Part shown: positions 1-64,000 of the stretch, one piece after another
Layout of the letters: each line of letters opens with the position of its first letter
Position numbering within the stretch: position 1 is the stretch's first letter
Assembly (NCBI GenBank): GCA_016350165.1
Contig: CP066225.1
Coordinates: 4,340,001-4,404,000 of the forward strand
DNA: 64,000 bases
Reading direction: 5' to 3'
Source: Planctomycetota bacterium
GTDB taxonomy: Bacteria > Planctomycetota > Phycisphaerae > Phycisphaerales > Phycisphaeraceae
Program-made: the position numbers and the translations under genes
Notes under the pieces: generated by a model
What the model saw: the letters and a program-made list of their open reading frames with translations, nothing else
What the model was told of the DNA's origin: nothing
Database searches by the model: none

Positions 1-1
1 G

Positions 2-1696
2 GATGGTATTGAGGGAGAGGATCTGCATGCGCTGAGAGAAGGGAATGAGTGGAAGGGAATTGTGGCAAGGTGGCAGGCGGGGTTTGAACAAAAAGCGTCT
101 ATGCGACGGTTAGGTGAGGTGAAGCGAGAGACGCTGGGTGTGTTGAAGATGCTGTTTTGGAGCATATTTTGGCCGAGCAAGACGACGAGGCGTGCGGATG
201 ATGTGAGTTGGGTTGATGTGATGATATTACATGTATTGGGTTTGGGGCTGTATGCAGTTTGTTTGCTGACGATTGGTATCTATGAGCTATTTTTTGTTGA
301 GTATGGGGGGATGTTCAGTTATGCGGTTGAATGGGTGATAGGACAAAATTCAAGTAACTCAATGTGGAATTTCAGATTTGAGGAATGGCTGTCAGCTGGT
401 TTGAGTGCTGTGGCAGGTGAATTGTGTGGCGTGTTGTTTTTGGTATTGATGAGTAGTTGGTGTGCGCGGCCGGGAGAGGGAATGTGGGTGAGTATCAGAC
501 GATGTGTGAAACGAGGTTTATGCCTGACGGGTTTTTCAGTGTTGCCGTTGCTGATTGTCGCGCTGTTTGAACCGATGGGTGACACTGTATTTGGTTATAT
601 GCCACGTACGAATATGTTCTGGAATTTCGTTGGTGTTGTGATTGGCGGGACTGTTTTTGTCGGGATGATGTTGTTGCCGGGATTGATGTTGGTGAAGGCA
701 CTGGGTGAAGGAGGGCGGGGTTGGGATTGGCGAACAGGTGAGGGGATGAGTGATGCGTGGCCGCTGCGATGTGAGGGGAATGATGGTGGTTGTGGATACC
801 GGATTGTGAATGTTAAGGAAGGGGAGAGTTGTCCTGAGTGCGGCATGGATGTGATGGTGAGTGCTGCTCGGAAACAGGATATGTATTTGGGTGATATGGA
901 ACGAGCGAGAACGAGTAGTGTGTGGCCGTTGCGGTGCGAGGGAAATGATGGGGCGTGTGGTTATCAGTTGGTTGATGTGAATGATGGAGCAGTGTGTCCG
1001 GAGTGTGGTGAGGATGTGAGTAAGAGTCTGGTGAAAATGCAAAACAAGCAGAAGGGTGGCGGTGAGAAGAGTGCGTTTAAACGATTGTTTGAGAGTGTTG
1101 TGATTGGGCGAGGTGCGTGGCAAGCTGTGTTTAAGCCTGGGAAGTTTGGGCAGGGGATGAATACGTTGGTGCCGAGTAGTGGCGGTGGGTTGGTGATGCT
1201 TGGGAATATGATCAAGGGATCGTTCTTGATGTTGATTTTGGTGTACGTGATTGCGGCGAGCACGTTCTTATTTGAAGGTGGTGGCCCAGTTGATTTTGAG
1301 GACTTGATCATTGCGACGACGGTTGTCACTTTCGGAACGATGATCGGTTGTTGTGTTGCGGGATGGTGCTTGTTTGGGATATTGCAGTTGTATGTGTTTG
1401 TGGTGGGTTTCTTTATCAGGATTGCTGGTGGTGAGAATCGTTTGTATGAGTTGCAGCGACTGATGAGCAGGCAGAGTTTGTTTGCGACCTTTAGTGTTCC
1501 GATTTTGGCATCGATTGCGGCGGTGGGTTTGTTTGTTTCGTTGACATTTGCGTTCTCCTCAACGAGGGGAATGGATACGTTGAGTCCGGTGTTGTTTGCG
1601 GTTGCTGGTTTTGGTGTACTGTTTGCTGGGATATGGCAGTTAGTGATTTTGATACTGGGTGTACGTGGTATCCGATCGCTGCATGGGAATGAGTAG
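2..1696 (+). CDS. Membrane protein with two zinc ribbons (5' end outside window)
   Basis: No family name recognised. The reading frame is open back to base 2, so the GTG at 62 is probably internal and the gene starts upstream of the window. Counting from 62, hydrophobic segments lie near residues 50-80, 110-135, 150-172, 185-210, then 375-400, 415-455 and 480-540. Between the two membrane blocks sit two near-identical ribbons (about residues 235-265 and 290-320), each with the pattern WPLRCEGNDGxCGY followed by CPECG, that is CX6CX14CX2C, suited to binding one Zn ion. This suggests a YIP1/RDD-like multi-pass protein carrying a duplicated soluble zinc module. The function is unknown. The next gene, lnt, is on the same strand 163 bp away. 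Confidence 0.75.
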   Translation, partial: DGIEGEDLHALREGNEWKGIVARWQAGFEQKASMRRLGEVKRETLGVLKMLFWSIFWPSKTTRRADDVSWVDVMILHVLGLGLYAVCLLTIGIYELFFVEYGGMFSYAVEWVIGQNSSNSMWNFRFEEWLSAGLSAVAGELCGVLFLVLMSSWCARPGEGMWVSIRRCVKRGLCLTGFSVLPLLIVALFEPMGDTVFGYMPRTNMFWNFVGVVIGGTVFVGMMLLPGLMLVKALGEGGRGWDWRTGEGMSDAWPLRCEGNDGGCGYRIVNVKEGESCPECGMDVMVSAARKQDMYLGDMERARTSSVWPLRCEGNDGACGYQLVDVNDGAVCPECGEDVSKSLVKMQNKQKGGGEKSAFKRLFESVVIGRGAWQAVFKPGKFGQGMNTLVPSSGGGLVMLGNMIKGSFLMLILVYVIAASTFLFEGGGPVDFEDLIIATTVVTFGTMIGCCVAGWCLFGILQLYVFVVGFFIRIAGGENRLYELQRLMSRQSLFATFSVPILASIAAVGLFVSLTFAFSSTRGMDTLSPVLFAVAGFGVLFAGIWQLVILILGVRGIRSLHGNE

Positions 1697-1859
1697 AAGG
1701 TGGGCGCGTTTTGGGGTGGATTGGTGTAAGATGTCAGAGCAGGGTCGGGATATTCTGAGGGGCGTGTCTGTGTTTGCATGTGTGCGATGTCAGGATTGTC
1801 ATGCATGCAGAATTGGTTGATGGGGATGGTCGAACGGAATCGTGGTGACTAGGTAGCTT

Positions 1860-3668
1860 ATGAGTGAACATGTGACCAGTTGCAGGATCAGTAAGCCTCG
1901 GATGACTGTACAGACGGTGTGGGGTCATCTTGTATTGCTTGGTTTGAGTATCGTGATGTTGGGTCTTTCGTACCCGAGACCTGGTATGTGGATATTGGGT
2001 TTCGTGGCACTGGTGCCTTGGGGCTATGTGTGCGTGCGGAGTGAGAAGTGGTGGCGGTTGTGTTGGACGAGTTTCGTTATGTTCTGCGCGTTCTGGCTGA
2101 TCCGAGTGGATTGGGTTGTGCCTGTAACGGTGGCTGGGTATATCGCTTTGAGTGTGATTCAAGCTGCATACGTTGCTTTGGGTAGCGTGCTGCTTTGGAT
2201 GGTTGCTCGTAAGACAAGAATGTTAATGGTGGTGGCGCTTCCTTTGATATGGGTGGCGATGGAATTTTTGCGATGTCATTATCCGGCTGGTGGTTTTGGC
2301 TGGTTTGCACTTGGATATATTGTTGGCAGTTACAAAGTCGGGCAGGGGCCAGGCGTTTTAGCACAGTTTGCGAACATGTTTGGGGTATGGGGTGTGAGTT
2401 TCCTGCTTGCGATGACCAGCGGTCTAATCGTTGATTTGATGACGCAAAAAGTACTGCATATGAAGCGAAATGGCGCGAAGACGGTACGCAAGACCGTTCG
2501 CGGGGCGCTTGTCATTTGGCTTATTGCATATGGTAGTGCGATTACACATGGCTTGATTTCAATTGGTCAGTATGAACAGATGATTGAAGGGGGAGATGGT
2601 GAGGCATTGAGTGGTGTTGCGGTGGGTGTTGTCCAAACGAATGTGACGATGAAGAATACTGAGCCACGTGATTATGAATCGCAGGCTGAGGATTGGCATC
2701 AGTTAAAAGATCTGACACGTATGGTGAGTCGTGAGTCGGTTGATGGTGAACGTGTGCAGTTGGTTGTGTGGCCAGAAACGATGGTGCCCGGCAAGGGTTT
2801 GAATGAAGAAGCTAAAGAATTTTTCAGGCAATATCTTATGTCATTCCAGCCTGATGAATTGTCATATGAGATCGGGACGTTGGCGCGTGATTATGCGGTG
2901 AATATTTTTGCTGGCGGTCAATTTGGTGCAGACTGGGAAGAGCGAAAATATGGTGCAAATGTTTATCCGTATGCGAATCATAAAGCGAATGTAGCGTATT
3001 TGTATTATGCGGATGGAATGCAGTCGCCGTTGCAGTACCACAAGATGAAGTTGGTGCCTGTAGGTGAGTATTGGCCTTGGATTGGGAATTGGCCTGAAGT
3101 GAAGGCTTGGGTGATTGACAAGATCAGTCCTTGGGGTGATTACACATTGCAGGCAGGTCCGCGGCCAGTGGTTTTTGATGTGCCGGTACTGTACAGCACA
3201 GAAACAGAGCAAGGCGTTGTGGATAATGCAGTGAATGTGCGTGTGGTGACGCCGATTTGCTACGAGGACGTTGTGCCACGCCAGGTGCGATCGATGGTTT
3301 ACGATGGCGGCAAAAAGCGTGCTGATCTGATTGTGAATCTGACGAATAGCGGTTGGTACAGTGGGAAATCGATGCGGCCACAACACTTACAAATCGCTAC
3401 ATTCCGTAGTATTGAAAACGGCGTGCCTACTGCTCGAAGTGTGAATACTGGTGAAAGTGGATTCATCAATGCTTTGGGGCAGGTGACGAAGCTGGTCACA
3501 CGTAACGGCCAAAACCAGTATCAAGCAGGTGTTGCAGCGGAATTTGTGCGGTTTGATGAACGGACCACCCTTTACGGGCGTATTGGTGATATGGGAGCGT
3601 GGGTTGTTGTAGGTTTGGTTAGTCTGATGACCATAATCTGCCTTTTAGGTCGAGAAAAGAAAATCTGA
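1860..3668 (+). CDS. lnt: Apolipoprotein N-acyltransferase
   Basis: Inner-membrane enzyme that N-acylates the N-terminal cysteine of diacylated lipoproteins, the last step of lipoprotein maturation. It is 602 residues, somewhat longer than the usual ~510. The first ~235 residues hold the multi-pass membrane region. A CN-hydrolase (nitrilase) domain follows at about 250-570. The catalytic triad can be read by family comparison as Glu306 in VVWPETMVPG, Lys395 in YHKMKLVPVGEYWPW, and Cys467 in TPICYEDVVP. The later NLTNSGWY and RSIENGVPTARS segments are also typical. A last membrane segment ends the protein near 580-597. The ATG at 1860 has no strong Shine-Dalgarno. Lipoprotein substrates are present in the window (21678-22346 and probably 37598-38461). 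Confidence 0.95.
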   Translation: MSEHVTSCRISKPRMTVQTVWGHLVLLGLSIVMLGLSYPRPGMWILGFVALVPWGYVCVRSEKWWRLCWTSFVMFCAFWLIRVDWVVPVTVAGYIALSVIQAAYVALGSVLLWMVARKTRMLMVVALPLIWVAMEFLRCHYPAGGFGWFALGYIVGSYKVGQGPGVLAQFANMFGVWGVSFLLAMTSGLIVDLMTQKVLHMKRNGAKTVRKTVRGALVIWLIAYGSAITHGLISIGQYEQMIEGGDGEALSGVAVGVVQTNVTMKNTEPRDYESQAEDWHQLKDLTRMVSRESVDGERVQLVVWPETMVPGKGLNEEAKEFFRQYLMSFQPDELSYEIGTLARDYAVNIFAGGQFGADWEERKYGANVYPYANHKANVAYLYYADGMQSPLQYHKMKLVPVGEYWPWIGNWPEVKAWVIDKISPWGDYTLQAGPRPVVFDVPVLYSTETEQGVVDNAVNVRVVTPICYEDVVPRQVRSMVYDGGKKRADLIVNLTNSGWYSGKSMRPQHLQIATFRSIENGVPTARSVNTGESGFINALGQVTKLVTRNGQNQYQAGVAAEFVRFDERTTLYGRIGDMGAWVVVGLVSLMTIICLLGREKKI

Positions 3669-3727
3669 CCGTTTGGATGGTCGAAGAAGTTGATGGATAA
3701 AGGAAGGGAATGGGATGCTGGCTATGT

Positions 3728-3765
3728 GGTCAGCACGCTTTCGGGAAGCGTTTATCTTGCTGATC
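3728..3765 (+). terminator. Two-part hairpin after lnt, weak terminator candidate
   Basis: Inner arms ACGCTT (3735-3740) and AAGCGT (3746-3751) flank a 5-nt loop. Outer arms GGTCAGC (3728-3734) and GCTGATC (3759-3765) pair with one wobble. There is only a short TTTAT after the inner arm, so this may be a structured spacer rather than a real terminator. Confidence 0.3.
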
Positions 3766-3865
3766 TTCGGACTGCGAGGCTTGGTAAACAGGTCGATTTG
3801 AGTTGCAGGAATCAAGAGGGATCGAGGCTGGATGACCGCCTAGGAATCTAAGCGTTCAGCAAAGA

Positions 3866-3875
3866 GCGCGCGTAC
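3866..3875. repeat. Lone GCGCGCG box upstream of the HEAT gene
   Basis: The sequence GCGCGCGTAC followed by AAAC resembles the end boxes of the dispersed intergenic elements at 11.7-12.0, 40.0 and 53.1 kb. No conserved interior was found next to it, so it is either a degenerate remnant or chance. Confidence 0.25.
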
Positions 3876-3920
3876 AAACTTTGTTGTATGTTTGAGACGG
3901 TTTGTGCGTATGGATTTTGG

Positions 3921-5087
3921 ATGAACAACATGAAAATAAATGCACGATTTATTGGGAAACACTTGGTGTTGTCTGCTGCACTGATGGGTGCTGGTTTACT
4001 TGCAACAGAGAATGCCGCGTGGGGGCAGCTCGAAACATTTGAACAACAACTCGACACGTTAACTGGAAGTGGGAATGCCCTATTAAAACAGGGTGAAGCG
4101 AAAGCTATCGAGGTTATCCTGAATGCATCTCGCAGTAAGAACGCGTTCTATCGAGCTAATTCGATGGAAGTGATAGTTCATGCAAAAGATCGTGCAATTC
4201 CAATGCTCCAGCTTGGCCTTGAAGATGAGAGTTCAGTGGTACGTTTTGCAGCACTGATTTCCATCGGCAAGATGCAGGAGCAGTCACTCGGTAAACGTGC
4301 TGCTGAAATGATTGACGATCCGAACGCTTCCGTGCGTGCAGCTGCGATCTTTGCAGCCACTAAATGCGGCATGGAAGTCGATGCATCACCACTCGCGCAA
4401 ATGCTCACATCACGTGATCTGGAATTACGAGGCAATGTTGTGATGATTCTCGGCATGATGGGTAATAAGTCTGCGATTCCGATGCTTGCTGATATGTCTC
4501 GTGCAAAATTTTCTGCAGCAGACTCACTGCGTGATGTAGAGCAGGTCCAATTCGCTGAGGCAATGGTCCGTTTAGGCAGGACTGAAGCATTAGACACAAT
4601 ACGTGTCCGTGCATACCGCCCCGCACCTGATGACGGGATTCGCGTGCTTGCGATATCCACATTGGGAAAATTACATGATGCAAATATGATGCCGGGCTTA
4701 AAAAAGATTTTGGATGATGAAAACGTCAATGTTCGCGTCGCTGCAGCGACAGCAATGGCGGAGTTGGACTCAGATACAGGAAAGTCAGTGCTCTTGAAGG
4801 CTGCTGAATTTAGCTCCGAGGACGTGAAAAAAAGTATCGAAGCTTACCTCGCAGAGCACGGTAAACGCTCTGACAGCGAGGCCTACAGGGCTTTATTGGC
4901 CAATGAAGCCGCAATGTCCCAGTTTGCCGGGCAAGTCCGTGGTCAGGCCGTGTTCGGGCTCGGTTTGCTCGATGACGCCGATGCCGCTCGGGCTGTGGTG
5001 AAAATGCTGGATGATGAGTTGGAGCAGGCTCGATTGTCAGCTGCGGCGGCTTTGCTGAAGTCTTTATCACGCCAAGGAGTTAAGTGA
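3921..5087 (+). CDS. Exported HEAT-repeat protein
   Basis: About 388 residues. The N-terminus (MNNMKINARFIGKH followed by a hydrophobic stretch ending LLATENAAWG) is a classical signal peptide, so the ATG at 3921 or 3930 is preferred over the upstream ATG at 3888, which would bury it. The rest is alpha-helical HEAT/PBS-lyase-type repeats of ~30 residues, with recurring 'VRFAALISIGKM', 'VRAAAIFAATKCG' and 'VRVAAATAMAEL' patterns between residues 70 and 380. Such repeats form a protein-binding solenoid; no catalytic motif is seen. The partner is unknown. The gene is 158 bp upstream of a membrane-anchored coiled-coil gene with its own promoter-like sequence, so the two may be separate units. Confidence 0.85.
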   Translation: MNNMKINARFIGKHLVLSAALMGAGLLATENAAWGQLETFEQQLDTLTGSGNALLKQGEAKAIEVILNASRSKNAFYRANSMEVIVHAKDRAIPMLQLGLEDESSVVRFAALISIGKMQEQSLGKRAAEMIDDPNASVRAAAIFAATKCGMEVDASPLAQMLTSRDLELRGNVVMILGMMGNKSAIPMLADMSRAKFSAADSLRDVEQVQFAEAMVRLGRTEALDTIRVRAYRPAPDDGIRVLAISTLGKLHDANMMPGLKKILDDENVNVRVAAATAMAELDSDTGKSVLLKAAEFSSEDVKKSIEAYLAEHGKRSDSEAYRALLANEAAMSQFAGQVRGQAVFGLGLLDDADAARAVVKMLDDELEQARLSAAAALLKSLSRQGVK

Positions 5088-5132
5088 AACACAGAATGTT
5101 CGAAAAAAGGGACATTGTGGGGTGATGAACGG

Positions 5133-5161
5133 TTGACAATTTGACCTATTTCCGGTAAATC
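5133..5161 (+). promoter_or_regulatory. Sigma-70-like promoter before the coiled-coil gene
   Basis: A perfect TTGACA (5133-5138) is followed by a 17-nt spacer and a weak -10 TAAATC (5156-5161). The leader to the TTG start at 5245 would be about 75 nt and contains GAGAGG at the expected Shine-Dalgarno position. The -10 matches only about half of the consensus. Confidence 0.4.
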
Positions 5162-5244
5162 TAGCACTGTCGTAAAGGCCTCGATCGAGGGAATTTGAGC
5201 GCCTTCCTTCCTAATTCGCATTCCTCGCTCTGAGAGGTAGCACA

Positions 5245-6120
5245 TTGAATCTCCTGACCAAAGTATTCGTCGTTGTCGTTGCACTGCTGTCTGTACTGCT
5301 TGTGGCGCTGACGGTTTCGTTTGTCGCAAACACAGAAAACTACAAAAAAGTTGCAAGTTCTGAAAAGGGTTTGAAGCTCGCTGCTGAAAAGCGTGCATCA
5401 CTCATGCAGGACGAGTTGACCAAGCTCAGCAATGAGAGATCAACTGACGCAATGGCACTCAGCAATGAGAACGCTAACTTGACCGCAACCATCGTTGACC
5501 TTCGCGGCAAGCTTGCTACTAAGCAAATGAACGTTCTTAAGCTTGAAGCTGACCTTGCTAGCATGAAAGCATCTGTTGACCGCATGAGCGCAACAGGCAA
5601 ACTTAATGCTACTTTGGTTGAAAAAGTTAACACCGAACTCAAAACCAGCCGCTCAAAGCTCGTCGATGTACAGCAACAGTTGGCTGAAGCTCTTGACAAA
5701 ATCAACGAGCTCAACACTGAGAACGAAGGCGTCATCCGCCAGCTTTACCAGAACAAAGAACAGGTCGTAGCACTCAAAGCTGAAAAAGATAAGCTTGAGC
5801 GTGGCGTAGCTGGTCTTCCAGACGACATGAAGAAGCTCGTCTACAACGTGATGGAAGGCGACGTCGTCAAGGTTGCGACTAACCCAATCGCAGGCCAAAT
5901 CGTTCAAATTCAGAAAAACAACGGCGTCACACTCGTCCAACTCAACGTTGGTACTAGCGACGGCGTAGAAGAAAACATGGAATTCATCGTGCATCGCGGT
6001 GCTGACTACTTGGGCACAATCGTTGTCTCAAAGGTAGACGCTAGCGAAGCAGCAGGCCAACTCACAGAGAAGAACGGCGACGTCATCATCGGTGACGGTG
6101 TCATGTCTGGCCTCAACTAA
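5245..6120 (+). CDS. Membrane-anchored coiled-coil protein
   Basis: 291 residues, TTG start supported by GAGAGG about 8 nt upstream. Residues ~5-28 (TKVFVVVVALLSVLLVALTV) form one N-terminal membrane anchor. Residues ~30-185 are a continuous charged coiled coil rich in Ala, Lys, Leu, Glu and Ser. The final ~100 residues form a compact beta-rich domain (around 'VVKVATNPIAGQIVQIQ', 'VQLNVGTSDGVEENMEFIVHRGADYLGTIVVSKV'), similar in style to the C-terminal beta domains of MreC-like proteins, where 'GxxDGV...F.V.R...LG.I.V' also occurs. It therefore could be an MreC-like envelope scaffold protein; that is inference. mreB lies 716 bp downstream on the same strand, with a microprotein gene between them. 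Confidence 0.75.
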   Translation: MNLLTKVFVVVVALLSVLLVALTVSFVANTENYKKVASSEKGLKLAAEKRASLMQDELTKLSNERSTDAMALSNENANLTATIVDLRGKLATKQMNVLKLEADLASMKASVDRMSATGKLNATLVEKVNTELKTSRSKLVDVQQQLAEALDKINELNTENEGVIRQLYQNKEQVVALKAEKDKLERGVAGLPDDMKKLVYNVMEGDVVKVATNPIAGQIVQIQKNNGVTLVQLNVGTSDGVEENMEFIVHRGADYLGTIVVSKVDASEAAGQLTEKNGDVIIGDGVMSGLN

Positions 6121-6138
6121 ATTGATGTGGAGATTCGT

Positions 6139-6168
6139 CACAAGGTGAGCTGAAAAGCTCACCTTGTG
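6139..6168 (+). terminator. 13-bp perfect hairpin with GAAA tetraloop
   Basis: Arms CACAAGGTGAGCT (6139-6151) and AGCTCACCTTGTG (6156-6168) are perfectly complementary around a GAAA loop; TTTC follows. It sits 18 nt after the coiled-coil stop codon. A second smaller hairpin follows at 6175-6195. The short T-run means it could be a terminator, an mRNA 3'-end stabiliser or an attenuator for the next small gene. Confidence 0.6.
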
Positions 6169-6174
6169 TTTCAC

Positions 6175-6195
6175 AATCCAGCATAATGCAGGATT
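6175..6195 (+). other. Second hairpin in tandem
   Basis: AATCC-A-GCAT (6175-6184) pairs with ATGC-A-GGATT (6186-6195) around one central base, giving a near-perfect palindrome directly after the 6139-6168 hairpin and before the microprotein gene. There is no T-run. It may be an operator or an RNA processing site. Confidence 0.4.
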
Positions 6196-6250
6196 GTAGA
6201 CCAAATCGAAAATTTTAGAGTTGGCATCGACCAACTTTGGAGTATTGAAA

Positions 6251-6373
6251 ATGGATTCAGAAAACGGCGTCTACACAGTTCTTCTTGCAGTTTCAGCACT
6301 GACTCTCATCGTTGCTGTCGGCTTCGTTGCAATGCGTGGCATGGAACTGTACGGCGGCTTGTTCATCTCCTAG
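6251..6373 (+). CDS. 40-residue membrane microprotein
   Basis: ATG start preceded by TTTGGAG with 8-nt spacing, a good ribosome binding site; ends at TAG 6371-6373. The protein is MDSENGVYTV, then a hydrophobic helix of about 20 residues (LLAVSALTLIVAVGFVAM), then RGMELYGGLFIS. This single-span layout, with an acidic N-terminus and an Arg after the helix, and the strong ribosome site argue for a real gene. It lies between the membrane coiled-coil gene and mreB on the same strand. No family is recognised; a role as a small envelope or MreB-associated subunit would be inference from position only. Confidence 0.65.
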   Translation: MDSENGVYTVLLAVSALTLIVAVGFVAMRGMELYGGLFIS

Positions 6374-6836
6374 TGAACAACTCGTTGACAAAAAGATATT
6401 CGATATCAGGAGCGTTTCAGTGAGATATTCAGTTGGCTCTCAGAGCCGAGCTGGGATGACTGAGGCGTTTTTTCTTAGGGGCAGAGACACTTGGGGGTGT
6501 GGATAACACCGGTTGGCAAATCGGTCGATTCAGCATGTGTTACTCTGGTTGGTAAGTGGGGATTCAGGATGGTGAGAACGCGGTTGTTGGTGCAGGAGGT
6601 GGCGGAGACGAGCTAGTCGCTTGCGTTTAGCTTACAGAACTCCGAAAGGACTTGGAGGCTGACATTTCTTTTGGCGTAAAGTCAGCCATTTTTAGAGTGC
6701 GTTGTTGTTGCATTCATAGCAGTTCTGTTTTGTGACATGTACATCATTTGTACTAAACAAAACATACGAACGCTTAATTGATGCGATTCACAACTTACTC
6801 GAGCGGCCCATGAAGTGATGAATGGGGATCAGCTAA
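6374..6836. other. 463-bp non-coding leader region before mreB
   Basis: No convincing gene. It holds an inverted repeat GGCTCT-C-AGAGCC near 6435-6447, a terminator-like hairpin at 6657-6694, and GTACA-TCATT-TGTAC near 6739-6753 beside a TACTAA that could serve as a -10 for mreB. GGGGAT lies about 9 nt before the mreB start. A small transcript ending at 6694 is possible. Confidence 0.5.
6657..6694 (+). terminator. Terminator-like hairpin upstream of mreB
   Basis: GGCTGAC (6657-6663) and GTCAGCC (6681-6687) pair across a 17-nt loop and are followed by ATTTTTA. The long loop lowers confidence. If real, it separates the microprotein transcript from mreB. Confidence 0.4.
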
Positions 6837-7889
6837 TTGATTCTGGATAATGTACTAAGCTGGTTTAGCGTGGATATGGGGATTGACCTTGGTACGTGCA
6901 ACACCCTTGTGTGTGTACGTGGCGAGGGTATTGTGCTAAACGAACCAAGTGTCGTGGCGGTCAAAAAAGGAACCAATCAGGTTCTTCAAAATGGCAACGC
7001 CGTTGGTTGGGTGGCTAAAGAAATGCTCGGCAAAACGCCCGGCTCCATCTCTGCTATCCGCCCCATGAAAGACGGCGTCATCAGTGACTTCGAAATCACT
7101 GAAGCTATGCTCGCCTATTTCGTCCGCAAAGTGAACGGCAAACGCCCGCTAGTGCGCCCTCGTGTCGTCATCGCTGTCCCAAGTGGCATCACAGCCGTCG
7201 AAAAACGTGCTGTTCTCGACTCCGCTGAACGTGCCGGTGCAAGACGCGTTTACCTCGTCGAAGAGCCCATGGCCGCCGGTATCGGTGCCGCGCTCCCTAT
7301 CGTCGAAGCAACCGCAAGCATGATCGTCGACATCGGCGGCGGCACAACTGAAGTCGCCATCATGTCTCTCGCTGACATCGCTCAATGTGAATCAGTCCGC
7401 GTGGCTGGTGACGACATGGACGAAGCGATCATCAACCACATGAAAAAAGCCTACAACCTCATGATCGGCGAGCAAACCGCTGAACGCATCAAGGTTGAAA
7501 TCGGCTCCGCTGCACCAGATGGTGACGAACGCAGCATGGAAGTTCGTGGTCGTGATATGATCTCAGGCCTCCCGCGTAAAACAGTTATCACAAGCGAAGA
7601 AATCCGCGAAGCGCTTCAGGAACCGCTCAGTGCCATCATCGAAACCGTGACACGCACACTTGAACGAGCCGAACCTGAACTAGCAGCCGACCTCGTTGAC
7701 AACGGTATCGTTCTCGCAGGCGGTGGCGCTCTCCTTCGTGGCATCGACACCGTCATCAGCAATGCAACAGGCCTCGACTGCCGCATCGCTGACGACCCAC
7801 TAACCTGCGTCGCTCGCGGCACTGCCATCTACCTCGAACACCTCGAAGAGTGGAAGCAGACCATGGAAAGCGATATGGACGAACTCTAA
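6837..7889 (+). CDS. mreB: Rod shape-determining actin homologue MreB
   Basis: 350 residues, the family's usual length (~340-350). Starts at TTG with GGGGAT upstream. ATP-binding phosphate-1 motif GIDLGTCNTLVCV is near residues 15-27, phosphate-2 motif VDIGGGTTEVAI near 163-174, and the adenosine motif LAGGGALLRGI near 291-301. The characteristic 'VRPRVVIAVPSGITAVEKRAV' region is present. MreB polymerises under the inner membrane and guides lateral wall synthesis together with MreC, MreD, RodA and PBP2. Here mreB stands alone: mreC and mreD are at 20144-21597 on the other strand. A strong terminator follows, so it is the last gene of its unit. Confidence 0.97.
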   Translation: MILDNVLSWFSVDMGIDLGTCNTLVCVRGEGIVLNEPSVVAVKKGTNQVLQNGNAVGWVAKEMLGKTPGSISAIRPMKDGVISDFEITEAMLAYFVRKVNGKRPLVRPRVVIAVPSGITAVEKRAVLDSAERAGARRVYLVEEPMAAGIGAALPIVEATASMIVDIGGGTTEVAIMSLADIAQCESVRVAGDDMDEAIINHMKKAYNLMIGEQTAERIKVEIGSAAPDGDERSMEVRGRDMISGLPRKTVITSEEIREALQEPLSAIIETVTRTLERAEPELAADLVDNGIVLAGGGALLRGIDTVISNATGLDCRIADDPLTCVARGTAIYLEHLEEWKQTMESDMDEL

Positions 7890-7912
7890 GTCACAACTCA
7901 AAATCAAAAACA

Positions 7913-7944
7913 AAAAGCTGAGCGTTCACCGTTCAGCTTTTTTC
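7913..7944 (+). terminator. Intrinsic terminator of mreB
   Basis: AAAAGCTGA (7913-7921) pairs with TTCAGCTTTT (7931-7940) around a short loop, followed by more T residues. It lies 24 nt after the mreB stop. Confidence 0.8.
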
Positions 7945-8062
7945 TTGCGCATTATACATATCTCTTATTTCATTCTCGCTCCATTGTGCGCATTAAAAAC
8001 CCCTCTATCGAGGGGCTCTTCACACTCTTTTTTCTTTCATTCTTTCGTCTTATCGTCCTGAG

Positions 8063-8947
8063 TTATTGTAAATTCTTATCGATCTCTGACCATAAAATTT
8101 CAAGCGTTGATTTTTTCGCATCTCGGTCAACCAAATCATCTGCTGCATTAATCGAAACATGCCCATCGAGGAACGCAAAATTCGCCTTCCCTCCTTTCGA
8201 CCCGAGCTTGTTCTCAATTTCAGAATGACGCGACCAGTCAATTTGGCTCTCCGCAGTTGCCTGAGTACCCGCATACGGATGAGATCGCAGTAAATATGGT
8301 TGATCCACAAAGTGATTGTACGGCAACCCACCCTGGCCAATATAACAAGCCGTATAAACCGACTGTGTACTCCAGTTCTTCCAGACCGGCCAAGCTTCAG
8401 CTAACAAAATAATCTTTGAACTGTATTTCGCGTCTGCCGTAAAACGTTTGCCTTGATTCGGTTTCAACGCTCCATCACTTTCATAGTATTCAACACACGT
8501 TTTTCCACCATTTGTATTAGCAGTAATGAGCGCATCATCATACTGGCCACTCGCCCAGCCGTTCATCGCATAAGAACGTGCGGATTCATCAACGTCACGT
8601 GGGCATTTCATGACCATGCCGCCAACCGTTTCAACGCCAACTTCATTCTCGTCGCCTTGGATATACGACCCTATAATTTCAGTATCAAACCAGAACGCAC
8701 CCCAATTCATAAATGAATTGTTAAACATAATGTTCGGCGGAAATTGCGAATCGTTATCCGCACTGAACGAAATTAAAGCAAGCGATAACTGCCTCTGGTT
8801 ACTCGCACACTGTATATTCTGTGCCGTCTTTCTCGCAGCACCCAATGCAGGTAGTAATATACCAATAAGTAATGCGATAATTGAGATGACCACAAGAAGT
8901 TCGATTAATGTAAAAGCCTTCGATTTGTTTTGTAATGAACTGTCCAT
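8063..8947 (-). CDS. H-X9-DG pseudopilin (prepilin-type N-terminus)
   Basis: About 294 residues. The ATG at 8947 is chosen because AAAGGA lies 6 nt upstream; the ATG at 8965 has no such site. The N-terminus (short basic leader, then [20 protein letters not shown]) is the type IV/type II secretion prepilin cleavage and methylation signal, with Glu at mature position 5. The body is a typical planctomycete pseudopilin, and near the C-terminus 'FAFLDGHVSI' gives the DGH element that marks the H-X9-DG family. Its N-terminal 30 residues are almost identical to the pseudopilin at 57752-58474. The gene stands alone, converging with mreB. Likely role: minor pseudopilin of a type II-like export or fibre system; substrate unknown. 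Confidence 0.9.
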   Translation of the reverse strand: MDSSLQNKSKAFTLIELLVVISIIALLIGILLPALGAARKTAQNIQCASNQRQLSLALISFSADNDSQFPPNIMFNNSFMNWGAFWFDTEIIGSYIQGDENEVGVETVGGMVMKCPRDVDESARSYAMNGWASGQYDDALITANTNGGKTCVEYYESDGALKPNQGKRFTADAKYSSKIILLAEAWPVWKNWSTQSVYTACYIGQGGLPYNHFVDQPYLLRSHPYAGTQATAESQIDWSRHSEIENKLGSKGGKANFAFLDGHVSINAADDLVDRDAKKSTLEILWSEIDKNLQ

Positions 8948-9417
8948 AACTGTTCCTTTACCCAATACACAGGTATGAAATTAGTTGCTTCATGGCCACA
9001 CCGGTCCCATCTGAAGCATCCTGATCCCTAAAAACGTTGGCGAAGTGCGATGTTCTACCGTAATTTATGTGAATGTTCCCGATTATCCTCTCCGACCTAA
9101 TCAACGAGAAGCTAACCACGGAATATGCATTAAATCTCAAAAAGTGATGACTCGATCAAATTTTTAGAACAATGATCTGCTTGATTTGACACAAATTAAG
9201 ACCTATCACCTATTGGTATAACAGTATTTTAAGACTGAAACAATTAGGGCTGCGGTATTATGGTGATAATTATGCGCAAGTGATATTTAATTGACTGTTC
9301 GTAACATTTCGCCATCGTTTCTGTTAAGCAAAATCGACATGGTTGTTAAATGATTCATAGATGAAATGGCAGATCAATTGAATGTTGAAAACTGATCGAT
9401 TTGAAAAAAGCTAGTAA
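8948..9417. other. A+T-rich intergenic region upstream of pseudopilin
   Basis: No gene is supported. The region probably carries the leftward promoter of the pseudopilin gene. A TTGACA hexamer occurs at 9186-9191 on the + strand but has no good -10 at 16-18 nt and no gene downstream. Confidence 0.4.
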
Positions 9418-9639
9418 TTACAGTCTTATACCGTCTGACATCATTTCATCATTTTCTAAATCAAGAACGCGAATTGTGTAATCAGAGATGTTCTTTACAT
9501 AGAATTCATCGTCTTCAATATTCGATGATAGCGCAGATGATAGATCAAGTATTACGATATGATCGTTGGTATGTGAGGCCACCAAGTTGAGTAAATCTAA
9601 CGTTAAATGTGAAATATCAATCGAAGCGATCAGGCTAAT
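9418..9639 (-). pseudogene. Open frame without ATG, possible gene remnant
   Basis: 73 open codons ending in TAA (9418-9420), bounded upstream by a stop at 9640-9642. The translation looks protein-like, for example 'NDHIVILDLSSALSSNIEDD' and 'NISDYTIRVLDLENDEMM', with alternating hydrophobic and acidic residues. No ATG is present in the first half; a GTG at 9582 would give a 54-residue product but has no ribosome site. It could be the 3' remnant of a decayed gene beside the NSS transporter unit. Confidence 0.25.
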
Positions 9640-9660
9640 TTACGAATCTATTGAAGCTGT

Positions 9661-9894
9661 TTATTGGCGTTCTTCCAATTCATCAGGTGGTGTGATATCA
9701 GCTTGCGTATGTAAATGCTCTTCTGGATGATTGACCGTAACCACTTTATAGATGCACCAGCCAAGTAGGATTGAGACGCCGCCCAATGCAAAGATCATGA
9801 TTACCCAGCCAATTAGTGTTAGTGGAGCGCTGGCGTGTGCACGATCAGCCACCGGTGCAAAATCTTGCGCGAGTGTAAACAGGACTGAACTCAT
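9661..9894 (-). CDS. MetS-like small subunit of NSS transporter
   Basis: 77 residues with one membrane helix (about residues 27-50, LIGWVIMIFALGGVSILLGWCIYKVV) followed by a polar tail ending HTQADITPPDELEERQ. Start ATG has a strong GAAGGAG site. It lies 2 bp after the NSS transporter stop codon, so the two are co-translated. In Corynebacterium the small membrane protein MetS is required for the NSS-family methionine/alanine carrier MetP, and this gene has the same size, layout and position. The paralogue at 14136-14363 has a nearly identical C-terminal tail. Confidence 0.8.
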   Translation of the reverse strand: MSSVLFTLAQDFAPVADRAHASAPLTLIGWVIMIFALGGVSILLGWCIYKVVTVNHPEEHLHTQADITPPDELEERQ

Positions 9895-9896
9895 AA

Positions 9897-11483
9897 TTAA
9901 ACTCCTTCAGTGCTACGCCGTTCCCATCTGCGGAACGCATCAGTGATGATCAGCAAAATGAATGTCGCGGTCAGAAGAATCAAACCGATCACGACCTGCG
10001 CAGGAATACTGGTGGTGATACTTTGAACAAGTTCATCATCTTGGAAGATATCACCCCAGATCCAGAAGCCGAACACCGCAATCAGATAAACCGGGCTGAT
10101 GTATTTCAAAGTGAACATGATGATTTTTGGCAGGCGTATGTGAGCGCCATGCATCAGTTCGGTGTGTCCTTTCTTGATACCCATGACCCAGCCGAACAGT
10201 AGCACTTCAATTGTTGCGAGCATGTAGATACTGACTGTGGACATCCAGATGTCGAGTGTTTCAAGTGCGAGCTGATTTTCTGTGTAGTAAACGACGAAGT
10301 ATGTGCCAACGAGGGTGATGAAAAGCAGAATTGCGATCGATGCATGTCTGCCAATATCAAGTGCTTCTTCGAGGAACGCGATTGCTGGTTGCAACATTGC
10401 AATTGATGATGTTGCAGCGGCAAGGAATAACAAGATAAAGAAGATGAATCCGAACCATCGGCCAGCCCACATCTGCTCAAACACAGAGGGCAGGGCAATG
10501 AATCCGATGTGGAAGTTCGATGCACTTTGAACTGCATCAGATTGTAAAAATTCTGGGCCGAGGAAAACGACTGCAGCTGGAATGACCATTAAGCCGCCGA
10601 GAACGACTTCACAGAAACCGTTACCTGCAGCTGCGGTGAGTGCGGACAGTGCGATGTCATCTTTTGCTTTGAGGTAAGAAGCGTAAGTGATGATGACGCC
10701 GAAGCCGATGGAGAGTGAAAAGAAAATTTGGCCAGCGGCATCAATCCAAATTTGCGCTTTGGCAAGTTTTTCCCAATCAGGGTTCCACATGTAACCGAGG
10801 CCTGCCATAACGTTTGCATTTGGAATGTCGGGGTTGGCAGGCAGTGTGAGTACGCGAACGACGACGATCATTGCGCAGATGATGAGTGTGGGGAGTGCAA
10901 ATTTACAGAATATTTCGATGCCTTTGGAGAGGCCGCGATAGACGAGGAAGAAGTTAAGCGCGAAACAAACGACGAGGAAGATCAATGAATTGTTGAGTGG
11001 GTCAATAAAGAGTGAACCGTTACCGCCGGGTTGTGTGCCGATGAATGGATTTGCGAAATCGGTGACAAAATTAGGGCTACTTGCAGAGGGCATTGTATTG
11101 GTGAGGTATTTCCATGCGTAGCCGAGACACCATGCTTCGACGAAGACGTAGAACATGAAAACGGTGATACAGATGAGTGGTCCGAACATGCCGAGATATG
11201 AGAAGAAGCGGTTTGTTTTTTTGCCGACGATGCGGAAGATGCCGGGTGGTGAGTTGTAACCGTGTCGTCCGCCGTAACGCCCGATGGCCCATTCGGTGAA
11301 GACGATTGGGAGGCCGAGTAAGAGGAAGGCGATCAGGTAGGGGATCATGAATGCGCCGCCATGTTTAGCAAGCAATCCCGGAAAGCGAATGAAGTTACCA
11401 AGTCCAACGGCTGAACCAGCGACAGCGAAGACGACGCCGAGGCGTGTGCCCCAATATTCCTTAGGCCTATCCAAGTCTGGCAT
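9897..11483 (-). CDS. NSS-family sodium-dependent transporter, copy 1
   Basis: Sodium:neurotransmitter symporter family, importing an amino acid or other small solute with Na+. From the ATG at 11483 it has 528 residues, matching its paralogue (525) and beginning 'MPDLDRPKEYWGTRLGVVFAV'; an upstream ATG at 11549 would add 22 residues that the paralogue lacks. About 12 membrane helices. The TM1 unwound segment 'GSAVGLGNFIRFPG' that binds Na+ and substrate is intact, as are 'GLSKGIEIFCKFALP' and the TM8 'AAATSSIAMLQPAIAF' Na+ site segment. It pairs with the downstream small subunit. Substrate cannot be told from sequence; methionine or alanine are the best guesses. Confidence 0.9.
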   Translation of the reverse strand: MPDLDRPKEYWGTRLGVVFAVAGSAVGLGNFIRFPGLLAKHGGAFMIPYLIAFLLLGLPIVFTEWAIGRYGGRHGYNSPPGIFRIVGKKTNRFFSYLGMFGPLICITVFMFYVFVEAWCLGYAWKYLTNTMPSASSPNFVTDFANPFIGTQPGGNGSLFIDPLNNSLIFLVVCFALNFFLVYRGLSKGIEIFCKFALPTLIICAMIVVVRVLTLPANPDIPNANVMAGLGYMWNPDWEKLAKAQIWIDAAGQIFFSLSIGFGVIITYASYLKAKDDIALSALTAAAGNGFCEVVLGGLMVIPAAVVFLGPEFLQSDAVQSASNFHIGFIALPSVFEQMWAGRWFGFIFFILLFLAAATSSIAMLQPAIAFLEEALDIGRHASIAILLFITLVGTYFVVYYTENQLALETLDIWMSTVSIYMLATIEVLLFGWVMGIKKGHTELMHGAHIRLPKIIMFTLKYISPVYLIAVFGFWIWGDIFQDDELVQSITTSIPAQVVIGLILLTATFILLIITDAFRRWERRSTEGV

Positions 11484-11706
11484 AAACGAAATCCAACTTT
11501 TTAAGGTGCTACCTGACAGTGTATGCGCAAGATTGTCAATGTATGACATTAGACTATAGACACATGCGAGGGTTGAAATGAGCGATTTCTTGTGCGGTTT
11601 ATAGTAAAAGAGATGGTGAAATGCAGTAAGAATTAAGGGGGATTCTGGTATGTATTGGTTGATTAATTAGGGATGAGCGAATTGATAATGTGCGACTTTC
11701 GGTTTT

Positions 11707-12026
11707 GTGCGCACGTTTTGTTTGGAAGTTGGTTTTTGAGATGGTCATAAAAAGAGGTTTTGAAATAAGGTTGTTATTTCGTGATGGACGAGATGCGTTT
11801 GTTTGAGGTTCTGTTTTTACGAAAAGCGGATGGGATTGGGTGGGTTTGTGAATCTTGATGCGGATTTGTGCGCGCAGTTTTTAGTTTTTGATGATTTACC
11901 CGTAGTGAAGAATGAACGGAAATGGCTTGAAAACAGTTAAGAATGGTGCGCTTTGGGTTGGGAATGGTTAGAAATGCTCAATAAATGAACGGTTTTTGAG
12001 GGGCGATTGCGTGTTTGTGCGCGCGG
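11707..12026 (-). repeat. Dispersed intergenic element, copy A
   Basis: Non-coding stretch with three GTGCGC boxes: GTGCGCAC 11707-11714, GTGCGCGCA 11868-11876 and GTGCGCGCGG 12017-12026. Between the last two (149 bp) lie 'GAAAACAGTTAAG', 'GTGCGCTTTGG', 'GAATGGTTAGAAAT' and 'GAGGGGCG' in the same order as in copy B read on the opposite strand. Copy A lies in the opposite orientation to copies B (39978-40184) and C (53077-53302). Confidence 0.6.
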
Positions 12027-12179
12027 TTTGAATTGAGAGTGGTTTGGTATGTGGTTTGCACGTGTGAGTAAAGAGGGAATCAATTGCTGTATCCTCAAGG
12101 AGGCCGGATGGGCCTTTGAGGTGGTGAGCGAAGGATTGGGTTGAAGATGGGGTGGCGGGGTGAGGGAATTGGTTGTGGT

Positions 12180-12330
12180 ACTAAAGCGTATCGTTGTTTT
12201 GAAGTGTGGGTGATTGTGCTGTTTCACTAAAACGTATCGTCGTTTGAGAGAGTGGATGTATTTGTTGTTTCACTTTAGCGTATCGGTGGATGTGGAGTAG
12301 GGGTGTTGTTTCAGTGTAGTGGATCGATGA
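12180..12330. repeat. Four imperfect 46-bp direct repeats
   Basis: Units begin at 12180, 12226, 12272 and 12313 (spacing 46, 46, 41). The core is GTTTCACTAAAACGTATCG with variants ACTAAAGCGTATCG, ACTAAAACGTATCG, ACTTTAGCGTATCG and AGTGTAGTGGATCG; the last unit is most decayed. The inter-core sequence is G/T-rich and less conserved, suggesting binding sites rather than a simple slippage array. Confidence 0.65.
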
Positions 12331-12349
12331 TTGTGTGATTGAGAAATGA

Positions 12350-12382
12350 AAATAAGGAGAAGCGGTGGGCTTCTCCTTATTT
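12350..12382 (-). terminator. Intrinsic terminator of proS
   Basis: Perfect 14-bp stem AAATAAGGAGAAGC (12350-12363) with GCTTCTCCTTATTT (12369-12382) and a 5-nt loop. On the minus strand the stem ends in TTATTTTCATTT. It lies 34 nt after the proS stop. Confidence 0.8.
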
Positions 12383-12416
12383 GGTTTTAGTGTTTATATT
12401 TATGGTTGTTTTTGAG

Positions 12417-13952
12417 TTAGTAGGCGAGGGCGAAGTAGACTTGGGTGGTTGTTGGGTTGCCTGTGTAGATGCAAGTGCCGAGGTCATCGGTTTGGTCGAA
12501 GGGGATGTTGCGGACGGCTGCTTTGGTTTCTTCCTGAATGATCTTTTCTATCTCATCATTAGGCTCGAAGTAACATCGGACGAGGCCTGCATCTTCTTCG
12601 AGAAGTTGTTTGAGTTGTTCGTATGAATTTGCGGTGCGCGTGTTTTGTTGCGTGAATTGCTGCGCTTTCTCAAACATCAAGTTGTAGATTGTGTTTGTTT
12701 GATCCTGCAACCAATCGGGGGTGAGGTCGTCGATCTGCATGGTTGCTCTTGTGTCGTCGCAACGACGTTTGACCATGCAGGAGCGTGATTCAACTTCGCG
12801 TGGGCCGATCTCGATGCGTAATGGGATACCACGTTTTTCCCAGTAGTACCGCTTGTCGCCGGGACGGTGTTTGCGGTAATCGACAACGATCTGCTGATTT
12901 GTGTTTTCGTCGATGATGTATTTTTCAATGTCATCGTTATGAGCAGATTCGATTTTGATTGCGTCTTTGGGGAGCAAGTTGCTGAGAAGCTGGTTGATTG
13001 TGTTGCGAACTTCGGTGTCGTCCTGCTTCTTGTTGAGGATTGGTACGATGGCGATGAGTTGTGGTGCGACGGCTGGTGGGAGGACTAAGCCTTGGTCATC
13101 GCTGTGGGTCATGATCAAAGCGCCGATTAGACGGGTGCTGACACCCCAGCTGGTTGTCCATGCGTGTTCGAGTTTTTGTTCGCGGCTGAGGTATTGGATG
13201 TCGAAACCTTTGCTGAAGTTTTGGCCTAGGAAATGGCTGGTTCCAGCTTGGAGTGCTTTGCCGTCTTGGAGTAGTGCTTCGATTGAGTAGGTGTGGACTG
13301 CGCCTGCAAACTTTTCTTTGTTTGTTTTGCGACCTTTGATGACAGGGACAGCGAGTACCTTTTCGCAAAACTCTGCGTATGTGTCGAGCATACGAAGGGT
13401 TTCTTGTTCGGCTTCTTCTTCAGTTTCGTGGACGGTGTGTCCTTCTTGCCAAAGGAATTCTGAGGTGCGCAGGAATAGACGTGTGCGCATTTCCCAGCGC
13501 ATGACGTTGCACCATTGGTTCATGAGGATAGGCAAGTCGCGATAACTTTGCACCCACTGACTGAACATGTGATTGATCATGGTTTCGCTTGTTGGGCGAA
13601 TGACCATTGGTTCTTCGAGTGGGCCTGCGGGTTGTAGTTGGTTGCCTGAATCTTTTTCGAGTTTTGAGTGCGTAACGACCGCGCACTCCATAGCGAATCC
13701 TTCGACATGTTCAGCCTCTTTGGTAAGGAAGCTTTGTGGGATGAGCATTGGGAAATAAGCGTTAACGTGGCCAAGGCGTTTGATGCGTTTATCGAGTTGT
13801 CGTTGTATTGATTCCCATATTGCGTACCCTTCCGGTCGTATCACCATGCAACCTCGAACGGGCGAGTAATCAGCCAGGCCAGCTGATTGAATGACGTCGT
13901 GATACCATTGAGAATGGTTCCGATTGCGTGGTGTTATTGTTTGCTGTGACAT
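12417..13952 (-). CDS. proS: Prolyl-tRNA synthetase, archaeal/eukaryotic-type (ProS type 3)
   Basis: Class II aminoacyl-tRNA synthetase that charges tRNA-Pro. 511 residues, the short form without the bacterial editing insertion. Class II motif 2 is visible as 'RTRLFLRTSEFLWQEGHT' (~156-173), with 'VIRPTSETMI' (~117) and 'TSWGVSTRLIGALIMTHSDDQGLVLPP' (motif 3 region, ~268). The anticodon-binding domain follows, and the protein ends in the type-specific terminal Tyr ('YFALAY'). The C-terminal zinc-like domain keeps only one Cys at each of two positions (RCYFEPND and GTCIYTG) where this type usually has two pairs, so Zn binding is probably lost. It sits between two paralogous transporter units. 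Its own terminator is at 12350-12382. Confidence 0.95.
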   Translation of the reverse strand: MSQQTITPRNRNHSQWYHDVIQSAGLADYSPVRGCMVIRPEGYAIWESIQRQLDKRIKRLGHVNAYFPMLIPQSFLTKEAEHVEGFAMECAVVTHSKLEKDSGNQLQPAGPLEEPMVIRPTSETMINHMFSQWVQSYRDLPILMNQWCNVMRWEMRTRLFLRTSEFLWQEGHTVHETEEEAEQETLRMLDTYAEFCEKVLAVPVIKGRKTNKEKFAGAVHTYSIEALLQDGKALQAGTSHFLGQNFSKGFDIQYLSREQKLEHAWTTSWGVSTRLIGALIMTHSDDQGLVLPPAVAPQLIAIVPILNKKQDDTEVRNTINQLLSNLLPKDAIKIESAHNDDIEKYIIDENTNQQIVVDYRKHRPGDKRYYWEKRGIPLRIEIGPREVESRSCMVKRRCDDTRATMQIDDLTPDWLQDQTNTIYNLMFEKAQQFTQQNTRTANSYEQLKQLLEEDAGLVRCYFEPNDEIEKIIQEETKAAVRNIPFDQTDDLGTCIYTGNPTTTQVYFALAY

Positions 13953-14082
13953 TGGTAGGGTATTTGTAAAGAGACAATAAAAACTGCAGCCAACGTTTGG
14001 CTGCTCGGCAAGTTTGCATTGTAGTAAAACATTTCTTGCGATGCGATGTTGGGGTGGATTGGGTTGGTCTTGTGAAAATAGG

Positions 14083-14115
14083 TAAATAAAAAAGAGCAGC
14101 GAAGTGCTGCTCTTT
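14083..14115 (-). terminator. Intrinsic terminator of NSS copy 2 unit
   Basis: AAAGAGCAGC (14091-14100) and GCTGCTCTTT (14106-14115) form a perfect stem; on the minus strand it is followed by TTTTTTATTT. It lies 20 nt after the small-subunit stop. Confidence 0.85.
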
Positions 14116-14135
14116 GGGTTGTTTTTATGTTGTGT

Positions 14136-14363
14136 TTATTGACGTTCTTCGATTTCATCGGGTGGTGTGATGTCGGCTTGTGTGTGGAGGTGTTCTTCGG
14201 GGTGTGGAACAGTGACCACTTTGTAGACGCACCAGCCGAGGAGTGAACACATGCCGCCGATGGCGAGGATCATGATGACGAGCCCGATGGGTGAGATCGT
14301 GAAAGCTTCGGCTTTAGCAGCGTTTTCGGTTGCTTGTGCGAGTGAGGTTATGAGTGTGCTCAT
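14136..14363 (-). CDS. MetS-like small subunit, second copy
   Basis: 75 residues, one membrane helix (about 26-49, IGLVIMILAIGGMCSLLGWCVYKVV) and a polar tail ending HTQADITPPDEIEERQ, differing from the first copy's tail by one residue. The start ATG overlaps the transporter stop (ATGA) and has a strong AAAGGAG site, showing translational coupling. By analogy to MetS of the MetPS carrier it is probably an essential small subunit. Confidence 0.8.
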   Translation of the reverse strand: MSTLITSLAQATENAAKAEAFTISPIGLVIMILAIGGMCSLLGWCVYKVVTVPHPEEHLHTQADITPPDEIEERQ

Positions 14364-15937
14364 AGTTCAGCTCCTTTCAGAGATTTGTCTTTGCGGTCCC
14401 AGCGACGAACAGCTTCGGAGATAACGAGGATGATGAAGATAATTGTGAGAAGGATCATGCCGATGGTTATCTGAACAGGGAGGCTGTTCTTGATTTGGTT
14501 TGTGATAGAGTCATCGAGGATGAGGTTGGTCACGACCCAGTAGCCGAAGACAGTGATGAGGTATACAGGACACACGATGGTGACGATGTATGGGATGATG
14601 CGTGGTAGGCGTATTTCTGCGCCACGATCGATTTCTTCCTGGCCTTTACGGATACCCAAGACGAAGCCGAACATAAGGACCTGGATTGTGGCAAGGATGT
14701 AGATGCCAACGGTTGCGATCCATGTGTCGAGTGTTGCGAGGGCAGCGAAGTCTTGTGTGAAGTAGATGACGATGAACGTGCCTGAGATTGTGATGAATCC
14801 GAGGATTGCACATGAGGCGCGGCGGCCGAGGCCGAGGGCTTCTTCGAGGAAAGCGATGGCTGGTTGGAGCATTGAGATTGAAGAGGTTGCGGCAGCGAGG
14901 AAGAGCAGGAAGAAGAAGAGGAAGCCGAAGAAGTTGCCCCAAGGCATTGCATCAAAGACGGCTGGTAGAGCGACGAATCCGAGGTTGAATGAGGAGCCGT
15001 TGACGGCAGGGTCGGACATTGTTTCAGGGCCGAGGAAGTAGATAGCAGATGGCACAACAATCATGCCACCGAGGACGACTTCAGTGAAGCCATTGCCAGC
15101 TGCGGCGGTAATAGCTGAGAGCGAGATGTCGTCGTTTGGTTTGAGGTATGAGGAGTATGTGATGATGATGCCGAAGCCGACGGAAAGTGAGAAGAAGATC
15201 TGGCCGGCGGCATCTAGCCAAATGTCACCTGATAGGAGGAGGTCCCATTTGGGGTTCCACATGTAGCCTAGACCGTCGATGAGAGAGCGGTCAGGGAAGT
15301 CTGGGTTTGAGCCAAGTGAGAGAACACGGATGAGGATGATGACCGCACAGAGAACGAGTGTGGGCATTGCGATTTTGCAGAAGAGTTCGATGCCTTTTGA
15401 GAGGCCTCGATAGATGAGGAAGAAGTTGAGAACGAAGCAAACGGCGAGGAAGATGAGTGCGTTATTGAGTGGGTCTTGGAAGAGGATGCCGTTTTCTGAA
15501 GCACCTGTGAATGAGGCGAAGAAATCTTTGATACCATCGGGGTTGGGCATTGTGCCGAAGGCGTATTTCCAAGCGTAGCCAAGACACCAAGCTTCGATGA
15601 AGACGTAGAAGGTGTAGATGAGGATGGGTATGACGGGGCCGAGCGTTGCGAGGTATGAGGCGAGGTGTGAGCGTTTGCCGACAGCTCTGAAGACGCCTGG
15701 AGTGGAGTTGTAACCGTATCGTCCGCCAAATCGTCCGAGGGCCCATTCTGAGAATGCGATTGGGAGTCCGAGGATGAGGAATGCGATGATGTAGGGGATC
15801 ATGAATGTGCCGCCGTATTCGGCGAGGAGACCGGGGAAACGGAGGAAGTTTCCGAGGCCGACGGCGGAGCCGGTGACAGCGAGGATGACGCCAACGCGCG
15901 TTCCCCATGATTCTTTAGGCCGTTGGATTTCAGACAT
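14360..15937 (-). CDS. NSS-family sodium-dependent transporter, copy 2
   Basis: 525 residues, about 12 membrane helices, paralogue of the 9897-11483 gene. Starts 'MSEIQRPKESWGTRVG' with AGGA 7 nt upstream. The 'GSAVGLGNFLRFPGLLAEYGG' TM1 ligand segment, 'GLSKGIELFCKIAMPTL' and 'AAATSSISMLQPAIAFLEEALG' are shared with copy 1. The pair probably arose by duplication of a two-gene unit around proS. Sequence differences in the extracellular loop (~145-165) may reflect different substrates. It is divergent from the YqaA-like gene at 16044. Confidence 0.92.
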   Translation of the reverse strand: MSEIQRPKESWGTRVGVILAVTGSAVGLGNFLRFPGLLAEYGGTFMIPYIIAFLILGLPIAFSEWALGRFGGRYGYNSTPGVFRAVGKRSHLASYLATLGPVIPILIYTFYVFIEAWCLGYAWKYAFGTMPNPDGIKDFFASFTGASENGILFQDPLNNALIFLAVCFVLNFFLIYRGLSKGIELFCKIAMPTLVLCAVIILIRVLSLGSNPDFPDRSLIDGLGYMWNPKWDLLLSGDIWLDAAGQIFFSLSVGFGIIITYSSYLKPNDDISLSAITAAAGNGFTEVVLGGMIVVPSAIYFLGPETMSDPAVNGSSFNLGFVALPAVFDAMPWGNFFGFLFFFLLFLAAATSSISMLQPAIAFLEEALGLGRRASCAILGFITISGTFIVIYFTQDFAALATLDTWIATVGIYILATIQVLMFGFVLGIRKGQEEIDRGAEIRLPRIIPYIVTIVCPVYLITVFGYWVVTNLILDDSITNQIKNSLPVQITIGMILLTIIFIILVISEAVRRWDRKDKSLKGAEL

Positions 15938-16043
15938 AGGCGAGTCCTGTGAAAGAATATTGAGACATGTTGCGATTCAACTGTAAAGTGTTGAATAACA
16001 TAAAACTAACGACTTATACGCAAAAGGCAACTGGTATAGACGC

Positions 16044-16793
16044 TTGAAACTGGAAGTATTTACGGATTTCGTAGAAGATATTGTGGATAGTGAAATAAAA
16101 GATGAGTTGCTCGCAAGAAACCATAATGGAACAGGTATGAAATCATCATCAAATGAGAAACCGAGTGAGGGTGAGTTGAAAGCCGCAGAGGCTGGGGTGG
16201 GACCCGTATCGAAGTGGGCGATACATAGGCGGATGTATGATTGGGTATTGGGTTTTGCGCATAGCAAGCACTCGGGGCGGGCTTTGTTTGGGTTGAGCTT
16301 TGCAGAGAGTAGTTTTTTTCCGATACCGCCTGACGTACTTTTGGGGCCTTTGTGTTTGGGTGAGCGGAAAAAGAGTTGGTGGTTTGCGACTGTTACGACA
16401 ATAGCTTCGGTGTTGGGAGCGTTTTTGGGGTACGCGATTGGGTGGGGCGCGTTGGATTTGGCGCTGATGATTCCGGGTATTGATCAGACAGGAATTGATT
16501 GGTTGCAGACGAAGTTTAATGAGAATGGTGAGTGGTGGGTGTTTATTGCAGCGCTCACGCCGATCCCGTTTAAGTTGCTGACGATAACGGCAGGGTTTGC
16601 GGAGATGAATTTGCTGATGTTCTTTGCCGCTTGTTTGATTGGTAGAGCTGCAAGGTTTTATGGGGTTGCTGCGGCGTTTTGGTGGGTTGGGCCGAAGGCT
16701 GTGCCTTTTATTGATAAATATTTCAACTGGTTATGTATTATCTTTGTTGTGCTATTGGTTGCTGGGTTTGGGGTGATTAAATTGTTCGGGTAG
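16044..16793 (+). CDS. YqaA/DedA-like VTT-domain membrane protein
   Basis: SNARE-associated/VTT-domain inner-membrane protein of the YqaA branch; DedA relatives act in lipid scrambling and envelope homeostasis. After a polar N-terminal ~60 residues come 'GRALFGLSFAESSFFPIPPDVLLGPL' (the VTT E...PIPPDV re-entrant motif), then helices near 110-140, 165-185 ('FIAALTPIPFKLLTITAG') and 220-245. The start is uncertain: the TTG at 16044 gives 249 residues; ATG 16137 (residue 32) would give 218 and still keep the whole domain. galE follows 53 bp later on the same strand and may be co-transcribed. Confidence 0.8.
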   Translation: MKLEVFTDFVEDIVDSEIKDELLARNHNGTGMKSSSNEKPSEGELKAAEAGVGPVSKWAIHRRMYDWVLGFAHSKHSGRALFGLSFAESSFFPIPPDVLLGPLCLGERKKSWWFATVTTIASVLGAFLGYAIGWGALDLALMIPGIDQTGIDWLQTKFNENGEWWVFIAALTPIPFKLLTITAGFAEMNLLMFFAACLIGRAARFYGVAAAFWWVGPKAVPFIDKYFNWLCIIFVVLLVAGFGVIKLFG

Positions 16794-16846
16794 ACAAAGT
16801 TACTATGTGAATTCAGAGTAGTCTAACTAATGAATAGGGTTAAGTT

Positions 16847-17839
16847 ATGAGAGTATTGGTTACCGGTGGAGCAGGGTATATTGGGTCGCATGCAGTGAAG
16901 CGGCTGGATGAAGGTGGTCATGATGTTGTGGCGGTGGACAATTTGTGTTTGGGACATCGTGATGCAGTGGCGAAGCATATTCCGTTTTATGAGACAGACA
17001 TCCGTGAGAAGGATGAAATGGTGCGGATTATGAAGGAGCATGGGATTGAGTGTGTGATGCACTTTGCTGCGTTTTCACAGGTTGGTGAGTCGGTGGGTGA
17101 TCCGCTGAAGTATTATGACAATAACACATATGGCTCGAAGTGTTTGATTCAAGCGATGGATGAAGCTGGTGTAAAGAAGCTGGTGTTCAGTTCGACTTGT
17201 GCGACGTATGGTGAGCCAGAGGAAGTGCCGATTTCGGAGACTTGTCCTCAGTCGCCTATTAATCCTTATGGCTGGTCTAAGCTTTTTGTTGAGCGGATGC
17301 TGAAGGATTATGCTGCGGCGAATGAAGATTTCGCCTATTCGGCGCTTAGGTATTTCAATGTTGCGGGTAGTGCTGCGGATGGAACGATTGGTGAAGACCA
17401 TGATCCAGAAACGCATATTATTCCGGTGATTTTGAATACGGCGCTTGGTAAGCGTGATGCGATTACGATTTTTGGTGAGGACTATGAGACGCCGGATGGT
17501 ACTTGTATTCGCGACTATATCCATGTTGAGGATTTGGTTGATGCGCATGTGGTTGTGATGGAAGCGTTGCAGGCGGGTGATGAGCGGTATTACAATCTGG
17601 GGATTGGGAATGGACTTAGTGTTAAGCAGATTGTTGATGCTGCAAAGAAGGTGACGGCGATTGATTTTGAAGTGAAGAAGGGTGAGCGAAGAGCGGGCGA
17701 TCCGCCGATGCTTTTTGCGAATCCGAGCAAGATCAAGCGTGAGATTGGTTGGGAAGCGAAGTACACTGATGTTGAGAAGATCATTGAGACAGCTTGGGGT
17801 TGGTTTAAGGCAAACCCGGATGGTTATGATGACAAATAA
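16847..17839 (+). CDS. galE: UDP-glucose 4-epimerase
   Basis: Interconverts UDP-glucose and UDP-galactose with bound NAD+ (Leloir pathway; supplies UDP-Gal for surface glycans). 330 residues, normal for the family. Rossmann motif GGAGYIGSH is at residues 7-15. The SDR catalytic pair Tyr141/Lys145 is in NPYGWSK, with the catalytic Ser/Thr in SSTCATYG (116-122). 'RYFNVAGS' and 'CIRDYIHVEDL' are also diagnostic. ATG start with AGGG upstream. A terminator follows. It could supply the glycosyltransferases at 30.6-34.4 kb. Confidence 0.95.
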   Translation: MRVLVTGGAGYIGSHAVKRLDEGGHDVVAVDNLCLGHRDAVAKHIPFYETDIREKDEMVRIMKEHGIECVMHFAAFSQVGESVGDPLKYYDNNTYGSKCLIQAMDEAGVKKLVFSSTCATYGEPEEVPISETCPQSPINPYGWSKLFVERMLKDYAAANEDFAYSALRYFNVAGSAADGTIGEDHDPETHIIPVILNTALGKRDAITIFGEDYETPDGTCIRDYIHVEDLVDAHVVVMEALQAGDERYYNLGIGNGLSVKQIVDAAKKVTAIDFEVKKGERRAGDPPMLFANPSKIKREIGWEAKYTDVEKIIETAWGWFKANPDGYDDK

Positions 17840-17864
17840 TCAGTGTTATATGAGTTAAAAATGA

Positions 17865-17900
17865 AAAGCTGACCACGTAAGTGGTTGGCTTTATTTTTTT
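17865..17900 (+). terminator. Intrinsic terminator of galE
   Basis: AAAGCTGACCAC (17865-17876) pairs with GTGGTTGGCTTT (17881-17892), mostly paired with two mismatched or wobble positions, around GTAA; a T-rich tail follows. It is 25 nt after the galE stop. Confidence 0.8.
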
Positions 17901-17928
17901 GTTGGTGAGATGACGATAGAATATATGT

Positions 17929-18102
17929 ATGAATGAAGAAGATAAAAAATCGAATGATACTGGTGATGAGGGCGAGGAGTATCAGGAGTGGACGCCTGAA
18001 CCGGGGAAGGTTGGTAAGTTTTGGGCGTGGTTGTTCCTAGCGATCATTGGCGTTGTCATTGTGTGGATGATTTTTCAGATCTTTACGCCGGGCGGGCTAT
18101 GA
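17929..18102 (+). CDS. 57-residue single-span membrane protein
   Basis: ATG 17929 to TGA 18100-18102. The first ~25 residues are acidic and polar (MNEEDKKSND, then EGEEYQEW), followed by a basic GKVGK and one membrane helix (FWAWLFLAIIGVVIVWMIFQ), ending IFTPGGL. This acidic head, basic flank and helix layout is typical of small membrane proteins. The Shine-Dalgarno is weak. It sits after the galE terminator and converges on the anti-sigma-like gene. No family recognised. Confidence 0.5.
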   Translation: MNEEDKKSNDTGDEGEEYQEWTPEPGKVGKFWAWLFLAIIGVVIVWMIFQIFTPGGL

Positions 18103-18132
18103 GTTTGAAGTAGTTGTTGTGTTGGTGGAGTT

Positions 18133-19401
18133 TTATGGTTGAAGGTGAATGTCGGCAAAGGTGAGATCGTTGTAAATGACTCGCTGGGTATTGTCGTCGA
18201 GTTGCCATTGGAGGAGTGGTGCTTGGGGTTGGTTTGCGTGCGTGTTTAGGCCGAAGTATTTGGGGTTCTGATTTTGCATTTCAAGTGAGATGTAGAACTC
18301 GCAAGTGTAGATAAATTGCTTGGCGATGCGGTCGAAGAAATGTGCGGATGCTTTGATCTGGTTTGCGTGTTTGAGGATTGTGTTGATGTCTGTTGGATTA
18401 TTTGAAATTTCGTGAGCGGCGGTGATTGCGCTGGTGATTTTCTGATTGGCTTTGGGGTGGAAGGGGTAGTAGCCGCCGGTGAATTGGGAGAAGATGCGTA
18501 GTGCGTTGATGTATTCAGATTGTGTGGGGATTTTGAGGTTGGCGATATCTTTGGGTTGATAGTTTTTGGGTGAAGTGAGTTCGAAGATTGAGGATTGAAT
18601 GGGGAGGTTCCACTGGATTTGTGTGATATTGAGTGTGAGGTTGCCGAGGATTTCGGAGGGGATGATGCAGGTGATTTGTAATGGTAGATGAGTTTGGGGG
18701 TCAATGTAAGCGGTAATGGTCGCGTCTTCGGGGAGGTCGAATTTTGTGCTTGTGAGTGTGAAACCTGCGGCATTGATGCCTTGAATGATGACGGGTTCTG
18801 TGGGGGTCGCGATGATGGATTGGTCGCTACGGATTTTGTTGATGATGTAGCCGGGGTTCATTTTGAGGAGTGAGGATTTGAGCTCTTTGCGTTGCGGCAA
18901 CTCGTAAATCTGTTGATGTAGATGATCAATGATCTTAGTTGATTCGTCGATGATGGAAACGGTTTGAAAGAGCGGCTGATTGGCAGCTGTGAAATCGGTA
19001 CGGTAGCCGACGGAAGAGTCGAGCCACGTTTGTGTTTTAAGGAAAGCTTCGGGGATGGGTAGCTGTTCCGCGGTGAGATGCATCTCGAAGTAAGCTGTGT
19101 TTGAATCTCGCATGAGTGTGTGGGCTGATGCGAAGGTGACTGAGTTGGATTGAGGGAGCAAAAGGAGGATGAGTGTAAAAGCGAGGACAGCAGCTGCGGC
19201 GGAGAAACCTGCGACGTAAGAAGAAATACGAAGACGGTATGAGCGTTTGTGTTTGACTGACTGGGCGGTGGTTTTATTGGCGAGGGATACCTGGAGTTTT
19301 AAATGTAGCGTATCGATGAACGCCTGATCGGGAGATGGCTGTTCTGTATTTGCGAACAGATCATCAAGGTTGTCGTGTTGTGTGTTATCAGGTTTCATCA
19401 T
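18133..19401 (-). CDS. Membrane-anchored putative anti-sigma partner (LolA/DUF2092-like)
   Basis: 422 residues. A ~65-residue cytoplasmic N-terminus (polar, with 'DQAFIDTLHLKLQVSL', as in anti-sigma heads) is followed by one membrane helix (~65-85, VAGFSAAAAVLAFTLILLLL). The outer part (~90-280) resembles the LolA/DUF2092 lipoprotein-carrier-like fold: 'AYFEMHLTAEQL', 'QQIYELPQR', 'TITAYIDPQTHLPLQI'. The last ~140 residues are helical and unrecognised. Its ATG overlaps the ECF sigma stop (ATGA), so the two are coupled, which supports an anti-sigma role. A zinc HXXXCXXC motif is absent, so it would not be a ZAS-type factor. Confidence 0.65.
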   Translation of the reverse strand: MMKPDNTQHDNLDDLFANTEQPSPDQAFIDTLHLKLQVSLANKTTAQSVKHKRSYRLRISSYVAGFSAAAAVLAFTLILLLLPQSNSVTFASAHTLMRDSNTAYFEMHLTAEQLPIPEAFLKTQTWLDSSVGYRTDFTAANQPLFQTVSIIDESTKIIDHLHQQIYELPQRKELKSSLLKMNPGYIINKIRSDQSIIATPTEPVIIQGINAAGFTLTSTKFDLPEDATITAYIDPQTHLPLQITCIIPSEILGNLTLNITQIQWNLPIQSSIFELTSPKNYQPKDIANLKIPTQSEYINALRIFSQFTGGYYPFHPKANQKITSAITAAHEISNNPTDINTILKHANQIKASAHFFDRIAKQFIYTCEFYISLEMQNQNPKYFGLNTHANQPQAPLLQWQLDDNTQRVIYNDLTFADIHLQP

Positions 19402-19979
19402 GCAGGCTCAGCAGTGGTCATGGTGAACGCGTTGGCGAGTTTGTTGTAATGATCCTTGAAGGTGAGGCGTGCTCGGTAGATCAGGTTTTCAGTTGCTTTG
19501 TTGGTTCGGTTGATTTTCTTTGCAATTTGTTTGACGGTGAGTTTGTCCTGATATTTCCAGATGAGTAGTTGATGTTGTTGTGGTGTGAGTTGATCGAGGG
19601 TTCGGTTGAGTATGTCGGCTTGCTCATATGCATGGGTGTGGGTTGGTGAAGAAGAAGGTGGTTCATTGAGGTCGTATGAAACGAGTGTGAGTTTTTTGCG
19701 ACGGTAGTGCTTGCGAAGGTGATCAGCGATTTTGTTGCGAGCGATGGTGTAGAGCCAGGTGTCGAATGAGGCGTGTTCGGGGTTGTAGTTGTGTACGGAT
19801 GAGATGAGGCTTGTGAAGATAATACTGGTGAGGTCGTCGGCTGTGTCGCGATTGCGGTTTGTGCGAAAATAGACATACCGCCACAGGTCTTTGACGTAGT
19901 GGTTGTAGACGATTGTTAGGGCATCAGAGTCATGATGCTGCAATCGCTTGATGATGTCTTGTGGTAGCGGTGTGCTCAA
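19398..19979 (-). CDS. ECF RNA polymerase sigma factor
   Basis: 193 residues. Region 2 is visible at about 20-90 ('AVTIVYNHYVKDLWRYVYFRT'-like start, then 'TADDLTSIIFTSL' and 'FDTWLYTIARNKIADHLRKHYRRKK'), and region 4 at about 125-185 ('LDQLTPQQHQLLIWKYQDKL' and 'TVKQIAKKINRTNKATENLIYRAR', the helix-turn-helix). No extra domains. Starts at TTG with GAAGG upstream. Translationally coupled to the membrane partner downstream. The signal sensed is unknown; the outer LolA-like domain of the partner suggests an envelope or lipid signal. Confidence 0.92.
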   Translation of the reverse strand: MSTPLPQDIIKRLQHHDSDALTIVYNHYVKDLWRYVYFRTNRNRDTADDLTSIIFTSLISSVHNYNPEHASFDTWLYTIARNKIADHLRKHYRRKKLTLVSYDLNEPPSSSPTHTHAYEQADILNRTLDQLTPQQHQLLIWKYQDKLTVKQIAKKINRTNKATENLIYRARLTFKDHYNKLANAFTMTTAEPA

Positions 19980-20143
19980 GCTATTGGATTACCTTCAAGA
20001 GAGTGTTCGCAAGTTGGCGCGGAATCACTCAGATGAATTCAAAATAATCTAAAAAGTTGAGAGAGTGAATATGGGAGGAGGATTTTTAGAGCGTTTTGCG
20101 AGATAATTTTTTGCTGGCCTGTTGGTTATTCACACAAATCGCT

Positions 20144-20698
20144 TTAGTAGGTTTTTTTCTCGTGGAATCGGAAGATTGGGGTGATTTTGTAGAGGATGAA
20201 GCCGAGGGGGAAGGCGAGAGCGGTGGTGTAGAGGACCATCATGAAATAGCGGTACAGTTGGTTTGCGGTGTCCCAATTGTCAGAGGCGTCGCCGGCGAGC
20301 CAGGGGATGGTTCGTAGCTTGTAGAAAGCGGTGATGGTGATGCATGCAAAAACGCCTGCGGCAAATGTGAGGAGTGCAAGCGTGAAGACGGATTCTTTGA
20401 AGACGAGGCCACGCATCTGGAGGATGGTAAAACCTGCAAGGAGGTAGCCGATGGCAGCGGGGCCGATGATGGTAGAGTCGGGGTTGAGTGTGGTGATGAG
20501 GTCGGTGGTGAGGCCAAGTGCGAGCATTGCCCAGAGCGCGATGTGTGAACGAGCCGTGAGGCAGATGTAGACACCGAGGATGAGGAGTAGGGAAGGGGCC
20601 ATGCCTCCGAAGGATTCTGGTAACGCGATGAGTGTGCGCAAACCGACTTGCATTGCAAGGAAGAGGTAAGCGATGATGGCGAAGATAACCCAGTTCAT
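20144..20698 (-). CDS. mreD: MreD-like rod-shape membrane protein
   Basis: 184 residues, about five membrane helices, close to the family's ~160-175. Typical features are the early 'FLAMQVGLRTLIAL' segment, 'PSLLLILGVYICL', and 'LALGLTTDLITTLNPDSTIIGPAAIGYLLAGF', equivalent to the MreD 'G...D......G..a..y....' signature. It lies directly after mreC (29 bp), which makes the call firmer than sequence alone. It works with MreC at the inner membrane to link MreB to wall synthesis. mreB is 12 kb away on the other strand. Confidence 0.75.
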   Translation of the reverse strand: MNWVIFAIIAYLFLAMQVGLRTLIALPESFGGMAPSLLLILGVYICLTARSHIALWAMLALGLTTDLITTLNPDSTIIGPAAIGYLLAGFTILQMRGLVFKESVFTLALLTFAAGVFACITITAFYKLRTIPWLAGDASDNWDTANQLYRYFMMVLYTTALAFPLGFILYKITPIFRFHEKKTY

Positions 20699-20727
20699 GT
20701 TTGTGTGGTGGTGGCCCTAATCAATGG

Positions 20728-21597
20728 TTAGTTCTGGTCTGGTACAAGAATGTCGACTTCACGGAGTCGTTGTAGTTCGATGGTTGGTTTGATGATTGCT
20801 CGGTTTACAAGGTATGGGTTTGTGGGGTCGGGGATGATGTCGATGATCTGCCCGACGATGAGGCCTTTGGCTTCGGTTGGCCAATATTGGTTGTAGCGAT
20901 CGTAGAGGTGAGCCCAGAATCCGATTTCAACGGGTGAATCTTTATCGATTTGTGCAAAGAAGGTTTGGCCGTCGTCTTCTGTATTAAGTGTGAGATCGTA
21001 TTGTTCTTCTGACCCTTCGGGGATGTCGCCGACGGTTGGCTTGAAGACGACTGGAAGTTGAACGGCTTGTGAGTTGATGAGTTTGATTTCAGCAGTGAGT
21101 GGTGTCGTGAATCGAATGCTACCGACGAGTTTGCCGTCGAGAAAGGCGACGTTGCCGATGGCGATGCCGTGGTTAGCACCTTTGGATATGAGTAGTGTGG
21201 GGTTAGGAGGTTGGGTTGAGCCAGAGACTTGTGTCCGAACAATGTGGAGGCTGTTAGCAGAGCCATTGAGTTCGTGGTAGCGACGAAGTTGATCGTTTTC
21301 ATCGCGTAAACGTTCAGATTCAAATTGCAGCTGTCGAATGAGTGCGGTTGCAGCGGCGTATTCAGCTTGTAGTTGCTCGAAGGTGTTGATGTTTGCGGCG
21401 GGGAGTGTTTTTGGAGGACGAACAGAGGAGGAGAAACCGTGAAGGATGGTTGTTGTGGGGATAAGTACAAAGTTAACGATTGCTTTGGGTACGAAGGATA
21501 CTCGTCCTGCAAATGATGCAGGGAGTAGGCTGCTTATGGCGAGCACGAAGACTGCGAACATAAGTAATCGCTGCGAATTGTGCGATTTTGAACTCAT
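20728..21597 (-). CDS. mreC: MreC-like rod-shape protein
   Basis: 289 residues, near the usual ~270-370. One N-terminal membrane helix (~10-30), a short coiled coil (~70-105, 'QAEYAAATALIRQLQFESERLRDENDQLRRY'-type, LxxExxxLRxxN pattern), then a beta-rich periplasmic domain ('TLLISKGANHGIAIGNVAFLDGKLVGSI' and 'FWAHLYDRYNQYWP ... GLIVGQI'). The first of these is the MreC 'I..G...G...G..V....G.VG.v' signature. Co-directional with mreD. Start ATG has no clear Shine-Dalgarno. Confidence 0.82.
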   Translation of the reverse strand: MSSKSHNSQRLLMFAVFVLAISSLLPASFAGRVSFVPKAIVNFVLIPTTTILHGFSSSVRPPKTLPAANINTFEQLQAEYAAATALIRQLQFESERLRDENDQLRRYHELNGSANSLHIVRTQVSGSTQPPNPTLLISKGANHGIAIGNVAFLDGKLVGSIRFTTPLTAEIKLINSQAVQLPVVFKPTVGDIPEGSEEQYDLTLNTEDDGQTFFAQIDKDSPVEIGFWAHLYDRYNQYWPTEAKGLIVGQIIDIIPDPTNPYLVNRAIIKPTIELQRLREVDILVPDQN

Positions 21598-21677
21598 TGT
21601 CTGTAAGTATACCGGATAGGTATGTTTATAAGTAGCTGAAAAACATGCTTAGACGGCTAAGAAAATGTTTGGACGGC

Positions 21678-22346
21678 TTATGGGAGTATGGCTAAGCGTT
21701 GATTAGTATCTTGGTCGTTGCGGATGAAGCGTGGGAAGCCGAGTGTTTCGTTGACTGAAAGGTTGGCAGTGTGGAGGACACGTGAGAAGTCGTCAGTTTG
21801 CTTGATAGCAATGAGGCTGCCGGTCATGACGGTTTCACTGAGGTTGTTGACGAACTGCTCGGTTGAATCTGAGAGCCTGAGGTTTGCTTGCCAGATGCCG
21901 GCTTTGAGTTTGTTTGAGCCAGCATTGTTGTAGAGGTAGAGGAATCCTGCACCAGAGTAGACGCCACAAGTACGCTTGCCAGCTTTGTTTTTACCAAAGG
22001 TGACGTAGTGGAAGGTCGCATTGGTTGCGGTTTCGTCGATGGGTGTTTGAGCAGGGATCGGTTTCCAGAACATACGGATGGTCAGGATTTCCTGTGGGTC
22101 TTCGTATGTACCTTTTACGAGAAGGATGGTGAGATTTTCCTTGTCGTCGATTGTGTAAATGCTGCGGTCGAATGAGGTGTTGAGTACTTTTTCGGAAGTG
22201 ATTTCGTTAGTGAGCGTGATTTTGCCGGATTCCCCACCAAGTACAGGGAGTGAAGGCAGTGATAGTGAGCAGCCAGTTAGTAAAAGGGTGGCTACGAGAC
22301 ACATGCACATCAGTAGTGAGGTAGTGAATCTTGCTGTCACGTTCAT
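21678..22346 (-). CDS. Lipoprotein of unknown function
   Basis: 222 residues. Signal peptide with lipobox LLTGC (Cys ~26), so it is lipidated. The mature part is beta-rich, with 'YTIDDKENLTILLVKGTYEDP', 'GAGFLYLYNNAG' and 'KAGIWQANLRLSDSTEQFVNNLSETVMTGSL', but no recognised domain. Its ATG overlaps the stop of the amidohydrolase-like gene and it has a strong GGAGGAG site, so the two proteins are made together. Lnt (1860-3668) would finish its acylation. Confidence 0.8.
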   Translation of the reverse strand: MNVTARFTTSLLMCMCLVATLLLTGCSLSLPSLPVLGGESGKITLTNEITSEKVLNTSFDRSIYTIDDKENLTILLVKGTYEDPQEILTIRMFWKPIPAQTPIDETATNATFHYVTFGKNKAGKRTCGVYSGAGFLYLYNNAGSNKLKAGIWQANLRLSDSTEQFVNNLSETVMTGSLIAIKQTDDFSRVLHTANLSVNETLGFPRFIRNDQDTNQRLAILP

Positions 22347-23473
22347 TTCTCCTCCGAGTCAGTATTTTCATCGGAGGAATTATCTGCTTCAGGTTTTTCT
22401 GCAACTTCTGGAGCAGGTGTTTCCGTTTCGTCTTCGATGACTTCGACTGGAATTTCTTCAGATTCGAATTCTACATCATCAGCGAGTTTGAGGCCGGCTG
22501 ACTCGGGAGCTGGCTCTTCTGCAGGAGCAACGGCAGCTTCGGTTGGCTCAGTGGCATTAGGTGCGACGACTTCAACGACTTCTACAAGTTGCTGACTTGA
22601 GTTTGATTCAACTGGTTTCGCTGAGACCGGTTTTTTAAGATCGAGTAGGCCCAGTGTGTCACGTTCGATGATAGAGCGGAGTACTTCACGTGGGACAGAA
22701 GGGAGCTGCATGCCTTGGACGAGTGTGTTGACCGAGTAGATGGTCATAATGGCTTGTTCAGGCGTGCAGTATGGGAAGCCTGAACCAAAGATGATCTGTG
22801 AGGTCACACCTTGCTGGTGAGCAAGGAGCAATGCGTTATATAGTTGCCAAGGGCGGAGGATGAGGTCAGAGAGATCGGTGTAGACGGTTGGGTGCTTGCC
22901 GATGAGAGCGATGGCTTGCTCGACCCATGGATGGCCGAGCGAGTTGATGACGATTTTAAGATTTGGGAATGTACGAGCAACTTCGTCGAGCAAGTATGGT
23001 TGGCCGAACTCCATTTTGACATCGCGAGCAAACATTGCGTCGAATTCAATGAATACAGGGATGTTCTTCGCTTCACATGCTTCATAGAGTTCCATCGCAT
23101 CGGTATTTGAAGGATGGAAGCCTTGAGCGGAAGGGCTGACGGTGACGCCGACGAGTCCGAGGTCGAGGCCCTTTTCGAGGGAGGCGACTGGGTTTGAGGC
23201 GGTTGGGTCGATGCCCATGAAGCCGAGGTATTTGGATGGATCACGCTGTACGTACTTGGCAACGCACTCGTGAGGGATGGAAGCTTTGAGGTAAGCTGAC
23301 TCGAAACCGAGAATGATTGCTGTTTCAACTTTTGCCATCGCAGCATCATGAGCATCAGTGGAAGCTGCAGGGCGATCCCAAGGCGTGACCTGTCTGCGAA
23401 GCATCTGTTGAGCTACGGCTGGGCCAAGCTGTTCGGTGGATTCCCAAATACGTGTGTTGATGTCAACAATCAT
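22343..23473 (-). CDS. Amidohydrolase-family TIM-barrel protein with acidic tail
   Basis: 376 residues. Residues 1-275 resemble amidohydrolase_2 (gamma-resorcylate decarboxylase-like) TIM barrels: 'ASIPHECVAKYVQRDPSKYLGFMGIDP', 'GVTVSPSAQGFHPSN', 'LKIVINSLGHPWVEQAIAL', 'VYTDLSDL' and 'IIFGSGFPYCTPEQAI'. The usual N-terminal metal ligands HxH are replaced by 'VDINTRIWE', so metal binding is altered or lost. The last ~90 residues are very acidic and Pro/Glu/Val-rich (ending SSDENTDSEEK), likely disordered. It may be a non-hydrolytic relative. Coupled to the lipoprotein gene downstream. Confidence 0.75.
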   Translation of the reverse strand: MIVDINTRIWESTEQLGPAVAQQMLRRQVTPWDRPAASTDAHDAAMAKVETAIILGFESAYLKASIPHECVAKYVQRDPSKYLGFMGIDPTASNPVASLEKGLDLGLVGVTVSPSAQGFHPSNTDAMELYEACEAKNIPVFIEFDAMFARDVKMEFGQPYLLDEVARTFPNLKIVINSLGHPWVEQAIALIGKHPTVYTDLSDLILRPWQLYNALLLAHQQGVTSQIIFGSGFPYCTPEQAIMTIYSVNTLVQGMQLPSVPREVLRSIIERDTLGLLDLKKPVSAKPVESNSSQQLVEVVEVVAPNATEPTEAAVAPAEEPAPESAGLKLADDVEFESEEIPVEVIEDETETPAPEVAEKPEADNSSDENTDSEEK

Positions 23474-23628
23474 GAAGCCGATTCCGAAAACCTGTGAAAT
23501 ATTGATTCCCTATATGGTACTGGTCCAAAATGAGATGCCAGACCGCCGCTTATGTTAACGCGCAGCCAACAACACAGCCAGTGTTCAGTGGTCTGACACC
23601 TAAATTCAGGATATTTCTGGATTACCCG

Positions 23629-24006
23629 TTATCCGGCTTGAGCATCGTAGTCAGCAGGGCTCAGGAGTTCGTCGAGCTGTGCTGGGTCAGAAACCTTGAT
23701 TTTCAGCAACCAGCCCTTGGTGTACGGATCTTCGTTGATCAAAGATGGGTTGTCGATGACTTCTTGATTGACTTCGATGACTTCGCCGTCGATGCCGGTG
23801 TAGATTTCGCTTGTTGCTTTGACAGATTCGACTTCAGCAACGCTGTCACCCTTGGAAACTTCGCCTTCTGAGACAATGGCCTCAACATAGGTGATGTCTG
23901 TCAGTTCCTCGACAGCAAATTGGCTGATCCCGAGTGTTACAACGTCACCTTCGAGTTTGTGCCACTCGTGTGATTCCATATATCGACGATCTTCTGGGCT
24001 GCTCAT
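23629..24006 (-). CDS. gcvH: Glycine cleavage system H protein
   Basis: Lipoyl carrier that shuttles the aminomethyl group between P, T and L proteins. 125 residues, normal length. The lipoylated lysine is Lys63 in 'VAEVESVKATSEIYTGIDGEV', with 'HEWHKLEGDVVTLGISQFAVEEL' near the N-terminus and 'GWLLKIKVSDPAQLDELL' at the C-terminal side. AGGAG lies upstream of the ATG. gcvT and gcvP are not in the window. It is flanked by unrelated genes, so probably monocistronic. Confidence 0.96.
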   Translation of the reverse strand: MSSPEDRRYMESHEWHKLEGDVVTLGISQFAVEELTDITYVEAIVSEGEVSKGDSVAEVESVKATSEIYTGIDGEVIEVNQEVIDNPSLINEDPYTKGWLLKIKVSDPAQLDELLSPADYDAQAG

Positions 24007-24132
24007 AGTCTCAGACTCCTAATTGCCTATTGTCAGTCCGTGCGGCGTGAATCAATCTGTCAAACATCTTACGCACGACCTATGTGACTGACAAAGAGTC
24101 GGTTCTTTTGTGCATTAAAATTGCTAAATTTG

Positions 24133-24882
24133 TTACAAAGTTGCTTTTATGTGCTCTTTGACGAGTTTCAGGAGCATTTCTCGGTGTTCAATTTCGTCCC
24201 AGCCGTGGGTAGCGCCATCGATCAAAATTCGCTCAACCGGCACACCTGCATCCTTCATACTCTTCTCATATCGATCCGAATTGCCCTCAGCAGGCACTGC
24301 CTCGTCAGCAGTACCATGGATCAGGCGGGTCGGTCTGGGATTACATGCGACCCATTCAATTGATTTCAGTTTTTCGAGATCGGGATAGAACTCAGGATTT
24401 AGCCTCAATGGTCCAGCAGCCTTGCGAAGAATTCCATCGTTCCATTTTCTCTTCATGTTGTCGTATGTCGTGGCAGAGATCATGACCAGTGTTTTGGCGA
24501 AGTCGATTTTGCTCATCAGACAAGCCGAAACAAAGCCACCAAGTGAGAAACCGATGACGCCAAATCGTTCACCATCAACACAATCCAGATTTCGCAAATA
24601 CTTAGCGATGTGCTCAGCATCTGCGAGTTCTTCAGAAACCAGCATATTTTCGAAGGAACCGTCTGATTCGCCGGAGAAGCGGAAATCAAAAGTCACGGTC
24701 ATGTATCCAGCTTCAGCAAGTGTGCGTGCGAGTTGGACGAACATCATGCCGCACTCAATGCGGTTTCCGGTAAATCCGTGGAGTAACATGACGCAAGGGT
24801 GAGGTCTATCATCATCCGGCTGATATTGCATGCCTCGAATGGTTTGGCCACGAAAACTCTCTTCGAAATAAACTTGTTTCAT
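24133..24882 (-). CDS. Alpha/beta hydrolase (acyl-esterase-like)
   Basis: 249 residues, a single alpha/beta-hydrolase domain. Oxyanion region 'VMLLHGFTGNRIE' (~32-43); nucleophile Ser113 in GFSLGG; acid Asp193 in 'LIHGTADEAVP'; His226 in 'GATHGWDE'. The FTGN/GESDGS pattern is that of small cytoplasmic esterases and BAAT-like hydrolases. No signal peptide, so cytosolic. The substrate cannot be told. It is divergent from the TlpA-like gene. Confidence 0.88.
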   Translation of the reverse strand: MKQVYFEESFRGQTIRGMQYQPDDDRPHPCVMLLHGFTGNRIECGMMFVQLARTLAEAGYMTVTFDFRFSGESDGSFENMLVSEELADAEHIAKYLRNLDCVDGERFGVIGFSLGGFVSACLMSKIDFAKTLVMISATTYDNMKRKWNDGILRKAAGPLRLNPEFYPDLEKLKSIEWVACNPRPTRLIHGTADEAVPAEGNSDRYEKSMKDAGVPVERILIDGATHGWDEIEHREMLLKLVKEHIKATL

Positions 24883-25104
24883 AGCCGTATTCTGGTTTTG
24901 CAGGCACTTTTTGCAACACCTACTTCTTGATTACGTCAAATATATTGAGCGATCTTATTGAAATGAAAATTTCTGCACGGTATTTGCGTATTTTCGTTAA
25001 AATTGTTTGACGCATTGCCTCAATGCTCATTCTTTCCCCCTCGCAGAATGGGGGACACATTCCGGACTCACGGTTGGTGCAAAATCGCACAGGAGCTGCT
25101 ACGT

Positions 25105-26541
25105 ATGATTGGTACGTTAATCAAAACTGGAAATTTAATCTGTCTCACATTGGTTGCTGCTGTTACTGTGACGACCGCGCAGCCTGCAGCGCCCGGCTCA
25201 GGTGGTGAAACCGAAGCGAAAAATGCTCAACTTCAAGTCAAAGTTGAGCAGGCGTACCGTGAGACCTATCAATACCAAGCGAAACTCGATTATCATTTTG
25301 ACAGCAAGGCAGGGCGATGGAAGCGTGACGAACGTGGTGAGTTTTTTATCGCATATGATCGTAGTACGCAGCGTTTAAAGATTGACGCACCAGGCGTTTT
25401 CATTGTCATTAAAGATGGCAAATTGTTTGTTAAAAGTGAAGATTTAAGAGGCCGTTATCTTGAAACAGAAGCCCCATCACCTTTGACTTTCGCGAGTCTG
25501 CTTGAAGCAACGACCATTCGTGGCGAGCCATTACTTTCCAATCCGACTTTACACGATGTCGCTTTTCTGATCGGCGATGATCCGATTCTAGAAATGACAG
25601 AATGGACCGAAGATACCGCAGAGATTCTACCGCCAGCAAAAGGTGATAAGCACCCCCGCATGCGCATAGACCTTTTTGCAGCAGCAACAACGTTGAAAGT
25701 AGACCCAGATACAAACCTGATTACATCAGCAATTGATGTCACAGACATGACCATGTTGACAGGCAATGCACAGTCGAAGGATTTTCAAAACAAGCGGTAC
25801 AAGTACATCATCGAAAAGCACAATCAACCTATTGATGATGCACAATTTATCTTTGATCCAGAAGGAGCTAAGCGGTTCACGAATTTTGAATCGCTGGTAA
25901 CAGATATTTTTGGAAGTGCATCTAGCAGCAATAGCTCAGGTCCTCAACCCGACGATTTCAACGCACCATTAAAAGGCAAACCAGCTGTTGAGTTCACCGC
26001 AAAGAATTTGCAGGGCGATGAGATTTTACTTCACGAACTGCTTGCTAAAGATCAAGTCGTGATTTTAGACTTCTGGGCAACATGGTGTCCCCCTTGCCGA
26101 GCAGCATTACCTGAAATGGAGAAACTTCAGAAGTGGGCAGATGAGAACGATAAGCCAGTACAAATTTATACCGTCAATGCCGGTGAAGATGAGTACACCG
26201 TACAGACTTTCTGGGATGAAAACGATATGTCCTTGCCAGTGATTATGGACACCGATGGCCAAATCATGGAGCTCTATCAAGTTCCAACGATTCCGCATAC
26301 GTTTATCATCGTCGATGGTAATATTGAGCATATTCATGCGGGTTTTGTCGAAAATATGAGCGATGAATTAGCAAATAAGATAGAAGAACTGCTCACACCA
26401 AAACCTGAAATTATTCAGGCGAAACCTGATGCTGAAGCTTTGGACCATGTAATCGATGAAGCTAACCAATCTGGCGATGATTCAACCAATCAGAAGCCGA
26501 AGAAGAATAAGCCGAAGCGTGCACCAGCAGCACCGCTTTAA
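25105..26541 (+). CDS. Exported TlpA-like thioredoxin with DUF2092/LolA-like N-domain
   Basis: About 478 residues from the ATG at 25105, chosen because AGGAG precedes it and it exposes a signal peptide (ICLTLVAAVTVTTAQPA). Residues ~30-265 resemble DUF2092, a LolA-like fold ('YQYQAKLDYHF', 'RTTQRLKIDAPGVFIVIKDGKL'-style), and ~290-440 a TlpA/ResA thioredoxin domain with redox pair Cys328/Cys331 in FWATWCPPC. The cis-Pro loop is 'VPTIPHTFIIV'. The C-terminal ~40 residues are charged and Lys/Pro-rich, ending RAPAAPL. The other exported thioredoxin in the window ends APAAPI. Likely a periplasmic thiol reductase or redox sensor. A terminator follows. Confidence 0.85.
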   Translation: MIGTLIKTGNLICLTLVAAVTVTTAQPAAPGSGGETEAKNAQLQVKVEQAYRETYQYQAKLDYHFDSKAGRWKRDERGEFFIAYDRSTQRLKIDAPGVFIVIKDGKLFVKSEDLRGRYLETEAPSPLTFASLLEATTIRGEPLLSNPTLHDVAFLIGDDPILEMTEWTEDTAEILPPAKGDKHPRMRIDLFAAATTLKVDPDTNLITSAIDVTDMTMLTGNAQSKDFQNKRYKYIIEKHNQPIDDAQFIFDPEGAKRFTNFESLVTDIFGSASSSNSSGPQPDDFNAPLKGKPAVEFTAKNLQGDEILLHELLAKDQVVILDFWATWCPPCRAALPEMEKLQKWADENDKPVQIYTVNAGEDEYTVQTFWDENDMSLPVIMDTDGQIMELYQVPTIPHTFIIVDGNIEHIHAGFVENMSDELANKIEELLTPKPEIIQAKPDAEALDHVIDEANQSGDDSTNQKPKKNKPKRAPAAPL

Positions 26542-26565
26542 AGATGAGTTAATATGAAAATAAAA

Positions 26566-26602
26566 CCGAAGCGATCAATCTTCAGACGCTTCGGCTTTTT
26601 TA
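26566..26602 (+). terminator. Intrinsic terminator after the TlpA-like gene
   Basis: CCGAAGCG (26566-26573) and CGCTTCGG (26587-26594), then CTTTTTT. It marks the left border of the glycan island. Confidence 0.85.
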
Positions 26603-26719
26603 TAGATGTATTAATTCTGTCCATAATCAACTGGTTTAATTAAACAATTAGGATATATCTGCATATTATTTATAGTACTTTCAACGCCCTATTTTCTGCA
26701 GTTATGTCATAATAAAAAC

Positions 26720-27571
26720 ATGCTATTTGAACGCTGCACATATGACATGCCCCGGCAAACCCAAAAACAATATTGGGAAAGCCAATGGCAACAGCATGAC
26801 TTCGATATTCAGATTAAAAATGCTAAAAGAAAAGCATGGTGGCCAGTTCTCAATGAATACGTGGAGCAGCTTTCATCAGACGATATCATCGTCGAAGCAG
26901 GATGTGGCCTCGCTCAGTTTGTTTATCTTCTGCAGCAACAAGATAAAACAGTTCTTGGATTGGATATTACTGATAAGGCACTTCATCGTGTGAAGCAGGT
27001 ATACAATGATTTACAGCTTCAATTACAGGATGTCAGGCAATTTGCTTTAGAAGATAATTCAGTTTCAATGATGATTTCATTGGGTGTTGTTGAACATTTT
27101 CAGGAAGGGCCACACACAATCTTGAAAGAAGCAGCACGCGTTATCAAACCGGGTGGCTACCTGTTTATCACAGTACCTTACAGTAACTTTTTTCGTCGAT
27201 GTCGTGAGCCCATCACTCGTTTGAAACGACAACTTATTTCACCGTTTACCGATAGAACTTTTTATCAATACACGTTCTCAAAAAAACTCTTTTATCAGCA
27301 TTTGCAGGAACAGGGATTCGAACCGCAACGTGTTCTCTTGCATCACGCATACGTTGCAGTAAAAAAAGATATTAATGTACTGTTCTACCCATTTTCTCTT
27401 ATGCCTAAGTTTTATGCCCATAACAAACCGCAGCATGCTTTTGCCAGATTAACTGAAATGATTTCGCCATCAATTTTCTCACACATGATGATGGTCGTCG
27501 CACAAAAACAACCGTTAGCTAGTGAAGATCAACATATAAACAACCAATCCGAAATCGAGCTAAGTGTTTAA
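26720..27571 (+). CDS. Class I SAM-dependent methyltransferase
   Basis: Up to 283 residues (the ATG at 26747 is an alternative start). SAM-binding motif I 'IIVEAGCGLAQFVYLLQQ' near 55-70, motif II 'VLGLDITDKAL' near 80-90, and the post-motif 'VIKPGGYLFITVPYSNFFRR' at ~150, as in the Methyltransf_11 family. It opens the A+T-rich island and is 2 bp from a sulfotransferase gene, so an operon is likely. The probable role is methylation of a sugar or glycan end; the acceptor is unknown. Confidence 0.8.
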   Translation: MLFERCTYDMPRQTQKQYWESQWQQHDFDIQIKNAKRKAWWPVLNEYVEQLSSDDIIVEAGCGLAQFVYLLQQQDKTVLGLDITDKALHRVKQVYNDLQLQLQDVRQFALEDNSVSMMISLGVVEHFQEGPHTILKEAARVIKPGGYLFITVPYSNFFRRCREPITRLKRQLISPFTDRTFYQYTFSKKLFYQHLQEQGFEPQRVLLHHAYVAVKKDINVLFYPFSLMPKFYAHNKPQHAFARLTEMISPSIFSHMMMVVAQKQPLASEDQHINNQSEIELSV

Positions 27572-27573
27572 TC

Positions 27574-28254
27574 ATGGCTTTACTTCTAAAAAATAATGCT
27601 GTTTTTTTACATATTCCCAAAACAGGCGGTAATTGGGTACGCAAGGTTCTTGAGCAGCAAAAACTGATCAAGCGTGAAATCGGACACAAACACTGTGACA
27701 TTGATCGTGTACTTTATGATCCATATCTAACAGTGAATCCCATTCGTTCAACATCTTGGGTCATGAGTGGCAGAAAGCCGACTTATCCGCAACCATACAC
27801 ATTTTGTTTTGTAAGACATCCAATCGCATGGTACGAATCATGGTTCAACTACATGACTAAACGTGGTTGGAACGATTGGCCGCACCGCAAAGGTCCCATT
27901 GATTGGCATCCATGTGCACCGCTAAATAAAGCTGCGAATACTGACTTTCGAATTTTTATTTACAACATCATCACGCAGCAACCGGGTTACGTAACACAAC
28001 TTTATAGTTGGTACACCAAACGAGGCGTAACCTATGTTGGTAAACAGGAATCGCTCGTCGAAGATATGATTCGCATTTTGATTGATATGAAAGTCGATTT
28101 CAACGAACAGGAAATTCGTGACTTGTCGCCGATCAATGTAAGTTCATCATCGACTAACTCACTAAGTTGGGATTCTCAATTGCAGGACGAAATTCTGAAA
28201 CTTGAGCATTCCGTTTTAAGACAATACAAATACGCCACACAAACAGTGTCATAA
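27574..28254 (+). CDS. Sulfotransferase family protein
   Basis: 226 residues. 5'-phosphosulfate-binding loop 'VFLHIPKTGGNWVRKVL' (~10-26) and 3'-phosphate-binding region 'CFVRHPIAWYESWFNYM' (~75-91), the PAPS-binding pattern of sulfotransferases. The later 'FYKRGV..VGKQESLVEDM'-like segment supports a carbohydrate-sulfotransferase type. It would transfer sulfate from PAPS to a glycan or lipid. It starts 2 bp after the preceding methyltransferase stop and is followed 26 bp later by another methyltransferase. Confidence 0.82.
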   Translation: MALLLKNNAVFLHIPKTGGNWVRKVLEQQKLIKREIGHKHCDIDRVLYDPYLTVNPIRSTSWVMSGRKPTYPQPYTFCFVRHPIAWYESWFNYMTKRGWNDWPHRKGPIDWHPCAPLNKAANTDFRIFIYNIITQQPGYVTQLYSWYTKRGVTYVGKQESLVEDMIRILIDMKVDFNEQEIRDLSPINVSSSSTNSLSWDSQLQDEILKLEHSVLRQYKYATQTVS

Positions 28255-28280
28255 TCATTATCTTGGCATGCATCGATGAG

Positions 28281-29078
28281 ATGAAAATGAAACTAAGAAA
28301 TCTAATCAATATTAAGAAATATAAGAATTACCATAAATTTAAAAGCATCAAAACCTTTAAACAGTGGCAACAAGATAATCCAGAAGGAACTTTTGATCAG
28401 TACTACGTTTACCGTGTAACAGAAAAGCTAAAAATCCGTGACGGGGATCACCCGACGCTTACTTTAGCAAGTACAATCAAGAATGATGAAACATCAGGCG
28501 AATCAATCTTTCGATTTCTCATTGAACATGGCTTGAAATCACATCATCGAGTAGTCGATTATGGTTGTGGTAGTTTACGAGTAGGGCGGCATTTAATCCC
28601 ATTTCTTGAACCCAGGAGTTATTATGGACTTGATGTGACAGACACGTTCTACTCTGCAGGTTTAGTACAAATCGATTCACAGATTGTAGCTAAACGACAG
28701 CCGCAGCTTGACCTTGTCGATGGAAATTTAGTAGATCAATTGCAAGAAGACCCACCAGACTATATTTTCAGCGTAGGTGTGTTAATTCATATTCCACCAG
28801 AAGAATTAAGTGACTTTATCTCGAAAATTACACTGTTGATGAGTGATAAAACAGCATTTATACTCGGTACTCAAATTGCAAAAGAAACTGACAGCACTAT
28901 CCATCGAAATGAAGTCACATGGTTTCACAATAAAGAGCAAATTGAGAGTATTTTGGCTGAGAATAATTTAATTGCTACCGATATTAAGTCAGGTAGAGAG
29001 CTGGAGGAAGCCAAAGGTGTTCGAGTATTTTGGAAAATTGTAAAACAATTACAGCTAGAAGAGCAGCCAATTAATTAG
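28281..29078 (+). CDS. Class I SAM-dependent methyltransferase, second
   Basis: About 265 residues from ATG 28281 (TTG 28263 and ATG 28287 are alternatives). Motif I 'RVVDYGCGSLRVGRHLIPFL' and 'YYGLDVTDTFY' are clear near ~95-120, then 'PDYIFSVGVLIHIPPEELSDFI' at ~165. The N-terminal ~80 residues lack a clear domain. It ends tail-to-tail with the ABC ATPase gene, overlapping by 8 bp (29071-29078). Belongs to the glycan island; the acceptor is unknown. Confidence 0.78.
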   Translation: MKMKLRNLINIKKYKNYHKFKSIKTFKQWQQDNPEGTFDQYYVYRVTEKLKIRDGDHPTLTLASTIKNDETSGESIFRFLIEHGLKSHHRVVDYGCGSLRVGRHLIPFLEPRSYYGLDVTDTFYSAGLVQIDSQIVAKRQPQLDLVDGNLVDQLQEDPPDYIFSVGVLIHIPPEELSDFISKITLLMSDKTAFILGTQIAKETDSTIHRNEVTWFHNKEQIESILAENNLIATDIKSGRELEEAKGVRVFWKIVKQLQLEEQPIN

Positions 29079-29841
29079 TTGTCATAACCTTGAGTGGTTT
29101 CTGCTTTTCAAGATCAGCTTCATACAACCTAATGACTTCATCAACTGGACCATAAGCTTTTTGTTCGCCTTTATCTAGCCATAAACATTTACTGCAAAAA
29201 TCTTTCACCGTATCTAATGAGTGTGATACCAACAAAACCGCTTTGGCATGTTGACGCATCGCTTTTACACGTTCCTGGCTTTTACGCTGAAAACTAACAT
29301 CACCCACACTAAATACTTCATCCAAAATCAGTATGTCAGGCTCAGAACATGTTGCAACTGCAAAAGCTAATCTCGAAATCATACCTGATGAGTAACTTTT
29401 TACGGGTTGGTCAATAAACATCTCAATATCAGCAAAATCGATGATATCTTGTTCTTTAGCGATTAGATCTTTTCGTTTAAAACCCATCAAGCTGCCGCAC
29501 AAATGAATGTTCTCACGCCCAGTCATAAAAACATTCATGCCAATACCCAATGATAGAATCGGCACAACGTGTCCATTGACTTTGACCTTACCTTCATCTG
29601 GTTTATAAATACCACTTATGGCGGAGCACAAAGTTGTTTTACCCGCACCATTTCGGCCAATGATACCAACTACATCACCGTGCTCAATTTGAATATTGAT
29701 ATTCTTTAACGCCCAAAATTTCTGTTGAAGCTTTTTACCTTCAAGCTTTCTGGCAAGTATGTTCTTCAAGCGATTATTGAATTTATCAACAATGCGAAAA
29801 CAAATTCCAAGATTATTCGTTTTGATCAGCGAATCACTCAT
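29071..29841 (-). CDS. ABC transporter ATPase, Wzt-type polysaccharide export
   Basis: 256 residues from ATG 29841, just after the permease stop; an upstream frame start (29895) would overlap the permease. Walker A 'GIIGRNGAGKTTLCSAISG' (~56-74), signature 'SYSSGMISRLAFA' (~148), Walker B 'PDILILDEVFSVGD' (~170), and His switch 'LVSHSLDTVKD'. It is the KpsT/Wzt/TagH class; the long C-terminal O-antigen-binding domain of Wzt is absent, so it is a short KpsT-like form. Powers export of a finished polysaccharide with the adjacent permease. Confidence 0.88.
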   Translation of the reverse strand: MSDSLIKTNNLGICFRIVDKFNNRLKNILARKLEGKKLQQKFWALKNINIQIEHGDVVGIIGRNGAGKTTLCSAISGIYKPDEGKVKVNGHVVPILSLGIGMNVFMTGRENIHLCGSLMGFKRKDLIAKEQDIIDFADIEMFIDQPVKSYSSGMISRLAFAVATCSEPDILILDEVFSVGDVSFQRKSQERVKAMRQHAKAVLLVSHSLDTVKDFCSKCLWLDKGEQKAYGPVDEVIRLYEADLEKQKPLKVMTTN

Positions 29842-29842
29842 C

Positions 29843-30676
29843 TTAAAGAACCTTCGCAAAATGAATCTGATAATGATTAAATACTCGATATCCAAGTGCT
29901 ATAAATATGAAGCCTAATACATAAAGTACAGCAAGAGCTGAAAAATCGGGCATTCTTACATAGATCAAAACTGATCGATAAGCTTCAAGCACATGTACCA
30001 TCGGATTCAAAATTAATATATGCTTCCATGTAAATTCTTCTATCGCCCAAAGCCCTTTATAATCCGGCATGACTTGCGATATGGAATATAAACCTGCACT
30101 GAAGTACCAACCAATTCGCATAATATGTGTTGTCATGTTCGCTACATCTTGTACAAACACCGCCAGCGTGCAGAACATCAATGTTAAGCCAATTGTAATC
30201 ATGAGATGAGGCAATATAACAATAGGTAACAAAACAATCGTCCAACCAAGATTAACCTCTTCAACATTTAAAACATAGTGATATACCAAAGTGAAACCAA
30301 ATAACGGTATGATTGCGATGAAGAACAAATAAAAGTTTACGAGTACTGCTGAGATTGGTAACGAAATAATAGGGAAAGAATACGACTTAATAAGCCGATC
30401 ACTCGTGATCATCTTTGTAATGCTTGCAGATAAACACGTCGCCGTACATTTCCATGCAACTAGCCCACACATGACAAATACAGGATACGCAGGCAGCAAC
30501 TTACCTCCACCACGTATAAACTGTACGAGTACGACATAAACCAGTGTCATGAGCAATGGATCAATAACCCACCACAATGCACCAAGCTTGGTTCCGCTCG
30601 TACTTTTTAGCAAAGATGATTGCATCAATAAACGCATCAAATCACGATGCTGATACAATTCTCTCGCGATGTTCAT
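29843..30676 (-). CDS. ABC-2-type permease, Wzm-like polysaccharide export
   Basis: 277 residues, about six membrane helices. 'GALWWVIDPLLMTLVYVVL' (~27-45) and 'LNPMVHVLEAYRSVLIY' near 230 are typical of the ABC2_membrane/TagG-Wzm family. A strong site (GGGAGAGG) precedes the ATG at 30676, which confirms that the gene overlaps the glycosyltransferase 3' end by 35 bp. Acts with the downstream ATPase to flip an undecaprenyl-linked or lipid-linked glycan across the inner membrane. Confidence 0.87.
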   Translation of the reverse strand: MNIARELYQHRDLMRLLMQSSLLKSTSGTKLGALWWVIDPLLMTLVYVVLVQFIRGGGKLLPAYPVFVMCGLVAWKCTATCLSASITKMITSDRLIKSYSFPIISLPISAVLVNFYLFFIAIIPLFGFTLVYHYVLNVEEVNLGWTIVLLPIVILPHLMITIGLTLMFCTLAVFVQDVANMTTHIMRIGWYFSAGLYSISQVMPDYKGLWAIEEFTWKHILILNPMVHVLEAYRSVLIYVRMPDFSALAVLYVLGFIFIALGYRVFNHYQIHFAKVL

Positions 30677-31865
30677 ATTGCCTCTCCCTTTGATTCGAAC
30701 TAAGTTCTACGATCAACTGATCAATATCTTTGAAACGTTGTTCCCAAGAGTATTGCTCAGATATTTTCTGTATCAAATTGCCATCCATCACTTGTTGGCA
30801 AAGTTTTTTGATTGTCTCAGCACCTTCTTCAGCACAATCAACCAGAAATACACCTGCCTCAAATTCTTCTTCAACGTAAGAATCCAGTCTAGTGGAAACA
30901 ACAGGGACACGTGCACTGAAAAAGTCAAACGTTTTTAAGGGCAGTGATCCATGAGTCAAAGGACTTAATCTAAAGGGAATCAAACCAACGTTGAAATAGT
31001 CGATATATGCTTTGATTTCCTCATATGGCTTCGGCCCAAGAAATACGACATTCTTCAAGTTAATAAATCTTTGCCAATCATTTTTGGAAAAACGATCTCC
31101 TCCCTCATTGATCTGCCCAATAAATACAAAGCAATGTTCATCGCATTTGTCGATAACCTCGCAGAGCCAATGCAAATCAATTTTATGTGCTGCAATATTT
31201 CCTATATATCCAACGATTTTCCGTTCCTTTGCCGCCTCTTGCAAATCTTTTGGCATCTCTTTATTCGATTGATGTGAATAGTTCTCCCCGACATTCGACC
31301 ATGATAAAACACGCTCTTTACGTTTCACCAATTGCCTTACGATCGGTTTGGATGTACCGATGGCAACCTCTGCCGCCGCCAACGCTTTATCCTCCATCTC
31401 AATCAGTAAATTTTCAGCAACACCCGGATTTGCTTCGTAGAAATCGACTTTATGGTAAATCTTTATCGCATCAACGTTTTTGCATAGTTCAGACATATAA
31501 GGCAAAAATCCCCACACAAGATCAATCTCAAACTCACGTTTTTTTAACTTCTTTCTCAATTGCCAATCTGCAAACCACAAGTTCAACTTATTCACAAGAC
31601 GAGAATGACCCAGCGGCAAACATAACACAGAAACAACATCAATATCATGAGGATGATTATCAATAACCTTTATATCTATATTTAATGCTTTTTTTATTCG
31701 CCCCGTTATTTTATAAAAGTCATGCTTACAAAGTCGAGGCCAGCGCAGTCCGATCGATTCGACAAAAACTACACGATGGCTTTTTGCCAAGTGCTTCGCA
31801 ATAAAGTGGCAATTTAGCGGACCAAAACTTTTCCAACTACTTGATGCAAGAACCAGTATATTCAA
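30642..31865 (-). CDS. Glycosyltransferase (GT4-like, TuaH type)
   Basis: 407 residues. 'MNILVLASSSWKSFGPLNCH' at the N-terminus and the C-terminal half 'IVGYIGNIAAHKIDLHWLCEVI', 'NVVFLGPKPYEEIKAYIDYFNVGLIPF' and 'GSLPLKTFDFFSARVPVVSTRLDSY' (donor-site E/D...K.fd..a.g.PvVsT) show a GT-B fold glycosyltransferase. No membrane segment, so cytoplasmic or peripheral. First gene of the leftward three-gene export unit. The donor and acceptor sugars are unknown. Confidence 0.82.
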   Translation of the reverse strand: MNILVLASSSWKSFGPLNCHFIAKHLAKSHRVVFVESIGLRWPRLCKHDFYKITGRIKKALNIDIKVIDNHPHDIDVVSVLCLPLGHSRLVNKLNLWFADWQLRKKLKKREFEIDLVWGFLPYMSELCKNVDAIKIYHKVDFYEANPGVAENLLIEMEDKALAAAEVAIGTSKPIVRQLVKRKERVLSWSNVGENYSHQSNKEMPKDLQEAAKERKIVGYIGNIAAHKIDLHWLCEVIDKCDEHCFVFIGQINEGGDRFSKNDWQRFINLKNVVFLGPKPYEEIKAYIDYFNVGLIPFRLSPLTHGSLPLKTFDFFSARVPVVSTRLDSYVEEEFEAGVFLVDCAEEGAETIKKLCQQVMDGNLIQKISEQYSWEQRFKDIDQLIVELSSNQRERQYEHRERIVSAS

Positions 31866-32104
31866 GCTTCTAAAGATCCCCTGTCTTCCCCGATTGATTG
31901 ATCATTCATGTGGGTCACTAACTTACTTTTCGCAATACATATCCACACTGATAACACTACTAATTTAAGAAAAATAACGACACTTCGTATATACCCCTAA
32001 TGACAACCAGTTTCATTGCCTTATGTTTAAAGAAACAAATTCTTACTTTTAGGTTGTGCGTAAGTTAACCCAATTTTAAACCCAATGAATCAATGATTTA
32101 GCTT

Positions 32105-32881
32105 ATGTCACAACAAAAAAAACCGATCCAACTTATATACATCACTTCACGTGGGCACAGCGGCTCTACGCTTCTTGATTACCTGATTTCATCACATCCA
32201 CAAATTATAAGTGCAGGAGAAGTCAAAGTTATTTCACCTGATTGGAAGCGTCGATGTTCATGTAACGCTCCATCAATATGGAAATGTCCCTTTTGGCTAC
32301 AAATTGATGATTATCTGCAACAAAACCACAATCGTTCAATGAGCGATTTGAAAATTAATTCAGATGATTCACAACGTTTCGCATCTGATAACTATGCATT
32401 TTTCGATGCTGTGCGAGCTTTAACCAATGCGGAAATGATCGTCGATTCATCCAAAAGTGTTGCAAGGTTAAGAAAGCTGCACGCAGCTCCAAATATCGAT
32501 TTGCACATGTTAAAGCTTCGGCGACATCCTTGTGGTGTCGTTTACTCCAATGTGAAAAAACAACGCTCATGGTACAGTGAAGCGATCAAATACAAGCGAC
32601 ACGAGTTATCATCATCTCGTTTCCATCGTGGTAAAAAACACTTAAAAGTAAAGTATGAAAATCTCGCACTCAATCCACAAGATGAGCTACAACGTGTAAT
32701 GTCATTTCTTGGTATGTCCTATGACCCAAGTCAGCTTGACGGCATCAACGATACTGATCGTCACAACATCGGTGGCAACCATATGCGATTCACGCCAAAT
32801 AAAAAAATTAAACTTGATCAGCAATGGCAAGCCAATCTGAATTTTTTTCAAAAATCTGTAATCAAATGTCTTTGCCACTAG
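32105..32881 (+). CDS. Sulfotransferase family protein, second
   Basis: 258 residues. PAPS 5'-loop 'YITSRGHSGSTLLDYLISSHP' (~10-30) and 3'-phosphate region 'MLKLRRHPCGVVYSNVKK' (~138-155), plus 'VKYENLALNPQDELQRVMSFLGM' near 190, the typical 'Y.dL..dP...l..i..flg' helix of sulfotransferases. A second enzyme of the same type as 27574-28254 but not a close copy. It is divergent from the exporter unit and 19 bp before a glycosyltransferase gene. Confidence 0.82.
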   Translation: MSQQKKPIQLIYITSRGHSGSTLLDYLISSHPQIISAGEVKVISPDWKRRCSCNAPSIWKCPFWLQIDDYLQQNHNRSMSDLKINSDDSQRFASDNYAFFDAVRALTNAEMIVDSSKSVARLRKLHAAPNIDLHMLKLRRHPCGVVYSNVKKQRSWYSEAIKYKRHELSSSRFHRGKKHLKVKYENLALNPQDELQRVMSFLGMSYDPSQLDGINDTDRHNIGGNHMRFTPNKKIKLDQQWQANLNFFQKSVIKCLCH

Positions 32882-32900
32882 CAACATCAAAAAACATATT

Positions 32901-34391
32901 ATGAATCAACTAAACAAACTAAAAATATATCAAGCCAAAACCGCTATTTTTTTACCATGGTCCCAACCATTTATTTATCGGCTTCTCGACAAACTTAAAC
33001 CACACATAGATCAAATTGTTCTCACACGTTTTCATGAGAACGGCGACATTTTTCCAATGCCAATCATCGAACTATGCAACAAGAAAACATTCTTCGATCC
33101 AATTGCAGCTCAAAAAAAAGCACAGCAACTACAAGCTAAACATCAAGGTAAACTCATTCATGCGCATTTTGGCTACACCGCTATTAATATGATGTTTCTG
33201 AAAATTTTCCTTCGCGTACCCATGATCGTTACGTTTGGCGGCAAAGATCTCTCCGTCTTCGCTCAACGTCCTGAAGCTCACTCGCCTTTCATTCAACTTT
33301 TTGATTTATGTGAAAAATTTGTCGCTGTAAGCGATAGCCTTAAGCAGCAAGCAATTGATTTAGGATGCCCGGAAGACAAAATCGTCACGATCAGACGTGG
33401 TGTACCAACAGATCAATTTCCTTACAAACAACGCAGCACCTCAACTGATAAGCCTTGCAATATTCTCATGGTTTCTAGACTCACAAAAAAGAAAGGCCAT
33501 CTCTTTGCGCTCAAAGCATTGAATAAACTAACGCATCTCGACTGGCAACTGCACTTGGTAGGTGAGGGCGAGGAGTATGCACCAATTATCCGTTTCGCTA
33601 AGAAAAACGGCTTCGCATCTCGTCTGCATTTTCATGGTGTTCTACCCATCGAAAAAGTTTATGAGCAAATGCAAAAAGCGGATATCCTCCTACACCCTTC
33701 AATCACAGGCAAAGATGGTGATCAGGAAGGCATCCCAAATGCTCTTGTCGAAGCGATGTCCACTGGACTGCCAATTGTGGGCACACACCACGGAGGCATT
33801 CCTGAAGTCGTCATACACAATCAAACCGGCTTCCTCGTTCAAGAAAACGATCAAAAGCACCTCATCTACGCTTTGCAAACGCTCATTGAAAACCCAACTC
33901 AGCGTCTCGCGCTAGGCAAAGCCGCTTCGAATTACGTCGCACAACATCTTTCACTCGACGATCAGGTGTCCAAGTATCTCGATCTTTACCAATCACTCAT
34001 TGAGCAATACCCACCACACACACGCAATTGTGCAGGCACCAATCTCTCACCAGAGCTCCCCATGCAACTCGCCACAATCCATCGTAGTGCTCTCACTAGT
34101 GGCGATTTCTCAATTGCCGAAGTTCTCGAAAGCGCATTGCTTGCACCAGCCAAATCCGATGTGAAACACCCACTATGGTTCAGGCTTTATTGGCGTATCA
34201 AAAAAATCATCCCATTCCGTGTAAAATTTGCGATCAAACGTATGTTGTTTCGATTTTTCGTACCTTTTGTTCGCAAAGATGTATTCAGAGAACAATCCAT
34301 TCCGTTCTGGCATGAAATCTGTGCCAATAATCTGGATGGCGTGAGCGCGCCTGATACAAGTAGCAGCCTCGATCCTGTTCACCATCAATAA
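32901..34391 (+). CDS. Glycosyltransferase family 4, with C-terminal extension
   Basis: 496 residues. The GT-B fold is shown by 'LIHAHFGYTAINMMFLKIF' (~92), 'NILMVSRLTKKKGHLFALKAL' (~190), and donor-site 'KDGDQEGIPNALVEAMSTGLPIVGTHHGGIPEVV' pattern (E-X7-E) near ~275-305. The last ~110 residues form an extra tail with a basic segment (IKKIIPFRVKFAIKRMLFRFFVPF) that could bind the membrane. Typical of exopolysaccharide assembly. Co-directional with the sulfotransferase 19 bp upstream. Confidence 0.87.
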   Translation: MNQLNKLKIYQAKTAIFLPWSQPFIYRLLDKLKPHIDQIVLTRFHENGDIFPMPIIELCNKKTFFDPIAAQKKAQQLQAKHQGKLIHAHFGYTAINMMFLKIFLRVPMIVTFGGKDLSVFAQRPEAHSPFIQLFDLCEKFVAVSDSLKQQAIDLGCPEDKIVTIRRGVPTDQFPYKQRSTSTDKPCNILMVSRLTKKKGHLFALKALNKLTHLDWQLHLVGEGEEYAPIIRFAKKNGFASRLHFHGVLPIEKVYEQMQKADILLHPSITGKDGDQEGIPNALVEAMSTGLPIVGTHHGGIPEVVIHNQTGFLVQENDQKHLIYALQTLIENPTQRLALGKAASNYVAQHLSLDDQVSKYLDLYQSLIEQYPPHTRNCAGTNLSPELPMQLATIHRSALTSGDFSIAEVLESALLAPAKSDVKHPLWFRLYWRIKKIIPFRVKFAIKRMLFRFFVPFVRKDVFREQSIPFWHEICANNLDGVSAPDTSSSLDPVHHQ

Positions 34392-34595
34392 TCCCATCTT
34401 TCCCCATTTACAACAATTTGCGTGCAACCAACCTTCAACTCACGTTTCATCACTCTATATATACATAACTTCAGACCCATAAATGCATTAAACCTGTCTA
34501 TTAAGCCGCATTTGTCCATGTGCCACATGCTTTCATGCCTACCTCCCCGCCCATCTATCCATTATTCTCTTGCTCTTGTTAAATGAACTGGTAAA

Positions 34596-34607
34596 CTGGT
34601 TAACCAG
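34596..34607. promoter_or_regulatory. Palindrome CTGGTTAACCAG, operator candidate
   Basis: Perfect 12-bp palindrome, with a half-site AACTGGT repeated just to its left. It lies 256 bp upstream of the pullulanase start. LacI-type regulators bind such sites, but which regulator acts here is unknown. Confidence 0.35.
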
Positions 34608-34697
34608 ATTGGGTGAGCCTGCCAAAATACATTGTTTTTAGCATCATAGTCATCCAATTCATTGCTCGCCTTACCAGCTTGCAATTCAGCTATCGGG

Positions 34698-34787
34698 GTT
34701 GCCTCCATTTGGAGGTGACACAGTTATAGAGCTTTCCGCTCACACGCTGCGTCTACCTTAGTAGACACCTCCGCGCGGCTGCCGCGC
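34698..34787 (+). promoter_or_regulatory. Multi-hairpin 5' leader of pullulanase
   Basis: Consecutive stems: GTTGCCTCC/GGAGGTGAC (34698-34719, ATTT loop, two wobbles), GAGC/GCTC (34729-34741), GTCTAC/GTAGAC (34751-34766, CTTA loop), and GCGCGGC/GCCGCGC (34773-34787). It is not an identified riboswitch class. It may be a cis-acting RNA or a set of protein sites; the start codon is 77 nt after the last stem. Confidence 0.4.
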
Positions 34788-34863
34788 AAAGCCTGTCAAC
34801 CTTCAGTCGACCTGCTTGAGGTTTCTGCACTTTCATTCATCTTGATTTTCACTTGGGAGAATC

Positions 34864-37434
34864 ATGAAACTGCGACTCTGGCTGACTTCCGTTCTCTTCC
34901 TGCTGGCCGTACTCTCCGTACAGGCCTCAACACTTGCCGCTTCAAAACTCAAATCTTCCGCACCAGATATGACCAAAGTGCGGGCGATCGCACCAAAATC
35001 CTCCAAAGGTACTACTTTTATCCTACACTATTACCGACCCGACGGTAACTACGCCGGCTGGAACGTATGGTCATGGGCTGAAGGACAGGAAGGTCGTGCT
35101 GTTAACTTCACCGGCAAAGATGCTTTCGGCGTCTATGCCACAATCAAATATTCCGACCGCTTATCAAAAGCAAACTTTATTATTCGTTACAAGGAATGGG
35201 AGCGTAAAGACGTGGATCGAGACCGTTCGACAACAATAAACAACAACGGCGTCGCCGAATCTTGGGTCGTCTCTGAAGACGTTAATGTTTACAACAACCC
35301 AGACGACATCGACTTCAGCCTCCGCGTTAACGCAGCTTTCCTCGATAAGCTCGACACAATCCTCGTGACACTTTCACAACCTGTTCAGCGTCGCGCACTC
35401 AACCCAGCTGATATCAACCTCACCGTTGGCAGCGAAAAGCTCAACATCAAAAAGGTCGCACCAGCAGAACCTTCAAACGCACAAGCTCACAAATCTTTTG
35501 CCATCAAACTCGCATCACCACTCTCAATCGAACAGATCAAAGAATCCATCACGATCACACTTCCAGGTGAAAACCCAACCACCGTCTATGTTCGTGACGC
35601 AATCGATGACCCATCACTCATCGCATCTAACGCACAGTTAGGCGCAATCGCAACTGATTCTGCAACCACCTTCCGTACATGGTCACCAGTTGCTTCATCC
35701 GTCGACCTCCTCCTCTTCGATTCAGAAGACGCTAAATCCCCATCCAAGACCATTGCTCTTACTCAAGCAGACTCAGGTCTCTGGGAAACAACCGTCGAAG
35801 GTGATCTGGATGGCACCTTCTACCAATACACCTTCACCTCATACGGCAAAAACCGCACCGTCGCTGACATCCACTGCTTCGCAGCCTCACATGACTCATC
35901 AAAATCCATGGTCGTTAACCTCAATCGCACCAACCCCAAAGGCTTCGAAGATCACAAACTCCCAGAATCAAAATCACCTACAGATGAAGTCATTTACGAG
36001 ATTCACGTCCGTGACTTCTCCATCCGTGATGACAACGTACCAGAACAAAACCGCGGCAAGTTCGCAGGCCTCGCCATCATCAATCCTGAAACAGGCGAGC
36101 AAGTCAAAACCTCACTTTCACACCTCAAAGACCTCGGCGTAACAGCCGTCCACCTCATGCCGATCCAGGACTACACCGCAACTCTCACCGAATACAACTG
36201 GGGCTACTGGACTGCTCTCTTCAACGTACCCGAAGCTCAATACTCCTCAACACCACACGATCCAGCAGGCACCATCAAAGAACTCAAGCAAGCCATTCAA
36301 ACCCTCCACGAAAACGGTATCCGCGTCATCCTCGACGTCGTCTACAACCACACATCCTCATCATACGAATACTCACCATTCGACCAGGCCGTCCCATACT
36401 ACTTCTTCCGCACAACCCCAGACGGCAACCTCTGTAACGACTCCGGTTGTGGCAACGCGTTCGCCGACGAGCGTCTCATGGCTCGCAAGTACATGATCGA
36501 CTCACTCAAGTACTGGGTCACCGAGTACAAGATCGATGGCTTCCGCTTCGACCTCCTTGGCATGCACTATCCTGAAACCGTCAAGAAACTCGCTGTCGAT
36601 CTTCGCAAGATCCGTCCTGACCTCACCATCTACGGTGAACCATGGACCGGCGGCGGCCCAACTCACTTCGGTAAAGGCGCTCAACGCAATACAACCGTCG
36701 CAGTCTTCAATGACAACGTTCGTAACGCAGTGCGTGGCGACCTTGATGGCACCTCCACAGGTTTCGCAACAGGTCACGGCGGCGACATCGAAGCCGTTAA
36801 GCGTGGCATCGTCGGGGCTATCGACGAGTTCGCATCTGCTCCGACCGAAGCTGTCTCATACGTCTCAGCTCACGATAACCGCACGTTCTGGGATAAGCTC
36901 GAACACACTTACCCAGACATGGATAACAACACCAAGCGGTCTATCCTCAAACTCGCTCATGGCATCGTCCTCACCTCGCAAGGCATCGCTTTCCTTCACG
37001 GCGGCTCAGACTTCGCACGGACTAAGTTCGGCAACCACAACTCATATAACGCTGGTGACGACATCAATAAATTCGATTGGCGTCGTAAATCCGAATACAT
37101 CGATGTGCATAACTATTTCAAGGGCCTCATCGCTCTCCGCAAAGCTCATCCAGCCTTCCGCATGACCTCAGCCGCTGATGTGAAGCAGAATCTCAAGTTC
37201 ATCGACGCTCCAAACGGCGTCATCGCTTATACCCTCAACGGACGCCGTACAGGCGACGAATGGAACCAAATCCTCGTTGTACTCAACGGCGAACCCTCCG
37301 CTCAATCAATAAATCTTCCCTCAGGCCACTGGAACGTCGCTGTTGACGATCAGCGAGCAGGTACCACCGACCTTCGCCAAGTTAACGGCCACATCACCCT
37401 CCCACCATATTCATTGATTGTTGCATACAAATAA
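34864..37434 (+). CDS. pulA: Secreted type I pullulanase (GH13)
   Basis: Hydrolyses alpha-1,6 branch points of pullulan, glycogen or starch. 856 residues. Signal peptide 1-26 (LWLTSVLFLLAVLSVQA). An N-terminal CBM41-like pullulanase-associated domain (~45-135, 'FILHYYRPDGNYAGWNVWSWA'), a CBM48-like domain (~265-340), and a GH13 catalytic barrel (~370-760) follow. The type I marker is 'YNWGYW' (usually YNWGYD). Catalytic nucleophile Asp563 in GFRFDLLG, acid/base Glu592 in YGEPW, and Asp671 in SAHDN can be read. ATG has a GGGAG site. A perfect terminator follows. A long structured leader precedes it. Confidence 0.93.
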   Translation: MKLRLWLTSVLFLLAVLSVQASTLAASKLKSSAPDMTKVRAIAPKSSKGTTFILHYYRPDGNYAGWNVWSWAEGQEGRAVNFTGKDAFGVYATIKYSDRLSKANFIIRYKEWERKDVDRDRSTTINNNGVAESWVVSEDVNVYNNPDDIDFSLRVNAAFLDKLDTILVTLSQPVQRRALNPADINLTVGSEKLNIKKVAPAEPSNAQAHKSFAIKLASPLSIEQIKESITITLPGENPTTVYVRDAIDDPSLIASNAQLGAIATDSATTFRTWSPVASSVDLLLFDSEDAKSPSKTIALTQADSGLWETTVEGDLDGTFYQYTFTSYGKNRTVADIHCFAASHDSSKSMVVNLNRTNPKGFEDHKLPESKSPTDEVIYEIHVRDFSIRDDNVPEQNRGKFAGLAIINPETGEQVKTSLSHLKDLGVTAVHLMPIQDYTATLTEYNWGYWTALFNVPEAQYSSTPHDPAGTIKELKQAIQTLHENGIRVILDVVYNHTSSSYEYSPFDQAVPYYFFRTTPDGNLCNDSGCGNAFADERLMARKYMIDSLKYWVTEYKIDGFRFDLLGMHYPETVKKLAVDLRKIRPDLTIYGEPWTGGGPTHFGKGAQRNTTVAVFNDNVRNAVRGDLDGTSTGFATGHGGDIEAVKRGIVGAIDEFASAPTEAVSYVSAHDNRTFWDKLEHTYPDMDNNTKRSILKLAHGIVLTSQGIAFLHGGSDFARTKFGNHNSYNAGDDINKFDWRRKSEYIDVHNYFKGLIALRKAHPAFRMTSAADVKQNLKFIDAPNGVIAYTLNGRRTGDEWNQILVVLNGEPSAQSINLPSGHWNVAVDDQRAGTTDLRQVNGHITLPPYSLIVAYK

Positions 37435-37521
37435 CCCAGAAATATCGTGCAAACTTAATGCCCGATGTTATAATGAGTTACATAATCTTGATATACAACA
37501 AATCTGTTTTCTAAAATAGAT

Positions 37522-37553
37522 AAAAGCTGCTCACCACCATGAGCAGCTTTTTT
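37522..37553. terminator. Bidirectional terminator between pulA and EEP gene
   Basis: Perfect 12-bp stem AAAAGCTGCTCA (37522-37533) with TGAGCAGCTTTT (37540-37551), flanked by A-run on the left and T-run on the right, so it can serve both converging genes. Confidence 0.85.
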
Positions 37554-37597
37554 AATATTCATTTTTAAAAACCTTACTTACTTATCCTCAGCCCCTC

Positions 37598-38461
37598 TTA
37601 CTCCTCAACATCACCAACCCCGCCAATCAACTCCAAATCAACAACCACAGGCAAGTGATCCGACGCAACTTGCTCATCAATTACCTCAATCGACTTCGTA
37701 TCAAATCGAATCGCACCACTCGTCATCACATGGTCTATCTGCTTATTAGGCTTGTCCGCTGGGAACGTCATCCCCGTATCAATCTTCGAACTAACCTGCC
37801 AGAATTTCAACATCTCACTCATCGTAGGCGAACCATACCCCGCATTAAAATCACCACCCAATATCACAGGTGTCACATCACTATTCGCAAACAAACGATT
37901 CAGCGCCTTCGCCTGCTCATGCTTGTCTCCAATCGGCATCCACTGCAAATGCGTTGACACCAATCTCACCTCACCCATCCCCGGCACATTCACCAGACCA
38001 CTCAAAGCAACTCGCCTCTCAGCATCACGACTATAAGGCAACTCATTCACCGCAATGTCATAAATCGGCCACTTCGACAACAACATCAAACCATACTCAC
38101 CACCCTGATAATCAATCGTTTTTCCAAACGTGTGATACATCCCCGTTAGCTTCTGTAACTCACGAGGCATATCAACTCCACCAGTTCGCTTTGTCCCTTT
38201 ATCAATCTCCTGAAGCGCAACCAGATCCGCATCACTATCCTTAATCACATTGGCAATACGTTCAAGATCCAACTCCCCATCCAACCCCGTACCAAAGTGA
38301 ATGTTGTACGTCATCACACGCACCGTCTTGCGTTGATGCTCAGCCACTTCAACCTTCGCATCATCATGATCTACATCACGCTTCACCCCAGCACCCGCAC
38401 AACCACCAATACTCATCAAACCACTTAAAGCCAAACAAGCCACGAAAGCTTTCTTTTTCAT
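37598..38461 (-). CDS. Exported endonuclease/exonuclease/phosphatase-family protein
   Basis: 287 residues. Signal peptide with a lipobox-like SIGGC (Cys ~21), so likely a lipoprotein. EEP fold motifs: 'VRVMTYNIHFG' (~48), 'DLVALQEIDKGTKR' (~80, metal Glu), 'LVSTHLQWMPIG' (~165), 'VILGGDFNAGYGSPT' (~194), 'QIDHVMTSGAIRF' (~240) and 'ASDHLPVVVDLEL' (~265), all catalytic positions present. Members act as DNases, sphingomyelinases or phosphodiesterases; here an extracytoplasmic phosphodiesterase is the safest reading. Converges on pulA. Confidence 0.9.
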   Translation of the reverse strand: MKKKAFVACLALSGLMSIGGCAGAGVKRDVDHDDAKVEVAEHQRKTVRVMTYNIHFGTGLDGELDLERIANVIKDSDADLVALQEIDKGTKRTGGVDMPRELQKLTGMYHTFGKTIDYQGGEYGLMLLSKWPIYDIAVNELPYSRDAERRVALSGLVNVPGMGEVRLVSTHLQWMPIGDKHEQAKALNRLFANSDVTPVILGGDFNAGYGSPTMSEMLKFWQVSSKIDTGMTFPADKPNKQIDHVMTSGAIRFDTKSIEVIDEQVASDHLPVVVDLELIGGVGDVEE

Positions 38462-38677
38462 CTCTATAACATCCTTCTGTGTGTGATAGCATCCATTTCG
38501 AAACCGAACCCGCCAATCACACCAGAATCATACACGACCCACACCAATCCGACCACCAATAATCACTTACCACTCAAAACCACAAGAATAAGCCGTTTCC
38601 CGCAATAATCGCACAAACACACACATCACCAATCACTTATTTCCTACATCATTCGTTTTGTTCAAAGTCTGTGCTGT

Positions 38678-39025
38678 CTACAACTCACACGTATAGATTC
38701 GCTCATTACCCGCTTCAATAAAATCTGTTGCTCGAAGATCCGGAATATACACATGTAAATCAATCGGCGTACTCACCTTCGCTCGGGATCCTAATATCTC
38801 CAACCGAATCTCACCATCATCTTCAACCCCAACAACCAATCCCTGATCTTCAAGCTGCTTAAGCTCGCCATTAAAAACCGACACACGGCCAGGCTGAGCA
38901 ATATTCCCATTAATCGGATCAATCACCAAAAGCGCATCCGGATATGGCAACAACATCAGCGATATCATATTTATCCCATAGATCACCGCAATTAAACCAA
39001 GTATCCAAAGAATGGTCGACTTCAT
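38678..39025 (-). CDS. Small membrane-anchored protein, unknown
   Basis: 115 residues. One N-terminal helix (~5-28, ILWILGLIAVIYGINMISLMLL), then a small beta-rich domain with 'VIDPINGNIAQPGRVSVFNGELKQLEDQGLVVG' and 'STPIDLHVYIPDLRATDF'. No recognised family. There is one Cys near the end (YTCEL). It stands alone, 216 bp from the EEP gene. Composition and codon use look normal, so a real gene is likely. Confidence 0.6.
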   Translation of the reverse strand: MKSTILWILGLIAVIYGINMISLMLLPYPDALLVIDPINGNIAQPGRVSVFNGELKQLEDQGLVVGVEDDGEIRLEILGSRAKVSTPIDLHVYIPDLRATDFIEAGNERIYTCEL

Positions 39026-39234
39026 TATTTGCTTCCCGTTACTTCATATACTTAAAAATATATCAGCTAAAAACTAACTATCGATTAGACCAATAATGCA
39101 ATACTCAATTGCTCAAATAAAACAAAGCTGCAACAACGATCTGAGATAACATCAATTTTAAGTATCACAAAACTTGTAACATTGGCAAAGCAAAACGAGA
39201 ACAGATAAATTATGTAATCAAGATAATAAGTAAA

Positions 39235-39897
39235 GTGAGAATCTTGGATATCAAAAATCTAACAAGCGAACAACGACACGAATATTATCTCGCAAAGCGC
39301 ACGGAATTATTTACTAAACGAGCTTTGGGTGAGTTTTTTGAATTTATCTCACAATTTCAAGGTATTCATGTAAGTGGCTTTACCACTAAGGACAAAGTCG
39401 CTTACAGTAGTTTTGATTGTATGAATGTTCTGGAGGAGCGTTTAAACACAAAACGCTGGGACACTAGATTTGATACAAAAATTCAGAACAGTCGACCAAC
39501 TACAGAAATAATAGATTGGTTTCATAGTCTCTGTAAGCAAGTCGGTATTCAAAATACAATATTAATTGACCCACAAATAACAGTAAGCTTTGGACCAGCT
39601 GTACGTAGATGGCTAGAAATATCCTACGATTCATTAGATGATCTCGCTCGGTTATGGATTGCATATAGATATTGTATGACCATCTTAGATACTAAGAATC
39701 GTCAGTTTTTCGAAACCTTTCACTGTGAGTATGACATTGAAGCTTACATAAGCCAAGACTCAGATGTGAGCACGCTAGAACAAAAATATTTAACCAGAAC
39801 CGAGGATCAATCCAATCAATTGCAAGCAATTGAAAATGAGTCACAATCACTCATAGCTCGAACGCCACACTTATTCCCAGCCCAACATATACGTTGA
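39235..39897 (+). CDS. Unknown 220-residue cytoplasmic protein
   Basis: GTG start, no convincing Shine-Dalgarno. No signal peptide or membrane segment. The protein is mostly helical with aromatic and charged residues ('RALGEFFEFISQF', 'FHSLCKQVGIQNTILI', 'VRRWLEISYDSLDDLARLWIAYRYC'). No known motif is recognised. Its A+T-rich codon use differs from the pullulanase upstream, and intergenic element copy B follows it directly. It could be a recently acquired or fast-evolving gene. Confidence 0.55.
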   Translation: MRILDIKNLTSEQRHEYYLAKRTELFTKRALGEFFEFISQFQGIHVSGFTTKDKVAYSSFDCMNVLEERLNTKRWDTRFDTKIQNSRPTTEIIDWFHSLCKQVGIQNTILIDPQITVSFGPAVRRWLEISYDSLDDLARLWIAYRYCMTILDTKNRQFFETFHCEYDIEAYISQDSDVSTLEQKYLTRTEDQSNQLQAIENESQSLIARTPHLFPAQHIR

Positions 39898-39923
39898 TAA
39901 ATTCTGTTAGTGTGCCAATCACC

Positions 39924-39945
39924 ACCTACTGTTCATTCAGTAGGT
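39924..39945. other. Hairpin after the 39235-39897 gene
   Basis: ACCTACTG (39924-39931) and CAGTAGGT (39938-39945) pair perfectly around TTCATT. There is no T-run, so it is not a standard terminator. It lies between the gene stop and element copy B. Confidence 0.45.
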
Positions 39946-39977
39946 AGGCCGTCAAAATGCATATTTTGAAAACAAAA

Positions 39978-40184
39978 CGCGCGCACAAAAGCGAATTTAC
40001 CCCTTATTTAATAGTCATTTTTGATTGATTTCTAACCATTTCTGACTAAAACCGCGCCGTTTCTGTTCATTTCTTAGCCGTTTTGGACTGTTTTGAAGCT
40101 CCAAAAATCAAGAATCGAGAATTTCGTGTGCGCAAATTACGATTTACTGCCAAATGTGAAATAAAACACCACAAAAGTGCGCAC
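39978..40184 (+). repeat. Dispersed intergenic element, copy B
   Basis: Boxes CGCGCGCAC (39978-39986), GTGTGCGCA (~40126-40133) and GTGCGCAC (40177-40184). The first two are ~147 bp apart. Inside lie 'TTTCTAACCATTTCTGACT' and 'CCGCGCCGTTTCTGTTC', shared with copies A (opposite strand) and C. No coding frame. The region 39898-40224 holds nothing else except the hairpin at 39924-39945. Confidence 0.65.
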
Positions 40185-40224
40185 ACTTTGAAATGGCAAG
40201 ACCACTAAACGCAGTGAAATTCGA

Positions 40225-41235
40225 TCAAATCGGAGCTGCTGGCGCCTTCGGCTTCTTCGCTTCCTCAGCTTCTTTCTTTTTCTGTTCATCCACACGATCA
40301 ATCTCTTTTTCGACCGTTTCAAAATCCACATCACTCAACCGCATCTGCTTATCCTGCAAATACTTCTTCCAACCTTCAATCTGTGCCGCGCGCACGTCCT
40401 GTTCAGCAAACGGATCAAACGCGATATCAGCCCGTGTCATATCCTTCAGCAAATCCACCGCCGCCGCACGCGTCGCTAACCTTTTACTCTCCAAAAGCTT
40501 AACCAAAGCAGGCAGCACTCGATCCCCCGCACTCTTAACCTGAATCACCATTGCCTTACGCCCAAGCATGTCCATCCCCGCTAAAACCTCAACCAGTTTT
40601 ACGACTGCAACATCAAACTCTTTATCAGGCAACGAGTTATCCAAATCACGCATTACCCCCACAATCTGATCAATCCGTTTCTCCATTTCACTCTTTGCAA
40701 ACGGGTCATTTTTGTACTTTTCAAGCAACGTAACCATAGAACTGACAGGCATATAGCCACTAATCACCGTCAGCACTTCACCCCTTGCATTCACCACCGC
40801 CGTCACTGGCACGCCTCTGATTTCAAAAAACGATGCAATCCGTGTCTGCTTATCAATGTCTACTTTCGTCCACATATAACTCCCTGCTAAGGCAAGTACT
40901 TGTGGATCGGTTAGCGTTGAGGATTCCATCTTCTTGCACCAGCTACACCACTCGGCGCCGAACACGATGATGGTGTTTTTTCGTTCTCTAACCCCACGCG
41001 TGATCGCTTCCTCCAGCGGGCGGTACACAATCTGTTTGTACGTTTCGCTCTCAACAACTTGCGCTTTTTCTTCTGAACTTTGTGCTGCGACAGGAGTTGT
41101 AAATCCGCACAATAAACCAATCTGTGCGCATAAAAATGTGCTGCACAGTACACGCTGCAATAATCTAGTTCGCGTCTCAGTTCGCGTGCTTCCCAAATTC
41201 ATCTTCTGCTTGATTCTAAAACTTGTCTTAACCAT
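40225..41235 (-). CDS. Exported thioredoxin-fold protein with HEAT-like tail
   Basis: 336 residues. A basic N-terminus and hydrophobic stretch (~28-50, CAQIGLLCGFTTPVA) form a signal peptide; ATG 41202 is an alternative start. Thioredoxin fold at ~70-185 with redox pair Cys97/Cys100 in 'VFGAEWCSWCKKM' and cis-Pro in 'RGVPVTAVVN', resembling DUF255/Thioredoxin_7 proteins. Residues ~190-290 are helical and HEAT-like ('VLPALVKLLESKRLATRAAAVDLL'). The end is charged, finishing KPKAPAAPI, like the APAAPL end of the TlpA-like protein. Possibly the last gene of the DUF4159/MoxR unit (93-bp gap). Confidence 0.8.
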   Translation of the reverse strand: MVKTSFRIKQKMNLGSTRTETRTRLLQRVLCSTFLCAQIGLLCGFTTPVAAQSSEEKAQVVESETYKQIVYRPLEEAITRGVRERKNTIIVFGAEWCSWCKKMESSTLTDPQVLALAGSYMWTKVDIDKQTRIASFFEIRGVPVTAVVNARGEVLTVISGYMPVSSMVTLLEKYKNDPFAKSEMEKRIDQIVGVMRDLDNSLPDKEFDVAVVKLVEVLAGMDMLGRKAMVIQVKSAGDRVLPALVKLLESKRLATRAAAVDLLKDMTRADIAFDPFAEQDVRAAQIEGWKKYLQDKQMRLSDVDFETVEKEIDRVDEQKKKEAEEAKKPKAPAAPI

Positions 41236-41328
41236 GTTCAGATTCCAAAATTCTTTTCATACTCAGCATTATTGTGCATTTAAGTGTCATTTTGTGTCGT
41301 AGCTCTAATCGATAAATAGGCTGCAAGT

Positions 41329-42024
41329 TTAATGTGTTAAAGCATATGCGAGGATATTGACGTTGAGGATGCGTGCTGATTTGATTTCGTTTCCACCACA
41401 GCAGCAGCAGTTTGCACCTGCGTTTGCAGTGTCATTCAAACCATCGGGAGACCAGATTAATACAACTTTTCCATCTACTTCCAAGCCGTGTAGTTCAGGC
41501 AATTTCTTGTTGCCGCTTTTGTATTTAGATGAGGTGATGTCGTAAACGGTATGGAAAATGCGGTGTGATTTATCGAGTTCCTTAAGTTTCTTCTTGGGAA
41601 ACATGCGTGTTATTTCTTGTTTGAATGAGTTGTTCCATTTTTTTGATGAGCAGCCAGCGGAGGCGATGATGAAGCCACCGTTGTTGAGGTAGTCGCGCAT
41701 GTTAATGCGCTGTGTTTTTGTGAGTCGGAATGTGCCTTCGCCGGTCATGACTGCGAAAGGGTACTCGTAGAGTTTTTCTGACTCAAGTTTAACTGCGTGG
41801 AATTTTTTGTAGGTGCGGATATGTGTGTCTTTTTCAATTTGGGTCAGGAACTGGTCTGAGAAACAGACGGAGGTTTTGCCTGAGCCGTAGACGAGATTGG
41901 CTGTGTGAACGACACCTTCCTCCTCACGTGAAGATTTGGTGTTGTTTGCACCAGAGGCGGGTAGGGCGGCTGCAATTGCGATACAGGCGGCTGCGATGAA
42001 TGTTGTTAAGATCAGATTCTTCAT
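41329..42024 (-). CDS. DUF4159-domain exported protein
   Basis: 231 residues. Signal peptide (~1-25, LILTTFIAAACIAIAAALPASG). The DUF4159 fold (an AdoMet-like/GATase-like Rossmann domain seen next to BatA/MoxR clusters) is indicated by 'YPFAVMTGEGTFRLTKTQRINMRDYLNNGGFIIAS'-type sequence (~90-125) and 'HRIFHTVYDI' (~155). Near the end a Cys cluster 'NAGANCCCCGGNEI' occurs. The gene follows the large coiled-coil gene by 69 bp and is probably the last core member of the MoxR operon. Role unknown. Confidence 0.85.
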   Translation of the reverse strand: MKNLILTTFIAAACIAIAAALPASGANNTKSSREEEGVVHTANLVYGSGKTSVCFSDQFLTQIEKDTHIRTYKKFHAVKLESEKLYEYPFAVMTGEGTFRLTKTQRINMRDYLNNGGFIIASAGCSSKKWNNSFKQEITRMFPKKKLKELDKSHRIFHTVYDITSSKYKSGNKKLPELHGLEVDGKVVLIWSPDGLNDTANAGANCCCCGGNEIKSARILNVNILAYALTH

Positions 42025-42093
42025 TGTTCTCTCCTTTGTTTTAAGGAGTTAAATGTTCAAGTTATTGAGTCGCTTCAGTTCTAAATAACATTT

Positions 42094-45057
42094 TTAGTTT
42101 TGGTTACTATTGCTATCTTCACTATCGTTCTGTTGATTTTCGGCTTGATCCTCAGCAAGACGCTTGAAGTAGTTACCTGCTTCTTCGCGGTAAGGCAGTG
42201 GTGTACCACGGAGGAGAGAAGAGCCATGAATGCGGTCATTGGGGTTGGAGTCATCGAGTTGCTCTGAAGGGTCGAGTGTTTCAACGTCGTTGAATTCGGG
42301 TTTAGCATTCTTGCCTTTGCCGGCGTTGTGTTTACCATCACCACCTTCACCGGTGCCGTTGTTGCTGCTTGCTGGGCCACGTACACTCATTTTCGCGTTT
42401 GAACCCTGCATGCCGTAGCCGTCTGATCCACCGTTACCTGTGCCGGGCACACCGCGACCTTGTTTCATTTGACTGAGTGCATTTTGCATTTGCGGTCGAT
42501 TGAATTTGAAACAGCTGTCCATGCATGCGGAGCCGTTCATTGCCTGACAATCGGATAAGAGTGATTCAAGTTTGTCTGCAGCGGCTTGTGCAGCGTCATA
42601 TGCTTCACGAGGTTTAGTTTCCTCGGACTTGCTTGCGGCTTGCTGCATGTCCAAGTCGGCTTTGAGTTCATCGATACGATTGCACATCTTTTCTGCGGAG
42701 CCGGTCATGTTGGGAAGCATCTCCTGATGTTTCGGATCGGTGACTATGTCGCGCAGTTTTTTAGTTGCATCAGTCAATTCGTTTTGAAGTGTTTGTTCTT
42801 CCTTACCAAGTTTTCTGAGTTGCTGCTTTTCAGCTTCGGTGAGATTCGTTTTGTTTTTCAAGGTTGCGTAGCGTTTTGCAACCTCCTGTTGTTGCATGAT
42901 GACGTATTGGATACGTTCGCCTTGCTCTGCGATCTTGTCTGCGAGTGCAAGCTTGTCGAGTTCGTCTTTGGTGTATTGGCGTTCCTTCTTGGATTGTTCT
43001 GAGAATGGATCTTTTTGCTTGCGGAAACTATTGGCTGAATCAGTGAACTGCTGTCGTTGATTGGCTGCGAGTGAAGGAGACTTGCACTGCGCTGCAGATT
43101 CTTTGAGTTCATTGGCAGCCTTATTTTGAGCTTCAAGTTGATCTGCTAATTTACGGAGTGAATCATTGTATGGTTCTTCAAAATCATAGAGCTGCTTTTT
43201 GTTTGCACGTTCATGAAGATCGTCTGCGAGTTTCTGTGTTTGCTCTTCATATTGTTTGAGTGCTTCTTCAAGCTCCTCAAGTTTTTGCTGTTCAGCTTCG
43301 GTAAGCTGCTGCCCTGATTCGACCTTGGATTGAAGTTCGTCAAGCTGCTCAATGATTGCTTCACGCTGTTCTTGCAGTTCGTTTAAACGCTCCATGAATT
43401 CATCGAATTCTTCATTGATATCATCGATACGGTACTGTGTACGCGCGATCTCGAGATAGTCTTCTTCAGAGATGACTTCGATGATGTAGATCGGTGTTTC
43501 TGCGAATTGCTTATTTTGCGGATGATTATCGTAGACGGTTGCGTGATACTCGATGACATCGCCCGCTTTTGCACCGAGTTTTGGAAGGTCGAAGGTGTAT
43601 ACGGCTTCACCTACTGTTGGGTTGGACGGTTGCGTTTTCAGTTTGAGGTTGGTTGAAGATGAACCCCATGCGTTGACAGAACGATTGAGTGTGAGCGTGC
43701 CGAGCCCGATATCGTCAGTTGCTTCGATGATGACATCCAGCTTATATGTTTCAGGCACAACAGTACGTTCATCAGGATCGAGAATGTATACATCTGGGAA
43801 CTGATCGATTTTGGAAGTTAGTTTTGTAACGAATGGTTCAGTACAAGTGATATCGGATTCACCGGTGATGGTTGCCGAGATTGAACCGCTACCAAGTAAC
43901 TTAAAGCTGGCTGTTGCGAGCTTTGGATCATCTGTATGCGGCTTGAAATATGCTGTGAATTTGTTTGGTGTGGTTTTGTCTTTGCCGTTAGGAACAGGGA
44001 TGTTTTGCTCGACTGCGATTTCGCCTGCTTTAATGGGGACGTTGCTTTGGACGGTGAGTGAGATTTGAGTGCCAGCGATTGCTGTGATACCTGCAGCGTT
44101 GATTGGAGATTGTATCTCTGGCCAATTGGTGTAATCGGGGTAGTCGAGAGTTGCGTATACTTTTTCAAAACGTGGCACAGGTAAGACGGTGAGGGTTTGA
44201 ATGGCAGAACGGCCGTGAGGTGAGTCGATATAGAAGTTGCGTGTCTGCTGTGCTGATTCGATATGAAACTCGAATGTATTGCCCGCTTGTTGCTGCTGCT
44301 GAGTCTGATCGGTTGTGATAGCATGAAGAACCGGAGACATCTCTATGCGTTGGTTTGGCTGATTGTTTTCATCTACAAAGACGATGTCGGCAGTATCAGG
44401 TGTGATGAAACCTGAAAGGTTTGCGGAGATTGTGACGGGGAGGCTATGCAAGACTTTTTCGGGTTGTGATGAGATATTGAAGGTCACGAAAGTGAATGGC
44501 GGATGATTGGCGTATGGTGATAGAAGTCTTGGGAGAACGGCATTGAAAACGCTGGGGAAAAAACTGTATGTGAGAATGGTAAGTATAAAAATGCTTGTGA
44601 GCGTGAGGATTGCTTTACGAACGGGCTTCCAATCGGGGATACGATCGGGAGAGAGTTTTGTGGCGATGGCATTGCCTTGCTCGACGGCGAGTTCAGCAAG
44701 AGCGGTGCTTGAACCGGTGGTGCAATGTTTGGTTGAAAGTTCGAGTGTATTGATCAGTGGCGAATTATCGAGGTTGAGGCGGTCTTCAACGATGAGCGCG
44801 ACGCGGTTGGCGTTAAAACGGGTACGAAAGTACGCCGTGAGTAGTGTGACGATGGAACTGATAATTGCGATGGCGATGATGATGTCGAGGATGATGAGGC
44901 CGATGGGAGAGAGAGCGAGGATCGCATCGGTGAAGATGAGAATAATGGCGGTGATGATGGATAGGCATGAAGCAGTACATGTGATGGTTAGGAGATGCGT
45001 CCAACGTAGTGATGCGTTTGCACGTTTGAGTAAGTTGATAACAGGTGCTGCGTTCAT
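42094..45057 (-). CDS. Large membrane protein with coiled coil (DUF4175-like)
   Basis: 987 residues from ATG 45057, chosen for its AAGGAGG site and ATGA overlap with the upstream VWA gene. Helices near ~35-70 and ~150-170 anchor it. A long beta-rich extracytoplasmic region (~180-520) has Ig-like strands. Residues ~525-800 are a long coiled coil ('QREAIIEQLDELQSKVESGQQLTEAEQQKLEELEE'-type), and there is a Cys-rich spot 'CQAMNGSACMDSC' at ~815. The Gly/Asn-rich tail ends in Gln/Asn/Asp runs. Such proteins accompany MoxR-DUF58-BatA sets; the biochemical function is unknown. Confidence 0.8.
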   Translation of the reverse strand: MNAAPVINLLKRANASLRWTHLLTITCTASCLSIITAIILIFTDAILALSPIGLIILDIIIAIAIISSIVTLLTAYFRTRFNANRVALIVEDRLNLDNSPLINTLELSTKHCTTGSSTALAELAVEQGNAIATKLSPDRIPDWKPVRKAILTLTSIFILTILTYSFFPSVFNAVLPRLLSPYANHPPFTFVTFNISSQPEKVLHSLPVTISANLSGFITPDTADIVFVDENNQPNQRIEMSPVLHAITTDQTQQQQQAGNTFEFHIESAQQTRNFYIDSPHGRSAIQTLTVLPVPRFEKVYATLDYPDYTNWPEIQSPINAAGITAIAGTQISLTVQSNVPIKAGEIAVEQNIPVPNGKDKTTPNKFTAYFKPHTDDPKLATASFKLLGSGSISATITGESDITCTEPFVTKLTSKIDQFPDVYILDPDERTVVPETYKLDVIIEATDDIGLGTLTLNRSVNAWGSSSTNLKLKTQPSNPTVGEAVYTFDLPKLGAKAGDVIEYHATVYDNHPQNKQFAETPIYIIEVISEEDYLEIARTQYRIDDINEEFDEFMERLNELQEQREAIIEQLDELQSKVESGQQLTEAEQQKLEELEEALKQYEEQTQKLADDLHERANKKQLYDFEEPYNDSLRKLADQLEAQNKAANELKESAAQCKSPSLAANQRQQFTDSANSFRKQKDPFSEQSKKERQYTKDELDKLALADKIAEQGERIQYVIMQQQEVAKRYATLKNKTNLTEAEKQQLRKLGKEEQTLQNELTDATKKLRDIVTDPKHQEMLPNMTGSAEKMCNRIDELKADLDMQQAASKSEETKPREAYDAAQAAADKLESLLSDCQAMNGSACMDSCFKFNRPQMQNALSQMKQGRGVPGTGNGGSDGYGMQGSNAKMSVRGPASSNNGTGEGGDGKHNAGKGKNAKPEFNDVETLDPSEQLDDSNPNDRIHGSSLLRGTPLPYREEAGNYFKRLAEDQAENQQNDSEDSNSNQN

Positions 45058-47303
45058 AGGAGACCTCCTTGCTTGCGGATAATCCATTCTGTGCCAAGCC
45101 ATATAAGGAGAACGAAGAGTGCAAGGCCAGAATCCCAGAGGTAGTAAGGTTGAGGTGGTACGATAGAGGCTGCACGGTAACGTTGAAGCATGTCTAATAG
45201 TTGCTTAGGTTTGTCGGGGGGGAGGGGTGCCCCGCCAGTGCGAAGCGCAAGTTGCTTCATTTCTGCGTGATTTGCAGAGGAATAGAGTCGTTCGAGATCG
45301 AGTTCGAATGCGTTGAATTTTGCTGAGACAGGTTTGGCGAGTTCATCGGCTTGATGGATTTTGACAAGGTGAACGCCGAGCTTTTCAACGGTCCATGTTG
45401 CGCGGAAGCGAAGATTGGAGGTTGAAAGTGGTGTGAGAGCGACGAAATGCTCTTCACCCGTAGGGTCGGTGATTGAAGCCATGATTTTATCCGGTTGAAT
45501 CGGAAGACGGCAAAGCAAATCGAATGAAATATCTTCGCCAACCTGAATTGAACGTTGGGCGAGACGTAGTGAGACACTTTCACCGGGTTTGTATTCAGCG
45601 CCCATGACTAACCAACGTACCATTGATGACCAGAAACGATCATAGACGCCGATGAGGTCTTTATTGTTGTGTCCAGCGAGTCGCCAGCGCCACATACCGT
45701 CGCCGAGGATTGAGGTGACCATACCATGACCTGCTGGCATGACGGCGACAGCTGGTTGGCCTTTAGTGCCCGTCATTGATGCACGTGTTGAGATAAGTGT
45801 TCGAGTTGCTGATTTTACTTTGGCGATGTTAGGAACGACTTTGAATTTAGGCAGATATTCTTGCAGCGTTTCGATATTGATGTTGCCTGTGGCGTTGGTT
45901 AGGGAAGGATGAACTTTGCCTGCAGATTCGATTTGTAGCGTTTGATCGTAGTGGTAGCCGCTGTTCCATGTGACCGGCTCAATGATGGAGAGGTAGCTTG
46001 AGGTCTGTATGCCTTTGGAGCTTAATGGATCGTAGGGACGGCCACGTGCAAAGATGATACGACCGCCTTCGTCGGTGACATATTTTGGTAGTAATTTGAT
46101 GACCGATTCATCGAGAACGTTTTCAATCCCTTTGCCAAGGATGATGACATCGTATGCACGTAAATCTTCTATATTTTGAGGGACTAACGGAGTGCCATGA
46201 TCCGAACGTGTCGTGATGGTTTCTTTTCGCTTATGTGTGACTTGCGTGACCTGAGTGAGACTAAGGCGAGAATCTTTGCGGAGTGAGTGAGCGATGAATT
46301 TGGTGTCCCAATAAGGCTCGCCTTCAACGAGGAGGACTTTGAGATGACTGTCGGTTGTGTCGATGAAGACGGATGCTTTGTTGTTTGATTTTTCGACTTC
46401 GCCTTCGATGGGCGAGAGTGAAAGTTGGTATTCGTATTGGCCGGGCTGCTCTTGTTTGATGGGAATGTTGAGAGAGATTGATTGGCGGCCGTTGAATTGA
46501 ATGGGAAATGTCTTTTCACCTGACGATGAAGTGACGGTCAATTGTGTTTTAGATTGATTTGCATTGGCTTGGAGCACGCGTACGTTGATGTTGCCTTCTT
46601 CATTGGCGAGAAGGTAAGGCTGACTTGCATGGGCGATCAAAGCAAGGTCACACTTTGAAGTGACGCCGCCTAAAGTGACTGTATGTATAGCGGTGTTCTT
46701 AGCTTTTGCGAGTTGAGCGACAGAGCCGAATGGTTCACTTTCTGAGTCGTGCCCATCTGAAAGAAGTAAGATCGCGGAATTATCCTGATCCTTGGGAATG
46801 TTTGAAATTGTTTGTGTGAGTGATTGGACGATGCTGGATTTGGAGCCGGCTGCGATGGTTGGGTTGGCTGAAACAATGTCGTTGTATGAGACGGATTTGG
46901 GTGAACTGTCGAAAGCGATGAAAGAAAGATCGTAATCGGCTTCGAGTTTTTTAAGTTGGTCTTGGTTGAGCCAATAAGTGAGTGCGTGGCGGATACGTGA
47001 GTTTTTCTCAACGTCTTTATTTTGCATCGATGCAGATGTATCGAGCATGATGGTGAGAGGTGAACGTGTTGGAATTTTAGTTTCAGGTGGAATGTCGGAT
47101 GGGCCGAGCAAGAGGAGGGTCATAAGGAATATGAGCAGAAGACGCATTGCACAAGCAGCGATACTGAGGATTGGTTTGAAGCGGAATGAGCGGTAAGCAT
47201 TGAAAAGTGCGAGCAATGTGAGAATGATACCTATTGCGAGGATAGGCATGGGAGAGAAGAATGGCCGCCAAATGATTGCGAGCTGTGTAATAAGACTAAT
47301 CAT
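45054..47303 (-). CDS. VWA-domain membrane protein (BatB/glutamine-amidotransferase-like)
   Basis: 749 residues. Two N-terminal helices (~15-65). VWA domain ~80-270 with MIDAS 'LDTSASMQNKDVEKNSRI' (DxSxS) at ~86. Beta-rich region 270-400, then a GATase-1-like fold near 395-560 ('YDVIILGKGIENVLDESVIKLLPKYVTDEGGRIIFARG'-type). Final helix ~720-740. It sits in the inner membrane with the VWA part outside. Start ATG is 3 bp after the BatA-like gene, and its stop overlaps the next start, so the genes are tightly coupled. MoxR-type ATPases are thought to remodel or insert metal via VWA partners. Confidence 0.85.
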   Translation of the reverse strand: MISLITQLAIIWRPFFSPMPILAIGIILTLLALFNAYRSFRFKPILSIAACAMRLLLIFLMTLLLLGPSDIPPETKIPTRSPLTIMLDTSASMQNKDVEKNSRIRHALTYWLNQDQLKKLEADYDLSFIAFDSSPKSVSYNDIVSANPTIAAGSKSSIVQSLTQTISNIPKDQDNSAILLLSDGHDSESEPFGSVAQLAKAKNTAIHTVTLGGVTSKCDLALIAHASQPYLLANEEGNINVRVLQANANQSKTQLTVTSSSGEKTFPIQFNGRQSISLNIPIKQEQPGQYEYQLSLSPIEGEVEKSNNKASVFIDTTDSHLKVLLVEGEPYWDTKFIAHSLRKDSRLSLTQVTQVTHKRKETITTRSDHGTPLVPQNIEDLRAYDVIILGKGIENVLDESVIKLLPKYVTDEGGRIIFARGRPYDPLSSKGIQTSSYLSIIEPVTWNSGYHYDQTLQIESAGKVHPSLTNATGNINIETLQEYLPKFKVVPNIAKVKSATRTLISTRASMTGTKGQPAVAVMPAGHGMVTSILGDGMWRWRLAGHNNKDLIGVYDRFWSSMVRWLVMGAEYKPGESVSLRLAQRSIQVGEDISFDLLCRLPIQPDKIMASITDPTGEEHFVALTPLSTSNLRFRATWTVEKLGVHLVKIHQADELAKPVSAKFNAFELDLERLYSSANHAEMKQLALRTGGAPLPPDKPKQLLDMLQRYRAASIVPPQPYYLWDSGLALFVLLIWLGTEWIIRKQGGLL

Positions 47304-47306
47304 GAG

Positions 47307-49481
47307 TTAGCGTTTCCAATAGCTGAGTAGTGACATTTCAATCGCGAGGGCGATCATGGCTAACAGGATGAGATAGCCCCAAAGTGGTGTGCCACGCAGG
47401 TTGTTCAGTGGTTGAGCGGATGTTGCATCGGCGAGTTGTGCGGTGAGGCCTGTGGCTGTTAGTGATGTTTGCAGTTTTTTTCGATCAACACGGCGTAGAT
47501 CAGATTCGCGTGGATCGATGTTGATCGCAACTTGCGTGAGAATGTGTGAGCCTTGTTTTACCGAGTAAATGCCGGGCGTTTGAGTATTGCCGATGTTGAT
47601 TGCAGGTGTGTCGCCATCGAGTGCGATTTCGCAATCAGTGATTGTGTTGTCATCGGGATCGGTGACGAAGACAGAATCCTCTGAAGGCATTAATTCGAAA
47701 GTTGGCAGTATGGTGACCGAGGAACCACAGAAAGTTTGTGTGTTGATTTGTTTACTTGATTGTAAAGCTGAGGTGATGTTTTGGATTAGTGCGACGAAGG
47801 AGCCATATTTGCTGAGGTCGCTGTCAGCGAGTGATGGTGAGAATGTTGCGAGAAGGAAGCGGCCGTTACCGATTATGCGGTCACCTAAAGCAGGAGAGCC
47901 GTCGTTATATTTCAGAAGTATGCGTGTGTCTTGATGAACCTTACTTGTGGACCAAACGCGTGAAAAGTTAATTTTAGAAAGTGATTGCTGTGAGGTTGGG
48001 TCGAAAACCTTGAGCATATTATTACGCCAATTGCCATCGGGTGAGATGTTGAGATGATCGTTTCTTGGCGTGAGGTCGCGACGTGAAGAAACTTGCCACG
48101 GGGTGATTGTATCGTCTTCTCTTAGTTTGTTAAGTGTCTCGAGTTGCTTTGGAATATTGGTTGAGCCGGAGAACATGACAACAGCACCGCCACTATTCAT
48201 GTATGCGTAGAGTGAAGATGCGAGTGAGTCGGGCAGGGTGAGGATCTCAGAGATAAAAACGACGGATGCTTGATTGATATCAGTTGGAGCGACTTGTGTG
48301 CTTTTCTTTAGCGTAATTTGGTATGAATCATGTTCGTTGTTGCGTGGTGCGAGTGCACGTGTAAGGAAGTATGTCGCGTTGCCGGGCGAGTTGACAGGCT
48401 CGTCGCCGATGATGAGAACGGGAACACGCTTTGCACAAGCGACAACCAAGTGAGCTTGATTATCGACGTTGAGTGCATCATCATTAATGTGGAATGAAAC
48501 GGTATGTTCGCCGGACTTTTCGAAGGTTGTGTGGAATGCAACTTCACGATTAGACCACGCAGGGATTTCGACTTCCGTTGAGCCGAAGGTATGACCGTCG
48601 ACGATGAGTGTGACACGATTGCTCTCAATGTGTGGCGAAAAATTATTAACTATTACTGATAGTGAAGTCAGACGATTCGTTAGTGGTGCAGCTGGGTAAG
48701 ACGAAGGTGATGAGAGCGCGAGATTGGAGGGCGCCTTGTCATTCAAAGGCATGATGGTAATTTTGGTGTCTCTTGGTAACGAAGTAAATGCTTTTGTGAG
48801 TGAGTTTGAATTACTCGCTGAATTAGAAGCGATTTCGTTCCAGTTGGTTTGTTGCAGGTCGGTAAGGATAATGAGATGACGTGTGCCAAACTGATCGCTG
48901 AGTTGCTGATTAGCGAGCCCAAGCGCAGCTACGAGGTTTGCACGTTCTGCGGTTGGTTTGATACTGGAGAGTTCATTTTTGATTGCTGTGAGATTGGATG
49001 ACATGCCGGGGAAGAGCGTCTTGGGATTAGCAGATGCGAAGATAATGTTGGCTGTATCTGAGCCGGCAAGTAATGAGTTGAGTGATTTTGAAGCTGCGGA
49101 ACTCAGTGATTTTAATGCGGATATACCTGTGGTTTGCTGTGCGCTTGATGCAGAAACATCAATGAGTAAAACAACTCCTGCACCATTATTGACAGTATCC
49201 TGTTCAGTTGAGTTACTGGTGTGGAATGGACGAGTGAATGCGAAGACGATGAGTGTGACTGCAAGGACGCGAAGTAGAAGTAATAGGAGTCGTTTTAGTT
49301 TGCTGATGTTTGATTGTGAAGCAGTGGAGTTGAGTAGTAATTCGATTGATGGGAAAACAACTGTTCGTTTCGCACGTCGATTGAGGAAGTGAACAATGAT
49401 AGGCAAGCTCAACAGGAAAAGTCCTGTGAGCATGGCGGGGGTTGTGAGTGATATGGCTGATAGTGTGGTCATAATAATCAC
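47307..49481 (-). CDS. BatA-domain VWA membrane protein
   Basis: 724 residues (ATG 49472 is an alternative start). The N-terminal BatA module is a double helix: helix ~12-30 (PAMLTGLFLLSLPIIVHFLNRR), 'VVFPSIELLLNSTASQSNISKLKRLLLLLLRVLAVTLIVFAFTRPF'-type pattern (~38-85). A VWA domain follows at ~100-260 with a MIDAS-like 'LIDVSASSAQQTT' (DxSxS present). Large beta-rich region and C-terminal helix (~700-720). Fourth gene-pair partner in the MoxR operon; 20 bp from the DUF58 gene. Confidence 0.87.
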   Translation of the reverse strand: MIIMTTLSAISLTTPAMLTGLFLLSLPIIVHFLNRRAKRTVVFPSIELLLNSTASQSNISKLKRLLLLLLRVLAVTLIVFAFTRPFHTSNSTEQDTVNNGAGVVLLIDVSASSAQQTTGISALKSLSSAASKSLNSLLAGSDTANIIFASANPKTLFPGMSSNLTAIKNELSSIKPTAERANLVAALGLANQQLSDQFGTRHLIILTDLQQTNWNEIASNSASNSNSLTKAFTSLPRDTKITIMPLNDKAPSNLALSSPSSYPAAPLTNRLTSLSVIVNNFSPHIESNRVTLIVDGHTFGSTEVEIPAWSNREVAFHTTFEKSGEHTVSFHINDDALNVDNQAHLVVACAKRVPVLIIGDEPVNSPGNATYFLTRALAPRNNEHDSYQITLKKSTQVAPTDINQASVVFISEILTLPDSLASSLYAYMNSGGAVVMFSGSTNIPKQLETLNKLREDDTITPWQVSSRRDLTPRNDHLNISPDGNWRNNMLKVFDPTSQQSLSKINFSRVWSTSKVHQDTRILLKYNDGSPALGDRIIGNGRFLLATFSPSLADSDLSKYGSFVALIQNITSALQSSKQINTQTFCGSSVTILPTFELMPSEDSVFVTDPDDNTITDCEIALDGDTPAINIGNTQTPGIYSVKQGSHILTQVAINIDPRESDLRRVDRKKLQTSLTATGLTAQLADATSAQPLNNLRGTPLWGYLILLAMIALAIEMSLLSYWKR

Positions 49482-49501
49482 ATTAATTTTGTGTCAGTGT
49501 T

Positions 49502-50521
49502 TTAAGCACGTGTGCCGCGATGGAAGAGGTAGCCTTCGAGAGCTTTGGCGTAGTGGTTGTTGGTGGTCACGATGTTGTGATCAATGCCTTGCGAACGGAA
49601 GAGGCGTGCGTAGGAATCGAGTCGCTGCTTGATCTTCTTGTTGTATTCATTGCGAATATCATGTGTGGCTAGACGAAGTCGCTGATTTGATTCGGCATCG
49701 ATAAATATAGCTTCGCCCAGGTCAGGTAGGTGCAGTTCGTCTTTGTGTAGTGTTTGGAAGACAATGATTTCCATGCCGCGATGGGTGAGTAGCGACAAGG
49801 CTTTTGCGATGTCGTTTTGATCTTCGAGTAAGTCAGAGAAGATAATGAAAAGACCACGTCTGGAGGCACGTTCTGAAAAGCGTTGAATCGACTCTGCAAG
49901 TGATGCAGTAAGGATGGGTTGCCGCTCCATCGTTCGAAGGATGTTGGTGAGATGGCGAAATGAGTTTTGAGGTGGGTGGTATTTGAGTAGGCCTTTCTGC
50001 GAGAGGCCGAAGGAAACACGGTCTTGTTGTTTGATTGTGAGAAACGCGATCGCAGCAGCCATGAGACAGGCTTGATCGTATTTTGTCGGATTACTGAAAG
50101 CGCGATCTTGCGCTGAGTGTTCAAACTTATTGGCTACGGATTTTACTTTGCTTATCCACGAACCGGATTTTGCATTGCTGACTTTAGCGTCATAACCCGC
50201 ATAGTTCATCGAAGCGGAGGCATCGATGAGAATATTGACAGTCATGTCAGCCTGGTGTTCAAATTGTTTGATGTAGAGTCGGTCAGATCGGCCGTAAACT
50301 TTCCAGTCGATGTCAGCAATGTCATCGCCCGGCACATACTCACGGTAATCATTGAACTCAACAGAGTGGCCACGCTGTGGCGTCGCGTGCTTACCTGCGT
50401 ATAGACCTTCTATTACACGCTTAGGGACGAACATCTGGTTGCGCAGGTTATGTAAATCCTGTACACGCAAATAGCGGTGAGAGAAATTTTGTTCTGTTTT
50501 TTCAGTTGTTTGCTGGTTCAC
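49502..50521 (-). CDS. DUF58 protein
   Basis: 339 residues; GTG start. DUF58 signature 'GHSVEFNDYREYVPGDDIADIDWKVYGRSDRLYIKQFEHQ'-type (~55-95), then a VWA-like MIDAS 'NILIDASASMNYAG' (~102-115) and later 'LFIIFSDLLEDQNDIAKAL' (~215). Cytoplasmic, no membrane helix. DUF58 proteins nearly always follow a moxR gene and are thought to be its main adaptor. 20 bp from moxR upstream. Confidence 0.92.
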   Translation of the reverse strand: MNQQTTEKTEQNFSHRYLRVQDLHNLRNQMFVPKRVIEGLYAGKHATPQRGHSVEFNDYREYVPGDDIADIDWKVYGRSDRLYIKQFEHQADMTVNILIDASASMNYAGYDAKVSNAKSGSWISKVKSVANKFEHSAQDRAFSNPTKYDQACLMAAAIAFLTIKQQDRVSFGLSQKGLLKYHPPQNSFRHLTNILRTMERQPILTASLAESIQRFSERASRRGLFIIFSDLLEDQNDIAKALSLLTHRGMEIIVFQTLHKDELHLPDLGEAIFIDAESNQRLRLATHDIRNEYNKKIKQRLDSYARLFRSQGIDHNIVTTNNHYAKALEGYLFHRGTRA

Positions 50522-50541
50522 CGGAAATATCCAAACAAGGC

Positions 50542-51561
50542 TTATGAGTATTGTGGTTCAGAGACGTCAGACAAGGCGTAGTTGATAATGTCGACGGCTG
50601 TGATCCCTTCACCTGCAGCCTGATAGTTAGGCAAAACACGGTGACGCAAAACATAAGCAGCAGCCTGACGGACATGGTTTGCAGAGACGGTTGGTTGCCC
50701 ATCAAGAACCGCAAGTGCTTTACCTGCAAGGATCATGTATTGAGCTGCACGAGTACCAGCACCCCATTCAACGTACTGCTTAATGTATTCAGAAGCGCCT
50801 TGATCATTTGGCCGAGTTGCACGAGCAATGGCGACAGCGTAACTCACGATGTGATTACTCACAGGTACGCGGCGAACCAGTTGCTGGAACTGAATCAACT
50901 GCTCTTTACTGAAGATTGGTTTCAGGTTATTGGTTTGCGTTGTTGTCGTAGCGTGAATGATTGCTTCTTCATCTTCAACGCTTGGATAATCCATCCATAA
51001 GGAGAACATGAAGCGGTCGAGTTGAGCTTCAGGCAGTGGATAGGTGCCTTCCTGTTCGATGGGGTTTTGTGTCGCAACGACGATGAATGGATTGTCGAGT
51101 GCGTAACGTTTACCCATGGAAGTGACTTGGCGTTCCTGCATTGCTTCGAGGAGCGCTGCCTGTGTTTTAGGCGGCGTACGGTTGATTTCGTCTGCAAGAA
51201 TCATGTTTGCGAAGATCGGGCCGGGGATGAATTTCATATTACGATGACCTTGATCATCTTCTTGCAACAGTTCCATGCCGGTGATGTCAGCGGGCATCAT
51301 GTCGGGGGTGAACTGAATACGATGAAAATCCCAGCCGAGGACTTCGGAGAGTGTTTTAACGAGTAAGGTTTTAGCGAGGCCGGGGACGCCGATGAGAAGG
51401 ACGTGACCTTCAGCGAAGATCGAAGCGAGCAGTGCTCGGACGATCTGACGTTGTCCGATGACGACAGTTGAGATGTTTTGTTCGAGTTGAGCGTAGCCTT
51501 GTGAAGCGGTTTGGAGCAGACGAACATCGTCGCCGGTCAATTCGATTGTTGAGGTGGTCAT
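50542..51561 (-). CDS. moxR: MoxR-family AAA+ ATPase
   Basis: 339 residues. Walker A 'LLIGVPGLAKTLLVKTL' (~54-70); Walker B 'MILADEINRTPPKTQAALLEAMQE' (~120-143); sensor 1 'FIVVATQNPIEQEGTYPLPEAQLDRF' pattern (~158-183), all diagnostic of MoxR. Lid domain at the end. A GGGAG site precedes the ATG. First gene of the leftward operon moxR-DUF58-BatA-VWA-coiled coil-DUF4159. MoxR ATPases act as chaperones for VWA-domain complexes; the client here is probably encoded downstream. Confidence 0.95.
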   Translation of the reverse strand: MTTSTIELTGDDVRLLQTASQGYAQLEQNISTVVIGQRQIVRALLASIFAEGHVLLIGVPGLAKTLLVKTLSEVLGWDFHRIQFTPDMMPADITGMELLQEDDQGHRNMKFIPGPIFANMILADEINRTPPKTQAALLEAMQERQVTSMGKRYALDNPFIVVATQNPIEQEGTYPLPEAQLDRFMFSLWMDYPSVEDEEAIIHATTTTQTNNLKPIFSKEQLIQFQQLVRRVPVSNHIVSYAVAIARATRPNDQGASEYIKQYVEWGAGTRAAQYMILAGKALAVLDGQPTVSANHVRQAAAYVLRHRVLPNYQAAGEGITAVDIINYALSDVSEPQYS

Positions 51562-51707
51562 GTAAAACTCCCGAAAGCGCTGTTTATTTTTAGATTCTTT
51601 ATGGTTTGGTTTGTAGGTGAATGCGGCGTGAGGCAGTGGTTGTAAAGCGTTGCGTAAACTATATATGTGTTAAGGGTATGAGTTGTGCATTCATTACATA
51701 GGACGTT

Positions 51708-52937
51708 CTATTGGGTTGTAAGTTGCACGTTTTGTTCTGATTTCGTTTTATTTTTTTGAGCTTCATCGAGGAATGATTCAAAAGCTTGCAAGTCTTCGAT
51801 GCGGCCTTCAATGGGTTCGGTGTGTGGTGCAAGGGTAATCGGAACACGAGCGCCGCCTGCAAGGTTGTAGGCTTTTACGTTGTGCTCGATCATTTGATTG
51901 ATACGTGGATCGGTGAGGGTTTGTTTGAGTAGAACTGGCGTGAGTAATTTCTCTGCGTAGGTTTGGGTTTCTTCAAGAGTTCGCCAGGTGTCTGTCTCGA
52001 ACATCCAATCGTCGAAAGCTTTGTACTTTTCTGGAGCGGCGAGATAGATGGCGAAAGCGATGCGAGTGCGTTCACAGGATTTCCAAAAACGCTGCGGCTG
52101 ATCTTCGGAAGCATGAGGATTGCATGCGTTATTAAGTGGCATGGGTAAAAGGATTACAGCAAGTTGGTTTGGATGTTGAGCGAGGTAATCGCGCACGAGA
52201 TGGTGGGTGTGTTTGCAATGCGGACAAGCGTAATCGAAGAGCAGGGCGATGGTGGTTGGAGCGGTGGTTGAGCCGATGGTTGGAGCGTTGTTTGAGGAGA
52301 TCTGGATGGAGCCGTTCATGAGCCCGATGCGACGGGAGATGTCGTCGGTGATGTCGTAATCGCCTTCGGTTGGGGTGGGAATGCGGTAAATGGTTGCTGA
52401 GGAAGCATTTTGGATGAATGCGACGGAGATCATGATGGCGATGCCGAGGATGAAGGGGATGAGGGTTTGTGGGCGGAGGGATTTAATGAGGATGATGATG
52501 GCGATGATGGAGCCGAGGATGTGATCGGTCATGCAGTAAGGGCAGACTGCTTTTAGAGTTATGAATTGGAGGTAGGTGTAGAAGATGGTGGCGACGAGGA
52601 TTGAGCCTGCTGCGAAGTTGAGGAAGTATTTGGCTGGTTTGGATTTATGGGCGAGGAAGAGCGCGGGGATGAGGACGAGGTAGGTGAGGGTTGCGATGAT
52701 GGAGATTGAGATGGGGCCGAGTTTCGCGTATTTGGAGGCGAGAACTTCGCCGCAACCGGAGCCTGAGCCACAACCGATGGGGCCTGAGGCGGTGTATGAG
52801 GAGATTGTGAGGTAGGTTGAGACTAGGAGTGCAGCGAAGGAGAGTAGTGTGAGGATGAGCAGGAGCGGTTTTGAGAAGAGAGGTGAGGTGGATTGAGTAG
52901 GCGTATAAGTTGTTGTTTGGTTGGGCGTTGTCGTCAC
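51708..52937 (-). CDS. VKOR-DsbA fusion, disulfide-forming oxidoreductase
   Basis: 409 residues. Residues ~25-180 are a vitamin K epoxide reductase domain of about five helices, with loop cysteines Cys56/Cys62 (IGCGSGSGCGEVLASKY) and the active CPYC pair Cys132/Cys135. The C-terminal half (~215-395) is a DsbA/Thioredoxin_4 domain with Cys238/Cys241 in 'FDYACPHCKHTHH', and cis-Pro in 'GARVPITLAP'. It would oxidise periplasmic thiols and pass electrons to quinone in one polypeptide. Such fusions are common in several phyla. It lies upstream of moxR by 146 bp. Confidence 0.92.
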   Translation of the reverse strand: MTTTPNQTTTYTPTQSTSPLFSKPLLLILTLLSFAALLVSTYLTISSYTASGPIGCGSGSGCGEVLASKYAKLGPISISIIATLTYLVLIPALFLAHKSKPAKYFLNFAAGSILVATIFYTYLQFITLKAVCPYCMTDHILGSIIAIIILIKSLRPQTLIPFILGIAIMISVAFIQNASSATIYRIPTPTEGDYDITDDISRRIGLMNGSIQISSNNAPTIGSTTAPTTIALLFDYACPHCKHTHHLVRDYLAQHPNQLAVILLPMPLNNACNPHASEDQPQRFWKSCERTRIAFAIYLAAPEKYKAFDDWMFETDTWRTLEETQTYAEKLLTPVLLKQTLTDPRINQMIEHNVKAYNLAGGARVPITLAPHTEPIEGRIEDLQAFESFLDEAQKNKTKSEQNVQLTTQ

Positions 52938-53076
52938 GTCAGGTCTTCCCGGAAACAGGCGTTAACTAAAACGAATCTTAATTAATAAGATAACAGTGAC
53001 GTGAAGAATGGGGAATAGCGGAGGTGAGAAAATGGGGTTTGAGTGATGCGTATGTGGGGAAGAATGGTTGGGTGGA

Positions 53077-53302
53077 GCGCGCACGAAATGAATGGCGTTT
53101 GGATCAGCAAAGTTAGAAAAGTGGTCAGAAACGCGCCATTTCTGTTCGGTTTTGGATCGTTTTGATGCAAAGTTGAGCGTTTTGTGCCTGTTTAGAGCTG
53201 TTTTTGTGTTTTGCGTATTTGTGCGCGCGATTGATGTAAGGCGATGCGTTACTAGGTGTTATATGAGTGCGTGTCGAAGATGGTGAATTTTCGTGCGCGC
53301 GC
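53077..53302 (+). repeat. Dispersed intergenic element, copy C
   Basis: Boxes GCGCGCAC (53077-53084), GTGCGCGCG (53221-53229) and GTGCGCGCGC (53293-53302), plus GCGCGCG at 53371-53377. The first two are 144 bp apart. Inside, 'GTCAGAAACGCGCCATTTCT' and 'GTTCGGTTTTGGATCGTTTT' match copy B in order and orientation. Read outward-in, the two ends GCGCGCACGAAAT and (reverse complement) GCGCGCACAAAT form terminal inverted repeats. The gap 52938-53432 holds no gene. Confidence 0.65.
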
Positions 53303-53432
53303 TTGAAATACGGATTTGTGTGAAATGAAGAAGAACTACTGGTCGGATTTTGGTTGGAAAATGTTTTGATGCGCGCGGGCGGGGATGTGTATGAGGTGAA
53401 ATGTTTTGTCTAATCAGTGGATAGATGGGATG

Positions 53433-53708
53433 TTAGCCGCCTGAGATCATGGGGATGAGTGCGAGTTCATCATCGGTGGTGATGGGTGTTGTGTCGGTGG
53501 CGTATTGGCTGTTGACGGCAAGGCGTGTCGTGGGGAGTGATGAGATGAGATTTGGGTAGTCGATGGCGAGTTGGTTGAAGAGATCATTGCAGGTGGGATT
53601 GGATGCGCTTTTGATTGTGATGGTGAGTTGGGGTTGCGCGAGTTGATCGGAGAGGGGGCCGAAGAGCTTGATGGTGAAGGTGTAGGCTTGGGTGTTGGGT
53701 GTATTCAT
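53433..53708 (-). CDS. moaD: MoaD/ThiS-family sulfur carrier
   Basis: 91 residues, ubiquitin-like beta-grasp. Diagnostic C-terminal Gly-Gly ('LALIPMISGG') that is thiocarboxylated, with 'TIKLFGPLSDQLAQPQLTI' at the N-terminus as in MoaD. Carries sulfur for molybdopterin synthesis (with MoaE) or related pathways. No moaE, moaA or moeB is present in the window. It follows the nitrite/sulfite reductase-like gene by 9 bp, so the two are co-transcribed and it may serve as a sulfur carrier linked to sulfite or sulfide metabolism instead. Confidence 0.85.
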   Translation of the reverse strand: MNTPNTQAYTFTIKLFGPLSDQLAQPQLTITIKSASNPTCNDLFNQLAIDYPNLISSLPTTRLAVNSQYATDTTPITTDDELALIPMISGG

Positions 53709-53717
53709 ATAGAAAGG

Positions 53718-55316
53718 TTAGGTGGATTGGATGTGAGTGGGTAGTTGTGATGTTCCATTATGTTGAGGTCGTGTGGGAGGTTGGCTGGTGAGGTAGCTGT
53801 TGGTGGTTGGGGTGGTGCTTTCGATGAGCGGGAGGATTGTGTCAGCGATCAGATCGCAAGGGATTTGCTCGAAGATTTTGACGAGTGAACGCTGATTAGA
53901 TGCTGGATTTTTTTCAGGGATGTAGATGTCAGCAGCTTCGATGGTTTGGTTGTGTTGTTGTATGCGACGTCCGACGATGGCGATATCGGCGGCGGCGTGT
54001 CTGCCACAACCGGCTTTGCAACCTGAGAAAGATATAACGGGGAGATTGGTGGTGCGGTGAGGGAGTTGTTGAGTTAGTTTTTCGATGGTTTGCTTGTGAT
54101 GATGCTTGGTGTCGATGAGTGAGAGAGAGCAATGGGGGAGGCCGGTGCAAGAGAGGGTGCACTTTTCGAGTGGCGTGGGATTGGGTGTGAGTGTTTGAAG
54201 GAGTGGGTGGTTCAAAGCGCTGGTTAGATGAGTTTTGTGAAGGTGTGGGATGAGGATGTTTTGTTGCGGGGTAAAGCGGATTTGTGATTGGGCGTATTGG
54301 TCGGTGAGGTCGGCGAGTGTGAGGAGTTGGGTTGGTGTGAGTTTTGAATCGGGAACGAGAAGGCCTAGCGCGTAATGATCGGGGTGATGTTGTGGGGTAA
54401 GGTTGAAATTGTCGGGGAGTTGTGGTGATGCGGTTGGTTGGGGTTGCGTGAAGGGGATGGAAAGGTCGAAATTGCACATGTTTTGTAGTGCTTTTTTGAG
54501 TTGATCGGGTGGGAAGATGTCAAGCCAATCACATATGCGGCAGAGTGTTCGCTTTTTGCGGGGGCCTTGAGATTGATAGAGGTCAATAAGATGTTTTAGG
54601 AGGGTTGGCGCGTTTTGTGGTGAAACGAAGATGTTGGTTGGTTGGGCTTTGCGAAGCGTTTGGCCTGAGGCGCGACCTGCAATGAAGAGAGTGAAACCAA
54701 GTGTATTTGGTGTGTGCAGCGGTTGATTAGATGAGGATGTGGTCGCGGGGAGAAGGGCGATATCCTGGCAGTGAGCGATGGGATCGGGAAGGGTTGTGGC
54801 TGAGATGTAGAGGTTGATTTTGCGCGGGAGGTTACGCCAATGTGTCTGGGTCTGGACGAGATCTTCGAATGCATTGAGGGTTGGCGTGATGTCGAAAAGG
54901 TCGTGTTCTGTGAGATTGTGAAGGGGATGGGTGATGATGTTGCGAACAGAATCCATGAGCGTGCTGGTGGTGATTAGACCGACGTCGATGAGATTCGAGA
55001 GGATGGCTGGGAGGTCAACACGATGGAGATTGCGGAGTTGTAACTGGCAGCGAGCGGTGAGTGAAATGGCAGTGTCGGAATGGTTTTGCGTGATCTGAGC
55101 AATGGCTCGGGCCTGGGTGGCGTTGAGATGACCTGCGGGGAGACGGAGGCGAAGCGTAAAGGTGTTCGGACGCGACTTTTTGTGAGCGAGTCCAAGGATG
55201 CGAAGTGCATACAAATCTTTATCGGATAATGGATTAGAGTCGGCAGCTATCTGGGATAGACGCTTCTCAACGGTGGCGAGGCTGGCTTGAGATTTTATGG
55301 ATTCGATGCGATTCAT
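53718..55316 (-). CDS. Nitrite/sulfite reductase hemoprotein-like protein
   Basis: About 532 residues from ATG 55316 (upstream TTG 55382 would add an unlikely 22-residue leader). Two ferredoxin-like half domains: 'NTFTLRLRLPAGHLNATQARAIAQI' and, later, 'DHYALGLLVPDSKLTPTQLLTLADLT'. The [4Fe-4S]-siroheme ligands are read as C-X5-C in 'SCTGLPHCSL' and C-X3-C in 'SGCKAGCGRHAAADI' near the C-terminus. This is the assimilatory NirA/CysI-type family (six-electron reduction of nitrite to ammonia or sulfite to sulfide). Which substrate is used cannot be told. It is divergent from an Rrf2 regulator and 9 bp before moaD. Confidence 0.88.
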   Translation of the reverse strand: MNRIESIKSQASLATVEKRLSQIAADSNPLSDKDLYALRILGLAHKKSRPNTFTLRLRLPAGHLNATQARAIAQITQNHSDTAISLTARCQLQLRNLHRVDLPAILSNLIDVGLITTSTLMDSVRNIITHPLHNLTEHDLFDITPTLNAFEDLVQTQTHWRNLPRKINLYISATTLPDPIAHCQDIALLPATTSSSNQPLHTPNTLGFTLFIAGRASGQTLRKAQPTNIFVSPQNAPTLLKHLIDLYQSQGPRKKRTLCRICDWLDIFPPDQLKKALQNMCNFDLSIPFTQPQPTASPQLPDNFNLTPQHHPDHYALGLLVPDSKLTPTQLLTLADLTDQYAQSQIRFTPQQNILIPHLHKTHLTSALNHPLLQTLTPNPTPLEKCTLSCTGLPHCSLSLIDTKHHHKQTIEKLTQQLPHRTTNLPVISFSGCKAGCGRHAAADIAIVGRRIQQHNQTIEAADIYIPEKNPASNQRSLVKIFEQIPCDLIADTILPLIESTTPTTNSYLTSQPPTRPQHNGTSQLPTHIQST

Positions 55317-55988
55317 ATGGGCTATTTGATGCGTGTTGTGGAATATTTGGGTGTATTTTAGTTTGATTCGGGATAAAATCAATAAATAACTACCTTTAAG
55401 TATTGAATAGATGTGGGGTGGTTTGTAGGATTTGTGAGTGGTGAGTGGTGAGTGGTGAGTGGTGAGTGGTGAGTGGTGAGTGGTGAGTGGTGAGTGGTGA
55501 GTGGTGAGTGGTGAGTGGTTGGTATTGTGGGAATAACTCTTTGTGGGTGGCTTTGCGGGGAAGGATTGTGGGTTGTGTGAGACAGTGTCGTTAGTAGGGA
55601 AGGTAAGGGTTGGTGGTTTGGTTTGAGCGCGATTGGGAAGGGAAGTTTAGGATGAGATGAGGTCGTGATTGCATGCGGCGGAAGTGTGTCGTTGGTGATG
55701 AAGCAAAAATGTTTGTGGGTGATGAGCCTGGTGAAGAGAAGGGTGGTTCACAGGCAAGTGTTGAGGATGGCGGTGTGGTTATTGGGGAATGGTGGAAGGT
55801 TAAGTGATGCGTAAAAGGAGTAGGTTGGGTGGTGGTTGTTTTTACACTAATTTTATAGGGGTAAAATGATGCGGATCGTTTTTTGAGGAGATAAGGAGAT
55901 AGAAGCAAGATAAAGTGATCCTGCGGTTTACATGGGTTTGTATTGGAAGGTATGATGTGGGTTTGAGAGTGAATGATTGGAGTCATGA
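55317..55988. other. 672-bp divergent region between reductase and Rrf2 genes
   Basis: No gene. It contains the 7-bp tandem repeat array (55434-55517) and otherwise G/T-rich sequence. Both divergent promoters must lie here. Long frames on the minus strand across 55591-56379 are antisense to Rrf2 and not credible. Confidence 0.6.
55434..55517. repeat. Twelve perfect copies of GTGAGTG
   Basis: Uninterrupted tandem array of a 7-bp unit (12 x 7 = 84 bp), starting about 118 bp upstream of the reductase start codon. A length-variable array in this position could affect promoter spacing. Confidence 0.95.
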
Positions 55989-56414
55989 ATGATTCGATAT
56001 GGCAAGACAACACAACAGGCGATTGCAGCGGTTTCGAAACTGGCTGAGGTTTATGATGGTGGTAAAACCCGGTTGAGTTCGGGGCAGATTGCAGAAGCGA
56101 GAGGATTGTCACAGGCGATTGTGGCGAAGTTGTTGGTGATCTTGTCACAGGCAGGGATTGTTGATGGAACGCCTGGGCCTCGAGGTGGGTATGCACTGAG
56201 TCGTGAGCCTGGGGATATCCGTTTTTGGGATATTGTTGAGCAGTTTGAGCGGCAGGATAATGACAAGTTGTGTCCGTTTGGGCCGGGATGGTGTGGATCT
56301 GGTAAGGAGCCTTGCCCGATGCATGACCAGTTTGTGAAGCTTCAGGAAAGTACAGAGCTGTTTTTGCGTGAAACGACATTTGATGTGTTTTGCATCAAAC
56401 CGGCGGATGTTTGA
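55989..56414 (+). CDS. Rrf2-family [Fe-S] transcriptional regulator (NsrR-like)
   Basis: 141 residues, normal for the family. Winged helix at ~5-70 ('LSSGQIAEARGLSQAIVAKLLVILSQAGIVDGTPGPRGGYAL', the Rrf2 recognition pattern), a dimer helix, and three Cys (95, 102, 109; pattern C-X6-C-X6-C) that could hold an Fe-S cluster as in NsrR/IscR. GGAG precedes the ATG. It is divergent from the reductase/moaD operon and is the obvious candidate to regulate it, for example in response to NO or Fe-S status. Confidence 0.9.
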   Translation: MIRYGKTTQQAIAAVSKLAEVYDGGKTRLSSGQIAEARGLSQAIVAKLLVILSQAGIVDGTPGPRGGYALSREPGDIRFWDIVEQFERQDNDKLCPFGPGWCGSGKEPCPMHDQFVKLQESTELFLRETTFDVFCIKPADV

Positions 56415-56533
56415 TTAAGTGGTTTAAAATGTGGGGGAGGGGTGTGAGAGGTTTTTGGTGGTGGGGCTGAGAGCATGTCTGTAAAGCTAGAAGCTAGTAG
56501 AAAAATTAGATTGTTTTTTGAGTTGAGTTTATA

Positions 56534-56593
56534 AATTATTTTTATAATTGGGGTTATAAATACGTAAAAATATTTTGTAACATGATGTAACAG
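56534..56593. promoter_or_regulatory. Repeats upstream of lacI-type gene
   Basis: AATTAT-TTTT-ATAATT (56534-56549) is a perfect inverted repeat, and TGTAACATGATGTAACAG (56576-56593) is a direct repeat of TGTAACA. They lie 75-130 bp before the regulator's start and could be auto-regulatory sites. Confidence 0.3.
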
Positions 56594-56666
56594 TTTGAAT
56601 TGTTTCAGGCTGTTTTTTTACAATTGTGTTCGTAGTGATGGGAAGAAAATTGGAGTTAAGGGTCAT

Positions 56667-57719
56667 ATGGCAACGGTAAGAGAAATAGCAGCGAAGTTGG
56701 GGGTATCGACGGCAACGGTGTCGCGGTCGCTGAATGATTCTTCGGATGTTAGTGACGAGTTGAAGTCGAAGGTGGTGAGTGAAGCGAAGCGGATTGGTTA
56801 TCGGTTGCCACGGTCGAAGCGGTTGGTGAGGCCGATGACGATTGGGATTGCGTTTATGAACAGGACTTCGGGGCCGAAGTTTTTGGGATACGATGCTGCG
56901 GTATGGGCTGGTGTTGCTCGTGGTGCGAGTCAGTACAAGGCAGAGGTGATGTTGATCGACATTGATCCGCACGGCAGTCAGTCAGAGCTTGATCGTGTGA
57001 TGAAGTATCGTGGGTTGGATGGATTGGTATTGCGTATTGATGATGAGACGCGATACATGGTTGAGCGGTTGGCGGAGTATGATTTGCCTGTGGTTGTGAT
57101 GGCGGATCATGGTGATGTTGAGGGTGTGAGTTATGTGTATTGCGATTCGAAGCCGCCTTGTTATGCGGGGGTAGAGCATTTGATACATCTGGGGCATAAG
57201 CGGATTGGTGTGTGTCATAACCATGTGATGGATGGTGATCATTACGATCGAATTGAAGCGTATGTACAGGCGTTGAAAGATGAGGGGATTGCATACGATC
57301 CAAATTTGGTTGTGCCTGCAAGTATAGACTTGAATGGTGGTGCAAGGGCTTTGAACAGGTTTATGTCATTGCCTGATCCGCCGACGGCGTTGTTTGTGAT
57401 TGATCCGTTATTAGTTGTTGGTGTATTTCGCAGAGCTCATGAAATTGGATTGAAGATTCCGAATGAGTTGTCGATTGTTGGTTTTGATGATGACATGCTG
57501 AGGCAGATGACAATCCCTGCGTATACAGCGGTTTGTCAGAATGCACCAGAGATCGGGTATCAATCGGGTGTTGAGATATGTAAGAGAATACAGCAGCAGC
57601 TTGTAGATGAGTCATTTAAGATCAGGCTAGATGCTTTTTTGGAGATTAATGATTCGACGGCGCCGCCGCCGAGTGAATCAGTTCGAATTACACCTCAGGG
57701 GCAGAGGATTTTGGCTTAA
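56667..57719 (+). CDS. LacI-family transcriptional regulator
   Basis: 350 residues from ATG 56667, chosen because it gives the standard LacI start '[23 protein letters not shown]' and has GGAG/AAGGG upstream; the frame opens earlier at 56595. HTH is at 3-25, the hinge helix at ~45-60 ('[17 protein letters not shown]'), and a periplasmic-binding-protein-like sugar domain at ~65-335 ('[37 protein letters not shown]' pattern). It controls the locus downstream (pseudopilin, GH5, GH30), probably releasing DNA on binding a sugar. Confidence 0.92.
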
Positions 57720-57751
57720 AGGACTGTCTCGTTATTGAAAAGGTAAGGAAA

Positions 57752-58474
57752 ATGTCACATCGTCTATTAAGAAACACATCAGCCTTTACTTTGATTGAGC
57801 TTTTAGTTGTTATATCAATTATAGCTTTGCTAATAGGGATTTTATTACCTGCGTTGGGTGCTGCAAGAGCGACAGCAATGGGTATGAAATGTAAATCAAA
57901 CTTGAAGCAGATTGGTATTGCGACGCATGCTTATGCAGGTGATTACAACAACCATTTGCCATACGGTAAGTTTGCTTGGTGGTTCTATACATCTGAAGAT
58001 CCAAGCATGCCATATGCTCATGATTTGATTGAGCCATATGTTGGTAACAGCGAATATGAAGACGCTGTGTATGGTGAGGTTTTTGTTTGTCCGGGAGCTG
58101 AATCAGGGCAGGGTGAAGATTGGGTTGTAGGCGATGTTGGCGTGCCGTACTACAGATATAACAATGATTTAGCAGTTCGTTATGAAGCGTTCTGGCAGAA
58201 TGATAAACAGAGCCGTCGTTTGTTTGATGACATGATTGATACGACGATTGCAATGTTGTTTCATGATACGTGCTTTGCTAACTGGGTGAATCATCCGAAT
58301 GGTGATCCTGATAAGCCGTTTGCACATGAGAATACAGGTTCAGCAATTAATGTGTTGTATGCAGATGGTCACGTTGTAAACATGACCAAGGAAGTTTATG
58401 ACGAACAGTCACAAGATAAGTGGAACGAGTGGGCGAACCCATTTATCCGTCAAGGTTGGAAAGAGGAAAACTAA
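57752..58474 (+). CDS. H-X9-DG pseudopilin of the sugar locus
   Basis: 240 residues. Prepilin signal '[19 protein letters not shown]' after a 10-residue basic leader; mature position 5 Glu. Near the C-terminus '[13 protein letters not shown]' carries the DGH element. AAGGTAAGGAAA precedes the ATG. It starts 32 bp after the LacI gene and ends 4 bp before the GH5 gene, so it is in the same operon. It may shape or load a type II-like secretion pilus for the glycoside hydrolase; inference. Its N-terminus is nearly identical to that of 8063-8947. Confidence 0.9.
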
Positions 58475-58478
58475 GAAG

Positions 58479-60893
58479 ATGAGCTTAAAGAATATATCTA
58501 TTCATATATTAGTCGGTGTTGTGGCCCTTTTGAGTTTGTGTTGTGTGAGCGTGCAAGCCACGGGAGGCGATGAGGGTATGCTGGAGAAACTTCGCGTCAA
58601 AGGTAAGTACCTTGTTGATAAGCGGGGTGAGATGGTTGCACTTAAGGGATGTAACCTTGGGAACTGGTTCTTGATCGAGCCTTGGATGTTTGGAGCGTCG
58701 CGTGAAGGCATTAATGATCATTATGGTTTCTGGAAGAAACTTGAAGATCGATTTGGTGTTGAAAAGGTTGATGCGTTGAAAGAGGCGCATTATGAAAACT
58801 GGATCACTGAGCGAGATTTCGCTGAGATTAAGCGGTTTGGATTTAATGTGGTTCGTGTGCCGTTCCATTATGAACGGTTAGAGTCGGATTCGAGGGATGG
58901 TACGATACGGGCTGGCGGGTTTAAGTGGTTGGATAAAGCGGTAGATATGGCTGAAAACGCAGAGATTTATGTGATTCTTGATATGCATGCTGTTCCGGGC
59001 GGTCAGAGTATTGATGCTCCATCAGGACGTATTGGCGAGAACAATCTTTGGACTGATGAACAGGCACAGATGCGTGCAGCGAAGTTATGGAAGGCGATTG
59101 CGAAGCGTTATGGTCATCGTGGTGTGATTGCTGCGTATGACGTGATGAATGAGCCTTGGGATAACTTTAGTCGTGATAATCGGGAAGATTTGGTGAAGAT
59201 TGTCGGTAAGATTCATGATGCGATTCGCGAAGTTGATGAAACGACATTGGTGTATGCACCGGGCAGTTTAAGAGGTGTGGAGTTTTATGGTAAGCCGGCG
59301 GAACGGGGTTGGAAGAATGTTGGCTATACGGAGCATCATTATCCGGGGCTGTTTGGTAATGGTGATCCAACATTAGATATGCATGCGAGAAATTTAGCCT
59401 ATGGTTTTATGGGCATCGATGAAATGCTTGAAGATAAGCAGGTGCCGTATCTTGTTGGTGAGTTCAATGCCGTGTTTGATTTGGGTGGTAATAGTGGTCT
59501 GATGCGCCATTACTATGATGCGTACGGTGAGCGTGGTTGGCAAGCTACGATGTGGTCATATAAGTTGGTTAAGGAGGGGGCAGGTATTGAGGGGGATGGT
59601 TGGTATATGGTTTCGAATGCAGAGCCGTTACCGTGGCCGGACTTTGAGACTGCGAGCTATGACACTTTCTATGAATTGCTTTCAGCTTGGAGTCAGGCGC
59701 CGTTGGCGGTTGATGAAGAATTGATTGAGAGATTGACAGAAGCTGAGCCGATTGATCTGAAACTCAAGAAGTATGAGATCCGTCGGACTGCGCCGGAACA
59801 AAAATATGGTGACTGGAAAGTTGCTGATATTGGTGGTGCGATTAAAGGCGGCGTGGAGCTAATCGGTGAAAATGGATTTGCACTGTATGGCGGTGGTAGT
59901 GATATCTGGACGAATCGTGATAGCTTCAGATACCTTTATAAGAGGCCAGGCAAACAGTTTGAATATCATGCGGTAATTGAATCGTTTGAAGAAACAAATC
60001 GTTATGCGAAGACAGGCTTGATGCTTCGTGCGAATGGGGGAGAAGATTCAGCGATGTTGATGTTGAATGTGTTCCCGAATGGTGAAGTCATGGTCGCACG
60101 TCGTGATAAAGATGGGGCGGATGCGACGGAGAAGAAGCTAACGATTGATTCATTTCCAACTGGTTTGTACATGAAACGAGCTGGTGATCAGGTTGTGATT
60201 GGTTATACCGATGCACGTGGTGAGTGGCAGTATGAGAAAGTCGATTTACCTGAGGGATTTGAATCTGACAATGAGATGTTTGGTGTAGTTGCACTGTCAC
60301 ACGTGAAGGGATTGCTGACGAAGGCTGTGTATCAAAAGCTTGAAGAAGGTAAAGCGAAGGCAGATATACCAAAAAAGTTCGCGAGCGGTCCAAATTTACT
60401 AATAAATGATTCTTTTGAGATCGCTAAGAATGATATAGATAAGGATCAAGCAAAAGAATGGAATCGATGGGGCGATTGGTTTAATCGCTCGAAAATAGAT
60501 GATCAATACTCATTGGTTTTCTACCACAATCGCCGAAATGATGGCGGTACATCAGGTATTTGGCAGGATGTGAGTGGTTTGGAAGCTGGTGAAGAATATG
60601 AGTTTTCGGTGCTTGCGAAGGGTGTAGGAGTGAAGGGGGCTGAAGGATTTTTGAAGGCAGTTGAACTGCATTTGGAGAATGTTTATGAGGGTAAAAAATC
60701 GCGAGTTATCAAGAAATTGAATGTGCCGGTTGAAGCGATTACCGCTGATGAAAGCGGGGTGAGGATTAGTGTTCGGGGTGTACCTGAGGTTGAGAAGATG
60801 CGCGTGCTGATTGTTGTCAGTCCTAGTAATGAAGACGGCCGAGTTGGTCAGATGGTTTTTGACCAAGCAGCGCTTCGTAAAGTTCAAAACTAA
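58479..60893 (+). CDS. Secreted GH5-family glycoside hydrolase with C-terminal modules
   Basis: 804 residues from ATG 58479, 4 bp after the pseudopilin stop. The signal peptide (~5-27) ends at VQA. GH5 barrel ~30-400: 'LKGCNLGNWFLIEPWMF', acid/base Glu225 in 'YDVMNEPWDNF', nucleophile Glu328 in 'YLVGEFNAVFD', 'YTEHHYPG' at ~285. Middle module (~435-615) is a concanavalin-like beta-sandwich (DUF1349-like: 'RYAKTGLMLRANGG'); C-terminal module (~635-795) is CBM4/9-like ('NLLINDSFEIAKN', 'YEFSVLAKGVG'). It would cut beta-linked glucans or related glycans outside the cell. Confidence 0.92.
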   Translation: MSLKNISIHILVGVVALLSLCCVSVQATGGDEGMLEKLRVKGKYLVDKRGEMVALKGCNLGNWFLIEPWMFGASREGINDHYGFWKKLEDRFGVEKVDALKEAHYENWITERDFAEIKRFGFNVVRVPFHYERLESDSRDGTIRAGGFKWLDKAVDMAENAEIYVILDMHAVPGGQSIDAPSGRIGENNLWTDEQAQMRAAKLWKAIAKRYGHRGVIAAYDVMNEPWDNFSRDNREDLVKIVGKIHDAIREVDETTLVYAPGSLRGVEFYGKPAERGWKNVGYTEHHYPGLFGNGDPTLDMHARNLAYGFMGIDEMLEDKQVPYLVGEFNAVFDLGGNSGLMRHYYDAYGERGWQATMWSYKLVKEGAGIEGDGWYMVSNAEPLPWPDFETASYDTFYELLSAWSQAPLAVDEELIERLTEAEPIDLKLKKYEIRRTAPEQKYGDWKVADIGGAIKGGVELIGENGFALYGGGSDIWTNRDSFRYLYKRPGKQFEYHAVIESFEETNRYAKTGLMLRANGGEDSAMLMLNVFPNGEVMVARRDKDGADATEKKLTIDSFPTGLYMKRAGDQVVIGYTDARGEWQYEKVDLPEGFESDNEMFGVVALSHVKGLLTKAVYQKLEEGKAKADIPKKFASGPNLLINDSFEIAKNDIDKDQAKEWNRWGDWFNRSKIDDQYSLVFYHNRRNDGGTSGIWQDVSGLEAGEEYEFSVLAKGVGVKGAEGFLKAVELHLENVYEGKKSRVIKKLNVPVEAITADESGVRISVRGVPEVEKMRVLIVVSPSNEDGRVGQMVFDQAALRKVQN

Positions 60894-60914
60894 TCGTAGT
60901 AGAGTCTGTGTAGC

Positions 60915-60931
60915 TCTAATATGAGATTAGA
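60915..60931. promoter_or_regulatory. Inverted repeat TCTAAT-ATGAG-ATTAGA
   Basis: Perfect 6-bp arms separated by 5 nt, 22 bp after the GH5 stop and about 95 bp before the GH30 start. Candidate regulator site. Confidence 0.35.
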
Positions 60932-60953
60932 ACAGAATACACGAGATACTTGA

Positions 60954-60970
60954 AGTTTCCATGGGAAACT
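60954..60970. promoter_or_regulatory. Inverted repeat AGTTTCC-ATG-GGAAACT, operator candidate
   Basis: Perfect 7-bp arms around ATG, 41 bp before the GH30 start codon. Its size and symmetry fit a LacI-type operator; the LacI regulator at 56667 is the natural candidate. Not seen elsewhere in the window. Confidence 0.45.
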
Positions 60971-61011
60971 GTGGACACTTCATTCGAAAGACATTTGTTT
61001 AGAGGTTAATC

Positions 61012-62409
61012 ATGACACAGGTTTCATTAGAAATAGAGGATCATCTGAAAGAGAAACAGGTAGAAGTATACTTGACTGCTAAAGATACAGATGATCGTTT
61101 GGCTAAAGATAAAGTGGGGTATGGTCGAGTGCTTGAAGGGTTTGAGGGTGAAGGCGAGATCATCCCGGTTGTTGTGAAGAAAAATATTACATATCAGACG
61201 ATTGAAGGGTTTGGTGGTGCATTTACTGAGGCTGGGGCGTATACGATGTCGCGGTTGCCACAGGAATTGCAGGATGAGATGATTGAGGCATATTTTGATG
61301 CTGAGAAGGGGAATAAGTATCGGTTATGCCGCACGCATATAAATTCATGTGACTTTGCACTGGGGAATTATGCATATGTTGAAGATGAAAAGGATTTGAA
61401 TTTTGAGACGTTTAGTTTGGAGCGTGATCATCAGTATTTGATTCCAATGATTAGGCGTGCGATTGATGTTTGTGGGGATGAATTAAAGATTTTTGCTTCG
61501 CCTTGGAGTCCACCGGCATGGATGAAGACGACTGGGAAAATGAATCAAGGTGGGCAACTGAAGGAAGAGCATCGTGATACTTGGGCAAGATATATTGCGA
61601 AGTATGTGCATGAATATGCGAAGGTTGATATTCCGCTTTGGGGTCTTAGTGTGCAGAATGAGCCTGCAGCAGTTCAGACGTGGGATTCGTGTCGATATTC
61701 AGCCAAAGAGGAACGCGATTTTGTGCGTGATCATTTAGGACCTGTCTTTGAAAAAGAAGGATTGGACTATTTGAAGTTGATTGTTTGGGATCATAATCGT
61801 GACTATCTGTTTGATAGAGCGAGTGTGATTTTAGATGATCCAGAGGCTGCGAAATATGTTTGGGGTGTTGGTTTTCATTGGTATTGCAATGGGAATTTTG
61901 AAAATCTTGATATGACGATGGATGCGTATCCTGATGTAAGATTGATTTTTACAGAAGGTTGTCAAGAAGGTGGTCCGCATATTGGGGAATGGTGTGTTGG
62001 TGAGCGGTATGGTTTTAATATTATTAAAGATTTGAATCACTACACTGCAGCATGGACCGATTGGAATATGCTGCTGGATAAACAGGGAGGACCGAACCAC
62101 GTTGGTAATTTCTGCAGTGCGCCAATCATTGCTGATGTTAAAAAAGGCAAACTGTTGTACCAGAGTTCGTTTTACTATATTGGACATTTTTCACGGTTTA
62201 TTGATGTCGGTGCGAAGCGAATTCTGTGTTCAACATGTCATAAGGATGTTCTTGCAACGGCTGCAGTGAACCCGAATGGTGATACTATAATTGTCGTAAT
62301 GAATCAGACCGACGATATGCAATCAGTACGTGTTCGTGGTGTTAGTGATGAGGTTTTTGATTATCAGATGCCACGCCACTCAATAGTAAGTTTTGTGGTC
62401 AAAGCTTAG
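61012..62409 (+). CDS. Glycoside hydrolase family 30 (glucosylceramidase-like)
   Basis: 465 residues. 'TIEGFGGAFTEAGAYTMSRLP' (~62-85) and 'FASPWSPPAWMKTTGKMNQGG' (~165) are GH30 hallmarks. Acid/base Glu217 in 'SVQNEPAAVQTWDSC', nucleophile Glu315 in 'LIFTEGCQEGG'. The C-terminal beta-sandwich ends 'MPRHSIVSFVVKA'. No signal peptide, so cytoplasmic, unlike GH5. It would act on imported beta-glucosides, beta-1,6-glucan fragments or beta-xylosides. AGAGG precedes the ATG. A terminator follows. Confidence 0.92.
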   Translation: MTQVSLEIEDHLKEKQVEVYLTAKDTDDRLAKDKVGYGRVLEGFEGEGEIIPVVVKKNITYQTIEGFGGAFTEAGAYTMSRLPQELQDEMIEAYFDAEKGNKYRLCRTHINSCDFALGNYAYVEDEKDLNFETFSLERDHQYLIPMIRRAIDVCGDELKIFASPWSPPAWMKTTGKMNQGGQLKEEHRDTWARYIAKYVHEYAKVDIPLWGLSVQNEPAAVQTWDSCRYSAKEERDFVRDHLGPVFEKEGLDYLKLIVWDHNRDYLFDRASVILDDPEAAKYVWGVGFHWYCNGNFENLDMTMDAYPDVRLIFTEGCQEGGPHIGEWCVGERYGFNIIKDLNHYTAAWTDWNMLLDKQGGPNHVGNFCSAPIIADVKKGKLLYQSSFYYIGHFSRFIDVGAKRILCSTCHKDVLATAAVNPNGDTIIVVMNQTDDMQSVRVRGVSDEVFDYQMPRHSIVSFVVKA

Positions 62410-62436
62410 ATTTGTCGGATAGAAGTAGTATTTAGT

Positions 62437-62460
62437 GGATAGGCTATGCCTATCCTTTTT
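62437..62460 (+). terminator. Intrinsic terminator after the GH30 gene
   Basis: GGATAGGC (62437-62444) and GCCTATCC (62448-62455) around TAT, then TTTTT. It lies between GH30 and the converging araA gene. Confidence 0.85.
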
Positions 62461-63961
62461 ATTTGATTGATAAAGAATAGGCGAGATCATTCCAGCGAAT
62501 CTGATTGTTAAAATCTTCAATGGTTGTTGATTTATCGATCATAAGCAATTCGAGATTTGCGATTTGAGCGAAGTCAATCAGATGCTCTTTGTTGAGTGCA
62601 AATGAAAGGCAGGTGTGATGTGCTCCACCTGCGTAAATCCATGCTGTTGCACTTTGTTTTAGATTTGGTTGTGGATCCCAAAGTACACGAGCGACAGGAA
62701 GTTTAGGTAGATCATGTGAAGGTTCAATTGAGGTAACATCATTGACAAGCATGCGGAATCGACCTCCTAAATCAATGATGGATGCGTTGATAGCTGGGCC
62801 TGTGGTTGAGTTAAAGACTAAACGAACAGGATCTTCTTTGCCGCCAATACCGAGTGGATGAATTTCGCATGACGGTTTGTCGTTGGCGATAGAAGGGCAA
62901 ATTTCAAGCATATGTGCGCCGAGAACAGAGGCTTTGTCTGGAGCAAAGTGATAAGTGTAATCTTCCATGAAGCTGGTACCACCTTGGAGATTGTGTGCCA
63001 TAACTTTCATTGTGCGTACGAGCGCGGCGTGTTTCCAATCGCCTTCGGCACCAAAGCCATAACCGTCGCTCATGAGTCGTTGTGTTGCTATACCTGGCAG
63101 TTGCTTCATGCCATGAAGATTCTCAAAAGTATTGGTGAATGCTTGAAAGTTTCCTTCGGTGAGAAATGAACGGAGCCCTAGTTCGATAGCTGCAGCATCA
63201 CGGAGAGATTGGTGTTGAACTGCATTGACTTTGAGTGAATCGGCAAGCGTGTAGAGTTCTGCGTACTCATTGCATAGATTTATGATTTGCTTGTCGGTGG
63301 CGCTTTGAATGTGTTGAACTAAATCACCTACGCCGTAGCCATTGACTGAGTAACCGAGATCTTGCTGTGCTTGAACTTTGTCACCTTCGGTAACAGCAAC
63401 TTCGCGCATATTGTCACCAATGCGAGCGATCTTCATGTTCTGGGAATCATGCCAGGCTGCTACCGACCGCATCCATGTATCGAGATCTTTATGAGTTTCA
63501 GGATTTTTCCAATGGCCAACAATGACTTTACGATTGATTTTTAGGCGTGCACAGATATGACCAAATTCACGACCACCATGTGCTGATTGATGGAGATTCA
63601 TATAGTCCATATCTATTGTTTGCCACGGTATTTCCTGATTGAATTGTGTGTGCAAATGTGCGAATGGTTTTATCAGTTTTTTAAGACCTGAGATCCACAT
63701 TTTACTTGGGCTAAAGGTGTGCATCCATGTTATAAGTCCAATGCAATTTTTGGTTTGATTCGCACTCGTACATAGAGAATCAATAGCAGCTGGATCTGTG
63801 AGCACAGGTTTTGTAACTATTTTTATTGGTATATCAGTTTCTGAATTCAGATAACTGGCTATTTGCTGAGAATTGATGCTAACTTGTTTTAGAACATCGT
63901 CACCATACAAATGTTGTGAGCCCGTGATAAACCAAATTTCATGATTAGAAAAATCAATCAT
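62459..63961 (-). CDS. araA: L-arabinose isomerase
   Basis: Converts L-arabinose to L-ribulose, the first step of bacterial arabinose use; needs Mn2+. 500 residues, equal to the E. coli enzyme. 'EIWFITGSQHLYGDD' at 8-22, 'NQEIPWQTIDMDYMNLHQSAHGGREFG' pattern (~110-135), metal-ligand regions 'ALVRTMKVMAHNLQGGTSFMEDYTYHF' (~312-338) with Glu and His, and 'YAGGAHHTCLSFAL' near 445 (His). ATG 63961 is near the window end. araB/araD are not in view. Its position next to the GH5/GH30 locus suggests an arabinose-containing substrate. Confidence 0.97.
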   Translation of the reverse strand: MIDFSNHEIWFITGSQHLYGDDVLKQVSINSQQIASYLNSETDIPIKIVTKPVLTDPAAIDSLCTSANQTKNCIGLITWMHTFSPSKMWISGLKKLIKPFAHLHTQFNQEIPWQTIDMDYMNLHQSAHGGREFGHICARLKINRKVIVGHWKNPETHKDLDTWMRSVAAWHDSQNMKIARIGDNMREVAVTEGDKVQAQQDLGYSVNGYGVGDLVQHIQSATDKQIINLCNEYAELYTLADSLKVNAVQHQSLRDAAAIELGLRSFLTEGNFQAFTNTFENLHGMKQLPGIATQRLMSDGYGFGAEGDWKHAALVRTMKVMAHNLQGGTSFMEDYTYHFAPDKASVLGAHMLEICPSIANDKPSCEIHPLGIGGKEDPVRLVFNSTTGPAINASIIDLGGRFRMLVNDVTSIEPSHDLPKLPVARVLWDPQPNLKQSATAWIYAGGAHHTCLSFALNKEHLIDFAQIANLELLMIDKSTTIEDFNNQIRWNDLAYSLSIK

Positions 63962-64000
63962 TGTTAAACCTGTCTATGGAGGTAGTAAAAGTTATTGTCC

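What the first reader, a model, noticed from the sequence alone, without database searches (positions are those of the whole stretch)
39978..40184. A dispersed ~145-150-bp intergenic element, three copies in the window
Copies A (11868-12026, minus), B (39978-40133, plus) and C (53077-53229, plus) each have two GTGCGC-type end boxes 144-149 bp apart and share interior blocks in the same order (TTTCTAACCATTTCTGAC, CGCGCCGTTTCTGTTC, AGCCGTTTTG...TTTTGAAG). Copies have one or two further boxes outside. Copy C has clear terminal inverted repeats (GCGCGCAC(G)AAAT). All three lie in gene-free gaps and none codes for a protein. It could be a MITE-like element, a REP/ERIC-type repeat or a small-RNA family. 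I do not recognise it as a described family.
Basis: partly seen in the sequence, partly recalled or inferred. Interest (0 to 1): 0.75.

Follow-up and report, generated by a model that had tools for sequence, protein, structure and literature searches.

The report
Evenly spaced origin-like DNA elements
Two related marine bacteria carry roughly a hundred copies each of a 150-base DNA element spaced about every 40,000-50,000 bases, sitting where the strand composition of the DNA flips the way it does at a replication origin, which suggests that these bacteria may copy their chromosome from many places instead of one.

Summary
A sequence model from 15 copies finds 146 matches in G000 and 93 in G001. 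A copy is boxes (GCGCGCACAAA type) about 150 bp apart enclosing A/T triplets phased at 10.75 bp, without RNA structure. Three results argue against a MITE or REP: no two clusters lie 0.4-10 kb apart (29 such intervals expected; 15 in G001); 39 of 67 G001 clusters examined lie within 300 bp of the orthologous G000 cluster, 26 of 26 testable pairs in the same orientation; and they mark upward jumps of a sawtooth GC skew (61 of 61 in G001, 72 of 74 in G000), with linear decline between jumps (r=-0.98). Third codon positions follow the skew on either gene strand. Human replication N-domains have this shape; here it is 24-55 kb in a bacterium. Best reading: dispersed, sequence-defined replication origins with a bent or wrapped core. 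Initiation was not observed; another strand-asymmetric process is the main rival.

The parts
39973..40137 (+). Element B (the finding): left box 39979, phased A/T tract, right box 40128
   Evidence: R1 model hit G000:4379973-4380137; alignment A1; highest periodicity score in 264 kb, tied with C
40177..40184 (.). Further box (GTGCGCAC) right of element B
   Evidence: further boxes are commoner on the right of elements
39924..39945 (.). Hairpin ACCTACTG..CAGTAGGT just left of element B; similar ACTGT/ACAGT hairpins lie beside other copies
   Evidence: read directly; not tested further
11861..12031 (-). Element A: boxes at 12017 and 11868
   Evidence: R1 model hit G000:4351861-4352031 minus, E 6.3e-34
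11701..11883 (-). 160-bp second unit between element A's right box (11868) and a third box (11707)
   Evidence: third boxes about 305-318 bp from the left box recur
12173..12200 (-). Companion repeat (CAACGATACGCTTTAGT type) on the left flank of element A
   Evidence: read; ACGATACGC 38 times left and once right of 75 full-length G000 elements
53077..53232 (-). Element C: boxes 53077 and 53221 round a phased A/T tract; minus strand preferred
   Evidence: boxes; periodicity 15.7, tied highest with B in 264 kb; weak uncapped profile hit on minus strand, E 0.071; not in the genome hit list
53293..53376 (.). Further boxes outside element C (53293, 53369)
8000..11860 (.). Upward GC-skew transition beside element A (-0.20 at 8 kb to +0.32 at 11 kb)
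40138..42500 (.). Upward GC-skew transition beside element B (-0.32 to +0.11, then +0.40 by 44 kb)
12032..39972 (.). N-shaped skew domain between elements A and B: +0.4 to +0.5 falling to -0.46

Best explanation
The element is the core of a dispersed, sequence-defined replication origin, present at about 85 places found in G001 and 132 in G000 (perhaps 130-175, since 2 of 8 sites in 264 kb were missed by the capped genome search). Inferred mechanism: an unidentified initiator binds the GTGCGCGC boxes, about 150 bp apart, with further boxes mostly on the right. The phased A/T tract between them bends or wraps DNA by indirect readout, possibly round DNA gyrase, whose E. coli motif has the same 10.75-bp period, and so helps to open DNA. 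Forks start in a zone of roughly 0-3 kb to the right of the element and leave in both directions; forks from neighbouring elements meet anywhere in between. That gives a steep upward GC-skew jump at each element and a linear decline between elements. SHOWN: the family, its anatomy, phasing, spacing, shared positions and the skew pattern. INFERRED: that forks start there, the initiator, the wrapping, and that initiation is frequent enough to dominate strand bias. A weak whole-chromosome skew suggests that a conventional oriC works too.
For: Skew: in G001 61 of 61 elements tested have negative skew on the left (mean -0.37), 60 of 61 positive skew at 2-4.3 kb on the right (mean +0.28), 61 of 61 jump up; in G000 72 of 74 with enough flank jump up (71 left<0; 56 right>0 at 1.8-2.75 kb). 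Taking single 11-mer boxes instead of model hits, 41 of 42 (G000) and 55 of 56 (G001) with enough flank show the jump (boxes of one element are not independent). Contiguous 264 kb and 200 kb show the sawtooth directly; between jumps the mean skew falls linearly, r=-0.98, in 6 and 5 domains whose edges I set at the main jumps. The sign fits replication: G>C and, further out, T>A to the right; C>G and A>T to the left. Not gene transcription: third-position skew follows the domain on either gene strand (r=0.84 and 0.87), and genes are weakly or not co-oriented (105 of 179; 62 of 128 on the G-rich strand). Spacing: 132 clusters, 0 intervals <10 kb after merging at 3 kb, against 29.3 expected (minimum 14 in 5000 random sets); G001 85 clusters, 0 against 15.0. 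Position: 39 of 67 G001 clusters examined within 300 bp of the G000 orthologue; 26 of 26 in the same orientation. The cumulative-skew minimum lies right of the element in 41 of 43 and 41 of 41, the side with more further boxes (114 right, 35 left of 74 G000 elements; 55 right, 14 left of 37 G001 elements). Phasing 10.75 bp. Control: 0 of 51 loci >=15 kb from other bacteria have an upward jump >=0.5 (maximum 0.33); by the same measure 2 of 13 and 2 of 10 arbitrary 20-kb pieces of the two genomes do.
Against: No initiation data. A weak global skew coexists: means negative in 0-2.6 Mb and positive in 2.6-5.2 Mb of G000, so a single oriC contributes. Box pairs exist in two other genera without a clear jump (G015 left mean -0.08, n=17, right +0.05, n=8; G006 left -0.04, n=35, right 0.01, n=5), so boxes alone do not make the skew. 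Of nine upward jumps >=0.29 in the 264 kb one (4494 kb) has a single box, and two more (copy C, 4427.7 kb) lie at box clusters that the genome search missed. Several jumps are modest (0.25-0.43; 86th-94th percentile of all positions), and in 18 of 74 G000 cases the right side was not yet positive at 1.8-2.75 kb. The box excess beyond 300 bp is small (41 right, 25 left; 24 right, 11 left). DnaA-like boxes are rare beside elements (8 right, 4 left in G000), and dnaA1 lies inside a domain, not at an element. At ordinary fork speeds (recalled) a 5-Mb chromosome does not need so many origins.
Confidence: 0.6

Rival explanations
1. A non-replicative strand-asymmetric process starts at each element and spreads about 20 kb both ways, for example pervasive outward antisense transcription with R-loops, or repair synthesis, exposing one strand to cytosine deamination.
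For: Outward transcription would give the same sign of skew (reasoning). A weak global single-origin skew exists beside the sawtooth.
Against: Gene orientation is at most weakly related to the domains and the skew is strongest at third codon positions on either gene strand; elements are not concentrated between divergent genes (G000 36 convergent, 25 divergent, 66 tandem of 127; background 88, 69, 221 of 378). Break-and-resection would give the opposite sign (reasoning, not tested).
Confidence: 0.22
2. The elements are topological or architectural sites (strong gyrase or nucleoid-protein sites) placed at intervals; the skew jump is a by-product, for example forks restarting or changing direction there.
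For: A/T phasing of 10.75 bp equals the period published for the E. coli gyrase motif (PMC6379681, passages); AAA and TTT share one phase, as expected for bendability; over-dispersed spacing.
Against: A passive site does not by itself reverse fork polarity or explain the linear decline between sites; further boxes are asymmetric; the gyrase motif is symmetric about a cleavage centre, which was not shown here.
Confidence: 0.12
3. A mobile element (MITE-like) with target immunity, which keeps copies more than 10 kb apart.
For: Target immunity would give an exclusion zone.
Against: Positions and orientation shared by two species although the elements are only about 68% identical; end boxes not inverted as a rule; insertion does not create 40-kb skew domains; no match in the plasmid or phage collections at E<=1e-5.
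Confidence: 0.03
4. The sawtooth records many old inversions of a single-origin chromosome, and elements are recombination points.
For: Inversions can reverse skew (reasoning).
Against: Inversions give two sharp edges; here upward edges are steep and downward ones gradual, and orthologous elements keep position and orientation.
Confidence: 0.02

Closest known systems
Human replication N-domains (PMC3320577, passages read)
   Same: Upward skew jumps read as origins and a linear decline read as a gradient of fork polarity; many domains per chromosome
   Different: Megabase scale there, 24-55 kb here; the passages name no shared DNA element; replication timing is known there and not here
Multi-origin, DnaA-independent replication of cyanobacteria (Synechocystis, Nostoc; PMC7198777, passages read)
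   Same: A bacterium replicating from several places
   Different: In the passages read, those skews are called irregular and no repeated origin element is described; here two dnaA genes exist and sites are sequence-defined and over-dispersed
Bacteria proposed to have several origins from skew plots: Mycoplasma pulmonis, Wigglesworthia, Wolbachia (PMC3269012, passages read)
   Same: Several skew reversals in a bacterial chromosome taken as a sign of several origins
   Different: Explained there by AT-rich oriC copies, some clustered; the passages describe no repeated element or regular sawtooth
E. coli DNA gyrase motif / strong gyrase sites (PMC6379681, passages read)
   Same: Long degenerate motif with 10.75-bp A+T/G+C phasing
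   Different: 130 bp and symmetric round a cleavage centre there; here about 150 bp, framed by GTGCGCGC boxes, with asymmetric further boxes
MITE / NEMIS / REP-BIME / ERIC repeats (recalled)
   Same: About 100-160 bp, intergenic, about 100 copies
   Different: No hairpin structure, end boxes not inverted as a rule, no clusters 0.4-10 kb apart, shared position and orientation between species
Bacterial oriC (recalled)
   Same: Upward GC-skew jump; initiator-type boxes; phased (possibly bent) DNA
   Different: Single per chromosome, DnaA boxes, often near dnaA; here many, other boxes, not beside dnaA

Membership tests
Replication origin | Upward GC-skew switch | tested here: met
   61 of 61 (G001) and 72 of 74 (G000) jump up
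Replication origin | Clustered initiator-binding sites | tested here: inconclusive
   Boxes in and to the right of the element; binder unknown
Replication origin | DNA synthesis starts there | not testable with these tools
   Needs marker-frequency or nascent-strand data
DnaA-dependent oriC | DnaA boxes and dnaA next to the site | tested here: not met
   DnaA-like boxes rare (8 right, 4 left in G000); dnaA1 is 11 kb and 21 kb from the nearest model hits and shows no jump in the 3.5 kb held
N-domain (human type) | Steep upward jumps with linear decline between | tested here: met
   r=-0.98 in 6 and 5 domains
N-domain (human type) | Replication-timing U shape | not testable with these tools
   No timing data
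MITE | Terminal inverted repeats | tested here: not met
   End boxes mostly direct or palindromic in the 15-copy alignment; copy C and a few others have inverted boxes
MITE | Recent or polymorphic insertion | tested here: not met
   39 of 67 positions shared; 26 of 26 same orientation
MITE | Target-site duplications and source transposase | not tested
   No test was made
REP/ERIC/small RNA | Conserved stem-loop with covariation | tested here: not met
   6 pairs between the boxes, 0 compensatory; no Rfam match in the window
Strong gyrase site | About 10.75-bp A+T/G+C phasing over about 130 bp | tested here: met
   best period 10.75 on a 0.25-bp grid, z 57.6 and 35.7; E. coli value
Strong gyrase site | Cleavage by gyrase at a symmetric centre | not testable with these tools
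   Needs Topo-Seq

The most novel reading that the evidence does not exclude
A bacterium duplicates most of its chromosome from more than 100 over-dispersed, sequence-defined origins (boxes plus a wrapped 150-bp core), with random termination between them, as in eukaryotes, beside a conventional oriC.
Probability: 0.55. Interest if true: 0.97.

Novelty: categorically new. Interest (0 to 1): 0.92.

Why it matters
Bacterial chromosomes are taught to have one origin. The bacterial exceptions that I found in print (cyanobacteria; skew-based proposals for a few AT-rich genomes) come with no described origin element in the passages I read. Here the genomes of two cultured species show about a hundred marked, over-dispersed switch points with the composition signature of origins. 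It would let the question 'why one origin?' be tested in a bacterium, give a prokaryotic model of dispersed origins and their spacing, and link a gyrase-like wrapping motif to origin function. Even if the process is not replication, a local strand-asymmetric process of this strength (skew of roughly +-0.3 to +-0.5 within about 40 kb) would be new to me. 'Categorically new' means that I found no described bacterial system with these features together; a reader who counts human N-domains or cyanobacterial multi-origin replication as the kind may call it a new variant.

Tried and rejected
RNA element: folding of the alignment and Rfam gave nothing. Mobile element: plasmid and phage collections gave no match; shared positions argue against it. 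In G006 the box pair ends a longer intergenic repeat that often lies at contig ends; I first suspected a transposon end, but the reading frames of 60 aa or more round two internal copies showed nothing transposase-like by eye (no family search). A DnaA paralogue as special initiator: 54 of 61 relatives list two or more DnaA matches, so it is not peculiar to this genus. Model R1 in 61 genomes: hits only in G000, G001 and one weak one in G053, under the tool's stricter filters and 45 scored candidates each. A genome-contig scan with the window's prolyl-tRNA synthetase returned no locus titled Poriferisphaera (the tool says near records may be left out) and served only as a control (51 of its 80 loci, those >=15 kb; one is titled Planctomycetota, so it is no control for relatives). 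Orthologous elements are no more identical than paralogues (0.678 against 0.674), though their mean alignment score is higher (113 against 94) and 14 of 26 rank in the top five; position and orientation are the better evidence of descent.

Limits and rows dropped. An uncapped profile search of the 264 kb and 200 kb stretches found no site outside the known clusters except copy C. Adding the 11-mer boxes of the first 3.67 Mb gives one interval of 5.7 kb below 10 kb, against 26.3 expected. Dropped: hits with E>0.1 before the spacing count; 18 of 85 G001 clusters, chosen as the weaker ones, not fetched (67 of 85); 1 of 132 G000 clusters without a covering stretch; cluster pairs under 400 bits; 13 of 39 orthologous pairs without an element >120 bp on both sides; elements with short flanks or low score; partial elements. 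In one search the flank counts included partial elements, so their own right boxes may be counted; one search repeats the count on full-length elements only. The domain edges leave out the jumps at copy C, 4479 kb and 4494 kb. Gene calls in my scripts are crude longest-ORF calls. The profile was trained on copies that include 10-bp length variants, so the clustering of box distances near 130/140/151/161/171 bp is only suggestive (resultant 0.64-0.65 at 10-10.5 bp for the 27 of 89 off-mode distances, but still 0.54 at 9.5 bp). Papers: I saw listings and passages only, no whole text.

Full report
WHAT WAS CHECKED. The three copies are present. The window is positions 4,340,001-4,404,000 of a 5,234,020-bp single contig. 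That size is given for Poriferisphaera heterotrophicis ZRK32, and 4,291,168 bp, the size of the same-genus genome G001, for P. corsica KS4 (PMC10945688, passages). GCGCGCACAAA occurs 145 times in G000 against 1 for the reversed control, and 79 times in G001 against 3.

ANATOMY. Fifteen copies were aligned and made into a sequence-only model. It finds 146 matches at E<=0.1 in G000 and 93 in G001. Of 61 genomes searched (both included), only these two and one weak hit in G053 answered, under stricter filters. A copy is a left box, an interior of about 150 bp and a right box in direct or palindromic form. The interior carries AAA or TTT triplets with a best period of 10.75 bp on a 0.25-bp grid (z 57.6 in 91 G000 copies, 35.7 in 37 G001 copies, against 20 base shuffles each). 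AAA and TTT occupy the same phase, with A+T peaks at 28, 39, 50, 60, 71, 81, 92 and 102 bp from the left box in G000. That looks like a bending or wrapping signal, not a base-specific site. The published E. coli gyrase motif has 10.75-bp G+C phasing within 130 bp (PMC6379681, passages). There is no conserved RNA structure. Often there is a third box 155-168 bp beyond the right box. Further boxes are commoner on the right: 114 against 35 within 1.3 kb of 74 full-length G000 elements, 55 against 14 of 37 in G001; beyond 300 bp the excess is small (41 against 25; 24 against 11).

SPACING. Merging matches within 3 kb gives 132 clusters in G000 (mean 39.7 kb, minimum 10.8 kb) and 85 in G001 (mean 50.6 kb, minimum 15.4 kb). 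The merging hides nothing: no raw interval lies between 0.3 and 10.8 kb in G000 or between 0.35 and 15.2 kb in G001. Random placement gives 29.3 and 15.0 intervals below 10 kb (minimum in 5000 random sets 14 and 4). With 11-mer boxes added for the first 3.67 Mb there is one of 5.7 kb, against 26.3 expected.

AGE. Translated comparison of 131 G000 and 67 G001 cluster neighbourhoods pairs 52; in 39 the two elements lie within 300 bp of the same place. By arithmetic about 1.5% would do so by chance (131 x 600 bp in 5.23 Mb). Where both elements could be extracted (26 of 39), all 26 have the same orientation. Orthologous elements have the same mean identity (0.678) as paralogous ones (0.674), with a higher mean alignment score (113 against 94). 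The sites are old and kept in place while their sequence drifts.

THE SKEW SWITCH. Element strand agrees with the GC skew of its flanks in 122 of 131 (G000) and 61 of 63 (G001) cases; for single 11-mer boxes the figures are 101 of 122 and 45 of 56. Averaged in element orientation, skew is about -0.35 to -0.4 on the left and climbs through zero about 1.1-1.5 kb to the right. In G001 61 of 61 elements tested jump upward, 60 of 61 to positive values; in G000 72 of 74 jump upward, 56 of 74 to positive values by 1.8-2.75 kb. Over 264 kb of G000 and 200 kb of G001 the skew is a sawtooth of roughly +-0.3 to +-0.5. The six jumps >=0.5 in the G001 stretch are all within 1.7 kb of a model hit. Of nine jumps >=0.29 in the G000 stretch, six have model hits within 2.7 kb, two lie at box clusters missed by the genome search (copy C and 4,427.7 kb), and one (4,494 kb) has only one box. 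Between the main jumps the mean skew falls linearly (r=-0.98 in 6 and 5 domains of 24-55 kb; edges set by me, leaving out copy C and two small jumps). Among 51 loci >=15 kb of other bacteria the largest upward jump was 0.33; by the same measure 2 of 13 and 2 of 10 arbitrary 20-kb pieces of these genomes exceed 0.5.

WHY REPLICATION. The sign (G and, beyond about 1.3 kb, T in excess to the right; C and A to the left) is that of leading strands diverging from an origin. Third codon positions follow the domain on either gene strand (r=0.84 and 0.87), and genes are weakly or not co-oriented with it (105 of 179; 62 of 128), so transcription of genes does not explain it. Elements are not concentrated between divergent genes. 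Inversions would give two sharp edges. In human cells the same shape is read as origins at the jumps and a gradient of fork polarity in between (PMC3320577, passages). A weak global skew (negative 0-2.6 Mb, positive 2.6-5.2 Mb in G000), with dnaA1 at 2.498 Mb, suggests that a conventional oriC contributes as well; dnaA1 itself lies inside a domain with no jump in the 3.5 kb held. Two DnaA matches or more are listed for 54 of 61 genomes, so the second DnaA is not a special clue.

AGAINST. Nothing here observes initiation. Box pairs in two other genera (G006, G015) show at most a faint jump, so either the boxes have another primary role or those species use them little. Several jumps are modest. 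Few DnaA-like boxes lie beside the elements. A different local strand-asymmetric process cannot be excluded.

KNOWN? Searches of the paper library for GC skew with Phycisphaerae and replication origin (0 papers), Planctomycetes with replication origin, dnaA and chromosome replication (0), GC skew with planctomycete and leading strand (7 papers, listing only apart from passages of PMC7111523), and several origins in bacteria (listings) showed no description of this. A review reads several origins from skew plots of a few AT-rich bacteria (PMC3269012, passages), and some cyanobacteria replicate from multiple origins (PMC7198777, passages); no repeated origin element is described in the passages read. 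Most subscription papers and all bioRxiv preprints are outside the library.

VERDICT. The element family, its phasing, its over-dispersed spacing, its shared positions and its coincidence with skew jumps are shown. That the elements are dispersed replication origins is the best-supported explanation (0.6), testable with one sequencing run on a cultured type strain.

Noticed in passing
L036, L072, L076 and other G006 loci (C44:1-450, C60:43213-43597, C21:57325-57722): In another genus (G006) box pairs about 113 bp apart end a longer intergenic repeat (79-98% identical to the query among partial hits) that often lies at contig ends.
   Followed up: partly
L046 and L329-L343 (G015): In G015 boxes about 100 bp apart end a repeat with CTATATAGGGG, next to a separate dispersed palindrome of about 34 bp (CACACAGCACGC..GCTGTGTGGCAC).
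   Followed up: partly
L033 (from about 400) and L049 (from about 1080): In two genera a box pair lies just upstream of reading frames that start alike (EQELDILEKISQILGD type, read by eye); the family was not searched.
   Followed up: no
left flank of many G000 elements; window about 12173-12200: A companion repeat (CAACGATACGCTTTAGTGAAACAAC type): ACGATACGC 38 times left and once right of 75 full-length G000 elements, 3 and 0 of 41 in G001.
   Followed up: partly
39924-39945 and beside L005, L007, L009, L011, L024, L029 copies: ACTGTnnnnACAGT-type hairpins lie next to several elements.
   Followed up: no
G000 loci such as L004, L014, L018, L022, L027: Other dispersed intergenic repeats seen by eye: GCCCTCAACGGGGCCGGGCGGGCC, GACCGGCGACCTGTCAGGTCGCGG, and a CTAATCAGTGGTTAG type.
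   Followed up: no
L328:901-2505 (minus): A second DnaA (534 aa; DnaA_N, ATPase and C-terminal domains) whose helix-turn-helix reads GRKTHSTVITA where dnaA1 reads GGRDHTTVMHS; two matches are common in the order.
   Followed up: partly
L197 (G000:2506357-2512557): The element at 2,509,357, 11 kb from dnaA1, has a very large skew jump (about -0.7 to +0.58 over 6 kb); it may be the main origin.
   Followed up: no
window 40.2-56.4 kb: The longest ORFs of this stretch are all on the minus strand while the skew marks the plus strand as G-rich.
   Followed up: partly
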